Part shown: positions 1 through 54,260 of the stretch, in pieces | Numbering within the stretch: the stretch's first letter is position 1 | Layout of the letters: each line of letters opens with the position of its first letter | Assembly (NCBI GenBank): GCA_040905805.1 | Contig: JBBDQS010000138.1 | Coordinates: 16,879-71,138, forward strand | Length of the DNA stretch: 54,260 nt | Direction of reading: 5' to 3' | From: Egibacteraceae bacterium | Lineage (GTDB): Bacteria; Actinomycetota; Nitriliruptoria; Euzebyales; Egibacteraceae | Position numbers and translations under genes: made by a program | Notes under the pieces: generated by a model | Told to the model about the DNA's origin: nothing | Seen by the model: only the letters and a program-made list of their open reading frames with translations | The model's database searches: none

Positions 1-848
1 TCGGCCGCGGCCGCGGTGACGGCCGCGGTGACCATCGCGCGGCGCAGCCCCGACGGCAGAGCGGCGAGCTGCTTGTCGACCAACCCGCTGGCCGCGTTCT
101 TGGCGGTGTCCAGATCGGTGGGGGCCATGTCGGGACAGGCAGCGGTGTGCAGCCGCCGCTCGGCGGCGATGAGCTCACCCAGTCCCCCATCGCCGTCACC
201 GTAAGGATCGAGCTCGGCGAGGCGCTGGTTGACCTCGGCGAGCGCGATGGCGACCTGAGCGGGTGTTGCCTGCCACGTGCCGACGGTGGCGCCCGGGGCG
301 GAGGTGGCTTCGGCGGCTTGCACGTCAGCGAGCGTGTGCCCGTGCACGCTGTCGATCTCGCCTGCGGCCAGCTGACCGTAGCGTTGGGTGGCCTTGGCTT
401 GGATCTTGGCCTTGGAGGGCGAGTCGGAGGGGTAGGCGGGGTTGAGCCAGTGCACCAGCGCACTGCCGCTGACCAGCTGGGGATGCGCGAAGCCCTGCGC
501 CGCCGCGAGCTCCTGCAGCTGGGCCTCGGGGAGGCTGGCCAGCACGTCAGCGGCGCCGACGGCGATGGCAGCATTCCAGTCCTGCTGGTCGTCACCGACG
601 AGACCAGACTGGTCGAGCTCTGCGGTGGCTGTGGTGACCAGCCAGCCGAGATCCTCGTAGAAGTGCGCGGGATCGCTGTGCTCGGCGAGTCCCGCGATCA
701 GCGCGGCGGTGTGGGCGAGCTTGCCCTCGGGCGAAGCAGTGTCAGGGGTCTCCTCGACAAGCTCATCGGCGGGGTCATCGACGAGCTCGCCGTCGTCGGC
801 GGGGGCAACGGTGAAAGCCTCGTGGGTCTTCGCGCTGTCGCTGCCCAC
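1..848 (-). CDS. Hypothetical ICE protein, partial (C-terminal part off the left edge)
   Basis: An open minus-strand frame of about 282 codons starts with GTG at 848, three codons after the stop of the preceding gene, and stays open to the window edge. The visible product is acidic at the N terminus (residues 1-45 are rich in Asp, Glu and Pro), then alternates helical Ala/Leu/Glu-rich stretches. It contains no motif I recognise and no membrane segment. Being last in the DnaB operon suggests a backbone function such as DNA processing, but nothing in the sequence shows it. The codon pattern (G/C at third positions, no stops over 848 bases) supports it as real. The full length is unknown. Confidence 0.65.
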   Translation of the reverse strand, partial: MGSDSAKTHEAFTVAPADDGELVDDPADELVEETPDTASPEGKLAHTAALIAGLAEHSDPAHFYEDLGWLVTTATAELDQSGLVGDDQQDWNAAIAVGAADVLASLPEAQLQELAAAQGFAHPQLVSGSALVHWLNPAYPSDSPSKAKIQAKATQRYGQLAAGEIDSVHGHTLADVQAAEATSAPGATVGTWQATPAQVAIALAEVNQRLAELDPYGDGDGGLGELIAAERRLHTAACPDMAPTDLDTAKNAASGLVDKQLAALPSGLRRAMVTAAVTAAAA

Positions 849-851
849 CGC

Positions 852-1178
852 CTACGCCTCCGCCTCGATGTTCAGCAAACCGTCGAGGGCGGTCTCCACG
901 GCGTCGCGCAGCGCCATGCCGTCAGCGGGTGCGTCGAGGGGCGCGAGGTCGACCGTGCGTCCGTTGGCGTTCTCGGTCCAGAACTCGACACGGTCGTCCA
1001 GTGCCACCGCCGAGGTCGCGTTGAGCCGATCCCGCCAGATGTCCGCGGCGGGTTCCAGCGGCACCCATGAGGCGTGGTGGTGGCTGCCGTGGACGCCCAG
1101 AACGCCGACGGGGCGGGTGGCCGCGCCCGTCGTGGGGTCGTTGGCCAGCAGCACCCACAGCTGTGGCGCGGTGGTCAC
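852..1178 (-). CDS. Hypothetical 108-aa protein of the DnaB operon
   Basis: The GTG start at 1178 overlaps the TGA of dnaB as GTGA, which argues for translational coupling and fixes the start. The 108-aa product has a short hydrophobic strand near the N terminus (WVLLAND), a His-rich spot (GSHHHASW) and an acidic C terminus. It has no signal peptide and no recognisable domain. It looks like a small soluble accessory protein. I cannot assign a function. It is followed after three bases by the next, partial, gene, so the two were probably co-transcribed with dnaB. Confidence 0.65.
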   Translation of the reverse strand: MTTAPQLWVLLANDPTTGAATRPVGVLGVHGSHHHASWVPLEPAADIWRDRLNATSAVALDDRVEFWTENANGRTVDLAPLDAPADGMALRDAVETALDGLLNIEAEA

Positions 1179-2575
1179 GGCGCCTCCCGGGTGGTGGCCG
1201 GGGCGAACTGTGCACGCTCGGCGTGGAAGACCAGGGGCACCATGCCCAGCGCACCGTTGCGGTGCTTGGCCACCGCCAGCTCGGCAGCGCCGGTCACAGG
1301 GGGCTGGGCCTGGTAGGCCGCTTCGCGGTACAGCAGCCAGACCAGGTCGGCGTCCTGCTCGAGCCCGCCGGAGCCGCGCAGGTCCGCCAGCTGCGGTCGG
1401 CGGTCGGTGCGTTCCTCGGGGCGGCGGGACAGCTGAGACAGCGCGAGCACCGGCAGCTCCAGCTCCTTGGCGAGCAGCTTGAGGCTGCGGGAGGTCTCGG
1501 CGAGCTCGCTGGCGTGGTTGTCCATCCGCCGGGGTGGGGCGAGCAGCTGCAGGTAGTCCACGACGACGAGCGCGAGGCCGTGCCGGCGTTGCAGCCGGCG
1601 GGCGCGGGCGCGCACGTCCGAGGCCGACAGCCCGGGCGAGTCGTCCAGGTGCAGCGGCGCGTCGGCGAGGCGGCCGACCGCCCCCGAGATCGCCGCCCAA
1701 TCCGGGTCGCCCAGCTGGCCGGTGCGCAGACGCGACAGCGGCAGGCGGCACTCCGCGGACAGGATGCGCTGGACAATCTCGCCAGCGGACATCTCCAGGG
1801 AGAACAGCGCGACGGGCTGGCGCAGCCGAACAGCGGCGTGGGTGGCGATGTTGACCGCCAGGGCGCTCTTGCCGAGCCCGGGCCGGGCGGCCAGCAGCAC
1901 CAGCGAGGCGGGCTGCAGGCCGGCGGTGAGCCGGTCAAGGTCCGGGTAGCCGGTGGCCAAGCCGGTCACGGGCCCTTGGCCCTCAAGGGCCTCAAGGCGC
2001 GCCAGCTGGTCGGTGACGAGGCCGCGGAGGGCGGACAGCTCACCGGGGGTGCGGCGGGCGGCGTGCTCGTGCAGCAGCGTCTCGGCCTGGTCGGCGATCT
2101 CCACGGCTGTGTCGCCGTTGTCGGGGTACATGGCCAGCCGGGCGATCTGGCTGGCAGCGTCGAGGATGCGGCGGCGCAGCGCGCAGTCGGCGACGATCCT
2201 GGCGTAGTAGGGGGCGGTGGCGGTCGTGGGGGTCGCCGACATGAGGTCGGCGAGCGCCACGGCACCGCCGACGTCGGCGAGCTGGCCGCGGCGCTCGAGC
2301 TCGTCGCCGACGGTGATCGGGTCGGCGGGCTCGCCGGCGTCGTGCAGGCCGGTGATGGTCTCGAACACGGTGCGGTTGGTTCCGCGGTAGAAGTCGGCGG
2401 GGCGCAGGATCTCGCTGACTTCGTCGATGGCGCTGGCCGACAGCAGCATCGCGCCGAGCACGCTGCCCTCCGCGTCGAGGTTGTGGGGTGGCGCCTGGCC
2501 GCTGGGGGCGCTCGGGCCCGGCCGTGGGCCGCTGCGGGGGCCGACGTGGCGGGCGGATGCGGGAGCAGCGCTCAT
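1175..2575 (-). CDS. dnaB: Replicative DNA helicase, DnaB family
   Basis: A 466-aa hexameric-helicase family protein that would unwind DNA ahead of a replisome. It shows the DnaB N-terminal domain (NLDAEGSVLGAMLL at 32-45), a linker, and the RecA-like C-terminal domain with Walker A ARPGLGKSA (230-238), Walker B VVVDYLQLL (337-345), the DLRGSGGLEQDAD motif (398-410) and the AKHRNG arginine-finger region (436-441). The ATG at 2575 overlaps the TGA of the DUF4417-like gene as ATGA; longer frames upstream of it read as out-of-frame noise. It is full length for DnaB. A DnaB carried by an ICE suggests element-encoded autonomous replication after excision, independent of or recruiting the host helicase. 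This role is inferred. Confidence 0.93.
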   Translation of the reverse strand: MSAAPASARHVGPRSGPRPGPSAPSGQAPPHNLDAEGSVLGAMLLSASAIDEVSEILRPADFYRGTNRTVFETITGLHDAGEPADPITVGDELERRGQLADVGGAVALADLMSATPTTATAPYYARIVADCALRRRILDAASQIARLAMYPDNGDTAVEIADQAETLLHEHAARRTPGELSALRGLVTDQLARLEALEGQGPVTGLATGYPDLDRLTAGLQPASLVLLAARPGLGKSALAVNIATHAAVRLRQPVALFSLEMSAGEIVQRILSAECRLPLSRLRTGQLGDPDWAAISGAVGRLADAPLHLDDSPGLSASDVRARARRLQRRHGLALVVVDYLQLLAPPRRMDNHASELAETSRSLKLLAKELELPVLALSQLSRRPEERTDRRPQLADLRGSGGLEQDADLVWLLYREAAYQAQPPVTGAAELAVAKHRNGALGMVPLVFHAERAQFAPATTREAP

Positions 2576-3732
2576 GCCGTTGGCTCCTCCACCACCATCT
2601 GCTTGCCGTCCAGGCGCCACGTCGGCGGCGGCTCGGCGAGCAGGTCGGCGTAGTAGCGGACGCTGGCGGCGAACGCGTCGTGGTCGTGCGCGTGGGCGTC
2701 CACGCGTCCCTGTGGGGTCATGACGGCGCCGTGGCGGGCGTACTGCTGGGGGTTCTGGGACACCAGGACGAGGCGATCGCCGAACAGCGCGTGCAGCTCG
2801 CGGATGCGGCTGCGTCGGGAGGTGCCGCAGGCGATCAGCCGTGTGCCGGCGGGCAGCAGCAGCGACAGGTAGGCCAGGCCGGGCAGCGCCATGTCGTTCC
2901 ACGAGGCGTCGCGGCGGAACGTCTGCAGGTTGATCGCCACGGCTGCCGGCGCGGTATCGGCCAGCCAGGCGCCGTAGCGGTCGAGGTCCTCCTGGCGGAA
3001 CCAGTACAGGTTGGGCACCGCCGGTACGCCGGCGTCGCACAGCTCTTGGGCGAGCAAGAGGTTGCGGCGGAAGTTCAGGAGGTGCTCGGCGCGCGGCTGG
3101 TTGCCGTACATCGAGTAGTTGCACGCCAGCACGAGGTCCCACTGCTGCTCGGCGAGGCGTGGGATCAGCTGGCGGCGGCGAGTCCAGAACGCCTCGACGA
3201 GGGGATCCTCGCCGTAGCCGACGAGCACGGCCAACTGGTCGTGGTGCAGGCCCAGAGCCTCGCGTGCGGTCGTGTCCGTGAAGCGGGGCACGACGCGGTG
3301 GCTGGTTGGGCTGAACACCCGCCGTAGCCCGACCGCGTACGCGGGCCACCGAAGGTCAGCGTCGAAGCGGGCGAGGTCGTGACCGTCCACCTGCGGGATG
3401 AACGGCGGTAGCGCGGCGGGCAGCCGGGCCTCGAGCACGATGTCGTCGAAAGCGACCGTGCCGCCCACGTCGCGCATCCATGCCGCGATGTCGGTCCGGC
3501 TGCCGCAGCGGATCGGACACTGCCCGCAGCCCGCCTCACCCGCGGCCGCCGCATCGCTCCGGGCGCACCCGCAGTAGGAGCAGCTGGAGTTGCACCCCGA
3601 GCACACCGGCTCGGCCGCTTCGGGGTTGCCGACGAAGAACGAGCACCGCGAGCAGTCACAACCTCGCGCCGGAACAGGCACGGAAGCGGCCCGGGGCAGA
3701 CTGGCCTCTTGGCTGGAACCACACACAACCAT
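2572..3732 (-). CDS. DUF4417-like protein with Cys-rich N terminus
   Basis: A 386-aa protein with two parts. Residues 25-76 hold eleven cysteines in three clusters (CDCSRC at 25-30, CSGCNSSCSYCGC at 44-56, CGQCPIRC at 69-76), which look like a metal or Fe-S binding module. The rest (about 120-330) resembles the DUF4417 family of phage and plasmid proteins: a YGEDPLVEAFW block, a CNYSMYGNQP block, an Arg-containing helix and a VPNLYWF block. No biochemical role is established to my knowledge. Its stop overlaps the dnaB start (ATGA), so it is probably made together with the helicase. The start is the ATG at 3732 with no clear ribosome binding site; a slightly later GTG is possible. Confidence 0.7.
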   Translation of the reverse strand: MVVCGSSQEASLPRAASVPVPARGCDCSRCSFFVGNPEAAEPVCSGCNSSCSYCGCARSDAAAAGEAGCGQCPIRCGSRTDIAAWMRDVGGTVAFDDIVLEARLPAALPPFIPQVDGHDLARFDADLRWPAYAVGLRRVFSPTSHRVVPRFTDTTAREALGLHHDQLAVLVGYGEDPLVEAFWTRRRQLIPRLAEQQWDLVLACNYSMYGNQPRAEHLLNFRRNLLLAQELCDAGVPAVPNLYWFRQEDLDRYGAWLADTAPAAVAINLQTFRRDASWNDMALPGLAYLSLLLPAGTRLIACGTSRRSRIRELHALFGDRLVLVSQNPQQYARHGAVMTPQGRVDAHAHDHDAFAASVRYYADLLAEPPPTWRLDGKQMVVEEPTA

Positions 3733-3958
3733 AAACTAGCATGTGTTACCATGAATAGTCTAGGACGCCTGGCCGGGCTCGAAGCCAAGTTCGACCTCGA
3801 CGCCGAAGACGACGCCCCGAGATGCAGGCGGGGTGGCCTGACACGCGGCGGCCGACCGGGTTGTCTCGGCCCCACCGTAGGGTTGACAGAGGCTCAAGGC
3901 GCAGCCGGTCCGGTCCGGTTACGGTTTGAGCACGCCACCAAGGGAGACGTGGACAGCG

Positions 3959-4699
3959 ATGGGCGACCGCAGCACGATCGAGTGGACCGAGGCGACATGG
4001 AACCCCGTCACCGGCTGCACGAAGGTGTCGGCAGGCTGTGACAACTGCTACGCCGAGACGTTCGCGGAACGGTGGCGCGGTATCCCCGGCCACCCGTACG
4101 AGCAGGGCTTCGACCTGAGGTTCTGGCCCGAACGGCTCGACCAGCCCCTTCGGTGGAAGCGTCCGCGGGTCATCTTCGTCAACTCAATGAGCGACCTTTT
4201 CCACCAGCGCGTCCCCGCGTCCTACGTCGACCGGGTCCTCGACACGATCAGGGCGACGCCGCACCACACGTACCAGGTACTCACGAAGCGTCCCGGAAAA
4301 ATGGCGTCGGTCATGCGGCAGCTCCAGCCCGAACCACTCGACAACCTGTGGCTGGGCACGTCCGTCGAGGACGACGACCACGTCAGCCGGGTCGACCACG
4401 TCCGCGCAACCCCGGCAGCGGTCAGGTTCCTGTCCCTCGAGCCGCTCCTCGGCCCGGTGCCATCACTCGCCCTGACCGGGATCGACTGGGTCATCGTGGG
4501 CGGCGAGTCAGGGCCCGGTCACCGACCGATCGACGCCGGGTGGGTCCGCGACATCCGCGACCGCTGCAACGACGCCGGTGTCGCGTTCTTCTTCAAGCAG
4601 TGGGGCGGGGTACGTCCGAAGTCAGGCGGGCGCGCCCTCGACGGACGCACGTGGGACGAGATGCCGAACGCAGCCGTTGCGGAACCCGCCGCCGTCTAG
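3959..4699 (+). CDS. DUF5131 (phage Gp37/Gp68) family three-Cys-motif protein
   Basis: A 246-aa member of the DUF5131 family, found in phages and mobile islands. The hallmark three-cysteine motif is C20, C27 and C30 (GCTKVSAGCDNCYAE), which suggests an Fe-S cluster. Other family blocks are VNSMSDLF, LTKRP, NLWLGTSVED, FLSLEPLLGP, IVGGESGP and FFFKQWGG. The length is normal for the family. The start at 3959 is chosen because AGGGAG precedes it at the right distance; an upstream ATG at 3926 would add 11 residues with no family match. It is known to occur with TcmP, whose gene here is convergent and shares the stop CTAG. Function is unknown; a defence or nucleic-acid modification role is a guess. 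Confidence 0.88.
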   Translation: MGDRSTIEWTEATWNPVTGCTKVSAGCDNCYAETFAERWRGIPGHPYEQGFDLRFWPERLDQPLRWKRPRVIFVNSMSDLFHQRVPASYVDRVLDTIRATPHHTYQVLTKRPGKMASVMRQLQPEPLDNLWLGTSVEDDDHVSRVDHVRATPAAVRFLSLEPLLGPVPSLALTGIDWVIVGGESGPGHRPIDAGWVRDIRDRCNDAGVAFFFKQWGGVRPKSGGRALDGRTWDEMPNAAVAEPAAV

Positions 4700-5832
4700 G
4701 TTGCTGCTTCCCGGAACGTCACGTACGAGTTATCGGGAAACGAGCCCTTTCGGCGCTCCTTCCCGGGGACGCTCACGTCGGAGACGTGCTCCGCTTCCAT
4801 CAGCTTCAGTGCTCTAGTCTTCAAGTGGCCCTCCAGGAACGGGGTGTCGCAGACCACGAACTCCTTCAGCCGTTGCACCGACACGGTCTGACCGGCGAAC
4901 CGCTCAAGGATGGCTTCCTGCAACGGACGGGTGTCGACGTTGTCGCGGGAGAACAGGACCTGCTGTCCGCCGAGCCGCGCGCGGAACTCGTAGCCGCCGC
5001 CGGGATCGACTTTCCACATGGCCTCCTTCATCTTGCTGAGGCCGGTGGGATGGCGGGTGGCGTACACGAGGTCGTAGCAGGGCTGGCCGCTCATCGACCA
5101 CATCCGGAACGCCTGAACGTACTTGAACTCGGCAACCCGCCTGAGCTGTTCGGCGTACAGGTCGATGAGGAACGCACGACGTTCGTAGGTGTCCATCTGC
5201 TTCGCTTCGTGCCACTCGGGCGTGCCGAGGAGCTCGTCGAGCGGCGTTTCGAACGCGTCATGATCAGTCCATCGGCTGGCGCTCTGAATGGCGAAGTTGG
5301 CGATCAACTCGCACCCGTCGAACGACAGAAGCTCGGCCACCTGATCCATGCGGATGCCCTTCACACCGTACGGATCGATCAGGGCCAGAGTTGGAGCGCC
5401 GACGGCGCGCTGGCGTCGGAGCATTTCGATCATCTCCTGTGCGACCGCGGCGAACGGTGAGTTGATCACCTCCCACTCGACCCGCGCACCGGCGGGCAGC
5501 CGGCCGTCTAGGTACGCCGCGACACGGGTGCGGAGCCGGTCAGCATGCTTCTTCTTCGTTTCGCAGAAGACGAACCTGAACTCGCACCCTGCGAGGATGT
5601 CGGCGGTGTCCCGACGGTTCAGCAGCGCGTCGAGCGCCACGAGCGGCGATCCCATCTCGCCTGTCGTATACCGCCCGGACCCTGCGAGTCCGTCGAAGTA
5701 GAGCAGGCGTTGACGGCGGCGCCCCAGGATCGGATACCAAGCATCCAGGTAGCCGCGGAGGATCCTGTGCTTGGCTTCGGTCTGGGGAGCCATCTTGAGG
5801 TCGTCGTCGTACGCGTCGCCGTCGTCGCTCAA
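4696..5832 (-). CDS. tcmP: Three-Cys-motif partner protein TcmP
   Basis: A 378-aa protein matching the TcmP family, named because it accompanies three-Cys-motif (DUF5131) proteins. Family features are QTEAKHRILRGYLDAW near the N terminus, LLYFDGLAGSGRY followed by GSPLVALDAL, a CEFRFVFCE strand, and ALIDPYGVKG near the middle; the layout recalls a Rossmann-like enzyme fold. The start is set at TTG 5832, where AGGGGGG lies about nine bases upstream; a longer frame to 6078 has no family match. The stop codon is the same CTAG that ends the DUF5131 gene on the other strand. Partner function is undetermined in the family. The gene is divergent from the truncated ATPase at 6077. Confidence 0.85.
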   Translation of the reverse strand: MSDDGDAYDDDLKMAPQTEAKHRILRGYLDAWYPILGRRRQRLLYFDGLAGSGRYTTGEMGSPLVALDALLNRRDTADILAGCEFRFVFCETKKKHADRLRTRVAAYLDGRLPAGARVEWEVINSPFAAVAQEMIEMLRRQRAVGAPTLALIDPYGVKGIRMDQVAELLSFDGCELIANFAIQSASRWTDHDAFETPLDELLGTPEWHEAKQMDTYERRAFLIDLYAEQLRRVAEFKYVQAFRMWSMSGQPCYDLVYATRHPTGLSKMKEAMWKVDPGGGYEFRARLGGQQVLFSRDNVDTRPLQEAILERFAGQTVSVQRLKEFVVCDTPFLEGHLKTRALKLMEAEHVSDVSVPGKERRKGSFPDNSYVTFREAAT

Positions 5833-6076
5833 AATGTCGTCCCCCCTCAAACAGACCTCTGACAAGGTAACAAGGCCACCGGATTCCTCCGAGGATATGC
5901 TGGTGCACCGCTGCGCATCGACTCGTGGTGCCGTCCGCGAGCTCGTGCCCTGCGATAAGGCTCGCCGGAACTCGAAGCTCAGCTCGCGGACGACGACTGA
6001 CCCGCTGCGTCGACCGCCTGCGCCTGGGTGCGCCAGATGGGCGGAGCCGTCGCACCCAGTTGTTACGGTGAACCCC

Positions 6077-6853
6077 ATGAAACCGGTAGGCGCGAAGATC
6101 GAGGGCTACAGGCGGTTCGGCGAGTCGAACCACGGGATCGACCTGCGCGGCGACCTCCTGGCCGTGGTCGGCCCGAACGAGGCGGGGAAGTCGTCGCTGC
6201 TCGACGCGCTGCTCCGTTTTGGGGACTCCGACCCGATCGACGGCGACGACCTGACCCGGAGCGGGGACGGCACTGCTCGGATCGAGGTGGTGTACCGGCT
6301 CGATGACGAGGACAAGGCGTCGCTCCACGAGAGGTTCGACCCGGCCCTGTCGGCCGAGGTGACACGCCTCGTAGTCGCCCGTGACCACAAGGGACGACGA
6401 TCGGTTCTGCTGAGAGGTCGTGTGCCGAAGCCCTCGGACCTCCTCGACCGCCCGATCAAGAAGCTCGCGGCCGCCCGGAAGAAGCACGGGAACCGGCTCG
6501 ACGACGAAACCGCGACCGAGCTTATCGAACTGCTGGACGCGTTAGCCAGCGGGAAGCCGCCGACCGAGCCGCCGAGAGAACTGCGCGCGTACGCCGACAG
6601 CACCCTTGCCGAACCGGAGGCCGACCCAGCCGACCGTCAGGTCGCAGAGGCACTGAACCGGGTGCTCCGGCTGGCCCACCGGAACCCGAACCAGGCCATG
6701 TCCTCGTACCTGTGGAAGCACAGGGCACCGGAGTTCCTCAAGTTCACGACCGCGGACAGGGACCTGCGCGCGGCGTACACGATCACGGAGAAGGGCAAGG
6801 AGCGGTGGAACGCCGCCCTGCACAACCTCGCCCGCTTCTCCGGGCTCGGCTAG
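6077..6853 (+). CDS. Truncated OLD-like/AAA ATPase (N-terminal half only)
   Basis: A 258-aa protein that begins like an OLD-family or RecF-like ATPase: an N-terminal strand pair, then Walker A GPNEAGKSS at 32-40, then an insert ending in APEFLKFTTADRDLRAAY, which resembles the segment before the second half of OLD-type ATPases. The frame then stops, and no ABC signature, Walker B (DEPE-like) or TOPRIM nuclease domain follows in any frame before the convergent gene ends at 6925. Full-length relatives are usually well over 500 aa. It is either a decayed gene or a shortened regulatory or accessory version. The start at 6077 is the first ATG; a GTG at 6068 is the alternative. Confidence 0.65.
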   Translation: MKPVGAKIEGYRRFGESNHGIDLRGDLLAVVGPNEAGKSSLLDALLRFGDSDPIDGDDLTRSGDGTARIEVVYRLDDEDKASLHERFDPALSAEVTRLVVARDHKGRRSVLLRGRVPKPSDLLDRPIKKLAAARKKHGNRLDDETATELIELLDALASGKPPTEPPRELRAYADSTLAEPEADPADRQVAEALNRVLRLAHRNPNQAMSSYLWKHRAPEFLKFTTADRDLRAAYTITEKGKERWNAALHNLARFSGLG

Positions 6854-6924
6854 CGTTCGGTTCCTTGCGCCGGCCGCGTGGGACAACGAGCCAGGCCTGT
6901 ACCGGGTGTGCTGAGCGGGTACTG

Positions 6925-8841
6925 TCAACCGTGGGCACGCAGTAACGCCAACCGGCGAACATGGTGTGGCGGCTGTCGGTGGGTGAACGCCTCTGGTAGA
7001 GGGGGGAGGCCAATAGGCGGTTCCCACCCGTCACCCCATCGCTCGCTGGCCGTCTGTCCCATGGCGTGCAGGTCAACTGTCCAGCGTGGGATACGACCAA
7101 ACTGTTCGCCGTATTCACCCATCTGTTCGAGAGCCTGATTGAATCGATCGCGCGCGTCAATGCTTCTCGCTGTGAGGGCCAGTCTCGCATCTACCCGTAA
7201 GAAGTTGAGCGCGAACTCGGGGTGCCCGGCAAGGGCCACGTGGCGTTCCCTATCCAACTGCTTGAGTGCGGCCTTATAGAGATCGCCGCTCGGATCCAAC
7301 ATCTCTAGCTTTGTTGCATTCAGCGCGGCCAGTGGTTCAGCTTGGCGGCGCGCCGCAGCGACCCGCCAGTCGTCCGGCATCCCCATCCTTGCCGCTTGGG
7401 ACCATGATTCGGCGGCTGCTCGGGTCGCAGCGAGAAGATCCTGTGAGGCTTCACGGGGCCCAGACGTCCCAGCTCGGAGACGTCGCACCGGCACCGATGC
7501 CTCGACCAGCTTGATCTGCTGTTGCCATTCAGCAGCGTCGCGCACGCCAACCGCCCTCCTGACGTCTCCGTAGTCGGCGCGTAGCCGTTCCAATTGAGCG
7601 TCAGCGTAGCGAAACATGCGGTGGCCAGTGGCTACAATTAGTCGATCCATGTGCGTGGGCAGACGGCGCCAATCGTTGGGCGGCAGGATCGCGAGCAGTC
7701 TGCGAGCGACGACGAACGCGCCGCTGTCTTCTTCCACTCGCAATAGCTGCAGAAAGCCGCGGAGCGCTCGAACCTCGAGTTCGCCCCAGAGACCCAGCGA
7801 CGCCTGGTTGTACTGAGGGGCAGCCTGCGGTGGTAGGACGCGGCTTTTCTTGCCGGTTATTCTGGCGATGCTGATGATTCGCAGGGCGGCATGGAACAGT
7901 AGCCGGGCCTCTCCTGGTCGAAAGTCATGCAGTCCATTGCGCTGCTCCGCAGCATGGAGTAACCGGGCGACCTCTCCAGACGTCAAGTCCACCTCGTACT
8001 GGAGCGCTCGATCCAACAGCATTCGAAGGTCGTTGGGCAAGTCGTCCATCGTATCCAAAGACAGGGGTAACGAATATGTCATAGCCCATGTCTTTACCTC
8101 ATCGGCAGGAACGAGTGACATCACAAACCGAAGGACATATTTGCCCCTTTGTGGATCGCTGGCGGCTTGGCTACTCCCATCTCTGCTGGCTAGTTCCACC
8201 CCAGCTATCTGATCGATGAGGTCAGCGTTGAAAGTATTGTCGAATAGCCCCAATGCGGCCTTAATATCGAAAACTCGCAGGCCCCCAATTCGGCCCGATT
8301 GATCAAGGTTAGCCTCATCGTCCTGCTCAGATTCAGTGGGGCGCCGTGTAGTCATCCAGGGGTAGTGGCGGCCAGAACCTGTGTAGTCCTCGGGCACCGT
8401 TGGGACGGTTACGGATTCTGCCAACGCTTCGTACGCGCGGGTCATCAACTGTCTGAGCCGCCGCGGTTGGAGCCACTCGATTTCCGAGGGGCGTAACCTC
8501 CGGGTGTCTGCTCGAACGCGGATATCGGCGATCTTTTCGCGGGGAGGGCCCAGCAACCCGTAGAACTGGCCGACGGCATCGAGGCCACGTCGCTGGTCAC
8601 GAGCGTCCCCGTCGGTGCCAGTGAGGCTGATTGCCCGCAGCAGCTCCTCTGCTAGCGCGATCCGCTCGTGCCACATGTCGTTGAGCACCGCGTTGGCTAC
8701 CCGTCCAGCGAAGATCGGAGGCACAGGCGTTGTTGGTTGCCTACGTTTGAACGCCGCCGCCCGCCAGTTCGTCAGCAAGGCTTTCACTTCGGTAGCCGTG
8801 GGGCGCCGAGACGAACTAGCGGCTGATTGCCGGATCTGCAT
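6925..8841 (-). CDS. Hypothetical 638-aa protein, no recognised family
   Basis: A long soluble, mostly helical protein without signal peptide, membrane segment or nucleotide-binding motif. It has repeated Arg/Leu/Ala-rich helices throughout and a His-rich C-terminal tail (HRQPPHHVRR). Base composition is visibly less GC-rich than the transfer genes and uses more A/T-ending codons, which suggests separate acquisition. The ATG at 8841 is preferred because AGGTGA lies six bases upstream; a GTG at 8847 is also in frame. It is divergent from the Cys-rich gene at 8915, with about 70 bases between, so a shared promoter region is likely. It may be a toxin-like or defence effector given its cargo position, but nothing in the sequence shows this. 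Confidence 0.75.
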   Translation of the reverse strand: MQIRQSAASSSRRPTATEVKALLTNWRAAAFKRRQPTTPVPPIFAGRVANAVLNDMWHERIALAEELLRAISLTGTDGDARDQRRGLDAVGQFYGLLGPPREKIADIRVRADTRRLRPSEIEWLQPRRLRQLMTRAYEALAESVTVPTVPEDYTGSGRHYPWMTTRRPTESEQDDEANLDQSGRIGGLRVFDIKAALGLFDNTFNADLIDQIAGVELASRDGSSQAASDPQRGKYVLRFVMSLVPADEVKTWAMTYSLPLSLDTMDDLPNDLRMLLDRALQYEVDLTSGEVARLLHAAEQRNGLHDFRPGEARLLFHAALRIISIARITGKKSRVLPPQAAPQYNQASLGLWGELEVRALRGFLQLLRVEEDSGAFVVARRLLAILPPNDWRRLPTHMDRLIVATGHRMFRYADAQLERLRADYGDVRRAVGVRDAAEWQQQIKLVEASVPVRRLRAGTSGPREASQDLLAATRAAAESWSQAARMGMPDDWRVAAARRQAEPLAALNATKLEMLDPSGDLYKAALKQLDRERHVALAGHPEFALNFLRVDARLALTARSIDARDRFNQALEQMGEYGEQFGRIPRWTVDLHAMGQTASERWGDGWEPPIGLPPLPEAFTHRQPPHHVRRLALLRAHG

Positions 8842-8914
8842 ACCCACTCACCTGTGGACCGTTGCGCGGAGTCCATCGTACGGCCCAGGCATACGCCGAC
8901 GACAAGGAGCTCCC

Positions 8915-9874
8915 ATGACTAGCAAGCGCCACAGCACTCCCCCGCAGTGCGAGCAAGCCGCCTGCAGGACCTGCTCGTCCCTCATCACCCTAGATTGCCA
9001 GCCGCACGGCACCTGCATCAACTGCGTTCATCCCCCCGTCTGCGAAGCTCCCCCCTCCCTGCACAACGATGCGTCGGGCAACAGCGCTTCGGCTGACATC
9101 GCCGGCACTCCCATCGAGCCGATCGGTCCCTTCGCCCGGCTCAGTGGTGCGACAGCGCTCGCCCTGGGCTTCTCCGCCCGCTACGGTGCGGACCACCTCG
9201 GCGTCGCCCGTATCGACCAGCTCAGCAGTGAGCAGCACCGCCAGCTTGACCTGGTTGCCCAGTGGCCGCTGGCAGCGATCCGTTGGCGGCTAGAAAAGGA
9301 CAACACCGTCCCCTGGGACCTGATCGACTCGGCCATCTTCGAGATGCGCCGTTACTTGGCGTTGATCGCTTTGTCCGACGAACCAGTAGGCATGATCTCA
9401 CCCTACGTCGACGAGGCGTGGCACGCGTTTGTGCTACACACCCGTGAGTGGGAGGTTTTCTGTCACGTGGTTTACGGAAAGCTCGTGCATCACGCCCCGA
9501 ACCTTCCTGATGACGTTGCAGCGCCGGTCCCGCCAGAGTTGCAGCGTTACGTAGGCATCTCGAGTGGTGAGACGGCGTCAGCTTGTCACGTTCGTCCTTG
9601 TGACGCTGAATACCCGGTCTTCCCTGACCCTGATGCTGACCCTCGTGGCATCCCCAACGGACGCAGTCCGAAACCCGGCGGCCCGATTTCCAGCACACCT
9701 GCGTCAGTGGTGACCCTGTACCGGACCATTTTCGCGGAGCCCATGGCACCAGTGTGGTTCGCGCACCTACCCAAGAAATCCATCGAGGAGAACTGCCAGG
9801 CTGGACCACTGGACTGCTTCGGCGGTTGCTGGAACGACCACGCTGGACGCATTGCCGACGACGCGTCCGTCTAG
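8915..9874 (+). CDS. Cys-rich protein with glycine-rich-domain-protein-like core
   Basis: A 319-aa protein. The first 43 residues hold seven cysteines (C12, C17, C20, C28, C34, C37, C43), resembling a zinc-binding or secreted-peptide-like module. Residues about 120-195 resemble the conserved core of glycine-rich-domain-containing proteins: helix-rich sequence then YVDEAWHAFVLHTREWE and a Cys/His segment ending in LVHHAPN (motif 164-195). Two more Cys clusters lie near the C terminus. The start at 8915 follows AAGGAG by five bases. A 37-aa gene lies 87 bases downstream in the same direction. Function is not known; the His/Asp/Glu-rich core could bind a metal. Lower GC marks it as cargo. Confidence 0.7.
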   Translation: MTSKRHSTPPQCEQAACRTCSSLITLDCQPHGTCINCVHPPVCEAPPSLHNDASGNSASADIAGTPIEPIGPFARLSGATALALGFSARYGADHLGVARIDQLSSEQHRQLDLVAQWPLAAIRWRLEKDNTVPWDLIDSAIFEMRRYLALIALSDEPVGMISPYVDEAWHAFVLHTREWEVFCHVVYGKLVHHAPNLPDDVAAPVPPELQRYVGISSGETASACHVRPCDAEYPVFPDPDADPRGIPNGRSPKPGGPISSTPASVVTLYRTIFAEPMAPVWFAHLPKKSIEENCQAGPLDCFGGCWNDHAGRIADDASV

Positions 9875-9961
9875 AAATATCGATGTCGCAGCCTGCAGAA
9901 TGCCTATGACCTGAGGAACCGCCCGACAGGCAGTACGACCACAAAGGAGGTGAGCACCAGC

Positions 9962-10075
9962 ATGAGCGATGGAGGATGGCCTAACGGGCCTGGCCCCGAG
10001 CCCCAGCACCCGGATGAGCGGTGGGACGATGGCCCGGCGTCTGAGCAGGGAAATAATCCGGCCGACGACGACTAG
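9962..10075 (+). CDS. Small acidic 37-aa peptide gene
   Basis: The frame begins at ATG 9962 and codes for a 37-residue hydrophilic, Gly/Pro/Asp-rich peptide ending in ADDD. It is preceded by AAAGGAGGTGAG, an essentially perfect match to the 16S anti-Shine-Dalgarno sequence, nine bases before the ATG, and is followed 22 bases later by a strong hairpin. Good translation signals and a terminator-like hairpin support it as a real gene despite its size. It has no cysteines and no hydrophobic stretch, so it is not a toxin of the membrane-active kind. It could be a regulatory peptide, a peptide precursor or an antitoxin-like disordered protein. Confidence 0.6.
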   Translation: MSDGGWPNGPGPEPQHPDERWDDGPASEQGNNPADDD

Positions 10076-10097
10076 AAAACCCCGGTCCCCGCCGGGT

Positions 10098-10127
10098 GGG
10101 GCCCGCCGCAGCACCGCGGGGGGCCCC
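10098..10127 (+). terminator. Strong GC-rich hairpin after the 37-aa gene
   Basis: A 12-bp stem with one mismatch, arms GGGGCCCGCCGC and GCGGGGGGCCCC, and a 6-base loop. Only two T residues follow, so classic Rho-independent termination would be weak, but such hairpins commonly end high-GC transcription units. It sits between the convergent peptide gene and parB and could serve both. Confidence 0.65.
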
Positions 10128-10205
10128 TTCTCCATGAACGCATCACTACACTCCTTGTCGGGCAACTCCCGAAAGCCTGCCTGTCGAGTTTGCGCCAGAT
10201 CGCGG

Positions 10206-11330
10206 TTACGCGCCTGTGATGCAGGACAGAGTCTCTTCCAGGCAGAGGCGGAGCGTGCCGGCGTCCCGCTCCGCGAGCACGCCCCCCTTGATGAGAGCGC
10301 CGAGCAAGCCCTTTAGGGCCGCAATCGCTTCCGCGACCACCTCAGGCTTGACGAAGTCGGCGTGGCCCACCCCGTTTGCCGCGGCGAGTCCCTGGTGAGT
10401 TCGCGCCTCGTTCGCCGCATGACGGATGGCTTCAGCGTTCTCGATGGCGTCCTCTGTCGAGAGTTCCGGCTGGTCGAGACGGGCCTGCACGGCGGCAGCA
10501 AGGAGTTGAGGGTCGCGACGAGTGCGGAGGGCGTCCCAGATGTCGCGGGCGGCGGCGCGGTTGCCCTGGTCGAGCTTGAGGTAGCGCAGGCGGGTGTGCA
10601 GGGCGACCTTGGCGGCGTCCATCTCGGCGGACAACTCTTGGGGAAGGGTGGCGAACGCGCGGGCGAGCTGTTGGGCCTTTCGTTCGCCGAGCTGGATGCC
10701 CAGGCGGCGAAGTACCTCGTCCCATGGCGCTCCCATCCTGGAGTGGCCTGAGCGCAGGCGGAGGCGGTCCAGGGCGCGGAAGCGGGCGATGGGGTCCTCG
10801 AGCGCGGTGACCTCGTTCGGGATGGACACGCCGGCGGCGAGCAGCTTGGCAGCCAGCACCGCGCAGCGTTCGTACAGCAGCGCCGCGGCGAGCTCGCCGG
10901 GGCGCAGGTCCTCGCGCGCCAGGTTCTCCACGAGTTGCCAGACGCGGCGCTCCTCCTCCGACAACGGCCCTGGGCAGCAGATCGCCGGGATGGTCTCGAA
11001 CCGCTCGTCGGCGTCTTGGTCGGTGGCCAGCCACTTGGCCGCCCGCAGCCGCCGCTCGCCGGAGACCAGCCTGCGTCGGCCGTCGGGAAGTTCCTCGACG
11101 AGGATGGGCTGCAGCACCCCGACGGTGGCGATGGAGCTGATCAGCTCGGCTAGCCCCTCGGGGGTGGTGGACGCGCCGGGCAGGCGACCCTGCACCTCGG
11201 TGAACGCCGCCCCTGGACCCGTCAGCGGCAGGAGCTCGAAGCGGCGGCGAGTCAGCCGCTCGGAGCGTGCCAGCCGCCGGGCGACCGTGGTCGGGTCGGT
11301 CCGCGAGGAGGCCGTAGCCGCTGCGCTCAT
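10206..11330 (-). CDS. parB: ParB-like partition/nuclease-fold protein
   Basis: A 374-aa ParB/Spo0J-family protein. The N-terminal domain shows the nucleotide-binding box GERRLRAA at 91-98, preceded by VGVLQPILVEELPDGRRRLVS, and followed by a helical segment with NLAREDLRPGELAAALLYE, which fits the ParB central DNA-binding region. Family members bind CTP and parS-like sites for segregation or plasmid regulation. No parA was found nearby, so it may act in copy maintenance, in transfer-gene regulation, or with a host ParA. The ATG at 11330 overlaps the upstream stop (ATGA). It is the last gene of the transfer operon before the cargo. Confidence 0.85.
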   Translation of the reverse strand: MSAAATASSRTDPTTVARRLARSERLTRRRFELLPLTGPGAAFTEVQGRLPGASTTPEGLAELISSIATVGVLQPILVEELPDGRRRLVSGERRLRAAKWLATDQDADERFETIPAICCPGPLSEEERRVWQLVENLAREDLRPGELAAALLYERCAVLAAKLLAAGVSIPNEVTALEDPIARFRALDRLRLRSGHSRMGAPWDEVLRRLGIQLGERKAQQLARAFATLPQELSAEMDAAKVALHTRLRYLKLDQGNRAAARDIWDALRTRRDPQLLAAAVQARLDQPELSTEDAIENAEAIRHAANEARTHQGLAAANGVGHADFVKPEVVAEAIAALKGLLGALIKGGVLAERDAGTLRLCLEETLSCITGA

Positions 11331-12280
11331 CCGTCGGTGCCCGTTGCGGCCAGGGGCTCGCCGAGGTCGGTCACGGCTCGGCCGAGCAGGTCGACGGGCT
11401 CGTCTGGTGCCTGCAGGCGGCGCAGCACGCCGGCGAATGGCCCGTGGTGCTGGAGGTCCTCGAGCAGCACCAGCGAGATGGTCGGGGCGTCGGCGTCGCG
11501 CAGCACTGGGTCGACGCGCGCCACCGCGGCCAGCATCGCCAGACGCCGCTCCAGCAGGTGGCGTGGCTTGCCGTCGAGCACCACGACCACGCCGGGCAGG
11601 CCGGGGTAGCGCCGCCGCCACGCCAGGTCAGCGTCGTCGGGTTGGCGTGGCCGGTAGGTCGCGTAGCGGACGTAGCGGCGGAGCTTGTCCCCCAGCTGTT
11701 GCACCGTCATGGTCGCGCGGTCAAGCTCGACGAACCGGTAGACCAGCGTGGTGCGGCCCTGGGTGTGCATGGCGTAGTGCAGCAGCGCGTCGGCCACGAG
11801 CAGCTCGCCTCTTCCCGACTGATCACTGGTGCGGTGCGCGACCTCGTGGCGCCAGCTGCGGTGGTCGCAGTCGTGACCGTGGCGACCCGCCCACCGCACG
11901 AACGCGATCCCGACGTCGTTGACCGCCAGGGTGTGGCGTTGGAGCATCCCCCCAGCCGAGTCGGGTGTGAGCAGCATCCTCCTGGCACCGACGTGGGGGC
12001 CGGCGGCCTCGACCACGTCGGCGCCCTCGGCGGTGACGTACCAGCAGTTCAGGCCCGGGTGGTCGCGGTGGCGGACCCAGTCGAGCAGTCCCCGCCGGTG
12101 CAGGTGCGCCGCGATCTGCTGCATCCACCGCAACCCGCGGGTGTGCCCCGGCGGGGTGTGCAGCTCCCGGAGCTGCAGGGTGGTGAGCAGTCGGTGGGTG
12201 TAGGCGGACTCGAGCACATCGAGCTCGAGGTCGCGCAGTGGTCGGGTGCGCCGGCGGTGTTCGGTCACGGTGGCGGTCAT
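11327..12280 (-). CDS. Replication-relaxation family protein
   Basis: A 317-aa protein matching the replication-relaxation (Replic_Relax) family: an N-terminal winged-helix region beginning RDLELDVLESAYTHRLLTTLQLRELH, typical of these plasmid/ICE proteins, then a mixed alpha/beta C-terminal part. Members are encoded with VirD4-like proteins in Gram-positive conjugative elements and are thought to help process or recognise the DNA substrate. That exact role is inferred from context. It overlaps the coupling protein stop (ATGA at 12280) and the ParB start. In the absence of a recognisable relaxase it is a candidate for the DNA-recognition step. Confidence 0.82.
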   Translation of the reverse strand: MTATVTEHRRRTRPLRDLELDVLESAYTHRLLTTLQLRELHTPPGHTRGLRWMQQIAAHLHRRGLLDWVRHRDHPGLNCWYVTAEGADVVEAAGPHVGARRMLLTPDSAGGMLQRHTLAVNDVGIAFVRWAGRHGHDCDHRSWRHEVAHRTSDQSGRGELLVADALLHYAMHTQGRTTLVYRFVELDRATMTVQQLGDKLRRYVRYATYRPRQPDDADLAWRRRYPGLPGVVVVLDGKPRHLLERRLAMLAAVARVDPVLRDADAPTISLVLLEDLQHHGPFAGVLRRLQAPDEPVDLLGRAVTDLGEPLAATGTDG

Positions 12281-14541
12281 CGGCTCGGCTCCTCCTTCGT
12301 GGGGTCATAGACCAGCGCGTCGGTGACCAGGCCGCTGGCTCGTCCCGGCTTGCCGGGTCTCGAACCATGCTGGGCATCGGCGGGTGCAGTGGGGCGGCGG
12401 GTCTGCAGGTGCTCGAGGATCCGCCCGTCGAGCCCGTCGAGCTCGGCCGCGACATCGCCGACGCGTCGTCTGCCGCTGCCCTGGTCCATCGCGGCGGCCA
12501 ACGCCGGCAGATCCTCGGGGCGGTAGCAGTCGGCCCACATTTCGCTGACGGGCACGCCGCGGACCAGGAACGGCGGGGTGACGTCGCGGCCCAGGGTCAC
12601 GCTTGCCAGATAGGTGAAGCGCTCCAGCTTGGTGATCGTCTGTGCGGTGACCTCGCCGGCGTACTCGCGGGCCAGCACGGCCGCCGCGCGGGCGTTGACC
12701 GTGGTGGTGGCCAGCAGGCTGCGGTTGGTGGTGACCGCGTCGAACGTGGCGGCGGTCAGGCGTTCGGGGTTCTGGTTCAGCAGGAACGCGCGCACCCCGT
12801 ACTTGGCGGACTGCTCCAGCAGCGCCGCGAGGTTGCCCTGGCTCGCGCCGTCGTAGGTCTGCACCTCGTCGAGGAACACGTAGAAGGGTCGGCGTCGCTC
12901 TGGTGGGGTGTCCTTGCGTGACAGCGCGGCCTGCAGCAGGTCGTAGACCAGGAAGTTGGCGACCAGCCGGTCCTTGTCGCCGGTGCCGGCCGGGCACGCG
13001 AGCACGACCTTGCCCGCGTCCATGCACCGGCGCACGTCGTAGGCCGAGGTGGGCGAGCCGAGCAGCCCCTTGACCGCCGTGCTCGACGACAGTCGGTCGA
13101 CAAGGTTGGTGACCGGCGTGATCGCGTCGCCGGGCAGACGGGGAAAGCGGGTGCTCCAGAATGCTTGGCAGTCCCGGGACAGCCACGGCAACACGGCGGC
13201 GCGCCAGTCGGCGTCGGCCAGCAGCGAGGTGATCTGGAAGACCGTGGGGGCAAGCTCGGCCGGCAGGTGGCGCGACAGCTCCAGCAGCGACTTGGCCGCC
13301 ATCGCGGTCAGCGTCAGCGCCCGGTTATTGATCTCCCCCCAGCGCAGCGCGGACGCGAAGCTGTCGACCACCGCGGCCAGGCGCGTCTCGAGCTCGTCGG
13401 GGCGCCGGCCGTGCATGGTGAACAGGTTCCAGCCGACTTGCCGGTGGTCCAGTCCGCGCGGGGCGAGGTTGACCTCCACGACCCGGTCGGCGATGTCGGT
13501 CAGATGCGGTTTGATGCGTTCGAGTCCGTCCTCGTGGGGGTCGAGGAAGAAGCACCCGTGGCCTGCACGAGCGAGGTGGATGAACTGGTTGATCGCCAGC
13601 TCGGTCTTGCCGAAACGGCTGCGCCCGGCCATGTAGCTGAAGTAGGTGTCGGCCAGTGCGACCCCGGCCATCCGCGGTCCCTCGGGCCCGGTCACCAGAC
13701 CCAGCGGCAGCAGGTCGCGCCGAGCGGTGGTGAAGGTCGGCAGGGCGTGCGGCGGTGGGGGCACGTACCCGCCGCTGCGGGCGACACCGGGTGCGTGGCA
13801 GTGGCGGGTGGGCGGCTTCAACCAGCCGGCGATCTCGTGAGCGGTGACCACACCCGCACGGGCAGGGTCGAACCGTCCGCTGGCGAAGCGCTGGTCGAAG
13901 CTGCGGCGCCTCCACAGCGAGTCGGAACCCAGGAAGGCCACGCCCAGATGGGTGCCGTGGATGCGCAGCCAGTTGTGGCCGGCCCAGGCTTCCCACGCAG
14001 CGACCAGCGCCTGCAGCAGCGCCTGGGGACGGCCGCGGATCGAGCTGGTGCAGCGGACGAGGACTTGAACGCCGAACAGCACGTCGGTGGCAGTGAGGCG
14101 ATCCGCCAGCACGCGCAGGTCCCGTCGTTCCACGAGGCGTTGGATTTCCTGATCTGGTCCGCCAGTGCGGGACCGTCGTGGGGGCACTGGATGGCCAGCG
14201 CCGCTGCGGGCCTGCTCCCAGAGGTTCTGCCAGCGGCCTGACGAACCCGCCCCACCGGATTTGGCGCGGAGCTGTCGCCGGTGGCGTGCCTGCTCCGCCG
14301 GGCTGAGCGGCAGGAGGTCCACGACGACGGAGGCGCTCTCGCCGAGGTCGCCCCGCACAAGCCCGCCAGCTCGGACGAAGCCTTCGAGCGGATCGGGTTT
14401 GAGGGGCAGTTCACGCAGCGGGCAGGAGCCGTCACGGGCGAGCACGAGCTCGGCGCGCGCGACGTAGACGCGACGCCCCCGTGAGATGTCCCCCCCTCCA
14501 TGGGGTGACGAGATGACGTCCCCATCTGTCGAGGTGGTCAT
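12277..14541 (-). CDS. VirD4/TraD-type conjugation coupling ATPase
   Basis: A 754-aa ATPase that would connect the DNA substrate to the secretion channel. Walker A is GRSRFGKT (306-313), Walker B YVFLDEVQ (554-561), and the sequence between them fits the FtsK/TraD-like fold, with a LLNQNPERL sensor-like segment at 587-595. No hydrophobic N-terminal segment is present, unlike typical VirD4 proteins, so it is probably soluble and recruited by a partner; the single-TM protein encoded just upstream (14538-15080, ATGA overlap) is a good candidate anchor. The C-terminal 80 residues are low-complexity. Confidence 0.88.
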   Translation of the reverse strand: MTTSTDGDVISSPHGGGDISRGRRVYVARAELVLARDGSCPLRELPLKPDPLEGFVRAGGLVRGDLGESASVVVDLLPLSPAEQARHRRQLRAKSGGAGSSGRWQNLWEQARSGAGHPVPPRRSRTGGPDQEIQRLVERRDLRVLADRLTATDVLFGVQVLVRCTSSIRGRPQALLQALVAAWEAWAGHNWLRIHGTHLGVAFLGSDSLWRRRSFDQRFASGRFDPARAGVVTAHEIAGWLKPPTRHCHAPGVARSGGYVPPPPHALPTFTTARRDLLPLGLVTGPEGPRMAGVALADTYFSYMAGRSRFGKTELAINQFIHLARAGHGCFFLDPHEDGLERIKPHLTDIADRVVEVNLAPRGLDHRQVGWNLFTMHGRRPDELETRLAAVVDSFASALRWGEINNRALTLTAMAAKSLLELSRHLPAELAPTVFQITSLLADADWRAAVLPWLSRDCQAFWSTRFPRLPGDAITPVTNLVDRLSSSTAVKGLLGSPTSAYDVRRCMDAGKVVLACPAGTGDKDRLVANFLVYDLLQAALSRKDTPPERRRPFYVFLDEVQTYDGASQGNLAALLEQSAKYGVRAFLLNQNPERLTAATFDAVTTNRSLLATTTVNARAAAVLAREYAGEVTAQTITKLERFTYLASVTLGRDVTPPFLVRGVPVSEMWADCYRPEDLPALAAAMDQGSGRRRVGDVAAELDGLDGRILEHLQTRRPTAPADAQHGSRPGKPGRASGLVTDALVYDPTKEEPSR

Positions 14542-15080
14542 GAGGCCCCCTCCCGTTCGACGTCGGTACCGGAGGCGTCCGCTCCGGCGGATGCGGGCGC
14601 GGCCGAATCGGGCGGCTCCTCAGCCTCGATGGGATGGATCTCGACCTCGTGGAAGCCGGGGTTGCCCAGGATCGAGGATGCCCGGCGGTGCCCCTCGAGG
14701 CGGTAGCGGATGGTGCCGTCCCCTTCTGCGTCGAGCCGGAGGCGGACGGCGTGCGCCGAGCGGTGGGTACCTCGACGGATCGCCCGTCGCGTACGAGCGA
14801 GCTGCGCGGCGTAGCGATCGATCTCCTCGGGGCTCGGGTCGAACGTGTCGGTGGGCAGCACCTCGAAGCGGACCCGCTGCGCGGGACGCAATGCCCTTCT
14901 CGTGAGATGCCTGCGGACCATGGCCAGGACGACCGTCACGGCCACGATGGCCACGACGGTGCGGACGACACCTGGGGTCGCCAGCCCGGCGACCTGTCTC
15001 AGCGTCTCCCCCACTTCCTCCCTGATGCTCGTTGTGGTCACGACCTGTTGGGATGCGGTCACTGTGGCAGTCATCTGCAT
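14538..15080 (-). CDS. Single-TM protein preceding the coupling ATPase
   Basis: A 180-aa protein with one hydrophobic segment (VVRTVVAIVAVTVVLAMV, about residues 39-56), then a basic stretch and a soluble C-terminal domain ending in an acidic, Ser/Ala-rich tail. The start is ATG 15080 (a second ATG at 15074); the longer frame reaching 15347 is repeat-derived and is not accepted. The stop overlaps the start of the coupling ATPase. I recognise no family. The location and membrane segment suggest it could be the membrane anchor for the otherwise soluble coupling protein. It begins immediately after the only sizeable gap in the transfer operon, which holds tandem repeats. Confidence 0.75.
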   Translation of the reverse strand: MQMTATVTASQQVVTTTSIREEVGETLRQVAGLATPGVVRTVVAIVAVTVVLAMVRRHLTRRALRPAQRVRFEVLPTDTFDPSPEEIDRYAAQLARTRRAIRRGTHRSAHAVRLRLDAEGDGTIRYRLEGHRRASSILGNPGFHEVEIHPIEAEEPPDSAAPASAGADASGTDVEREGAS

Positions 15081-15213
15081 CCGCTGCGTGCGCGCGCCGC
15101 GGTCGGAGGGTTCGCAGAACTGGCCCCGTGCTGGGAGGAGTTGTCGGCAAGCCGGGGCCCTGGCAACGGCGGTCGTCGCCGGGACATTCGCGGTGCAACG
15201 AGCGTCGAGAGGC

Positions 15214-15285
15214 GAACCAGGGAGCGCACGGAGCGGCGAACGAGCAGGCGAACGAGGCAGCGAACGAGCAGACGAACGAGGCAGC
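15214..15285. repeat. 12-bp tandem repeats in transfer-operon gap
   Basis: Six consecutive 12-base units, the last four close to GAACGAG(C/G)CAG(A/G)C and the first two more divergent. They lie in the 254-base gap between the hydrolase gene and the single-TM gene, the only long non-coding stretch in the operon. Direct iterons of this kind suggest a protein-binding site such as an origin of transfer or replication or a regulatory array. No other feature of the gap (15081-15334) was recognised. Confidence 0.8.
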
Positions 15286-15334
15286 GCACACCTCGGGCGA
15301 TGTGTGGCGCGACGTCGGGGGAGGTGGGCGGCCA

Positions 15335-16495
15335 TCAGTGCGTGCACCCCCGAGCGGGTGCCGCGTCAGGCGACAGCGGGATGCCCTCGTACCAGGCGAC
15401 CAGAAGATCTTGCGGACAGCGGTTGCGGCCCGCTGCGTCGCGGATGCCGAGGTGCAGGTGCGGTCCGGTGGAGTTGCCGGTGTTGCCCGACCACAGCAGC
15501 AGATCGCCTGCTGCGACACGGTCACCCTGGGCGACGGCGACCCCAGACGCGTGGCAGTAGATGTAGCGGTACCCGTCGTCGCCGTCTACGACAGCCCCCA
15601 GGCCGCAGCGGCTGTTGCGCGCCGGCACGCTGACGACAACGCCGCCGTGGACGGCGTAGACAGGGGTTCCCTCGGCTAGTCCGAGGTCCCAGGCGGGGTA
15701 GGTGTGGTGCGGGCGCCGCAGCAACGGGAGCGTCAGCAGGTCACGGTGCACCGGCAGGGCGTAGCTGCCGATAGCGAGGGGTGCTCCCGTGCTTGCCAGG
15801 TCGAGATGGTCGTACTGGTCGATCCAGCTGATCACTGATCGCACATACGCGCTCGAGCGGTTGTACGCGAGCAGCGCCTGGGACAGCTGCTGTCGGTCGG
15901 TGTAGTCCCCGGGGCGGGTCCAGCACAGGTGAGCGGCGGCGGCGAGCGCCGCGTCGTAGATGTTGTTGGGATCGCGGGTGCCGTCACCGTTGCCGTCCTG
16001 ACCGAACCGCTCCCAGCTCGACGGGATGAACTGCATGGGGCCGACGGCACGGTCCCACACCGGGTCGCCGTCCCACCTGCCGCCGTCGGTGTCGGGGATG
16101 CGGGCGGTGCCGCGTGTGCCGTCCAGGGCGATGCCGATGATGGGCGGGTCGACGGTGCCGTCGGCCAGCACCGTCGCGCCGCCGTGGCTGGCGTGGCCCG
16201 ACTCGACCTTGCCGATTCCAGCCAGGATCTGCCAGCGGACCGCGCAGCCCTCGCCGAGGTGGGGGGACAGCGTCTCGGCATTGAGGTACGCGTCAAGCAC
16301 CACCGCAGGGATTCCCTCCACCGCCAAGCCGTGGTCCCCACGCGCGGGGGCGACGCCGAGGGTAGCGACGAGTACAAGCAGCCCGATCAGCCCGGTGGCC
16401 AGTCCGAGCAGCGCGGCGATGGCGAGCACCGCCGGGTGGCGCGCGGCGAGCACCCGGCCCGCACGGGCCGCCAGCGCCCGACCGTGCCCGCTCAC
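15335..16495 (-). CDS. Bifunctional lytic transglycosylase / M23 peptidase
   Basis: A 386-aa membrane-anchored cell-wall hydrolase that opens peptidoglycan for the transfer channel. It has an N-terminal TM segment (about residues 22-48), then an SLT-type transglycosylase domain (GKVESGH with catalytic Glu98, GPMQFIPSSW at 152-161, YNRSSAYV), then a LytM/M23 endopeptidase domain (YPAWDLG, HGGVV, HLHLG at 346-350 providing zinc ligands). This combination is the usual VirB1-like component of Gram-positive ICE systems. The GTG at 16495 overlaps the upstream stop (GTGA). All expected metal-binding residues appear present. Confidence 0.93.
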   Translation of the reverse strand: MSGHGRALAARAGRVLAARHPAVLAIAALLGLATGLIGLLVLVATLGVAPARGDHGLAVEGIPAVVLDAYLNAETLSPHLGEGCAVRWQILAGIGKVESGHASHGGATVLADGTVDPPIIGIALDGTRGTARIPDTDGGRWDGDPVWDRAVGPMQFIPSSWERFGQDGNGDGTRDPNNIYDAALAAAAHLCWTRPGDYTDRQQLSQALLAYNRSSAYVRSVISWIDQYDHLDLASTGAPLAIGSYALPVHRDLLTLPLLRRPHHTYPAWDLGLAEGTPVYAVHGGVVVSVPARNSRCGLGAVVDGDDGYRYIYCHASGVAVAQGDRVAAGDLLLWSGNTGNSTGPHLHLGIRDAAGRNRCPQDLLVAWYEGIPLSPDAAPARGCTH

Positions 16496-18231
16496 CCGTC
16501 ACTCCCCTGAACCTGCCGCTGGCGGGCCCGGAGGAGCTCGCGGCGGTACGCATCGACGGGGTGGGCGGCGGACTGGCGCCACTCGCGCCCGGTGGAGCGG
16601 GCCTGCCCGGCGGCGGCGGCCAGACGCTGCTGGACCCTTTGCGTCGCGGCACCCGTGGCCGCGTGGACCCGTGCGGCCCCGCGCGGCGCGGCCCTGGGGA
16701 GGTCGATGGTCAGGTTCGCGGCCGTCCGCAGACCGCTGCCGGTCAGCCTGGCGACGCGTGCGCTGGCGCTGGCGGTCCGGCTGGCGCCGGACCCGGTGCC
16801 CTCGCCCGGCATCTGCGTGCCTGCCCGACGGTGGGCCCGGTGGACGCTGGCGAAGTGGTGCGCCCTGATGACGGCGCGGTTGCGGGCGAGCTCCCGCAGG
16901 TCATGTTCGCCTTCTCCGGCCAGCCGGCCCGCCCCGAGGCCGGACAGGCCACCGGCGAGCGCGGGACGCATCCAGCCGCCGCCGTGCGTGCCGCCGATGC
17001 GGGCACCCTCCAGGCGGCGGCCAACACGCGCCACCAACGCCTGGGTGCCGGCGAGCACCCGCCGTCGCAGGATCACCATGGCGACCGTGGCCAGCACCAG
17101 GATGGCCAGTCGCTCCCGCACGCTGTGGCCGGCGCTGGACAGCAGCGCGGCGGTCGTCACGAGCATGAACGCCAGCACCGCCGCCATCGCCACGACCACC
17201 GCGATGCAGCGCAGACCGGCCGCGACCCAGCGCCACAGCAGCTGCCGGCCGCCCCCGGGCAGCGCGCCCAGGGTGACCGCGAACGGCGTGGCGGCGACGA
17301 GCACGACCGCGACCAGCTGCGCGACCACCACCGTGCACGCCACCAGCAGCATCACCGCGAGGACCACCAACGCGGCGAGCAGCACGAGCAAGGCACCCAT
17401 GAGCCGCTCGACGGAAGGCCGGGCGTTGAACTCGGCGTAGGCACTGCAGGCCGGGCCGGCCGCCGCCATGAGCTCACGTGGCCCGTCACCCGTGCCGTGG
17501 GGTCCGGTCGCCAGCGCCTCGTCGCGCGCGTCCGCGCAGTCGCCGCTCAGGATCTCGCCCCAGTTGAGCAGGTCGTGGGGTTGGGCGATGAAGGCGTCCC
17601 TGACCCCGTCGGTGAGCGGCTGCAGTGCGTCTGCTACGCCCTCCGGGCTGCCGTCCACGGGATCGCCGCTGGTTGCCACAGTCCGGCCGGTGGCCACCTC
17701 GAGCACGGCCGCCGACAGCGCCGCGGTGACGCCGACGCCCCGGCGGAAGGCCTCGGCGGGGGCGGCCAGGAGCCCGGCGCCGAGCGCGAGCACGAGCACG
17801 GAGACCAGCAGCTCCCCGATGCCGCGGGCCATCCGGTTGCGCAGCACCTGCCATCCCCCGTAGACCACGGCGGCGAACAGCACCAGGTAGCGCAGCTCCA
17901 GGGGACCGACGAGCTGGTGCTGGTAGGCTTCGGCGAGGCGCCCGGCCGGTTCGGCGAGCGCGCCCGCGAAGCGGAACGCGTAGGCCCAGGTGACCACCCA
18001 CACCGCAGCCGACACCAGCATCCGCACCGCGCCGAAGACGACCTCGCTGCTCAAGCCGAGCACCCGGCCGCTGACGTCGGTGAACCCCCCTTGCGCGTAC
18101 CAGATCTCGTAGCGTGAGGTCGGGTAGGCGCCGGTCGGCTCGTCGGGCACGAGGGTCTCGGCGGCCGCGGATTGCCCGTCGGCGAGCAGCAGCACCACCA
18201 CGAGCAGCACGACCACGGTCCGACCCGTCAT
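16492..18231 (-). CDS. VirB6/TrbL-like polytopic conjugation membrane protein
   Basis: A 579-aa protein with a signal peptide (first about 24 residues, ending near SAAAE), several hydrophobic segments (around 70-90, 113-132, 140-160, 285-320, 345-370, 378-397) and a long basic, Ala/Arg-rich cytoplasmic C terminus. Its size, topology and position between VirB4 and the cell-wall hydrolase fit the VirB6/TrbL-like channel subunit of Gram-positive systems. The identification is by topology and neighbourhood, not by motif. ATGA overlap with virB4 fixes the start at 18231. The hydrolase start overlaps its end. Confidence 0.8.
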   Translation of the reverse strand: MTGRTVVVLLVVVLLLADGQSAAAETLVPDEPTGAYPTSRYEIWYAQGGFTDVSGRVLGLSSEVVFGAVRMLVSAAVWVVTWAYAFRFAGALAEPAGRLAEAYQHQLVGPLELRYLVLFAAVVYGGWQVLRNRMARGIGELLVSVLVLALGAGLLAAPAEAFRRGVGVTAALSAAVLEVATGRTVATSGDPVDGSPEGVADALQPLTDGVRDAFIAQPHDLLNWGEILSGDCADARDEALATGPHGTGDGPRELMAAAGPACSAYAEFNARPSVERLMGALLVLLAALVVLAVMLLVACTVVVAQLVAVVLVAATPFAVTLGALPGGGRQLLWRWVAAGLRCIAVVVAMAAVLAFMLVTTAALLSSAGHSVRERLAILVLATVAMVILRRRVLAGTQALVARVGRRLEGARIGGTHGGGWMRPALAGGLSGLGAGRLAGEGEHDLRELARNRAVIRAHHFASVHRAHRRAGTQMPGEGTGSGASRTASASARVARLTGSGLRTAANLTIDLPRAAPRGAARVHAATGAATQRVQQRLAAAAGQARSTGREWRQSAAHPVDAYRRELLRARQRQVQGSDG

Positions 18232-20711
18232 GCCAGGGCCGCCAGTCCGGGTGCCTCTCCGCTGGCCTCCACACGCGGACCGGCCGACGGGTTGGTGTCG
18301 AAGGCGGCATGCAGATCCGGATCCGCGGGCAGCACCTGGATGAACCCGACGCGGCCGTCCCCATCACGGAACAGGGCCTGGCCCGATTGCGCGTGCGTGA
18401 GGAGCTCTCCTGCCGCCGAGTCGCCGTCGATGCCGAGGAAGCGCAACGCGGCGGGGACCGCACCCGGATCCTGGCGGAACACGAAACGGCTGCCGAGCAG
18501 GTGCGCGAGCTGGTCGTCGCCGAGGTCGTCGGCGTGCTGGGACAGCAGCCACACCGCTGCGTTGTGCTTGCGGCCGTCGCGGACGAAGTCGAGCACGAGC
18601 TGGCGGCCCTGCAGGCTGGCCGTGAGCGCCCACGCCTCGTCCAGGCAGGCAGCTGCGAACCGGGACCAGTCCGAGAAGGTGACCTGCCGGGTGATGGCGG
18701 CCACCAGGTACAGCAACGCCTGTGACAGCACCTGCTCCGGTAGGAGCTGGGGGGACAGGTGCGAGGCGGCCAGGTCCTCACGCCGGGGCAGAGCCAGCCC
18801 TGGCGTGTGGAAGACGAGGTAGTCGGCGTCGATGGCCAGCAGCTCACGGTCGGCGTCGAAGACCAGGCCGGCGAGCCGGCTGCGCGCCATCGCGCGGACC
18901 TTGCGGAAGACGGTCCTGGCTGCGCCATCCTCCTGCCCGAGGCGCTCGAGCTCGGCCACGACCGCGCCGATGGTCGCGTCCTGATGGGCACAGGCGGATT
19001 CGACCGCCTCGGCGATCGCCACCCCTTCAAGATCGGTTGGCGCCACCTGGGCGAGCAGGGTCAGGAAGCCGGTGGCGACCACGGCCCGCTCGTCGCCGGC
19101 GAAGACCCGCATGGGGTCCAGGCAGACCGGCGCGTCGGCGGCGAGCCGGACGATCTGCGTCCGACCGGGCAGCACCTCGGCGGCGGCCACGTACTCGCCG
19201 CGCTCGGTCCGGTCGAGCGCGACGACCCTGCCACCCCGCGCCAGCGTGGCGTGCAGCACCCGCTTGATCAGATAGCTCTTGCCGCTGCCGAGGTTGCCCG
19301 CCACGCCGACAGAGCCCGACCGCGATCGGCTGGGACCCCATGCCGGATCGAGCAGCACCGGGCGCCCACCCGACCCGCCAAGGTTCTCGGCGAGCAGCAT
19401 GCCCTGCGGATCGCCGACCTCGTGCCCCACGAACGGCGCGCCCGCGGCCAGGTCCCGGGGCAGCAGGAACTGCGCGTAGTCGCGAGCAACCGCTGGCGTG
19501 GGGCTGGCGGGCAGCATGGCCGTGAACAGCGCGAGCTGACCACCGGTAGGGCGGGCCAGACCGTACTCGGCGGCGGTGAACTGTGCCTGCAGCTGCTCAC
19601 AGCGAGCCTCGAGCCCGTCGAGGTCGCTGGCCCACGTGGCCAGCAGCAGGCTGACGCGCAGCTCGGGCTCGCTGCGGTTCGCGGCCAGCTCGCCGCGTTC
19701 CTCGTCCACCCCGGCGACCGCGTCGACCAGGTCGTGGGGCAGCCCGGCGGTCTCGGCCTCGTGCTCCTCGAACTGGCTGGCGAGCTGGCGGGCTTGGCGG
19801 CGGGCCCGGACCTGGGCGTCCTCGTTGGGCACCGCCGTCAGGCGCGCGCACCAGTCGACGGCGTAGCCGATGGTGTCGAGCTGGCGGAACCACTCGCCGC
19901 CGCCGTCGGGGAAGAAGAACTCGCGGGGCATGTCCGCGACCGCCAGGTGAGCCTGGTAGCCCGTGCCAGTGACGGTGTCCACGCGCAGGTAGCGGCGGTG
20001 CGAGGGCCGTGCCGGATCCTCGCGGGTGCCGCCCTCGTAGAAGACACCGTCGGCCAGGGGCTGCAGCGACGGCCCGGTGACCCGCCCAGCGTCGCCGTCG
20101 CCGACACGGCGTTCGCCGTCGGTCCACGCATCATCGAGGTAGGGCTCAGCGGTGCCCCGACGGGCCGCCCGGGCGTACAACCAGCGCAGCTCGCCGGCAG
20201 GCACCCGCTCGAGGGCGAGGAAGCGGCCCAGGCGGGCCTCGACGAGGGCGGCGTCGCGCAGCCGTGCCTGCACCGCACCCGCGTTGACCGGCACTGGCGG
20301 CAGGCCGAAGCGCTCCCCGACCCCCAGCGTGGCGGCCGCCCACGATGACCGGCCGGCGCGGCGGTCCGGCAGCCGGGTGACGAGGTAGTGACGGCGCTCG
20401 CGCGTCTCCGCGCCGATGAGCTGGTCAAGGGTGTCGGTCGCGCCGGCCCGCCAGGCAGGGCACGCGTCGAGGTCGACGCCGGCGACCATCGCCTCCACGA
20501 TCTCACCGGGGTCGAGGAGGCGCGCGACGCCCAGCAGCATCGACTCTCCCGGCATCTGGGCGAGCGCGGCGCGCAGCCGTGCGTGGACCCGCAGCTTCTC
20601 GGCCACCGGCAGGTGGGGAAAGGTCACCGGCTCTATGCGGTAGGCAGCCCACACGCTGGCGTCCCGGCCCCACAGGAGGTGACCGGTGACGGCGCGGACC
20701 GGCAGGCGCAC
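18228..20711 (-). CDS. VirB4/TraC-type conjugation ATPase
   Basis: An 827-aa ATPase powering the secretion channel. Walker A is GNLGSGKS (472-479), Walker B CLDEAW (689-694), with a WLLSQHADDL sensor-like motif after it and a long N-terminal domain as in VirB4/TraC proteins. The start is GTG at 20711, two bases after the stop of the TcpE-like gene, giving the expected MRLPVRAVTGHLLWGRD beginning; longer frames extend into the neighbour. It lacks TM segments and should be cytosolic, docking on the channel. Confidence 0.92.
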   Translation of the reverse strand: MRLPVRAVTGHLLWGRDASVWAAYRIEPVTFPHLPVAEKLRVHARLRAALAQMPGESMLLGVARLLDPGEIVEAMVAGVDLDACPAWRAGATDTLDQLIGAETRERRHYLVTRLPDRRAGRSSWAAATLGVGERFGLPPVPVNAGAVQARLRDAALVEARLGRFLALERVPAGELRWLYARAARRGTAEPYLDDAWTDGERRVGDGDAGRVTGPSLQPLADGVFYEGGTREDPARPSHRRYLRVDTVTGTGYQAHLAVADMPREFFFPDGGGEWFRQLDTIGYAVDWCARLTAVPNEDAQVRARRQARQLASQFEEHEAETAGLPHDLVDAVAGVDEERGELAANRSEPELRVSLLLATWASDLDGLEARCEQLQAQFTAAEYGLARPTGGQLALFTAMLPASPTPAVARDYAQFLLPRDLAAGAPFVGHEVGDPQGMLLAENLGGSGGRPVLLDPAWGPSRSRSGSVGVAGNLGSGKSYLIKRVLHATLARGGRVVALDRTERGEYVAAAEVLPGRTQIVRLAADAPVCLDPMRVFAGDERAVVATGFLTLLAQVAPTDLEGVAIAEAVESACAHQDATIGAVVAELERLGQEDGAARTVFRKVRAMARSRLAGLVFDADRELLAIDADYLVFHTPGLALPRREDLAASHLSPQLLPEQVLSQALLYLVAAITRQVTFSDWSRFAAACLDEAWALTASLQGRQLVLDFVRDGRKHNAAVWLLSQHADDLGDDQLAHLLGSRFVFRQDPGAVPAALRFLGIDGDSAAGELLTHAQSGQALFRDGDGRVGFIQVLPADPDLHAAFDTNPSAGPRVEASGEAPGLAALA

Positions 20712-20713
20712 GG

Positions 20714-21133
20714 CTACGGCTCCCGGTGCTCGCTGACGGGCACGGCGGCGCCGCGCGGACACTGGGGCCTCGGTGTGGTCACCGCACGGCCGTGGCACAC
20801 GCCCCGACGGGGTGCGGCGAGGTAGGTCAGCCCCCCGACGGCGGCACGCACCGGGGAGCGCCCTTCAACCCGGGCATGGCGGACGAGCCACGCCAACGCC
20901 AGCGGCACAACCGGGCCCACCACGAGGTTGACGGGACCAGGCATGTGCGCCCACACCGCACGGGTCTGCAACAGCAGCACCGCCGTGACGACCAGCACCG
21001 CGTACTGCGTGACCGTCATCGGTCCCCACCACGGGTACCAGCCGCCGATCTTGCCGATCACCAGCGGGTAGCGGCGGGCGAAGGTGTAGCTGCGGCAACG
21101 CAGCCGTTCAGGCTCGGTGGAACGCTCGCTCAC
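20714..21133 (-). CDS. TcpE/PrgI-like conjugal transfer protein
   Basis: A 139-aa membrane-associated protein. RCRSYTFARRYPLVIGKIGGW near the N terminus is followed by two hydrophobic stretches (around 43-60 and 68-85) and then VEGRSPVRAAVGGLTYLAAPRRG, the signature arrangement of TcpE-like proteins of Gram-positive conjugation systems. The start is GTG 21133, preceded by GGGTGA; the longer frame from 21163 overlaps the neighbour more. It overlaps the end of the 105-aa membrane protein by 26 bases. It precedes virB4, as in other TcpE-containing systems. Confidence 0.8.
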   Translation of the reverse strand: MSERSTEPERLRCRSYTFARRYPLVIGKIGGWYPWWGPMTVTQYAVLVVTAVLLLQTRAVWAHMPGPVNLVVGPVVPLALAWLVRHARVEGRSPVRAAVGGLTYLAAPRRGVCHGRAVTTPRPQCPRGAAVPVSEHREP

Positions 21134-21425
21134 GCTCGTCACCCGGCCCATCGGCAGCCGCAAACCTCAACCCGTCGGCGCCCAGGAGGGGCTCGGCGAG
21201 GGCGGGGGCGAGCGCGATGGTCTCCTGCCCCACCTTGCGCTCGAACCAGTCGATGTTGTTGACCGCCCAGATCACCGCGCCCGCGAGCAGCGCCGCGACT
21301 GCCACCGGCACGACCGCCTTGGTGCGGGCGTAGATCATCGAGACGGTGATGATCGCGAACACCACGATCCCCGCCCGGATGAGCGTCAGCATCTGGTCGA
21401 TGATCCCGTGGGCCCACTCGAACAT
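21108..21425 (-). CDS. Small two-TM conjugation protein
   Basis: A 105-aa protein starting at ATG 21425 after AAGGAGG (spacing about six), with two hydrophobic helices (about residues 13-32 and 41-58) and an acidic/basic tail. It fits the small membrane subunit (TcpD- or VirB2-like) often coded between TcpC and TcpE. No sequence motif proves this. The ribosome binding site overlaps the stop of the tcpC-like gene, so the two are coupled. Confidence 0.75.
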   Translation of the reverse strand: MFEWAHGIIDQMLTLIRAGIVVFAIITVSMIYARTKAVVPVAVAALLAGAVIWAVNNIDWFERKVGQETIALAPALAEPLLGADGLRFAAADGPGDERERAFHRA

Positions 21426-21435
21426 GGCTCCTCCT

Positions 21436-22341
21436 TCAGGTGGCTGGTGCAGACAAAGGCGCGGCCGGGTGGACCGTGGTGACCTCCCAGCGCCCGGCGC
21501 GCTCCACGACGTCGAGGGAGTAGCCGAGGACGGCGGTGCGCCCCGCGTCGTCGGTGGCCGCGACCTCCAGGCGCAACAGCACGCCGCCGGCGCGGCGCCG
21601 CACCAGCCCGGCACGCTGCACGACGACCTCGACGTAGGCAGGCGGCGAGACCGCCACGAGGTCGAGCCCCGGGGCGGTGTAGCGGTCCACCTCGCCGTCG
21701 CCCGCCAGGTAGGCCCGCAGGAACCGCTCGGCGGCCTCCAACGCCTCCCCCGGCTCCGGACGCCCGAGCGATGTGACCGCCAGGCGTGCGGGCTCGCCGG
21801 CGGATGGCGGTGCCGCCATGAGGCTGGGCGGGCCGGTGACCGCCAGACCGCCGGGGCTGTCGAAGACCCCGACGGTGTAGTAGCGCACGCCCTGGGGCTC
21901 GTAGCCGCCGGCGTCTGCGGCGAGGGTGTCGGCAGCGACGGTCACCGCCCAGTAGCCGGGGGCCTGCTCGTCGCTGGCGACCACAGCGGTCCGCAGGACG
22001 TACTGGCTGCCGGGGGTGACCGCGCGCAGGTCGACCGGCTGCGCCAGGAACGGCTCCACCGCTGCTTCCTGCCCCCTGCCGGCCCCGCCGAGGTAGGCCC
22101 ACAGGAACACCTCGGCGGTGGCTTCCGCAGCGGTGGTGTCCGCCGGCAGTTGGACCGCTGCCGTTGCGGTGTCGCTGCTGGCATGCAGGAGCAGCGAGGC
22201 GATCCCGGCGCTTGCAGCCACCGCGACCAGCAGCCACAGCACCACGTGCAGGAGCCGCGTCAGCAGCAACGATGGGACGCGAGGCGCTCGACGAGGCCCA
22301 GGCTCGACCGACGCCGCGGCGTCGTGGGTGGTCCCGGTCAC
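21436..22341 (-). CDS. TcpC-like conjugal transfer protein
   Basis: A 301-aa bitopic protein: basic N terminus, one TM segment (about residues 33-56), then an extracytoplasmic part with two similar NTF2-like halves (AEVFLWAYLGG ... and AERFLRAYLAGDGEVDRYTAP ...), matching the TcpC architecture of Gram-positive conjugation channels, where it scaffolds the wall-side part of the complex. The GTG at 22341 overlaps the stop of the 65-aa gene (GTGA). No catalytic function is expected. Confidence 0.85.
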   Translation of the reverse strand: MTGTTHDAAASVEPGPRRAPRVPSLLLTRLLHVVLWLLVAVAASAGIASLLLHASSDTATAAVQLPADTTAAEATAEVFLWAYLGGAGRGQEAAVEPFLAQPVDLRAVTPGSQYVLRTAVVASDEQAPGYWAVTVAADTLAADAGGYEPQGVRYYTVGVFDSPGGLAVTGPPSLMAAPPSAGEPARLAVTSLGRPEPGEALEAAERFLRAYLAGDGEVDRYTAPGLDLVAVSPPAYVEVVVQRAGLVRRRAGGVLLRLEVAATDDAGRTAVLGYSLDVVERAGRWEVTTVHPAAPLSAPAT

Positions 22342-22535
22342 GCGACCGCGTCCTCGGACAGCCCGGCGACGCGTTCGGCGTAGGCGTCGGCCACCGGGAT
22401 CGCGTCGTCGAGCACGCCGCGCAGCCGGCGCAGCGCGGTGGGGTCGAGCAGCACACCGCTGCCCACCAGCTCGTCGAGCTCGCATTCCAGGCGACGGTGC
22501 GTCGTCGCGGCGCGGGTCATCGTCAGGTCAGCCAT
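22338..22535 (-). CDS. Small 65-aa transfer operon protein
   Basis: A 65-residue predicted helical soluble protein. The ATG at 22535 lies six bases after GGAGG; the neighbouring ATG at 22538 is too close. It overlaps the upstream LysM gene by eight bases and the downstream gene by GTGA, so it is embedded in the coupled operon. The function is not recognised; it resembles a small cytosolic accessory protein by charge (LECELDELVGSG). Confidence 0.7.
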   Translation of the reverse strand: MADLTMTRAATTHRRLECELDELVGSGVLLDPTALRRLRGVLDDAIPVADAYAERVAGLSEDAVA

Positions 22536-23520
22536 CATGTGCCTCCTCGGGTGTCGGGACGGTGGGCAGCTCGAGCAGCTCCCCGGGATGGATCAGGTCG
22601 GGGTCGCCCGACCGCAGCCGGGAGCGGTTGTGGTCGGTGACCGCACGCCAGTAGCGGGCGACCTCCGTCACCGACGGGGCACGGCCCCAGTCCGCTGCCA
22701 GGGCCGCCTCGGCGACGACCCAGAGGTTGTCGCCTGCCACGACCTCGTAGGGCTGCCGCCCCGACGCGTCCGCGACCGAAGCCCCCTCGGGGGTGCCGTC
22801 CGTCGCAGCAGCGTCCTGGGCAGCAGCGTCCTGGGCAGCCTGGGCCGGAGCCGGCTCGGCGGGAGCCTCACCGCCAGTGGCCTCGTCGCTGGCCGGTCCC
22901 GGGGCCGCTTCCTCGCCGGCGTCGGGCGCATCGTCGTCGCGGCCGGTCACGTCGATCCCGGGCTCGTCGGGCAAGGCCGGGTGCGGACCGGGCAGTGGGG
23001 GGATGCCCGCTCCCGCTCGGGGGGAGGCGGGAGCGGGCGGCGGTAGGCCGGGGACGGATGGTACGTCGATGTCGATGTCGCCGGTGAGCGGGCTGGTGTC
23101 GGTGTGGTGGACCGGCGGCGGCCACACGGGCAGCTCGTTGGCCACCGCTGGGCCAGTCCCGACTGCGACAGAGGACCCGGCCAGGACGATCGCGACCGCC
23201 CGGTCGGCCACACGGCGGACAACCGGCAGGGTCGCCCACTCGACGGCGCGGATGGCGGCGGGTATCCCGCTGGCGCGCGCCACGAGGTACAGGATCGCGC
23301 TCGCCAGGATCCAGTAGGCCGCCGCCAGGCCGGCCAGCCGCAGCAGGGCCGCCCCCACGTCGCCCAAGGGCGTGACCTGCAACCACAGGTCGAGGTCGGT
23401 CCAGTCGACGCGGAACCGCGGGCTCTCCCCAAGTCGGTGCAGAAAGGCTGCCGCGCCGGCGGGCACCGCCAGCGCGGTGAGAACCTCGCCGACCCTCTGG
23501 ACACGTGCGCCACCTTGCAT
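22528..23520 (-). CDS. LysM-domain membrane protein, first gene of the transfer operon
   Basis: A 330-aa protein. Two or three hydrophobic segments lie in the first 120 residues, followed by a long Pro/Ala/Asp-rich linker and, near the C terminus (about 255-320), a LysM-like module (YEVVAGDNLWVVAEAAL ... HPGELLELP) that would bind peptidoglycan or chitin-like glycans. It would tie the transfer apparatus to the wall. The start is taken at ATG 23520; a GTG at 23538 is in frame with no clear ribosome binding site, so the true start could be either. The start region is divergent from the excisionase gene. Confidence 0.75.
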   Translation of the reverse strand: MQGGARVQRVGEVLTALAVPAGAAAFLHRLGESPRFRVDWTDLDLWLQVTPLGDVGAALLRLAGLAAAYWILASAILYLVARASGIPAAIRAVEWATLPVVRRVADRAVAIVLAGSSVAVGTGPAVANELPVWPPPVHHTDTSPLTGDIDIDVPSVPGLPPPAPASPRAGAGIPPLPGPHPALPDEPGIDVTGRDDDAPDAGEEAAPGPASDEATGGEAPAEPAPAQAAQDAAAQDAAATDGTPEGASVADASGRQPYEVVAGDNLWVVAEAALAADWGRAPSVTEVARYWRAVTDHNRSRLRSGDPDLIHPGELLELPTVPTPEEAHDG

Positions 23521-23558
23521 GCCGCCATGGTCTACCACGAGAAACCATAAATCAACCC

Positions 23559-23588
23559 TTTACAGCGCATGGCATCCGACGCTACAGT
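23559..23588 (+). promoter_or_regulatory. Candidate promoter of the excisionase-integrase operon
   Basis: TTTACA (23559-23564) and TACAGT (23583-23588) are separated by 18 bases, a sigma-70-like pair 60 bases upstream of the excisionase start. It is the best promoter-like match in the divergent region. A near-palindrome GGTTGCACGTGCCAACC (23615-23631) follows between the -10 box and the gene and may be an operator. Confidence 0.5.
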
Positions 23589-23648
23589 GCCGAGCGAAGC
23601 GTGCGACATCACGTGGTTGCACGTGCCAACCGCAAGGGAGAGGACCCC

Positions 23649-23987
23649 ATGTCGACATCGCGGAGATCGGCGTCGGGAAGCCGGGGCCACACGCGCCACA
23701 GCACCGCACGCCTGAGTGAGCTCCCCCCGACGCTGAGCGTGGACGAGGCCGGCGAGATGCTCGGCATCAGCCGGCGCAGCGCTTACCGGGCCGTGGCCCG
23801 CGGGGAGATCCCCACCCTGCGGCTGGGCCGGCGGCTGCTCGTGCCGACGCCGCGGCTGCTCGCGCTGCTCGGCGCGGCAGATGGATACGCCGCCGAGTTG
23901 CCGGCCGGAGACCCCGAGCGGGAGCAGAGTGCTGGCAGCGCGCCCGTACCCGCCCCGCACAACGGTGAGCAGGTGACCGCACGATGA
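23649..23987 (+). CDS. xis: Excisionase-like helix-turn-helix protein
   Basis: A 112-aa protein with a MerR/excisionase-type winged helix (LSVDEAGEMLGISRRSAYRAVARGEIPTLRLGRRLLVP, about residues 28-65) and charged tails. Such proteins bind arm sites and steer the integrase toward excision. ATG 23649 follows GGGAGAGG. Its stop overlaps the integrase start (ATGA). Context with the integrase supports the assignment; it could also be a general regulator. Confidence 0.85.
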   Translation: MSTSRRSASGSRGHTRHSTARLSELPPTLSVDEAGEMLGISRRSAYRAVARGEIPTLRLGRRLLVPTPRLLALLGAADGYAAELPAGDPEREQSAGSAPVPAPHNGEQVTAR

Positions 23988-25267
23988 CCGGCCAGGTCTT
24001 CCGCCGCTGTTCGAAGTGCCTCACGCGACTCAAGCCGCGCGCTCGGCGCTGTGCCTGCGGGCACCCGAACTACAGCTGGTACTTCGCGGTCGACACGGTG
24101 CCCGGTCGCAAGAACCGCAAGCGGGTTCTTCGCGGAGGCTTCCCCACGCGGGAGACCGCGGAGTATGCCCTGAACGAGATCGTGCAGGCCATCGCTCAGG
24201 ACTCCTACGTCGAGTCGTCCACCGAGACACTCGAGGACTTCTTCACGATCCGGTGGCTTCCCGCCATGAAGCCGCCCACCCTCGAGGCCACCACCTGGGC
24301 GGAGTACAGCCGCAAGATCCGCAACCAGATCATCCCGCGACTCGGCGCGCTGCCCATCCAGAAGCTCCAGCCCACCCACCTCAACCGCCTCTACGCCGAG
24401 CTGCTCGCGCACGGGCGCACCGACGACAAGGGCGGCCTGGCCCCCAAGACCGTGCGCGAGGTCCACGTCATCCTGCGCAAGGCGTTGAGCGACGCGGTGC
24501 GCTGGGGCCTGTTGACCCGCAACGTGGCCGTGAACGCCGACCCGCCCTCCTACCGCATGGCCAGCGTCGCCCGGCAGGCGATCATGCGGGTCTGGTCGGC
24601 CGAGGAGCTGCACGCCTTCCTCGACCACGTCCGTGACGACCGGCTGTTCGCCGTGTGGATGCTCGCGGCCAACACCGGCATGCGCCGCAGCGAGGTCGGT
24701 GGCGCCCGCTGGCAGGACCTGCTGTTCGACTCGGCGCGCCTGGCGGTGCGCCAGCGACTCGCCAGCGTCGACGGGCACCCGCAGCTGTCGGTGCCCAAGA
24801 GCCCCCGCAGCCGCCGGACCATCGACCTCGACCGGCGCACGCTAGAGGCCCTCAAGCTGCACCGCGAACGTCAGCTCGACGACCGGCGGCGCTGGGGTCC
24901 GGCCTGGCACGACCTCGACCTCATCGCCGCCCGCGAAGACGGCATGTGGATCCACCCCGACTGGCTGTCGGAGATGTTCCGCGCGCACGTCAAGGCGACG
25001 GGCCTGCCCAAAATCCGGCTGCACGACCTCAGGCATACGCACGCCAGCCTGCTCCTGGCCCGCAGCGCGCACCCCAAGATCGTCTCCGAACGGCTCGGGC
25101 ATCACTCCGTCGCGTTCACGCTCGACACCTACGCCCATGTCATGCCCGGGATGCAAGCCGAAGCGGCGGAGAGCCTGGCCGACGCGATCTTCGACGAGCC
25201 TGAGCCCGACGAAGACGCAGAGGCCACCACAGGAGTCAACGAGGACGACGAGGAGGGCTCCGCGTGA
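23984..25267 (+). CDS. int: Tyrosine-family integrase
   Basis: A 427-aa site-specific recombinase. A Cys4 zinc-ribbon-like module (C9, C12, C23, C25) precedes an arm-binding region and a core-binding domain (about 80-180). The catalytic set is R234 (GMRRSE), K272 (PKS), H347 and R350 (HDLRH), H373 (LGHH) and nucleophile Y383 (DTYAH). All are present, so it should be active. The C-terminal tail is acidic. It lies 88 bases from the 3' end of tRNA-fMet, the probable attachment site. Translationally coupled to the excisionase gene. Confidence 0.95.
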   Translation: MTGQVFRRCSKCLTRLKPRARRCACGHPNYSWYFAVDTVPGRKNRKRVLRGGFPTRETAEYALNEIVQAIAQDSYVESSTETLEDFFTIRWLPAMKPPTLEATTWAEYSRKIRNQIIPRLGALPIQKLQPTHLNRLYAELLAHGRTDDKGGLAPKTVREVHVILRKALSDAVRWGLLTRNVAVNADPPSYRMASVARQAIMRVWSAEELHAFLDHVRDDRLFAVWMLAANTGMRRSEVGGARWQDLLFDSARLAVRQRLASVDGHPQLSVPKSPRSRRTIDLDRRTLEALKLHRERQLDDRRRWGPAWHDLDLIAAREDGMWIHPDWLSEMFRAHVKATGLPKIRLHDLRHTHASLLLARSAHPKIVSERLGHHSVAFTLDTYAHVMPGMQAEAAESLADAIFDEPEPDEDAEATTGVNEDDEEGSA

Positions 25268-25271
25268 CCCC

Positions 25272-25291
25272 GTGCAATCTTGGTGCAATCT
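25272..25291. repeat. Two copies of GTGCAATCT beyond the integrase
   Basis: GTGCAATCT occurs at 25272-25280 and 25283-25291, an 11-base period, directly between the integrase stop and the tRNA. Such adjacent direct repeats are typical of arm-type integrase binding sites, but this is inferred. Confidence 0.5.
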
Positions 25292-25319
25292 CGTTCGCGG
25301 GAGCGCCCGATGCGAAAAT

Positions 25320-25350
25320 GAGAAAACCCCCGGCTGACCAGGGGTTTCTC
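25320..25350 (-). terminator. Hairpin after the tRNA-fMet gene
   Basis: Arms GAGAAAACCCC (25320-25330) and GGGGTTTCTC (25341-25350) form a stem; read on the minus strand it directly follows the tRNA 3' end and is trailed by ATTTTC, consistent with a transcription terminator for the tRNA. In the other direction it would stop integrase transcripts, though without a T tract. Confidence 0.65.
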
Positions 25351-25354
25351 GGAG

Positions 25355-25428
25355 TTGCGAGGGCGGGATTTGAACCCGCGACCTCCGGGTTATGAGCCCG
25401 GCGAGCTACCGAACTGCTCCACCTCGCG
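25355..25428 (-). tRNA. Initiator tRNA-fMet (anticodon CAT)
   Basis: A 74-base cloverleaf with anticodon loop CTCATAA. It carries the initiator features: C1 opposite A72 at the top of the acceptor (CGCGAGG against CCTCGCA) and the three consecutive G-C pairs in the anticodon stem (GGG/CCC). The T-loop GGTTCAAATCC is intact. CCA is not encoded. Its 3' end faces the integrase, so the ICE appears to have integrated into this gene while leaving it functional. Confidence 0.96.
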
Positions 25429-25470
25429 AGGCAAACGGTAGCAGCGTCCCGGAGGGGCTGCAACCGCGGG

Positions 25471-28400
25471 TCAGACCGGAGGCGGGTCTTCGTCTTCGCC
25501 CTCGGCGTCGGCGTCGGCGTCGGTCTCCGCTTCTTCCTCGTCCTCGGCCTCGTCGTCGGCGTCCTCGGTGCCCGGAGCGGTGCCCTCAATGAGCCCCTGG
25601 GCCTCCTGCAACAGCTCGTTGGCGTCCCGGGTCAGCTCGCGGTAGGCCCCGAGGTCCCCGGCCATCAGCGCCTCCTCCGCTTCGGCGAACCGTGCGAGGG
25701 CATCGTTGACGAGCGAGGCGACCCTCGGGTCCTGGGTGACGATGGGGCCGCCCTCCCCCGGCTCCTCGCCGGACGCCGGGTCACCGGGCAGGCTGTCGCG
25801 CGACTGTCCACCCCGGTCCACGACGGCGCCAGCCTCCGGCCCGAACATCGCCCCGAGCGCGTCGGCGAGGGTCTCCTCGAACACGACCCGCTCGCCGAAG
25901 ACCAGCGCCACCCGGCGCAGCTCGGGGATCTCGCCCTGCTCGGCCCGCAGGAAGATCGCCTGCGCATACAGCAACGAGTCCTCGATGGGGATCACGAGCT
26001 GGTTGCCGTAGATCACGTTCGCGCCAGAGTCGTTCCAGCGCCCGATCTGCTCGGCGATGTCGTCGTTCTGGTCAACCTGCGCCTGCGCCTGCCCGGGACC
26101 GAACACCGTCCTGTCGGGGGGCATCAGGTACGCCTTGAGCTGCCCGAGATCCTCGCCGTCGCTGCGACCGGCGAGCCAACCGATCAGGTTGGGACGGTTG
26201 ACCGGCACGAAGGGTTGGATGAGCGCGAACTCCTCGTCCACCTCGCCCGGCAGCCGCATGAGCAGGTAGTAGGGACGCATGGGCCGCGGAGCCTGCCGTT
26301 GCTGCTGCGGCAACCCCTGCTGGTTCTGGATGAACGCCGCGTCGACCGGGATCTCCCAGGCGTCCTCCTTGAAGAAGAACTGGTCGGCGTCTTGGATGTG
26401 GTAGGTCTCGAACAGCGACGCCTGCACCCGGAACATGTCCTCTGGGTACCGGAAGTGCGCGCGCAGCTCTTCGCTGGCTTCCTCCGCGGGGGTGAAGCTC
26501 TCGGGGAACGCGCCGCGCCACGCGCCGATGATCGGGTCGTCCTCGTCCATCACGTACAGCGTGACGGTGCCGTCGTAGGCGTCCACGACCGCCTTCACGC
26601 TGTTGCGGATGTAGTTGGCCCGGCCGGTCAAGCCCGGCAGCCGGCGGGTCTGCTCGACCAGGGCCAGCTCCCCGTCCGGCCCCTGGGTCGGCACGAGCTC
26701 GCGCTGCTCGGCCAGCGTGTGCTCCGCCAGGTCGATGCGCTCGGAGTACGGCACCATGTCGGTCGTGGTGTAGGCGTCCTGCACCCACTTCACCTTGTCG
26801 TCGACCGCCACCGGGTAGGGGTCGTGGTCAAACTTCAGGAAGGGCGCCACAGCCTCGACCCGGTCGCGGATGTTGCGGTTGAAGATCACCTTGCTGTCCG
26901 CGTTGAGCAGGTCGGACAGCACGAAGTTCGGCTCGGTGAAGCGAAACGCGAACGCCAGGCGCCCGAGCATCCCGCCGACGCTGACACCGTCGTCACCGGT
27001 GTACTCGTAGCGCTCCGGCTCGCCCTCGTCGACGGGGAAGTCGAGCTCGGCGACCTCGGTATTCAGGATCGAGTACTGCGGCGGGTTCTCCCCGAAGTAG
27101 ATGCGGGGGTTGTCCACCTCCAGGGCCTCGTCGCCCTCCGGGGGGATGTCGCGCACGAAGAACACCGGCTGTCCCCCGCCGTCGGCGATGCTCACGTCGC
27201 TGGCCACGAACCCGAACCCGTGGGTGTAGACCAGCCGGCGGTTCTGCCAGTTCTGGGCTGCCTCCGGCAGGTCGTTCTCGTTCAGCTCCCGGACGCTGAG
27301 CATGACCTGCTCGACGCCGTCGGCGAACGGGTAGCGGTCCACGTCCACGTCACGGAAGTCGTAGTAGGTCCGCAGCTCCTGCAGCTGGGCGTAGGTGCTC
27401 TGCAATGTGGCCGGGTCCCACATGCGGATCGATTCGAGCGTGGCTTCGTTGTCCGCGACCTGCTCCGGCGTCAGCGACGAGCGAGCGGGGAAGCGCTCGA
27501 ACTCGACGTCGTCGTCGATCACCAAGCCGAACGCGAACCGCGTCATGTCGAGGTTGCGGTCGATGTACTGGCGTTCCCGCGGCAGCTCCTGCGGGTCCAC
27601 CTGCAGCCGCTGGATGACCGCCGGGTAGACGCCGGCGAGCACGACCGCGGCGACGACGAGGATGCCGACACCCGCCGAGGGCAGCAGCCACCCACGGAAG
27701 CGGAGGTTGACCAGGAACAGCACGACGGTCACGGCCGCGATCACGGTGAGCAGCTGCAGGGCGATCAGCTGGGCGTTGACGTCGGTGTAGGACAACCCGG
27801 TGACCGTGCCGCGCTGCGAGTAGCTGAGCATGTAGCGGTCGAGCCAGAACCCCCACGCCCGGACCGCCACGATCCCGGCCAGCAGGATCGACAGGTGCAC
27901 GGCGACCTGCGGGGCGATCTTCTGGCCGGGCGACTGCGGACGGATGCCGCCGAAGAGGTAGTGCGCGACCGCGGTCAGCACGATCGTCAGCGCCAGCGCG
28001 GTGAACAGCCAGGAGTTGACCAGTGCGTGGAACGGCAGGATGAAGACGAAGTAGCCGAGGTCGCGGGCGAACTGCGGGTCGTCGATCCCGAACTCGGTGG
28101 CGTTGGCCCACAGCAGGTAGGTGTCCCACTCGCCCACCATCGACAAGCCCGACAGCACGCCGATCAGCACCGCGACCCCGAGCAGAAGCGGGCGCGCGAA
28201 CGGCTCGACCGCCTCCCGGTAGCGCTCGACGCCCTCCTCCTGTGCCGACGGGATGCGGTACGGGGGCGCGAGCTTGCGGGCGAGCATCAGGTTGCCGGCG
28301 AGCAGGCCGGCCATGACCAGTCCCGCCACGATCCCGAGACCAACCCGCGTCGTCAGGAGCGTCCAGAAGACGTGCGCGAAGCCGAGGCTGTCGAACCACA

Positions 28401-28509
28401 GGATGTCGGTGTAGAAGGTCGCGACCCTCGTGCCGAACAGCAGCAGGACCACGATGAATGCCAGCACGAGCAGCCACCAACGGCGCCGCAACTGGTCGAG
28501 AAAACTCAT
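25471..28509 (-). CDS. UPF0182 family large membrane protein
   Basis: A 1012-aa member of UPF0182, a family widespread in actinobacteria and cyanobacteria with no settled biochemical role. About seven hydrophobic segments occupy the first 320 residues (for example 10-30, 50-72, 103-122, 155-180, 205-225, 255-300), followed by a large extracytoplasmic region with conserved blocks such as [25 protein letters not shown] and [13 protein letters not shown]. The C-terminal tail (about the last 60 residues) is strongly acidic, Glu/Asp-rich, and not typical. The ATG at 28509 overlaps the stop of the DivIVA-domain gene (ATGA). It is the first chromosomal gene after the tRNA. Confidence 0.93.
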
Positions 28510-30044
28510 GAAGAAGGCTCCGATACGGGAAGGGTGGTGCAGCTGCAGCCAACATGGACCGGCGGGGCGTCGTGCCCGCTAGGGTACGCGGCACCCATGG
28601 CCACCACACCGGCTTGGCTGTTGTGGCGACAACGGGCCTCAGGACAGCGGGGTTCCCGGCCCAGCACCCATCGGCGGTGCGTGACGCCGCCAGCGATCCA
28701 CGCGTCCAACATGCCCAGCTCGTAGGCACGCAGCAGATGCGTGACGGCGAGCTCATGGGCGACGGTGCCCTTGAGCTCGACGAACACCCCGCTCACGCGC
28801 TCGGACCACGCCTGGGGTTCCTCGCCGGCGGATCGCGCCATCCGCAAGGTGGCCGCAAGCGGCTTGCGCACCCGTTCCGACAGCTCGGCCATGAACGCGT
28901 CGACCAGCGCGCGCTGGCCGTCCGGCGACGGCAGGTCGCGGTCGACCAGCAGGGATGCGACCGCCAAGCCCGCCTCGTAGGCCTCGCGCAGCGGCGCAAC
29001 GGCAGCGTGGCGGATCGCTTCGATCTCCTCGCTCACCAGCGACTCGGGCTCGACGTCGCCGCCGGTGCGACGTAGCCGATCAAGCGCCACGTTCTGCACC
29101 TCCTGGAGGCCCCGCTTGATCGCACGGACCAGCTGGGGACGCAGGGGTTCCAGGGCCGCGCCGCGCAGGCCGTGGGGGTCGGCGGGGTCCTCCTCAGCGG
29201 CGGCGAGCCCGACGGGGCCGGCCAGCTCCGGCTGCGTCTCCGGTACCGCTTCCGCCGCGGGCTCCGGCTCGGGCTCCGGGTCCGGCCCTGGCTCGGGCTC
29301 CGGTACCGGCTCCGGTAACGCTTCCGCCTCGGGCTCCGGCTCCGCCTCCGATGGCCCTTCCGGTTCGTGCTCGTGTCCACGTTCTGGTTCCGGTTCGGGC
29401 GGGTGATGGCGTTCCGGCTCCGGTTGCGCCAGCAGGGGCGGCTCAGCAACCTCCATCGGCGCCGCGGCAACGTCCGCCGACGCAGTGAGCCCGGCGGTCA
29501 GCGCCTCCCGCACCGTCGCGGCAGGAAGCGCGGGCGCCGCGAGCTCGTTGATGACCTGATCGACGGTCCCGGCGATCTGGCGCAGCTGCTGGGAGAGGTT
29601 GGCCCGAGCCGCCTCCAGCCCGGCCACGATCTCCTCCGCCTCTTCGCGGCGCTGCTCACCCTCGGCGATCAGGCGCGCAGCCTGCTGTCGACCCGACTGG
29701 ACCTGTCGGTCGGCGTCGACACGGGCCTTGCGCGCGATCGTCATCGCCGCTTCCCGCGCGGCGTCGAGGATGCGCTGGGTCTCGGGCCCGATGTCGAAGA
29801 ACTGCTCCTCGGCCTCGGACGCCTCGTGCGGGGCTGTCTCGTGCGGGGCTGTGCTGGTCTCCTCAGCGGCAGGCAGCGCGTCGAGCTTGCCCTCCGCCGC
29901 CTGCAGGCGGGCTTCGAGCTCCCGGACGGTGTCGGCAACCTCGGTGAGGAACGCACGGACCTCCGCACGGTCGTAACCACGCAGGGAGACGAGGAACTCG
30001 CGCCCGTGGATCTCTTCAGGGGTGAACAACGCCGCTCCCTTCAT
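28506..30044 (-). CDS. DivIVA-domain protein with phage-head-like C-terminal motif
   Basis: A 512-aa protein. Residues 7-40 match the DivIVA N-terminal membrane-binding segment ([26 protein letters not shown]), then coiled-coil (about 30-55 and 90-170), a Glu/Pro-rich low-complexity linker (about 205-280), and a helical domain. The last 70 residues carry CPEARCRHN, then [14 protein letters not shown], a pattern like the C-terminal metal-binding motif of phage Mu F/SPP1 gp7 head proteins. DivIVA proteins organise poles and septa; the tail's role here is unknown. No other phage gene is close. Overlaps the UPF0182 start. Confidence 0.8.
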
Positions 30045-30095
30045 GGCGAGACCGGCAGTCTAGGTGAGGCCGGTTGGCGCTCCGAGTACCCGCCG

Positions 30096-31346
30096 TCAGC
30101 TGTCGCCAAGCAACAGCTCCACGACCAGCTCCACCAAGCCCTTCACCGGCTGGCCGAGCAGGCCGCCCGGGCTGGGCGGCGGTGGCCCGGGACCGCTGTC
30201 ACCGCCGTCCCCACCGGGTTCCGTCGCGGGTGGCGGTGGCGGCGTCGGCGCCTGTGCGGCGGTCGACGGCGGCGGCGGCGGGGCGGGTTCGGGCTGATCT
30301 GGCGTGGGCGAGGACGGGGCCGCGGGCGTCTGCCCGGACGAGCCACTGGGTTCGGTCGCCGGCGGCGGTCCCGACGGTGCGGCGGCGGGCGGCGCGTCCG
30401 CCGGGGGGGCCGCCGGCGCGGGCGGGTCCAGCCGGGCGGTGTAGCGGGCCTGCGCCACGTCGACCACCTCGGCCAAGCGCGTGGCGGTCACCCCCATCTC
30501 GGTGGCGACGAGGCCCCACCGCGCACCGGCGGCACGCAGGTCGGCGATGTCGCGGAGTGCCGCGACAAGCGCGTCGGGCGACCCGGACGGGGTCGCGGAC
30601 TGGGCGACGAACAACCGCAGCAGCGTCTCGCCTGGGGACCCCGGCCCCGCCTCTCCGGCAACACCGCCGGAGAGCGTCCCGACGGCGGGTCCGGGGATCG
30701 CGGCGAAGGCCGCGTAGAACTCCGCGGACCTGGGCTCGGTCCCATACGCGCGGGACAGCCCGCGCGCCAGCCGCTCCGCCTCGCGGTCGAAGGCGATGGC
30801 GTCGCGCAGCAGCACCTGATCCCACGGGTCATCGGGCCGGTAGGTCAGCGGCTGGCCTGAGGCCGCCAGACGGCGCGCGGCCAGACTCGCCTCGCGCAGG
30901 GCGGGCAGCGTGCGCACCTCGGCCGGACGGCGCACCCGCACCTGACCGCTGTACACGCCGATGCGGGGATCGATTCCCAACGCCAGCCGGTAGACCCCCT
31001 CACCGGAGACCTCGACGTCGTCCCACCGACTCTCGAGGCCCCCGTCGCTGTCCGCGAGGGCCTCGCCGCGCTCCAGGCGGAACCAGTCGTCGCCGATCAC
31101 CGCCGCGGCTTGCGGCGCGAACCACACCTCACCGGAGCTGAAGGCGATCCGCGCCTCGTCCTCCCCCGTCCGCAGCCGCGCCCCCGCCGGTATGGCCTCG
31201 CCGGCTCCGACGGTCGCCCAGACACCACCCACGGAGACCTCCGCCATGTCGCCGGCCACGACCTGCGCGACCTCCTCCCCGCCAGGATCGTCGCCCGTGC
31301 AGCTCGCGACGATCATCAGGACAGCAAGGGGCGCCAGCAAGGTCAA
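30096..31346 (-). CDS. FecR-like-domain lipoprotein
   Basis: A protein of up to 416 aa. The N-terminal hydrophobic segment ends in a lipobox-like IVASC (Cys16), so it is likely lipid-anchored outside the membrane. Residues about 30-130 resemble FecR-type beta structure (VWATVGAGEAIPAGARLRT, then EARIAFSSGEVW, a strand-rich pattern). A helical middle follows and then a Pro/Gly/Ala-rich disordered C terminus (about 310-400). The start is a TTG at 31346, poorly supported; no better ATG or GTG is in frame. Likely a surface sensor or scaffold; partner unknown. Confidence 0.65.
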   Translation of the reverse strand: MTLLAPLAVLMIVASCTGDDPGGEEVAQVVAGDMAEVSVGGVWATVGAGEAIPAGARLRTGEDEARIAFSSGEVWFAPQAAAVIGDDWFRLERGEALADSDGGLESRWDDVEVSGEGVYRLALGIDPRIGVYSGQVRVRRPAEVRTLPALREASLAARRLAASGQPLTYRPDDPWDQVLLRDAIAFDREAERLARGLSRAYGTEPRSAEFYAAFAAIPGPAVGTLSGGVAGEAGPGSPGETLLRLFVAQSATPSGSPDALVAALRDIADLRAAGARWGLVATEMGVTATRLAEVVDVAQARYTARLDPPAPAAPPADAPPAAAPSGPPPATEPSGSSGQTPAAPSSPTPDQPEPAPPPPPSTAAQAPTPPPPPATEPGGDGGDSGPGPPPPSPGGLLGQPVKGLVELVVELLLGDS

Positions 31347-31513
31347 CGTGCGGCGAGCGTGGCCTCCGCCGGGGTGACGGCGGCGGCGTGCGGAAGTGGA
31401 CAGGACCGAGCTCCGAACGTGCAGTGCCGGCAGGGACGTCCACCCATGGTAGGCGGCACGCCGGGCATCCGGCTAGGGTCCGATTTGACTAGCCCTGGCC
31501 GTGCCGCATTGGC

Positions 31514-34180
31514 CTACCGGTCGGCCACCGGGATGACCAGGTGCACCGTCGACCCGCGGTCGGCCTGCGACTCCACGGACACGTCGCCACCCAGCCCGTC
31601 CATGATGCGCCGCACGAGCGCGAGTCCGAGTCCGAGGCCGCCGTAGGGGCGGGTCTCGCTCGCATCGACCTGGTAGAAGTCGGAGAAGATGCGCGCGGCG
31701 GTCTCCGGCGTCACGCCCACCCCCCGGTCGCGCACGGCGAGTCGGACCATCGACGCCGGCCCGTCGGTGTCCAGACGCGCCATGATGCTGACCGGCTCGC
31801 CGCCGGGGGAGAACTTGACCGCGTTGTCCAAGAGCTCGTCCAGGCATCGCCGCAGCATCCCGGGATCGACGAGCACGGGCGGGAGGTCCTTCGCGATCCG
31901 GCGGGTGAACTCCCGCTCCGGATGGTGCGCACGCCAGCCGTCGAGGACGTCGCCGACGAGCCCGGCCAGGTGGACCGGTTCCTGTTCCAGTCGCAGCCGC
32001 CCGCTGTCGAGCGCCGCGAAGTCGACCACCATCTGCACGATGCGCTCCAGCTGCGCCGCCGACCGCAGGATCTGGTTGGCGTACCGCTTGGTCGCATCCG
32101 GCCCCGTCTCCCGGCTCGCGAGGACGTGGGCATAACCGCTGATGGGTGTCAGGGGTGTCCGCAGCTCGTGGCTGACGTTCGCCAGGAACTCGGTCTTCAT
32201 GCGCTCGACCTCGACCTCCCGGGTGACGTCGCGTAGCACGAGCACCCTGCCGAGCACCGCTCCGCTCGGGTCGTGCACCGGTGCGGCAGTCGCCGCCGCC
32301 GGGACCAGGTCGCCCCCGGTGCGTTCAAGCAGGAGCTGCACGGCGACCACGTCTTCGCTGACCGGCCCGCCGAGCGTGGCCGCCGCCGGTGCGTCGTTCG
32401 GGCCTTGGCCACGCAGCACCTCCTCCAGCGGCAGCCCCAGGGCGTCGGTGACGTCCCGGCCCACCAGACGCTCCGCGGCCGGGTTGAACATGATGATCTT
32501 GCCGTCGGCGTCCACCGCGACCAGGGCATCGCCCATCGACGAGGTCAGCGCCTCCATGCGGGCACGCAGCCGGGACTGGACGTCCGCGGCCTCACGCAGC
32601 TGCGCAGACTGGGCCGCCAGGGATACCGTCATCTCGTTGAACGTGCGGCCCAGCTGACCGATCTCGTCGTGGCTGTCGATCGCCGCCTCGGCCTCGAGGT
32701 CACCCTCGCGAACGGCTGCGGCAGCCGTCGTCAGGCGGCGGATCGGCGCGACCAGCCGTCCGGTGACCAACGCCGCCACGCCGCCGGCGAACAGGGCGCC
32801 GAGCAGCGCCAGCAGGAACAGCCGTTGGACCAGGCCACGCTCGAGCTGCGCGATGACGTCTGATGTCGAGGTGGCGACGACCCGACCGACGACATTGCCG
32901 GCGGGGTCACGGACCGGCTGGGCGGCCGCGTACCAGACCTGGTCGTCGGCGGTGAACGTCCCGCGGGTCGCGCCCGCGTCGACCTGCGCGACGATCTGGT
33001 TGGCGGCACCCGCCACCCCGCTGGAGGCGACGTTGAACGCCGCCCCCGTCTCCAGGATCAGCTCCACGTCCAACGGGGTGGCACTCTCGATCCATTGGCC
33101 GTCGGCCACCCGCCCGGTCAGCAGGGCGCCGCGGACAGGCTGCTCGGGGGACTCGCCCGGCACACCGACCGCCCCGACGCCGACGATCTGCCCCGCGACG
33201 GTGATGAGGTCGCCGGCCGGGGGCCCCCCGTCGAGCACCCCCTCGACGGTGGGGCTGCCGGCCATGCCCAGCACGAACGAGTCGACGGCCAGGTCCTCGG
33301 TCGGCGAGTAGGCGAGGCGCTTCTCGCCGCGGGGACCGATCACGACGAAGAAGTCCTGCGTGGCGAAGAACGCGTCGTAGGCGATCGCCAGGCCATCGCG
33401 GTCGTCGGGATCGAACCCGAGGAACGTCTCGCCGGCGACGCGAAACGGCCGCCCGGCGTTGACGGCGGCGGCCGGCCACTCCGCGATGTCCTCCGCCACC
33501 CGCTCGGCGGACCCGTCCAGGCGGCGGAGCTCCTCGGCGACCAGGTCCGCCGACCCGAGACCGGACAGCACCCCCGCCATCAGCACCACCACGACGAGCA
33601 GGCTGGCGACGAACGCGGTGACGAACTTGCCTTGCAGCCTTCCGGCGCTCGCCTGCCACAACCACGCGCCGAGCGCCAGCGACCCGGCGAGGACCAGCCA
33701 GCTCGCCGCGGTGACCGACGTGAGCGCGACCCACTCGGCGGCGCCCCAGGCGAGCAGCCCGCCGCCCACGAGGGCGGCGCGCCGCCCGCCCGTCAGTGCC
33801 CGGACACCGGCCAGAAGACCGGCGAGGGCGCTGACCAGCGCCGCGGGCACCGGCGCGACCGGGATCAGGACCGTCGGGCCGGCGAGCTGGGCCATGCTGC
33901 GCCCGGACAGCCCCAAGGCCACCAGCACCAGCCCTGCGGCCCGCAGCCATGCCACCGTGTCGCCGAGCCCGGTGACCAACGCGCCCGACAGTCCATGGCT
34001 GATCGCGATCGCCAGGCTGCCCACCGCCACGAGGGTGGCAGCCCTCCCGCCACCACCCGGCATGGGGTCGGTCGCAGGCCTGCCCGGGCGCACGACCACG
34101 ACGATCGCCAGCCCGGCCGCGGCGAACAGCGCAAGCAGGCTGGCGGCCAGATGCAGCGGCGTCAACAGGCTGGCAGCCAT
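31514..34180 (-). CDS. Membrane sensor histidine kinase (HAMP-PAS-HisKA-HATPase)
   Basis: An 888-aa sensor. Several TM helices (first about 190 residues, then near 190-215 and 445-465) frame an extracytoplasmic sensing domain (about 215-440, dCache/CHASE-like). HAMP follows (RLVAPIRRLTTAAAAVREGDL), a PAS domain (about 540-650), HisKA with His671 (SHELRTP), N box LDELLDNAVKF (780-790), G boxes DRGVGV (about 818) and GGLGLGLAL (about 847). All kinase motifs are intact. No response regulator is next to it, so it is an orphan. Signal unknown. Confidence 0.92.
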   Translation of the reverse strand: MAASLLTPLHLAASLLALFAAAGLAIVVVVRPGRPATDPMPGGGGRAATLVAVGSLAIAISHGLSGALVTGLGDTVAWLRAAGLVLVALGLSGRSMAQLAGPTVLIPVAPVPAALVSALAGLLAGVRALTGGRRAALVGGGLLAWGAAEWVALTSVTAASWLVLAGSLALGAWLWQASAGRLQGKFVTAFVASLLVVVVLMAGVLSGLGSADLVAEELRRLDGSAERVAEDIAEWPAAAVNAGRPFRVAGETFLGFDPDDRDGLAIAYDAFFATQDFFVVIGPRGEKRLAYSPTEDLAVDSFVLGMAGSPTVEGVLDGGPPAGDLITVAGQIVGVGAVGVPGESPEQPVRGALLTGRVADGQWIESATPLDVELILETGAAFNVASSGVAGAANQIVAQVDAGATRGTFTADDQVWYAAAQPVRDPAGNVVGRVVATSTSDVIAQLERGLVQRLFLLALLGALFAGGVAALVTGRLVAPIRRLTTAAAAVREGDLEAEAAIDSHDEIGQLGRTFNEMTVSLAAQSAQLREAADVQSRLRARMEALTSSMGDALVAVDADGKIIMFNPAAERLVGRDVTDALGLPLEEVLRGQGPNDAPAAATLGGPVSEDVVAVQLLLERTGGDLVPAAATAAPVHDPSGAVLGRVLVLRDVTREVEVERMKTEFLANVSHELRTPLTPISGYAHVLASRETGPDATKRYANQILRSAAQLERIVQMVVDFAALDSGRLRLEQEPVHLAGLVGDVLDGWRAHHPEREFTRRIAKDLPPVLVDPGMLRRCLDELLDNAVKFSPGGEPVSIMARLDTDGPASMVRLAVRDRGVGVTPETAARIFSDFYQVDASETRPYGGLGLGLALVRRIMDGLGGDVSVESQADRGSTVHLVIPVADR

Positions 34181-34236
34181 CCTGACCAGTGTACGACCGG
34201 CCGATGATCACGGGTCTGCGGGGCTCGGCGGCCCGC

Positions 34237-35235
34237 TCAACTCGAGACGAACAGCTCCTTCAGATCGTTGAAGGACTCGATGGTCGTCCCCGCCCCCGTC
34301 ACGACCGCCTCCAGGGGAGCATCGACCAGATTGACCTTCAGCTGGGTTTCCTGCGCGATCCGGGCGTCAAGCCCGCTGAGCAGCGCCCCACCGCCGACCA
34401 GCCACATCCCGCGTTGGAGGATGTCTTGGGTGAGCTCGGGGGGGCAGTCCCCCAAGGTGTCCACCACCGCGCCGACGATCAAGCTGATCTGGTCCTCGAT
34501 CGCTTCACGGACCTCCTCGGCGCTCACCACGACGACCTTCGGCAGACCCGACGCGAGCTCCCGTCCACGGATCTCCGCCTTGGGCTCGTCGGCCTGCGGG
34601 TAGGCCGAGCCCACAGCCATCTTGAGCTCCTCGGCGGTGCGCTCCCCGATGGCCACGGCGTACTCGCGACGCACGAAGCTCTGCAGCGCCCCGTCGATGT
34701 CGAACCCCCCGACGCGCACCGCCCGGCACGCCACCACGCCGCCGAGGGAGATCACCGCCACCTCCGAGGTGCCGCCGCCGACGTCGACGATCATCGAGCC
34801 CTCCGGTTCGTGGACGGGCAGACCGGACCCGATGGCGGCCGCCATGGGCTCCTCCATGAGGTAGGCGGCGGTGGCCCCAGCCTGCACGGCGGCCTCCTGG
34901 ACGGCGCGACGCTCGACCTCGGTGATCGCGCTCGGGACGCAGATCACCGCTCGGGCGCGCGTGAAGCGGCTCACCCCCACCTGCTGCATGATCAGCTTGA
35001 GCAGGCGGGCGGTGGTGTCGAAGTCCGTGACCGCCCCACCGCGCAGCGGCCGATCGGCGGTGATGTGACCGGGGGTCCGGCCGATCATGGCGTACGCCTC
35101 GTGTCCCATGGCGAGGACGTCGCCGTTGCGCTGGTTGACCGCGATCACCGTCGGCTCGTTCAGGACGATCCCGCGACCCTTGCTCCACACCAGGGTGTTG
35201 GCGGTGCCGAGGTCGATCGCGATATCACGGGACAT
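34237..35235 (-). CDS. mreB: Rod-shape protein MreB
   Basis: A 332-aa bacterial actin. Phosphate-1 motif DLGTANTLVW at 8-17, connect and phosphate-2 motif IVDVGGGTSEVAVI, and adenosine motif MWLVGGGALLSGL are all present. It polymerises beneath the membrane and guides wall synthesis. The usual mreC and mreD are not adjacent. Start at ATG 35235. Confidence 0.95.
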   Translation of the reverse strand: MSRDIAIDLGTANTLVWSKGRGIVLNEPTVIAVNQRNGDVLAMGHEAYAMIGRTPGHITADRPLRGGAVTDFDTTARLLKLIMQQVGVSRFTRARAVICVPSAITEVERRAVQEAAVQAGATAAYLMEEPMAAAIGSGLPVHEPEGSMIVDVGGGTSEVAVISLGGVVACRAVRVGGFDIDGALQSFVRREYAVAIGERTAEELKMAVGSAYPQADEPKAEIRGRELASGLPKVVVVSAEEVREAIEDQISLIVGAVVDTLGDCPPELTQDILQRGMWLVGGGALLSGLDARIAQETQLKVNLVDAPLEAVVTGAGTTIESFNDLKELFVSS

Positions 35236-35244
35236 GAGGGGACG

Positions 35245-35556
35245 TTACCCTCTGCCGCCCCCCGCATCCGCCGGCTTCCTGCTCCTGCCGCGAGCGGGCC
35301 GCCCCCGCGCGGCCTGCCCCGGACGGCGCGGCATCTGCCCGTGGGTACGGCCGGGCCGTGCCTGCCGGGGCGGGACGGGCCGTTCGTCGTCGTTGGCCGG
35401 ATCCAGCGCGTCCAGTGCGCGGGAGAAACCCGCCACCGAGTCACCAGAGGTCGAACGACTGCGGCGATGGGCGCTCGCCAGGTTCACCGCGAGCCACGCG
35501 GCGACGGCGAGAATGCAGATGAGCAGGAGGGTGGACACCGCTCGGAGACTAGGCAC
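35245..35556 (-). CDS. Small membrane-anchored hypothetical protein
   Basis: A 103-aa protein beginning with GTG 35556, with one N-terminal hydrophobic helix (STLLLICILAVAAWLAVNLA, about 8-27) and a very basic Arg/Pro/Gly-rich tail. It ends nine bases before the mreB start. It could be a shape-related accessory protein, but no family is recognised; the composition of the tail also allows a spurious frame. Confidence 0.5.
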   Translation of the reverse strand: MPSLRAVSTLLLICILAVAAWLAVNLASAHRRSRSTSGDSVAGFSRALDALDPANDDERPVPPRQARPGRTHGQMPRRPGQAARGRPARGRSRKPADAGGGRG

Positions 35557-35626
35557 CCCGCCACCCTGCCCGCAACCCCTCGGGGTGGCCGTCCGGACGG
35601 GGGGCCTCGGGAAGCCTCAAGGAGGC

Positions 35627-36052
35627 TCACGGCGAACCGGGGAAGTGCGCGCCGCCGTCCGCCCAGTGCTCCTGCTTCCAGATCGCCACGGTGGCCTTCA
35701 GGGTGTCGATGCCGTGGCGGGCCGCCTCGAAGGCCTCGTCCCGGTGCGCCGCCGAGACGGCCACGACGACGGCTGGCTCCCCGATCGCCAGCGTCCCGAC
35801 CCGGTGCTCCAGCCACACGGCCCGGACCGCTGGCCACCGCGTCGCCACCTCGGCGGCCAGCGCGTCGAGCTGGCGTCCCGCCCGCTCGGCATAGGCCTCG
35901 TAGGACAGCGCTGAGACCGCTCGCCCCTCCGACTCCTGACGGATCGTGCCCGTGAAGACCACGACCGCGCCCGCCGCCGGGTCGGTGGCGAACGCGTACG
36001 CCGCCTCGACCTCGAGGGGGTCCTCGGTCAGTGCGGTGTGCAGGCGGGCCAT
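35627..36052 (-). CDS. moaE: Molybdopterin synthase large subunit MoaE
   Basis: A 141-aa protein, the size of MoaE. It converts cyclic pyranopterin phosphate to molybdopterin together with MoaD. The family blocks VVFTGTIR, LSYEAYAE, VWLEHRVGTLAIGEPAV, VAVSAAHRDEAFEA and ATVAIWKQEHW (with the conserved lysine) are all present. MoaD is not in the window. Confidence 0.95.
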   Translation of the reverse strand: MARLHTALTEDPLEVEAAYAFATDPAAGAVVVFTGTIRQESEGRAVSALSYEAYAERAGRQLDALAAEVATRWPAVRAVWLEHRVGTLAIGEPAVVVAVSAAHRDEAFEAARHGIDTLKATVAIWKQEHWADGGAHFPGSP

Positions 36053-36074
36053 GGCCGACCGCGTCGCGCCGCGA

Positions 36075-36542
36075 TCAGTTCTGCCGCTCCAGCTCCTGCT
36101 CGAGATCCTCGAAGACGTTCTCGGGGTCCTCGCCCTCCATCAGGCGGTCGAGGGAGTCACGGACGTCGGGATCGTTGAAGGCCCCGGCGAAGCCCACGAT
36201 CACCAGGACGAGGATCAGCAGGGACAGCAGGATGGCGATGATCCCGGTGACCAGGCCGCCGACCGCCAGCCCCTTCCCACCGACGCCTGCTGTCCGCGTC
36301 CGCCGGATGCCACCGATCCCGGTGGCCACCGCCGCGATGCCAAGCACCAGCGCGAGCAGGTTGACGAACGGGATCCAGCTCAGCAGGAGGGCGATGATCC
36401 CGCACACCAGGGCGGCGATCGCCAGGCCGTTGGACTGCTGCTGGGCGGGTGGCCCGCCCCCCGGGTCGTCCCAGGACTGCGGCGGGGGCAGCTGGCCGCC
36501 GGAGGGTGGTGGCGGCGGAGGCGCTTGGGGCGGCTGGGACAT
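36075..36542 (-). CDS. DUF4190-domain membrane protein
   Basis: A 155-aa protein with a Pro/Gln-rich cytosolic N terminus, then a DUF4190-type double-hairpin region (GLAIAALVCGIIALLLSWIP then a glycine-rich loop and LAVGGLVTGIIAILLSLLI) and an acidic C terminus. ATG 36542 lies close after AAGGAGG, which sets the start; longer frames read noise. Common in actinobacteria, role not known. Confidence 0.85.
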   Translation of the reverse strand: MSQPPQAPPPPPPSGGQLPPPQSWDDPGGGPPAQQQSNGLAIAALVCGIIALLLSWIPFVNLLALVLGIAAVATGIGGIRRTRTAGVGGKGLAVGGLVTGIIAILLSLLILVLVIVGFAGAFNDPDVRDSLDRLMEGEDPENVFEDLEQELERQN

Positions 36543-36574
36543 GTGGTTCCTCCTTGGGGGCGGTCGGCCCCCGG

Positions 36575-37618
36575 CTACGGTGAGCGCGTCGCCCGTCGTC
36601 CGACGACGAACCCGATCAAGGTCCCGACGGTCGCGAAGGTGGCGATGATGAGGTGACGGCGGCGCACGCGCACACGCCCCACCGTGAGGTACTCGCGGTG
36701 GGCGTCGGAGAACTCCCGCACGATCTCGCGGTTGGAGTGGGTGGGCGCCCACCCGTGGTCGTGCAGGCTGTCGGTGGCGAGCACGACGGGATGCATGACG
36801 TGGTGGACCGCTCCCGCGGACAGCTCCGAGAGCCCGCGGTCCCACAGCTGCTCCGCCGCCGAGAACGCCACCGTCTCGGGGACCAGCAGCGGCTTGCGCC
36901 CGAGCAGGCTGCAGAGCTCCTCGGTGGCCAACCAGCCGTCGGCGGCCACGTTGTAGGCGCCCGCCAGTTCGCCCGTCACGGCCAGCGCCAGCGCGCTCGC
37001 GACGTCGTCGACGTGCACGAACTGGCGGGGCGGGTTGTAGCCCCGCACCAGCGGCAGCCTGGGACTCTCGAGCTGGCGGGCGAGGAAGTCGTCCATGCCG
37101 GGCCCCAGCACCGGGGCGGGCCGCAGGACGCAGACGGCCACGTCGGGGTGCGCCATGGCCCACTCGGCGACCAGCTCCTCGCTCAGCAGGTGCTGGTAGC
37201 CGTAGCTGAAGTCCGGGTTCGCGCGCAGCGGGGCGTCCTCGGCCAGCGGCACGCGATTGTCGGGGTGGGCGCCGTAGACCGCCGCGCTGGACAGGTGCAC
37301 GACCTTGCGGGCACCGACGCGGCCGGCCGCCGCCAGGACGTTGCGGGTGCCGTGCACGTTGCGGGCGAACATCGTGTCCTCGTCGCGCGTCGGACCGCAG
37401 CGGGCCGCCAGGTGCACCACGGTGTCCGCGCCCCGCAGCGCGTTGGGCAGGAGCCGGTCGCGCACGTCTGCGGTGCGGAAATCGACCTTGGCGCCGGGCA
37501 TCTCGGGCGCGTCGAGGTCCACGGCCACGATGCGGGTGACCGATCCCTCCTCGCCGAGCCGGTCGATCAGCGCACGACCAATCGCGCTGCTCGACCCCGT
37601 GACCGCCACCGTGCTCAT
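36575..37618 (-). CDS. NAD-dependent epimerase/dehydratase (extended SDR)
   Basis: A 347-aa Rossmann-fold protein. The nucleotide-binding start AVTGSSSAIGRAL (residues 5-17, a GxxxxxG variant of the usual GxxGxxG) is followed by VVHLAA and VHLSSAAVYGA. At the usual YxxxK position it reads FSYGYQHLLSEEL: tyrosine is present but lysine is replaced by His/Leu, so catalysis may be altered. A hydrophobic C-terminal helix (LIIATFATVGTLIGFVVG) is unusual and may anchor it in the membrane. Sugar-nucleotide epimerase function is a family inference. The ATG at 37618 is the start. Confidence 0.85.
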   Translation of the reverse strand: MSTVAVTGSSSAIGRALIDRLGEEGSVTRIVAVDLDAPEMPGAKVDFRTADVRDRLLPNALRGADTVVHLAARCGPTRDEDTMFARNVHGTRNVLAAAGRVGARKVVHLSSAAVYGAHPDNRVPLAEDAPLRANPDFSYGYQHLLSEELVAEWAMAHPDVAVCVLRPAPVLGPGMDDFLARQLESPRLPLVRGYNPPRQFVHVDDVASALALAVTGELAGAYNVAADGWLATEELCSLLGRKPLLVPETVAFSAAEQLWDRGLSELSAGAVHHVMHPVVLATDSLHDHGWAPTHSNREIVREFSDAHREYLTVGRVRVRRRHLIIATFATVGTLIGFVVGRRATRSP

Positions 37619-37763
37619 ATTGACTGGCCTCCTGACCACCGCCGGAGGCTACACGTCTACCATGGCCAGGGTCCCGCAAACCCTGCGGTCGGACGCGACG
37701 GCCCGCCGGCAACGCCCCGCAGGTACAGCTCGCAGGTACGGCTATGACGGCAGGACGACGACG

Positions 37764-39014
37764 ATGACGGATCCCTTCTCCGGCGGCTTCGACCCGCGCA
37801 TGTTCGAGAACGTCCCGCTCTTCCGCGAGCTCGCCAAGGTGATGTCGTGGACGGGCGGGCCGGTCAACTGGGACCTGGCCGCGCAGACGGCGCTGGCGGT
37901 GGCCGAGCCCGGCGCCGCCGGTGAGCCCGCGGGGACGCTGCCCGCCGGAGAGGCGGCGGCGGAGCCGGCGACCGGCCGCGCCGACCAGGAGCTCGCGCGA
38001 GCGGTCGACGTCGCCGAGCTCTGGCTGGACCAGGTCACCGCCCTGCCCGCCGTGGAGGGCCCGGTCCGCGCGCTCGGGCGGGGCGAGTGGACCCGGCTGG
38101 CCTGCACCTCCGGGGGGCTCGGCGTGTACGTGGAGCCGGTCGCGGCGGGCATGAGCAGCGCCCTGGCCAAGGGACTGCCCCAGGAGCTCGAGGCCATGGG
38201 CGGTGCCATGAACCAGGCCATGGGATCCATGGGCGCGATGCTGTACGGGATGCAGATCGGCACCGTCGCCGGCCACCTGGCCGGGCAGCTGCTCGGCACG
38301 TACGACCTCGGGGTCCCGACGGTGGACCCCCGCACGATCGGCACCGTGGGCGACACCGCCGAGCAGTTCGCGCGCGACTACGACTTCGAGGCGACCGAGT
38401 TCACCTACTGGCTCGCACTGCGCGAGACCGCGCACCGGCGCCAGTTCGCCGGGGTGGACTGGCTGCGGGGGCACGTGGGCGACCTCATCGGCCGCTTCGC
38501 CGCCGACGCCGACCTCGACCCGACCCGGCTGATGGACCAGCTCGGCCAGCTCGGCATGGGGCCGGGCATGGAGAATCCGCTGGACCCCGCGGCCCTGCAG
38601 GAGGCACTGGGGCAGCCGGGCGCATTCGAGGTGGAGCCGACGGCGGCGCAGAAGGCCACGCTGGACCGGTTGCAGGCGCTGGTCGCGTTCACCGAGGGGT
38701 GGGTGAGCACCGTGGTCGCTGCGGCCTCGGACGGCAAGCTGCCCGCCCTGCCGCGCATCGAGGAGGCCGTCAGCCGGCGTCGCGCGGCCAAGGGGCCCGG
38801 CGAGCGCTTCCTGCAGCAGCTGGTCGGCCTGGACCTGCAGCCCCAGGACGTCCGCATGGGCCGCGCCTTCTGCGAGGCGGTGATCACCGCGCGGGGCCAG
38901 GCAGGGCTCGACCGCGCATGGCACCAGCCGGGTCACCTGCCCTCCACCGAGGAGCTCCGCGAGCCCAGCCGGTGGCTGGTGCGCATGGCCGGAGCCGAGC
39001 TGGAGTCCGACTGA
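37764..39014 (+). CDS. Zincin-family (DUF2342) putative metalloprotease
   Basis: A 416-aa protein of the actinobacterial DUF2342/zincin_2 family. The family blocks QIGTVAGHLAGQLLGTYDLGVP and FTEGWVS are present. The metal site expected as HExxH reads LRETAHRR, with Arg in place of the first His, so zinc binding and peptidase activity are doubtful unless this form is normal for the clade. The start is ATG 37764 (MTDPFSGGFD); longer frames read unrelated sequence. It is divergent from the epimerase. The function of the family is undetermined. Confidence 0.85.
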   Translation: MTDPFSGGFDPRMFENVPLFRELAKVMSWTGGPVNWDLAAQTALAVAEPGAAGEPAGTLPAGEAAAEPATGRADQELARAVDVAELWLDQVTALPAVEGPVRALGRGEWTRLACTSGGLGVYVEPVAAGMSSALAKGLPQELEAMGGAMNQAMGSMGAMLYGMQIGTVAGHLAGQLLGTYDLGVPTVDPRTIGTVGDTAEQFARDYDFEATEFTYWLALRETAHRRQFAGVDWLRGHVGDLIGRFAADADLDPTRLMDQLGQLGMGPGMENPLDPAALQEALGQPGAFEVEPTAAQKATLDRLQALVAFTEGWVSTVVAAASDGKLPALPRIEEAVSRRRAAKGPGERFLQQLVGLDLQPQDVRMGRAFCEAVITARGQAGLDRAWHQPGHLPSTEELREPSRWLVRMAGAELESD

Positions 39015-39226
39015 CCGCCTGCCGCGCACCGGTGCGCTCTCCCCCGGAGAAAAACCTTCGTCCACAGGGGCCGCCGCGCGTTTCCCCTGCTCACCGGCGT
39101 CCCCAGCCGGGCCAGCGCGACGATGATGCGCCGAGCATCCACAGTGTCCTCCCCAGGCCGCCGCGCGTTTTCGCAGGACTGCTCCCCACGATCCACAAGG
39201 TGGGGACAACGCTGTGGACAGCGCGG

Positions 39227-39256
39227 TTGACGCTGCTTTCCCCACCCCCGTATCGT
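39227..39256 (+). promoter_or_regulatory. Candidate ccr promoter
   Basis: TTGACG (39227-39232) and TATCGT (39251-39256) are separated by 18 bases. A near-DnaA box ends five bases before the -35 element. It would give a leader of about 180 bases. Confidence 0.5.
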
Positions 39257-39386
39257 CGCTTCCGTCAAGCGGTCGTCGTCAGCCACGAACCGTCCTCCAA
39301 GGGGAAGGGAGGACGGGAACCGGGCGGGTCGGGGGCCGTTTGGCGTTGCCGCTCCTGGCAACCCTGCGCGCGACGATGCCCTGCCT

Positions 39387-39428
39387 GCGCGCAGCGCCAC
39401 GCCCCGCCGCGCGCAGCGCCACGCCCCG
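39387..39428. repeat. 20-bp direct repeat in ccr leader
   Basis: GCGCGCAGCGCCACGCCCCG occurs at 39387-39406 and 39409-39428, the second copy ending just before the AAAAGGAG ribosome binding site of ccr. Its position could influence folding of the leader and translation; this is inferred. Confidence 0.7.
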
Positions 39429-39443
39429 AAAAGGAGCGACCGG

Positions 39444-40793
39444 ATGTCCGAGCCCCTGACCACCCTGCTTGACGCCGCCCTCGACCCGCACGCCGACCCG
39501 GAGGCGATCGACCGCCTGCCCCTGCCCGAGCGCATGCGTGCGGCGGTCGTCCGCAAGAGCGAGGCCGAGATGTTCCACGGGGTGGCCACCGCGGACAAGG
39601 ACCCGCGCGCGTCACTGCACGTCGACGAGGTGCCGATCCCGCCGCTCGGGCCCAACGAGGTGCTGATCGCGCCGATGGCGGCAGCGCTGAACTTCAACAC
39701 GGTGTGGACGTCGATCTTCGAGCCGTTGCCGACGTTCACCTTCCTCGAGCGCTACGCCCGGGAGTCGGCGGCCGGTCGGCGCCACGACCTCGACCACCAC
39801 ATCGTCGGGTCCGACGCCGCCGGCGTGGTCGTACGCACCGGCCCGGGCGTCACCGGGTACCGGCCCGGGGACCGCGTCACCGTGCACTGCAACGTCGTGG
39901 ACCTCGAAGGACCCGAGGGCCACGACGACTCCATGCTGGACGCCCACCAGCGCATCTGGGGCTTCGAGACCAACTTCGGCGGCATGGCGGAGCTCGCGCT
40001 CGTGCGCGCGAACCAGCTCATGCCGATGCCGAGCCACCTCACCTGGGAGGAGGCCGCCAGCCTGTCGCTGACCCTGGCCACCAGCTACCGCATGCTCGTC
40101 GGGCGCAACGCCGCCCGCATGAAGCAGGGCGATGTCGTCCTCATCTGGGGCGCGACCGGCGGTCTGGGTGGCTTCGCGACGCAGCTCGTGCGCAACGGCG
40201 GCGGCATCCCCGTCTGCGTCGTGTCGAGTCCGGACAAAGTCGAGCTGCTGGCCTCCCTCGGGGTCGACCACGTCATCGACCGGTCTGCCGAGGGCTACGC
40301 GTTCTGGGACGGCGACCAGCAGGACCCGCGGGAGTGGCGTCGGTTCGGGCAGAGGATTCGCGAGCTGACCGGGGGGGCCGACCCCGACATCGTCTTCGAG
40401 CACCCGGGCCGGTCGACGTTCGGCGCCAGCGTCTTCGTGGCCCGGCGGGGCGGGACGATCGTCACCTGTGCGTCCACGTCGGGGTACCGCCACGAGTACG
40501 ACAACCGCTACCTCTGGATGAACGTGAAGTCCATCCTGGCGAGCCACTTCGCCAACTACAAGGAGGCGTGGGAGGCCAACCGCCTGGTGGAGCTCGGCAT
40601 GATCCACCCCATCCTGAGCCGGACCTACCCGCTGGAGCAGGCGGCCGAGGCCGCCCACGCGATGCACACCAACGCCCACACGGGCAAGCTCGGCGTGCTC
40701 GTCAACGCCGCCGCCGAGGGCCTCGGCGTCGTCGACACGGAGAAGCGCCGCCGCCTCGCGGCCGACCTGGATCGGTGGAAGCTGCTGACCTGA
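39444..40793 (+). CDS. ccr: Crotonyl-CoA carboxylase/reductase
   Basis: A 449-aa enzyme of the medium-chain dehydrogenase family that reductively carboxylates crotonyl-CoA to ethylmalonyl-CoA using NADPH and CO2, the key step of the ethylmalonyl-CoA pathway and a source of extender units. The residues known to hold CO2 in this family appear to be present: Asn83, Phe174, Glu175 and His368 by position. The nucleotide-binding motif GATGGLGGFA is at 236-245. ATG 39444 follows AAGGAG. Neighbouring pathway genes are not in the window. Confidence 0.95.
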   Translation: MSEPLTTLLDAALDPHADPEAIDRLPLPERMRAAVVRKSEAEMFHGVATADKDPRASLHVDEVPIPPLGPNEVLIAPMAAALNFNTVWTSIFEPLPTFTFLERYARESAAGRRHDLDHHIVGSDAAGVVVRTGPGVTGYRPGDRVTVHCNVVDLEGPEGHDDSMLDAHQRIWGFETNFGGMAELALVRANQLMPMPSHLTWEEAASLSLTLATSYRMLVGRNAARMKQGDVVLIWGATGGLGGFATQLVRNGGGIPVCVVSSPDKVELLASLGVDHVIDRSAEGYAFWDGDQQDPREWRRFGQRIRELTGGADPDIVFEHPGRSTFGASVFVARRGGTIVTCASTSGYRHEYDNRYLWMNVKSILASHFANYKEAWEANRLVELGMIHPILSRTYPLEQAAEAAHAMHTNAHTGKLGVLVNAAAEGLGVVDTEKRRRLAADLDRWKLLT

Positions 40794-40878
40794 CCCGACC
40801 GGTCCGGGGCGCGGGTGCAGACCGGTGCGTTGCGGATCAGGGCCACATGGTGGTCCCGTTCCTGCACGTACCCGGTCC

Positions 40879-40978
40879 GGGCCCTGCACGGGCCCTGCAC
40901 GGACCCTGCACGGACCCTGCACGGACCCTGCACGGACCCTGCACGAACCCTGCACGGGCCCTGCACGGGCCCTGGCAC
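40879..40978. repeat. Nine copies of an 11-bp tandem repeat
   Basis: Units close to GG(G/A)CCCTGCAC repeat nine times from 40879 to 40978, the last one with an extra base. The block is in the gap between the converging ccr and lipoprotein genes. The near-helical-turn period and palindromic GGGCCC and TGCA elements suggest a structured or bound region, possibly a termination or condensation site. It overlaps no accepted gene. Confidence 0.9.
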
Positions 40979-40993
40979 GGGGCCCCCGACCGC

Positions 40994-41659
40994 TCAGCCG
41001 GTGCCCTCGAGGCAGTCGACGTGCTCCGCGGTGACCGGATCCAGGACGACGCCGTCGCCGTCGTCGCCGGTGGTCACCGTGGCCGTCCAGCCCAGGGCCA
41101 CCCCCCAGTCGCCCGCGTCGGGATCCCACGCGAGAGGGGCGCCGCTGGCGTACAGCACGCCGTCCGCCGCCCCCTCGACGTCGCAGGCGCCGAAGGCCTG
41201 ATCGGATCCCTCCACCAGCGCCGCGGGTTCCTGCAGGCCCTCGGGCCACGGGGGCAGCTGCCCCAGCGCCCCGGCCGGTATGGGCTCGAGGTCGAAGGCC
41301 CCGAGTGTGGGGCGCTCCTCGGTCTGGCCCTCCTCGGTGAGCGTCACCGTGAGCAGCCGGTCGGCGTCGGGGGCCACGTAGGTCACGCGCACCTCGGTGA
41401 GCCGGTCGCCGTCGACCTCGACGGCGCCGACGGCGACGCCGGCGCCCCCCCGCCCCCCCCCCCCCGCGCCGGCCGTCCGCGCGCGCGTCGCCGCCAGCGT
41501 GGCGGGCAGCCCCGTGGCGGGCGCCCCGCGCCGGTCGACCTGCCCCGCGGCGGGGCCCTCGTCGACCGGCTCGTCGAGATCGTCGACCGGCTGGCACGCC
41601 GCCAGCACAGCGATGATGCCCAGGGCGCACGCGACGGCGCGCAGGGTGCAGGGGATCAT
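40994..41659 (-). CDS. Lipoprotein of unknown function
   Basis: A 221-aa protein starting at ATG 41659. A signal peptide ends in a VLAAC lipobox (Cys22), so it is probably lipid-anchored. The mature part is acidic, with a Gly-rich segment coded by a run of 13 G (13 C on the plus strand at 41453-41465), then a beta-rich domain. A run this long invites length changes and frameshift. No family recognised. Confidence 0.7.
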   Translation of the reverse strand: MIPCTLRAVACALGIIAVLAACQPVDDLDEPVDEGPAAGQVDRRGAPATGLPATLAATRARTAGAGGGGRGGAGVAVGAVEVDGDRLTEVRVTYVAPDADRLLTVTLTEEGQTEERPTLGAFDLEPIPAGALGQLPPWPEGLQEPAALVEGSDQAFGACDVEGAADGVLYASGAPLAWDPDAGDWGVALGWTATVTTGDDGDGVVLDPVTAEHVDCLEGTG

Positions 41660-41699
41660 GACCCCAGAGTGTAGGGCGCGCCCCGCCGCGCCCCTGCCA

Positions 41700-43010
41700 T
41701 CAGCCCTGACCCGCGTGCGCGGGCAGCAGCAGGCAGACCCGGGCGCCGGGACCGGCTTGCTCGACGCGCAGGCGACCCCCCTCCGCCTCCACGAGCGACC
41801 GGGCGAGCAGCAGGCCCCGCCCGGCGCGACCGTCCGCGCCGTCGAACGGGTCGTCGGCGAAACCGGGACCCTCGTCGGTGACGCACAGTCGCGCGCCGGG
41901 ACGGTCGCGGCCCTGGGCCGCCGTGACGGCCTCGACCACGACCGTGATCGTGCCCTGCCCGTGCGCCAAGGCGTTGTCGAGCAGGACCTGCAGACACTGG
42001 CCGATCGCCGCAGCGCGCGCCCGCACGGGGGGTGCGGCCCCGCCGCGCACCACGACCGCGCGGCCCTGCGCGCGCGCGAGGGCCTGCCAGGCGTCCAGGC
42101 GCTCGGACACCAGCTCGTCGAGGTCCAGGCGCTGCGTGCCGGCGGGCGCTGCCGCCAGGGCCAGGAGCTCCTCGATGGTCGCCTCCAGGCGGTCCGCCTC
42201 GGCCATGGCCGCCGCGACCAGCTGCCACGCGCCGTCCTTGCTGACGGTGGCCTCCAGGGCCTCCAGGTCCAGTCGCAGGGCGGTCAAGGGGGTGCGCAGC
42301 TGGTGGGAGGCATCGGCGCTGAACGACTGGCTGCGCTCGATCATGGCCGCCAGGCGGTCCGCGGTCCGGTCAAGCGCCCCCGCCACCTCGTCGGCCTCGG
42401 GAAGGCCGCTGCGCGGCGCCCGGGCGGAGAAGTCGCCCTCGCCCAGCCGCCGGGCGGACACCGCCAGGTCCTCCAGGGGGGCGGCCAGCCGCCGGCCCTG
42501 CCACCAGGCGAGGAGCGCCGCCGCCACCAGGGCGCTCACCGCCAGGCCGGTGATCTGCAGCCACGCGCGTCGCACCCGGCGGCGCAGCCCCGCGTCGTCG
42601 GACGTGGCCCGCACGATCAGCGCCTCACCGGCGTGCTCGAGCGGGACCGCGACCGTGAACAGGTCCTCCCCCCGGGCCCGGCCGACGCGCCCCTGCAGGG
42701 CCAGCGCCACGTCGGGGCCGGTGGCGGTCGCGCCCGGGGGCGCGCCGCCGCTGTCGACGAGCACCTGACCCCCGGCCGACAGCAGCATGAGCCGCGAGTC
42801 GGTGCGCTCGGCCAGCACCTGCAGGACCAGCTGCAGCTCCCGGGCCGTCGCCTGGTCGAGCACGACCTGGGCGCCCTGGGCGAGCTGCTCCAGCTCGTCG
42901 AAGGTCTGCTGGACGAGCATGCCGCGCGCGGCCACCCCCAGCGGCACGCCGAGCAGCAGCACCGCCGCGGCCACGGCGGCGAGCGTGGAGGCCAGCAGCC
43001 GCCGCCTCAC
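41700..43010 (-). CDS. Sensor histidine kinase of a two-component pair
   Basis: A 436-aa kinase with two TM segments (about 8-28 and 152-170) around a periplasmic sensor, a HAMP domain, HisKA with His236 (SADASHQLRTP), N box LQVLLDNALAH (about 341-351) and G1 DEGPGF. The GTG at 43010 overlaps the response regulator stop (GTGA), so they are a cognate pair. Signal unknown. The HisKA motif is HQLRTP rather than HELRTP, a common variant. Confidence 0.92.
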   Translation of the reverse strand: MRRRLLASTLAAVAAAVLLLGVPLGVAARGMLVQQTFDELEQLAQGAQVVLDQATARELQLVLQVLAERTDSRLMLLSAGGQVLVDSGGAPPGATATGPDVALALQGRVGRARGEDLFTVAVPLEHAGEALIVRATSDDAGLRRRVRRAWLQITGLAVSALVAAALLAWWQGRRLAAPLEDLAVSARRLGEGDFSARAPRSGLPEADEVAGALDRTADRLAAMIERSQSFSADASHQLRTPLTALRLDLEALEATVSKDGAWQLVAAAMAEADRLEATIEELLALAAAPAGTQRLDLDELVSERLDAWQALARAQGRAVVVRGGAAPPVRARAAAIGQCLQVLLDNALAHGQGTITVVVEAVTAAQGRDRPGARLCVTDEGPGFADDPFDGADGRAGRGLLLARSLVEAEGGRLRVEQAGPGARVCLLLPAHAGQG

Positions 43011-43720
43011 GCGGGCGGCTGGGTCTCGAAGCGGAAGCCCGTGCCGCGCACCGTGGACAGGTACCGGGGCCGGCCGGCGGGGTCACCGAGCTTGCGCCGC
43101 AGCCACGACACGTGCATGTCGAGGGTCTTCGTCGACCCGTACCAGTCGGTCTGCCACACCTGCGCCATGATGCGCTCGCGCGTCACGGCCGTCCCGGCCT
43201 GGGCGACCAGCAGTGCGAGCAGGTCGAACTCCTTCGGTGTCAGCGCCAGCTCCTCGTCGCCGCACCAAGCCCGACGCGCCGCGGGGTCCACCCGCACGTC
43301 CTGGGCGGCCAGCAGCGCCTCGTCGGCGCGCTCGGGGCCGTCCGCCCGACGCAGCAGCGCCCGCAGCCGCGCGAGGAGCTCGGCCAGGCGGAACGGCTTG
43401 GTCACGTAGTCGTCCGCGCCGGCGTCCAGGCCCACCACCACGTCGGCCTCGGTGCCGCGCGCGGTCAGCATCAGGACGGGCACGCCGGGGGCCACCGCCC
43501 GCAGCCGCCGGCACACCTCGACGCCGTCGAGGTCGGGCAGGCCCAGGTCGAGCACCACCGCCGCCGCCCCCTCGGCCGCCGCGGCCAAGCCGGCCTGTCC
43601 CGTCGCGGCGCGCACCACCGGATAGCCCGCCCCACGCAGGGCCGCCGCAAGCGGGGTGGCGATGCCGTCGTCGTCCTCGACCAGCAGGATGGGTAAGGTG
43701 CCACCGTCGATCTTTGCCAC
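43007..43720 (-). CDS. OmpR-family response regulator
   Basis: A 237-aa regulator with a receiver domain (acidic pocket EDDD near 15-18, phosphoacceptor D58 in LDLGLPD, T in LMLTARG, K in YVTKPF) and a winged-helix output domain (LTPKEFDLLALL, YGSTKTLDMHVSWLRRKL). GTG 43720 is chosen because it gives the normal N terminus; a GTG at 43741 is possible. Paired with the downstream kinase, divergent from htrA with about 54 bases between, so it may regulate htrA. Confidence 0.9.
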   Translation of the reverse strand: MAKIDGGTLPILLVEDDDGIATPLAAALRGAGYPVVRAATGQAGLAAAAEGAAAVVLDLGLPDLDGVEVCRRLRAVAPGVPVLMLTARGTEADVVVGLDAGADDYVTKPFRLAELLARLRALLRRADGPERADEALLAAQDVRVDPAARRAWCGDEELALTPKEFDLLALLVAQAGTAVTRERIMAQVWQTDWYGSTKTLDMHVSWLRRKLGDPAGRPRYLSTVRGTGFRFETQPPA

Positions 43721-43774
43721 GTCTTTACCGGATGTCGCCACGCGCTTTGCCTTCGTCCGCCTACCGTCGTGGTC

Positions 43775-45022
43775 ATGCACACCACCCAAGTCTCGCCGCC
43801 TTCGGAGCGTCCCGTGGACCACACGATCCATCCCACCGACGAGTCGTCCACCAACGGCTCGCGGCTGAAGCTGCCACCGCCGCCGGCGTCCCCCCCGACG
43901 CCGGCCGGCGGGACGGCGGCGCGGTCACCCGGCGTGTGGCGGACGGCGGTGGTGGCCGCACTGGTCGCCGGCCTGGTGTCCGTGGCGGTGACGCTGTCCC
44001 TGGTGGATCAGCGCACCCCCGAGCTGGCGTCGCCCTCGCCCACCGACAGCACCGCGCAGGATCGTGCGGCCGACCAGTCCGTGTCGGAGCGGCAGCAGTC
44101 CGTGGCGCAAGGACAGGGCTCCGTAGCGGAGGTGGCGGACGCGGTGCTGCCGTCGGTCGCCCGCGTGGACGTGGCCGGCGCCCGCGGTCCCGGCTCGGGC
44201 TCGGCGGTGATCTTCCGCGAGGACGGCTACCTGCTCACCAACAACCACGTCGTGGCCGACGCCCGACAGGTGCGGGTCACCCTGCCCGACGGCACCCCCC
44301 GTGACGCCGAGGTCGTCGGCACCGACCCCGCCAGCGACCTGGCCGTGCTCCTCGTCGAGGACGCCACCGACCTGCCCGTGCCCGACTTCGCCGACTCGCC
44401 CCCACGCGTCGGGGACACGACCATCGCCATCGGCTCCCCGTTCGGGCTGGAGGGCACCGTCACCACCGGCGTGGTCAGCGCCCTCAACCGCAACGTGCCG
44501 ACCCCCGGGGCGCCGCTGGTGGACCTGATCCAGACCGACGCGGCGATCAACCCGGGCAACTCGGGGGGCCCGCTGGTCAACGACCGGGGGCAGGTGATCG
44601 GCATCAACACCGCGATCATCTCCGGGTCGGGGGGCAACGTGGGGCTGGGCTTCGCCATCCCGTCCACCACGGTGCTGCCCATCGCCGAGCAGCTCGTCGA
44701 CCAGGGCTTCGTCGAGCACGCCCAGCTCGGTATCCAGGGCCAGGACGTCGATCCGACCGTCGCCGAGCTCTACGGACTGCAGGTGACCGCCGGTGCGCTG
44801 GTGGTGGACGTGGCGTCGGGCAGCGCAGCCGCGGACGCCGGCCTGACCGCCGGGGACATCATCACGGCACTCGACGGTGAGGAGGTGACCTCCATGGCCG
44901 ACCTCGTGGGCCTCATCCGGGGTCACTCACCGGGCGACGAGGTCACGATCACGGTCGTGCGCGGCTCTGACGAGCGCACCGTCGACGTCACGCTGGGCTC
45001 GGCGCCGTCCGAGACGCGGTAG
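43775..45022 (+). CDS. htrA: HtrA/DegP-type serine protease with PDZ domain
   Basis: A 415-aa membrane-anchored S1C protease for envelope protein quality control. A Pro-rich cytosolic N terminus, one TM helix (about 56-76), then a protease domain with catalytic His158 (LLTNNHVV), Asp188 (DPASDLAV) and Ser263 (NPGNSGGPL), and a C-terminal PDZ domain (about 315-405). Start ATG 43775; a GTG at 43769 would add two residues. The TM, protease and PDZ arrangement matches actinobacterial PepD. The two-component pair facing it may control it. Confidence 0.94.
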   Translation: MHTTQVSPPSERPVDHTIHPTDESSTNGSRLKLPPPPASPPTPAGGTAARSPGVWRTAVVAALVAGLVSVAVTLSLVDQRTPELASPSPTDSTAQDRAADQSVSERQQSVAQGQGSVAEVADAVLPSVARVDVAGARGPGSGSAVIFREDGYLLTNNHVVADARQVRVTLPDGTPRDAEVVGTDPASDLAVLLVEDATDLPVPDFADSPPRVGDTTIAIGSPFGLEGTVTTGVVSALNRNVPTPGAPLVDLIQTDAAINPGNSGGPLVNDRGQVIGINTAIISGSGGNVGLGFAIPSTTVLPIAEQLVDQGFVEHAQLGIQGQDVDPTVAELYGLQVTAGALVVDVASGSAAADAGLTAGDIITALDGEEVTSMADLVGLIRGHSPGDEVTITVVRGSDERTVDVTLGSAPSETR

Positions 45023-45404
45023 GCACGCCCGCCCGGTCCAGCGCGTCGCACAGCAGGCGGCGCAGCCCCGCGTCGTCCACCCGGCTCTCCTGCAGCGCGG
45101 CGTCGTCCCACGCGACGATCAGGCGGTTCAGGTCGCGGCTGCCGAGCTCGGGGATCAGCTCCAGGACCCGCAGGTCCAGGGTCTGGTGCCCGGTCCCGGC
45201 ACGGTCCGGCCCGAAGGTCGCGACCACGTTGGCGACCAGGCAGCCCCCGGCGTCGCTGGTCCAGGCCCCCGCCATCAGCGGCAGGTCCTGGCGGTTCGCC
45301 ACCGTCGCCAGCGCGTCCTGTGCCGCCGGGGGCAGCTGCGCCACGGCCCGGCCGAGCCGGGCGCGCGCATCGAGGCGGCTGTGCGCCCGCACACTCCTGC
45401 GCAT
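44988..45404 (-). CDS. Hypothetical 138-aa protein
   Basis: A 138-aa protein starting at ATG 45404, seven bases after GAGGAG. It overlaps the 3' end of htrA by 35 bases, tail to tail. The sequence is helical with an Asp/Glu-rich middle (LDLRVLELIPELGSRDLNRLIVAWDDAAL) and an Arg-rich N terminus. No signal peptide or family motif was recognised. A good ribosome binding site and plausible composition support it. It is divergent from rnhB. Confidence 0.6.
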   Translation of the reverse strand: MRRSVRAHSRLDARARLGRAVAQLPPAAQDALATVANRQDLPLMAGAWTSDAGGCLVANVVATFGPDRAGTGHQTLDLRVLELIPELGSRDLNRLIVAWDDAALQESRVDDAGLRRLLCDALDRAGVPTASRTAPSPA

Positions 45405-45532
45405 CTCCGAGCTCCTCGTCCCGACGGGGACCCTCGCGGTCGCCGGTTCGTCCCCCAGCGTACGCGTCGCGGCGCCTCCCGGGAGGCGCCGCGCCGGATC
45501 CGGCCGCTGGGTGCGCTAGCGTTGCCTCCCAC

Positions 45533-46225
45533 ATGGGCATGCGCGTGAACCAACGCAAGAACGTCGTCTACCGCGGGGGCCGACGCCGGCGGCTGCCTGA
45601 CGTGCCCGGCGTCGCCCACGAGCGGCCCTGGTGGGACCAGGGCGCGGTGGTCGCCGGGGTCGACGAGGTGGGTCGCGGCGCCTGGGCCGGTCCGGTCACC
45701 TACGCCGCGGTGGTGCTGCCCAGCGATCGCCGCATGTACAAGCTGCGGGACTCGAAGATGATCGACCCGCAGCGCCGCGAGGAGCTCGCCGACCGGTTGG
45801 CGGGGTTCGCCGTCGGGATCTCCGTGGGCCACGCGACCAACGACGAGCTCGACCGTCTGGGCATGAGCGAGGGCATCCGCCTGGCCGCCCGCCGCGCCGT
45901 CGACGGCCTGGACGTCCGCCCCGACGTCTGCCTGCTGGACGGCAACTGGGACTTCCTGGCGGGCTACGGCACCCGCAACGAGCGCATCGTGCACGGTGAC
46001 GCCTGGTCGGCGTCGATCGCCGCGGCGTCGATCGTCGCGAAGGTCACCCGCGACCGGCTCATGATGGCCGCCTGCCCCGACCACCCCGCCTACCGCTTCT
46101 CCAGCAACAAAGGCTACCCCTCCCCCGTGCATCAGGCGGCCCTGGCCGAGCACGGACCCTGCGTCCTGCACCGGCGCTCCTGGGCACCGGTCGCCGCGCT
46201 GGCACAGCAACGTCTGGCCTTCTGA
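45533..46225 (+). CDS. rnhB: Ribonuclease HII
   Basis: A 230-aa RNase HII that cuts RNA within RNA-DNA hybrids. Family blocks: GVDEVGRGAWAGPVTYAAVVL with the first catalytic Asp and Glu, LDGNWDFL with Asp, SIAAASIVAKVTRDRLM, and YRFSSNKGYPSPVH. ATG 45533 is used; a second ATG at 45539 is possible. The size is normal. It is followed closely by a small membrane protein gene. Confidence 0.93.
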   Translation: MGMRVNQRKNVVYRGGRRRRLPDVPGVAHERPWWDQGAVVAGVDEVGRGAWAGPVTYAAVVLPSDRRMYKLRDSKMIDPQRREELADRLAGFAVGISVGHATNDELDRLGMSEGIRLAARRAVDGLDVRPDVCLLDGNWDFLAGYGTRNERIVHGDAWSASIAAASIVAKVTRDRLMMAACPDHPAYRFSSNKGYPSPVHQAALAEHGPCVLHRRSWAPVAALAQQRLAF

Positions 46226-46246
46226 CCGCCGGGTAGAGTGCCCGCC

Positions 46247-46507
46247 ATGACTGCAGCGACCATCCTCGGCACGCTCCTCGCCGGCTTGCTCATCGGCGCC
46301 CTGGCACGGCTGGTCACCCCCGGCACCGCCGGGATGGGCTGCCTGCCGACGGTCGCGATCGGCGTGGGCGGGGCCTTCCTCGGCCAGCTGCTCGCGGGCG
46401 CGCTCGGCGTCGGGGTCGGCGACCAGGGCTGGCTCGGGCTGCTCTTCAGCGTCCTCGGGGCGATCCTGCTGCTGCTGCTCCTGCAGGCGATCGCGGGCCG
46501 GCGCTAG
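46247..46507 (+). CDS. GlsB/YeaQ/YmgE-family small membrane protein
   Basis: An 86-aa protein with three hydrophobic segments, LGTLLAGLLIGALARLV, a central Gly-rich helix (VAIGVGGAFLGQLLAGAL) and a C-terminal helix (GLLFSVLGAILLLLLLQAI). The LLAGLLIGALARLV...G pattern is the hallmark of this stress-induced family. ATG 46247; an in-frame GTG at 46238 would add three residues. Confidence 0.85.
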   Translation: MTAATILGTLLAGLLIGALARLVTPGTAGMGCLPTVAIGVGGAFLGQLLAGALGVGVGDQGWLGLLFSVLGAILLLLLLQAIAGRR

Positions 46508-46547
46508 CTAGGCCCGGCCTCCCGGTGCGCCCCGCTACGCTGGTCGG

Positions 46548-47687
46548 ATGAGACTGTTCGACACGCGGCAGCGCGCCGTGCGCGACCTGGCCGCGGGCGC
46601 CGCCGTGCGGATGTACGTGTGCGGCATCACGCCGTACGACTCGACCCACCTCGGGCACGCCTTCACCTACATCGTCTTCGACGCCCTCATCCGCGTGCTG
46701 GAGCACCGGGGCCACACCGTGCGCTATGTGCGCAACGTCACCGACGTCGACGACGACATCCTGCGCAAGGCCCGGGAGCTCGGGGTCGACTATCTCGACC
46801 TGGCCCGGCGCGAGGTCGCCCGGTTCGATCGGGACCTCGCCGCGCTCGGCCTGCGGCAGCCGGATGTCGAGCCGCGTGCCACCGAGACCGTGCCGGCGAT
46901 CGCCCGGGCGGTGCGCGGCCTGGTCGACGCCGGCGTGGCCTACCCCACCGGCGACGGCCGGGTCTACGTCGACACGCAGGCCACCGAGCAGTTCGGCCGG
47001 CTCGCCCGCCTGGACGCCGACGAGGCGCTGCGCCAGTTCGCGGAGAAGGGCGGCGACCCGGAGGCGCCGGGCAAGCGCGCCCCTCTGGACTTCCTGCTCT
47101 GGCAGCCGAGCGGGCCGGACGAACCGAGCTGGGACAGCGACTTCGGGCCCGGTCGGCCCGGCTGGCACATCGAGTGCTCCGTGATGGCCCAGGAGCACCT
47201 CGGTGCCACCATCGACATCCACGGGGGCGGCAACGACCTCGTCTTCCCCCACCACGAGGCCGAGATCGTCCAGGCCGAGCACCTGACGGGCGACGCCCCG
47301 TTCGCCCGCTTCTGGATGCACACCGGCATGGTCGCCTGGGACGGCGCGAAGATGTCCAAGTCCCTCGGCAACCTCGTCTTCGTGCGCGACCTGCTCGAGC
47401 GCTTCGAGCCGGGCGCCCTGCGCCGCTACCTGCTCGAGCACCACTACCGCGCCGACTGGGCGTTCGCCGACGACGAGCTGGCGGAGTCGGCCGGCGCCTT
47501 CAAGGTGTGGCGCGACGTGGCCGGAGGTGACGGGGCGCGACCGGACCTGGTGGCGCCGTTCCACGCCGCGCTGGACGACGACCTCGACATCCCCGGAGCC
47601 GTCGCGGTCCTGGACGAGGCCGCCGCCGCCGGTGCGGGCGCCACGGTGCGCGAGCTGGCGCCGATCCTCGGCTTCGTGCTCGGCTGA
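46548..47687 (+). CDS. mshC: Mycothiol ligase MshC (Cys:GlcN-Ins ligase)
   Basis: A 379-aa class I synthetase-like enzyme that joins cysteine to the glucosaminyl-inositol precursor of mycothiol. Zinc-site cysteine and HIGH-type motif are in MYVCGITPYDSTHLGHAFTY (23-42), a form typical of MshC rather than cysteinyl-tRNA synthetase; KMSKSLGNLVF and PHHEAEI are also present. It is shorter than usual (about 410 aa), mostly at the C terminus. CysS remains the alternative but is less likely. Confidence 0.85.
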   Translation: MRLFDTRQRAVRDLAAGAAVRMYVCGITPYDSTHLGHAFTYIVFDALIRVLEHRGHTVRYVRNVTDVDDDILRKARELGVDYLDLARREVARFDRDLAALGLRQPDVEPRATETVPAIARAVRGLVDAGVAYPTGDGRVYVDTQATEQFGRLARLDADEALRQFAEKGGDPEAPGKRAPLDFLLWQPSGPDEPSWDSDFGPGRPGWHIECSVMAQEHLGATIDIHGGGNDLVFPHHEAEIVQAEHLTGDAPFARFWMHTGMVAWDGAKMSKSLGNLVFVRDLLERFEPGALRRYLLEHHYRADWAFADDELAESAGAFKVWRDVAGGDGARPDLVAPFHAALDDDLDIPGAVAVLDEAAAAGAGATVRELAPILGFVLG

Positions 47688-47791
47688 GAAAAAGTTTCGT
47701 GAATCGTGTGTAGGCCTGGCGGGGCGGGGGCAGAGTAGGTCTCAACAGACGCGCGCCAGTTGGGTCAGCCCGCAGCCCATCGCCGAGCGCT

Positions 47792-47821
47792 CGAGGCCCC
47801 CGCCCGACCACGGGGGCCTCG
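47792..47821 (+). terminator. Rho-independent terminator after mshC
   Basis: Perfect 11-bp stem, arms CGAGGCCCCCG and CGGGGGCCTCG, 8-base loop, followed by AACTTTTT, the best-formed terminator in the window. It lies about 100 bases past the mshC stop and ends that transcript or a small RNA. Confidence 0.9.
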
Positions 47822-47907
47822 AACTTTTTCGGCTCTTGTGACCAAGGTTGGCGACGAGGGCGCAGGAGTGGGGCAGGCGTGCGCGCCGGCGCTGCGACAC
47901 GACCCGT

Positions 47908-48012
47908 GCACCACTTTGGCGGTGGTCGCGTGGCCAGGCCAGATCCCCGGCCGCGTCGCCGGGCCAGCGCACCACTTTGGCGGTGGTCGCGTGGCCAGGC
48001 CAGATCCCCGGC
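47908..48012. repeat. 44-bp perfect direct repeat, two copies
   Basis: The same 44 bases occur at 47908-47951 and 47969-48012, a period of 61, with CCAC/GTGG arms able to fold as a small hairpin in each copy. It may be a recent duplication of a regulatory or RNA element. No protein is coded by it. Confidence 0.9.
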
Positions 48013-48115
48013 GGCGAAGGTCGCGGTCTCCGCGACCGCGCGACAAAGGCGCGGCGAGACGCCGGGTTGAACCCACGGATCGTTGAGTTGAGAAGGCCCA
48101 CTCTTTCCCGCGGGC

Positions 48116-49795
48116 CTACCAGCGCACGAGCGGGCGGTACTTGATGCGGTGCGGCTGGTCGGCTTCGGCGCCGAGGCGCGCGCGGCGGTCCGCCTCGTAG
48201 TCGGTGTAGCCGCCCTCGAACACGTGCACCGTGCTGTCGCCCTCGAAGGCCAGCATGTGGGTGGCCACGCGGTCGAGGAACCACCGGTCGTGGCTGATCA
48301 CCACCGCGCAGCCGGCGAACTCCAGCAGGGCCTCCTCAAGCGCCCGGAGCGTGTCCACGTCGAGGTCGTTGGTCGGCTCGTCGAGCAGCAGCAGGTTGCC
48401 GCCGCGGCGCAGCAGCTTCGCCAGGTGCACGCGGTTGCGCTCGCCGCCGGAGGCGTGGCCGACCTTCTTCTGCTGGTCGGGTCCCTTGAAGTTGAACGAG
48501 GCGACGTAGGCGCGGCTGTTGACCTCGCGCTTGCCGAGCTGGAGGGTCTCCAGCCCGTCGGTGATCTCCTCGAAGATCGTCTTGTCGGCGTCGAGGGTGT
48601 CGCGGGACTGGTCGACGTAGGCCAGCTCCACGGTCTCGCCCACGCGCAGCGTCCCGGCGTCGGGCTTCTCCTCGCCGACGATCATCCGAAACAGGGTCGT
48701 CTTGCCCGCGCCGTTGGGGCCGATCACCCCGACGATGCCGCCCGGCGGCAGCCGGAAGCTCAAGTCCTCGATGAGCAGGGTGTCGCCGAAGCCCTTGCTG
48801 ACCCCGTCGGCCTCGACGACGACGTCGCCGAGGCGCTGCCCGGTGGGGATCGTGATCTCGGCGGTGCCCTCGCGCTGGGCGGGCCCCTGGGCCAGCAGCG
48901 CCTCGTAGGCCTGGATGCGCGCCTTGGACTTCGCCTGGCGGGCCTTGGGCGAGGCGCGCACCCACTCCAGCTCGTGGGCCAGGGTCCGCTGGCGGGCGGA
49001 CTCCTGCTTGTCCTCGTGGGCCAGGCGCGCGTGCTTCTGCTCCAACCACCCGGTGTAGTTGCCCTCGAAGGGCATGCCCTTGCCGCGGTCGAGCTCCAGG
49101 ATCCAGCCCGCGACGTTGTCCAGGAAGTAGCGGTCGTGCGTCACAGCCACCACCGTGCCCGGATACTCCTCGAGGTGGCGCTCCAGCCAGGCGACGCTCT
49201 CCGCGTCGAGGTGGTTGGTCGGCTCGTCGAGCAGGAGCATGTCGGGACGCGACAGCAGGAGGCGGCAGAGCGCGACGCGGCGGACCTCGCCCCCCGACAG
49301 GGTGGCGACGTCGGCATCCCCAGGCGGGACCCGCAGCGCATCCATCGCCACCTCCAGGGTCCGGTCGAGGTCCCAGGCGTTGGCCGCCTCGATGGAGTCC
49401 TGGACGGCGGCGAACTCCTCGTAGACCTTGGTCATGGCGTCGTCGTCGAGCGGCTCGGCCATCTGGGCGGACAGCTCGTTGAAGCGCTCCAGCAGGGCGG
49501 CGGCCTCCCCCACACCCTCCATGACGTTGCCGCGCACGTCCTTGTCGGGGTCGAGCACCGGCTCCTGCGGCAGGTAGCCGACGCTGACCCCCTCAGCGGA
49601 CCACGCCTCCCCCTCGAACTCGGTGTCGACGCCGGCCATGACCCGCAGCAGGCTCGACTTGCCCGATCCGTTCGGGCCGATGACACCGATCTTGGCTCCG
49701 GGCAGGAACGACAGCCAGATGCCGGACAAGATCTCCTTGTTGGGGGGGACGACCTTGGCCAGGCCTTTCATCACGTACACGTACTCGAGTGCCAC
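48116..49795 (-). CDS. ettA: Energy-dependent translational throttle protein EttA (ABC-F)
   Basis: A 559-aa ABC-F protein that gates the ribosome E site according to energy charge. It has two ATPase domains, Walker [10 protein letters not shown] and GPNGAGKTT, signatures LSGGE and ASGGERNR, and Walker [12 protein letters not shown] and [11 protein letters not shown], with the interdomain P-site tRNA-interaction region between. Length is right for EttA (about 555 aa). Start GTG 49795, giving [11 protein letters not shown], matching EttA N termini, with GAGGAAG upstream. Confidence 0.95.
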
Positions 49796-49958
49796 GACGG
49801 GCTTCTTCCTCACGGGGGCACGACAGGACCAGCGGACAACTGTAGCGGTGCGCCGGCCCGGTATGCTGACCGGACCTGCCATCCGCTAGGCTGCCGTCGG
49901 CCTTCCCCACGCCACGGCTCGAAGCTCGGAAGGAACCACCGTTCCCACTGCCGAGGAC

Positions 49959-51041
49959 GTGAATGCGCGCGCGCCCGTGCGCACGATGCAGATGCTGCTC
50001 GCCGCCACCGCCTTCCTGCTCGCCGGGGGCGGCTTGGCCCTGGCCGGCGGCGGCCCCGGGTCGGGGACCGACGCCGGCCGCCCCGTCCAGGCGACGGTGA
50101 CCGACGTCGCCGTGGCCCCCCGCGACAGTGGGGGCGCGCGGCCGAGCCGCGATCGCCCGTTGGACACCGCCGACCCGGCCGCGCGCCCACCCGCCCCCCC
50201 GGGGGCGCCCCCGCCCCTCGAGGACTTCGGCGCCGTGACCGTGCACCGTCCAGCCGTGCGGCTGGACGCCGTGGCCGCGGACAACCCCCTGGGTGCCGTC
50301 CTGGAGCACCCGGACGTGCGGTTCGCCACCGTGGTGCACACCACCACCATGGCAGTCGCCGGTGCCGACGGGCAGCTGCACGAGGTGACCGTCGCCGCGG
50401 TCGACCCGCGGGGGTTCCGGGTGCTCACGCCCCAGGTCACCGCCGACGCGCACGATCTCTGGCAGCACCTGGTCGACGGCAACGCGGTCGTCAGCACCGA
50501 GGCGGCCGAGCGGGTGGGCGCCGGCCTCGGCGGGGTGCTCGACCTCGTGGATCGGCCCGAGGTGCGGGTCGGGGCCATCGCCGTGCTCGGCGTCCCCTCC
50601 CCGGCTGACGTGATCGTGAGCCGTGACGCCGGGTTCCATCGGGGCATCGGGGAGTCCCCCTCCCTGCTGGTGTCCATCAGCGACGCAGCACGCGCGTCGC
50701 GGGTCGCCGCCGAGCTCGCCGAGCGGGTGGCGGCGCACGCCACGCCCCTGGTGGAGGATCGCGTCGTCGAGCTGGGCCGGACCCACGTCCCGGCGGACCA
50801 GTGGGACGGGGTGTGGGACCGCCTCGCCCAGTGCGAGTCGAGCGGGCGCTGGCACCTCGACTCGGGCAACGGCTACTACGGCGGCCTGCAGTTCCTGCCG
50901 TCGAGCTGGCACTGGGTGGGGGGCACCGGCCTGCCCCACGAGGCCAGCCGCGAGGAGCAGATCGCCCGGGCCAAGATCCTGCTGGCCCACCAGGGCTGGG
51001 AGGCCTGGCCGGCCTGCTCGGCCGCCCTCGGCTACCGCTGA
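49959..51041 (+). CDS. Secreted protein with resuscitation-promoting factor domain
   Basis: A 360-aa secreted protein. A signal peptide (about 10-30) is followed by a Pro-rich stretch (70-90), a mixed region and, at residues 285-360, an Rpf transglycosylase-like domain: WDRLAQCESSGRWHLDSGNG, YYGGLQFLPSSW, EQIARAKILLAHQGWEAWPACS, with the catalytic Glu in CESSG. Rpfs cleave peptidoglycan and help dormant actinobacteria regrow. The N-terminal half is unlike the usual DUF348/G5 module. Start GTG 49959 is uncertain. Confidence 0.87.
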   Translation: MNARAPVRTMQMLLAATAFLLAGGGLALAGGGPGSGTDAGRPVQATVTDVAVAPRDSGGARPSRDRPLDTADPAARPPAPPGAPPPLEDFGAVTVHRPAVRLDAVAADNPLGAVLEHPDVRFATVVHTTTMAVAGADGQLHEVTVAAVDPRGFRVLTPQVTADAHDLWQHLVDGNAVVSTEAAERVGAGLGGVLDLVDRPEVRVGAIAVLGVPSPADVIVSRDAGFHRGIGESPSLLVSISDAARASRVAAELAERVAAHATPLVEDRVVELGRTHVPADQWDGVWDRLAQCESSGRWHLDSGNGYYGGLQFLPSSWHWVGGTGLPHEASREEQIARAKILLAHQGWEAWPACSAALGYR

Positions 51042-51075
51042 CGAAGCCGGATGCCGCCGGGCGTCGGCGCGGGTG

Positions 51076-52236
51076 CTACTCGGCGCGCAGCGCCCGCAGG
51101 GGGTGCCAGGACTGCTGCGGGGTGGTGTGCAGGTCGTAGAGCCCACCGCCGAGGACCTTGCCGTCCCGCAGGGCGTCGACGAAGGCCGGCACGTGGGGGA
51201 GGCGGTCGGCGATGCCGCCGGCCATGTGGATCGGCAGGTTGGGATCGCCGGTGCGCACCCGCGTCTCGAGGATGTTGTCGAGGTTCCAACGGTAGGTCGT
51301 CCCGGGATCCGTGCCCCGAAAGGAGCTGTAGCTCATCGGGATGTACACGTCGTAGAAGGGCCGCAGCTGCGCCCACGGGAACCCGGGCCACCAGCTCGGC
51401 CGCAGGTCGAGCTGGAGCGGCGGCAAGACGATGGCCGCCAGCGGGAAGTCGGGACCTGCCCACTCCCGCAGCTCGGCGGACAGCTGCACGACCCGGCGGC
51501 TGCGTTCGGCCACGTCGGCCAGACGCTCCGCCTCGATGTCCAGGCCGAAGGCGTCGGGCCGGTCCCCTCGGGGTGTGGTGAAGGAGATCGCGGCCTGTGC
51601 CCGGCGCAGGTCCGTCGCGGGGTCCAGGTGGTCGGGCAGGTACCACGTCATCACCCGCATACCCAGGTCGTGAGCGGCCTCGATGAGGCGACCCAGCCGG
51701 GCCGGGTCGTGGATGTCCGCCGGCGAGCTGAAGCGGCCCGTCTGCACGAAGATCGCCTGCGCGCCCCCTGCGGCCGCCCGGGCCGCCTGCTCCTCGGGGC
51801 TGATCTCGACGTCGTACAGGTCGACCCAGGTCGACAGTCCGGCGAAGGTCGCGAGCCGCGGTTCGGCAGGGACCAGCGGGATGCGTGCCGCCTCTCCGGG
51901 CGCGGGTGCGGGTGGTGGTGGGGCCGGCTGCGCGGGCGGCTCGGGGGCTGGCGCGGGCAGGAGATCGGGGACCGGGACGGGAACGGGAACGGGCGGCAGC
52001 ACCGGCAGGTCCACAGCCCCGATGGCCGACTCGACCACGGTCCCGGCCGCAGGAGCACCCGGCACCACGGGCGCCACGTCGAGGCTGCTCAGCCGCACCC
52101 CGGGGGTCACGGTGGGCGCGGCGTCGCGCGCCACCACGCTCAGACCCGACGCCAGCAGGGCCAGGGTCAGCACCAGCATCCACACCTGGCGGGTGACCTC
52201 AGCGGGACGGGGCGAGCCGGCGGGCGAGGGCGTCAC
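51076..52236 (-). CDS. Secreted TIM-barrel-like protein (glycosidase-like)
   Basis: A 386-aa protein with one N-terminal TM/signal segment (about 19-37), a very Pro-rich linker (about 85-115) and a beta/alpha-barrel-like C-terminal domain with FGLDIEAERL, LAAIVLPP and YIPMSYSSFRG, which resemble secreted glycoside-hydrolase-like families. No catalytic residues are proven. GTG 52236 is the start. Substrate unknown; wall glycans are a guess. Confidence 0.7.
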   Translation of the reverse strand: MTPSPAGSPRPAEVTRQVWMLVLTLALLASGLSVVARDAAPTVTPGVRLSSLDVAPVVPGAPAAGTVVESAIGAVDLPVLPPVPVPVPVPDLLPAPAPEPPAQPAPPPPAPAPGEAARIPLVPAEPRLATFAGLSTWVDLYDVEISPEEQAARAAAGGAQAIFVQTGRFSSPADIHDPARLGRLIEAAHDLGMRVMTWYLPDHLDPATDLRRAQAAISFTTPRGDRPDAFGLDIEAERLADVAERSRRVVQLSAELREWAGPDFPLAAIVLPPLQLDLRPSWWPGFPWAQLRPFYDVYIPMSYSSFRGTDPGTTYRWNLDNILETRVRTGDPNLPIHMAGGIADRLPHVPAFVDALRDGKVLGGGLYDLHTTPQQSWHPLRALRAE

Positions 52237-52395
52237 GGCAGCATCATGTCGACAGGACCTTCCGCACACGGGTCAGAGGCCGGTCCCGGAACCCGGTCGC
52301 CGGGTCCGGCCTGGCCAGCAGTCAACGAGCGTAGCGGTCAGCGGGTGACGCGACAGCGATGGATTGCGTCGTTTGCGTCGACTGCGGCCCAACCC

Positions 52396-53280
52396 TCACG
52401 GGAAGATCGTCAGCGCGCCGATGGCCAGACCCAGGCCGGCGGCGGCCCAGGCGGTCTGCCGCAGCTCCGCCAGCATGCCGATGACGAGGCCGAGCAACGC
52501 GAAGAGCCCCATCAGGTGCACGCTCCGGACGAGGGCCTGGGCCTCGAAATCCAGTCCCCCGAAGGCGGCCAGGCCGACCAGCACGGCGGGGGTCACGAGC
52601 GTCGGCCTGGCGACCGTGCCCGCGCCACGGGCACGGCCGAGCATCACCACGACGGCGGACGCGATCCCGACCGGCCAGAGCAGCAGCGCGGCGGCGATCA
52701 CCATGCCGCCACCGAGCTGGCCCCGCGCCGCCATCGACACCAGCAGGAGCACCGCCGCGATCCCCGCGGCGATGCCGAGGATGCCGGCGATCTGGCGAGC
52801 GCCGGTGTACAGGGCCTGGGGCGTGCCGCGGAACGCGTCACGGGCCTTCACGCTGCCGTACGCCGCCAGGAGCGCGTACCCCAGCCACTGGGCCGTGCGC
52901 ACCAGCACGGCCTCGATGCCGGCAAGGTGGTCCGCGCCGGCGAGCGGGATCGCCGCCAGCGGCGGCACCTGCGCCAGGAGGGCCAGCGCCACCCCGGCCA
53001 GGGCGATCGGCAGCGCGAGCGCGACGCCGAGGCCGAACGCCCTGCCGGAGAAGCCCGCCAGGCCGTACATGCTCCAGGGCTCCTTGCGATAGCGGATCAG
53101 CAGGAAGGGCACCAGGATCGTGGTCACCAGCGGCAGGAGGATGCCCAGCGGCACCCGGATCCCCGGCACCCGTTCCACTTGGGTGATGCGCAGGACGGCC
53201 TGGACGATGATCCCACCGAACACGAACACCGCCCCGGACAGGAAGAGGTCGGAGCGGGCGTCTTCGGTGCTCGTGTACAT
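52396..53280 (-). CDS. Polytopic membrane protein, unknown
   Basis: A 294-aa protein of about eight hydrophobic helices over nearly its whole length, with few charges. No transport or catalytic motif is seen. ATG 53280 is used; ATG 53289 would add three residues. Its start is divergent from the CinA-like gene, 43 bases apart. Confidence 0.7.
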   Translation of the reverse strand: MYTSTEDARSDLFLSGAVFVFGGIIVQAVLRITQVERVPGIRVPLGILLPLVTTILVPFLLIRYRKEPWSMYGLAGFSGRAFGLGVALALPIALAGVALALLAQVPPLAAIPLAGADHLAGIEAVLVRTAQWLGYALLAAYGSVKARDAFRGTPQALYTGARQIAGILGIAAGIAAVLLLVSMAARGQLGGGMVIAAALLLWPVGIASAVVVMLGRARGAGTVARPTLVTPAVLVGLAAFGGLDFEAQALVRSVHLMGLFALLGLVIGMLAELRQTAWAAAGLGLAIGALTIFP

Positions 53281-53323
53281 GAGCCGCATCCTACGATTCC
53301 CGGCGGCCGGTATCCTCGCCGCC

Positions 53324-54172
53324 ATGACGGCCAGGCTGCGGGTCTCCATTCTCGTGATCGGCGACGAGATCCTCGGTGGGTTCGTCGCGGACACGAACTC
53401 CGGCTGGCTGGCGCAGCGCCTGCAGACCGTCGGCGTGCCCCTCGACCGCGTGGTGACGATCCCCGACGACGTGTCCGCGATCGACGAGGCACTGCAGACC
53501 GAGCTCGCCCGCACCCGCCCGCGGGTGCTGCTCACCTCCGGGGGCATCGGCTCGACGCCCGACGACGTCACGGTCGAGGCCGTGGCCACCAGCCTGGGTC
53601 GCGGGCTGGAGGTCCACCCGGACCTCGACGCGCGGATCACCGCAAGCCTAGCGCGCACCGAGGCCGCGGGAGTCCCCGTGTCGGACGAGCACGCGCAGTC
53701 GCTGCGCACGATGGCGCGGGTCCCCGGCGGTGCCTACCTGCTGCGCACGGCCGCTGACCAGGCGACCGCCCTCAGCCCAGGTGTGGCCGTCGACGTGGAC
53801 GGGGGCAGCGGCGCCGACGGCGGGGCCACGATCGTGATCCTGCCCGGCATCCCCTCGCTGCTGCAGCGCATCACCATCGACAGCGTCGAGCCGGCGCTGC
53901 TGGCCGGTCGCGGCCGGCCCGACCACGTGGTGGAGCGCACCCACGGCTACCCCGAGTCCACCCTCACGCCGATGCTGCAGCGCCTGACGGCCACGTTCCC
54001 CGACGTGCACGTCGGCTCCTATCCGGGACGCGAGTGCCTCGTCCGGCTCCAGGGGCCGCGGGCCCGCGTCGAGGCCGCCGATGCCGTCCTGGCAGCCTAC
54101 CTGGAACAGCTCGCCGCCGACCCCGCCAGCGACGGGCTCCGCGACCTGTGGCAGAGCCGCTGGCGCGACTGA
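53324..54172 (+). CDS. CinA-type molybdopterin-binding-domain protein
   Basis: A 282-aa protein with the MoCF/CinA N-terminal domain: VSILVIGDEILGGFVADTNSGWLAQRL, VTIPDD, LLTSGGIGSTPDDVT and LPGIPSLLQ, the family's ordered motifs. The C-terminal nicotinamide-deamidase (PncC) domain is absent, so it is the stand-alone type. Nucleotide/ADP-ribose pyrophosphatase activity is known for the domain family; here inferred. ATG 53324. Confidence 0.9.
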   Translation: MTARLRVSILVIGDEILGGFVADTNSGWLAQRLQTVGVPLDRVVTIPDDVSAIDEALQTELARTRPRVLLTSGGIGSTPDDVTVEAVATSLGRGLEVHPDLDARITASLARTEAAGVPVSDEHAQSLRTMARVPGGAYLLRTAADQATALSPGVAVDVDGGSGADGGATIVILPGIPSLLQRITIDSVEPALLAGRGRPDHVVERTHGYPESTLTPMLQRLTATFPDVHVGSYPGRECLVRLQGPRARVEAADAVLAAYLEQLAADPASDGLRDLWQSRWRD

Positions 54173-54221
54173 GGTCGGCAGCGCGCATCGGGCCCACGGG
54201 CCGCGCGCTAGTCTGGCCGCC

Positions 54222-54260
54222 ATGCCAGCACCTCCATGGCGGTCGCAGCGCGCCCCCCCC
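54222..54260 (+). CDS. Possible start of a further gene, partial
   Basis: An ATG at 54222 opens a frame that runs off the right edge after 13 codons. Position 50 bases after the previous stop is plausible, but nothing else supports it. The window ends in a C8 run. Confidence 0.25.
   Translation, partial: MPAPPWRSQRAPP

Follow-up and report, generated by a model that had tools for sequence, protein, structure and literature searches.

A cellular DivIVA-type gene with a complete MuF-type domain is kept beside UPF0182 in Actinomycetota

Architecture and neighbourhood of the fusion gene

The locus lies in a window of 54,260 nucleotides (the whole stretch of DNA that was analysed) from an Egibacteraceae bacterium, where genes for an MreB-like actin, a sensor histidine kinase, a protein with a lipoprotein-like start, the DivIVA-MuF fusion and a UPF0182 protein follow one another in this order (Table 1). 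The N-terminus of the fusion protein matched the Pfam DivIVA model with 36.6 bits (curated cut-off 28) and TIGR03544 with 38.3 bits over residues 7-39 (cut-off 22). The Pfam match extends to residue 136 and takes in the coiled-coil part of the model, so the coiled coil is a putative one, assigned from this match. A Pro/Glu-rich linker leads to the C-terminal MuF-type domain, which is laid out as a helical bundle followed by a small Cys/His tail, with the CPEARCRHN...PPVHVGCSC pattern at residues 467-502. A sequence-only reading of this DNA had proposed both the DivIVA start and an overlap with the UPF0182 gene, and the two hold, the overlap being the ATGA shared by stop and start.

Table 1. 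Positions of the fusion gene, its parts and its neighbours in the window
Feature	Position	Strand	Basis
UPF0182 gene, 1012 aa, constant downstream partner	25471..28509	minus	Pfam PF03699, 7.5e-281
ATGA stop/start overlap of fusion gene and UPF0182 gene, 4 bases	28506..28509	minus	Read in the sequence
DivIVA-MuF fusion gene	28506..30044	minus	ORF with ATG start, 512 aa; relatives with the same architecture
MuF-type domain (phage portal C-terminus / minor head), residues 288-510	28515..29183	minus	PHROG 2662, hhalign, AF2, Foldseek BFVD
Cys467, Cys472, His497, Cys500, Cys502 motif	28539..28646	minus	Conservation in relatives
Pro/Glu-rich linker, residues 190-287	29184..29477	minus	27 P and 26 E per 98 residues
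DivIVA domain and beginning of putative coiled coil, residues 8-136	29637..30023	minus	Pfam PF05103, 5.3e-9; TIGR03544, 7.7e-10
Upstream gene without Pfam family; start judged lipoprotein-like by eye	30096..31346	minus	Pfam search; relatives upstream of UPF0182 in a few loci
Sensor histidine kinase (HAMP, PAS, HisKA, HATPase)	31514..34180	minus	Pfam; similar kinase upstream in 11/65 tail loci
MreB-like actin	34237..35235	minus	Pfam MreB_Mbl, 1.4e-127; upstream in 25/65 tail loci

The genome of the window also carries an ordinary second DivIVA gene (3.6e-29), and therefore the fusion need not be the polar organiser of this bacterium. It is probably an extra, specialised scaffold that exists beside the ordinary DivIVA.

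The neighbours of the fusion are envelope-type genes. In addition to MreB, a PDZ/Lon-like protein is encoded upstream, in the orientation of the fusion, at 54 of the 65 loci with the tail, a count which, like those in Table 1, includes some loci with little upstream sequence and some distances of several kb. One locus (L164:5153-8278) has both the PDZ/Lon-like and the MreB gene ahead of the fusion-UPF0182 pair, as in many genomes, and this could be a shape or envelope gene cluster. A portal or terminase gene was not seen beside the fusion, the neighbour being UPF0182 in 70 of 71 genomes and the neighbours in the window being UPF0182, an unassigned gene, a histidine kinase and MreB.

On the other side of the UPF0182 gene, a tyrosine integrase gene (23984-25267, plus strand) lies beside a tRNA-Met gene (25354-25428, minus strand). 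Conjugation-type genes are located at 15338-22485, including AAA_10/VirB4-like, TrbL/VirB6, M23 peptidase with SLT and TcpC, and the region 12280-25428 is probably an integrative conjugative element. No repeat of the tRNA-Met of at least 16 bases was found elsewhere within the window.

Homology of the C-terminal domain to phage MuF proteins

When the window protein was searched as a single sequence, Pfam Phage_Mu_F (PF04233) gave no match, and TIGR01641 (SPP1 gp7) matched weakly (E 0.003, 17.6 bits against a cut-off of 39.65). The window protein is therefore a homologue within the MuF superfamily and not a curated member of it. The portal protein family PHROG 2662 matched its last 204 residues at 5.1e-8, and with the 233-residue C-terminus as the query the match improved to 3.4e-9 over residues 22-229, falling in the C-terminal part of the portal family. 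In a tblastn search of phage records the best match of the C-terminus was a putative portal protein at E 0.01, which is weak alone, and phmmer found no meaningful match among PDB sequences.

For the family as a whole, 67 candidate domains were listed, and after leaving out a fragment (L213) and a decayed copy (L226) the cellular alignment (A5) contained 65 rows. Scanned singly, 46 of these 65 members matched PHROG 2662 (best 2.9e-17), while 15 matched TIGR01641 and 12 matched Pfam Phage_Mu_F at E<=0.01. Viral relatives were collected with a ten-residue pattern as the seed of a scan; of its 134 candidate stretches, 105 passed confirmation and 80 were kept. Comparing the cellular-only profile (A5) with a viral-only profile (A6, 54 rows) by hhalign gave a probability of 99.7% and an E-value of 5.3e-27 over 215 columns. 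With the seed pattern masked, the cellular HMM still matched 67 of the 80 viral loci at E<1e-3 and none of the reversed ORFs.

The AF2 model of the domain was of high confidence (pLDDT 93.7, pTM 0.90), and Foldseek against BFVD retrieved 136 viral proteins at E<=0.001 with TMq up to 0.76, and the leading matches that carry names are portal, head morphogenesis and minor capsid proteins. The model was built on an alignment (A4) that took in 55 of the 80 viral loci, so the predicted fold is not independent of the viral sequences; the profile comparison is. Against the PDB, Foldseek returned nothing for the domain model at E<=0.001, and VIA-align returned only helical-bundle matches (best Z 8.5, to the MxA stalk), which is chance level for helical bundles. 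No solved MuF chain was present among the PDB matches of either program, and one may still exist.

Altogether, the C-terminal ~225 residues of the fusion are a complete MuF-type domain, homologous to the Mu F / SPP1 gp7 superfamily. The sequence-only reading had likened the end of the protein to Mu F and SPP1 gp7 proteins and suggested a structure prediction of its last ~80 residues. The likeness is confirmed by the profile comparison, the PHROG matches and the predicted fold, and the structural resemblance to head proteins that was looked for did appear among the BFVD matches, but the extent has to be corrected to the whole ~225-residue domain. In the same way, the Cys/His pattern of the supposed metal-binding tail is present at the C-terminus, and describing it as a tail only was too narrow.

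A quick IQ-TREE analysis took 60 of the 65 cellular domains, five partial rows being excluded, together with 54 viral domains from the 80 loci; the viral rows left out were near-copies by the rule of the script and then L076 and L096. A branch with support 99 set all cellular rows to one side, in an unrooted tree whose viral rows derive from a single motif-seeded scan. This fits a single capture of the MuF domain, as far as can be read from an unrooted tree that samples a portion of the viral MuF proteins. Because MuF is broad in tailed phages (PMC5576092), the direction would be from phage to cell; together with the one-sidedness of the cellular rows, this wide spread points towards a domain borrowed from a phage, again on an unrooted tree.

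Distribution of the fusion and its pairing with UPF0182

A search with the whole protein found some match in 22 of 41 genomes, its own included. In the class of the window 17 of 66 genomes had the tail by the domain profile, as did 71 of 396 genomes sampled from the phylum. It was found in 6 of 18 genomes in the class of genome G193 and in 165 of 197 genomes, covering 109 of 119 genera, in that of G282. Five of the relatives carry names; they are MAGs from Egibacteraceae, Egibacter and Nitriliruptorales. Of the 67 candidates, 62 could be scanned at the N-terminus, the remaining five having too little frame in front; 59 of these stretches matched Pfam DivIVA and 51 the NCBIfam Wag31 model (both at E<=0.01), while 45 matched TIGR03544. 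None of the 80 viral loci had a DivIVA match. The matches in the phylum sample are spread over 25 families, counted by the family codes of the search tool with one true phage protein left out. The combination had earlier been regarded as unusual, and it turns out instead to be a kept gene of these 25 families. The fusion is a cellular gene family and is probably kept vertically.

The most constant feature of these loci is the UPF0182 gene. Directly 3' of the fusion and in the same orientation, it is present in each of the 17 genomes with the tail in the class of the window, in 57 of the 58 phylum loci that were fetched (the exception, L213, is the short fragment) and in 70 of the 71 tail-bearing genomes of the phylum sample. 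The survey that had been proposed for the fusion and UPF0182 thus bears out the pairing. Among genomes that were checked later, the fusion adjoins UPF0182 in three (G106, G297 and G345) and not in G204, where the match is a plain Phage_Mu_F protein (7.8e-17) that can be considered as a natural control. One genome (G218) carries two fusion genes (L210 and L262), each adjoining its own UPF0182 gene. The distance from the stop of the fusion to the start of UPF0182 homology ranged from -95 to 275 bp, with a median of 41 (n=64). The distance matrices of the tail and of UPF0182 were correlated (r 0.69), a value reached in none of 2000 permutations; joint vertical descent would produce such a correlation.

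The pairing is not required from the side of UPF0182. In the phylum sample UPF0182 was present in 258 of the 396 genomes, far more than the 71 with the fusion domain, and therefore UPF0182 can work without the fusion. We read 34 loci in the class in which UPF0182 occurs without the tail, and where the gene in front could be told, it was a PDZ/Lon-like gene (upstream in 17 of the 34), MreB (in 8) or MoaE (in one, L215). In one family (f3; L221-L225), a short DivIVA without MuF occupies the site 5' of UPF0182 in all five loci, Pfam-confirmed in one of them, and this is perhaps an ancestral or a reduced state.

The fusion itself also varies. It is split over two frames in L228, its tail is decaying in L226, and three of the 65 members end ahead of the tail. 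An internal deletion in L012:1357-1716 has left 120 residues, with the DivIVA start joined almost directly to the Cys/His tail; this could be a naturally shortened version, or the gene may be in decay. Taken with the loci in which UPF0182 occurs without the tail, the deleted, split and decayed copies indicate that UPF0182 can outlast a loss of the fusion.

Evidence on UPF0182 itself was sought in structures and in the literature. No sequence relatives of UPF0182 were found in the PDB, and its AF2 model, made from a 6-row alignment, was poor (pLDDT 39.2). In mycobacteria, Rv3193c of M. tuberculosis is presumably a UPF0182 protein. When a strain mutated in the division gene rv0954 was analysed by TnSeq, Rv3193c, listed with 7 TM helices, was under-represented (PMC8093794). 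In a ClpC1 interactome, MSMEG_1959, which is named UPF0182, was grouped under cell-envelope proteins (PMC10433963). This is thin support from outside our analysis for a place of UPF0182 in envelope growth.

Proposed role, alternatives and known systems

DivIVA-type proteins gather at curved membrane. We consider it probable that the fusion is a cellular, vertically kept DivIVA-type scaffold which uses a domesticated phage MuF domain to organise the UPF0182 membrane protein. The DivIVA N-terminus and the coiled coil would drive multimerisation and position the protein at the cytoplasmic side of the membrane, at a pole or septum as we infer from DivIVA homology, and the Pro/Glu linker would give the MuF domain reach towards its partner. 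This partner would most likely be UPF0182, which crosses the membrane several times and has a large part outside it; the MuF domain may then have found new use as a docking module that concentrates UPF0182 where the envelope grows or the cell divides. The MuF protein gp7 of SPP1 binds the portal ring (PMC5576092), and it is by analogy with this binding that the MuF domain of the fusion would be re-used for docking. The analysis shows the domain make-up, the MuF homology, the steady pairing with UPF0182 and the breadth of conservation, and physical docking to UPF0182 and a role in envelope growth are what we infer from the arrangement. A more far-reaching version, in which the MuF domain was captured once deep in Actinomycetota, was fused to DivIVA and became a core part of envelope growth that physically docks UPF0182, is put forward tentatively, as a proposal with slightly less in its favour than against it.

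Another possibility is that the Cys/His tail is a zinc or redox sensor that alters the activity of UPF0182, with the DivIVA part doing nothing but oligomerise. In the 62 members that reach the tail, C500 and C502 are always kept, H497 is kept in 59, and C467 and/or C472 is present in every one; in addition, 11 of the 65 loci have a histidine kinase gene upstream. Both points could be quoted for a sensor. All five residues occur together in 43 of the 62; however, one of the first two Cys is missing in 17. The viral rows vary in the same manner, with the complete set in 29 of 54, and because they share both the pattern and the kinds of loss, the pattern is probably structural and inherited. We therefore regard the sensor as unlikely; the cluster probably holds a structural metal, judging from the pattern of conservation. 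The second Cys is replaced by Ala in nine members (L172, L188, L192, L195, L199, L205, L206, L207 and L211) and the first by Ser in others. As either of the first two can be replaced in some members, one Cys alone seems to be enough.

The fusion could also act as an anti-phage decoy, its MuF domain binding the portals of infecting phages at the membrane and spoiling head assembly or ejection. One study reportedly describes a mycobacteriophage protein that inactivates Wag31/DivIVA, and the binding of SPP1 gp7 to the portal (PMC5576092) would suit a decoy as well. Defence genes are usually patchy and mobile, whereas the fusion occurs in nearly all genomes of one class (165 of 197) and adjoins UPF0182 in 70 of 71 genomes, which makes a decoy quite improbable.

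An accidental fusion of a head gene to a DivIVA gene, left by a prophage or mobile element and functionless, is more improbable still. In the window a conjugative-type element with an integrase does lie past UPF0182 at the tRNA-Met. A remnant would need relaxed selection, and the conservation found argues the opposite: the fusion is kept in 25 sampled families, with the UPF0182 neighbour and the correlated distances (r 0.69, 0 of 2000 permutations) described above. A prophage remnant is therefore ruled out by conservation and gene context. Least probable of all is a convergent motif, a zinc-knuckle tail that only resembles MuF, for which the missing Mu F match in the Pfam search with the window protein alone could be quoted and which is ruled out by the 215-column hhalign comparison and the masked-motif test, with the PHROG and fold matches equally contrary.

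For the preferred reading, a DivIVA-type scaffold for UPF0182, the consequences can be stated briefly. In PMC5576092, MuF proteins are described as nearly all prophage-linked and the function of the domain as unknown. A widely kept cellular gene with a whole MuF domain would offer a second, non-phage setting for learning what MuF binds. UPF0182 is widespread and unexplained, and an adjoining DivIVA-type partner points to envelope growth or division, which can be tested by direct binding. If true, the fusion would clearly exemplify how cell-organising machinery can take up a phage head domain.

The open-licence PMC literature, a scope which mostly excludes subscription papers and preprints, contained no paper with both DivIVA and MuF as whole words and none with DivIVA together with Acidimicrobiia; searched there with "head morphogenesis" or "minor capsid", DivIVA occurred in reference titles only. 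Neither a housekeeping job for the MuF domain nor a partner for UPF0182 was found in this literature.

Compared with known systems, the fusion shares the N-terminal DivIVA domain and, putatively, the coiled coil of the DivIVA family (PF05103; Wag31, GpsB) and differs from it by the added Pro/Glu linker and MuF domain. With the MuF superfamily (PF04233, TIGR01641) and the PHROG 2662 portals it shares the whole C-terminal domain, both helices and Cys/His tail, whereas it is chromosomal, joined to DivIVA and paired with UPF0182 rather than with a portal or terminase; in PMC5576092, prophage linkage was found for 96% of muf genes in bacterial genomes. The UPF0182 (PF03699) loci without the fusion, which make up most UPF0182 genomes in the phylum sample (258 with UPF0182 vs 71 with the fusion, of 396), have the PDZ/Lon-like and MreB neighbours in common with the fusion loci. 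Encapsulins (PMC8987985) are similar in that a phage head-derived protein is kept as a cellular gene; they form an HK97-fold shell, while the fusion would carry a portal-adaptor domain on a membrane scaffold.
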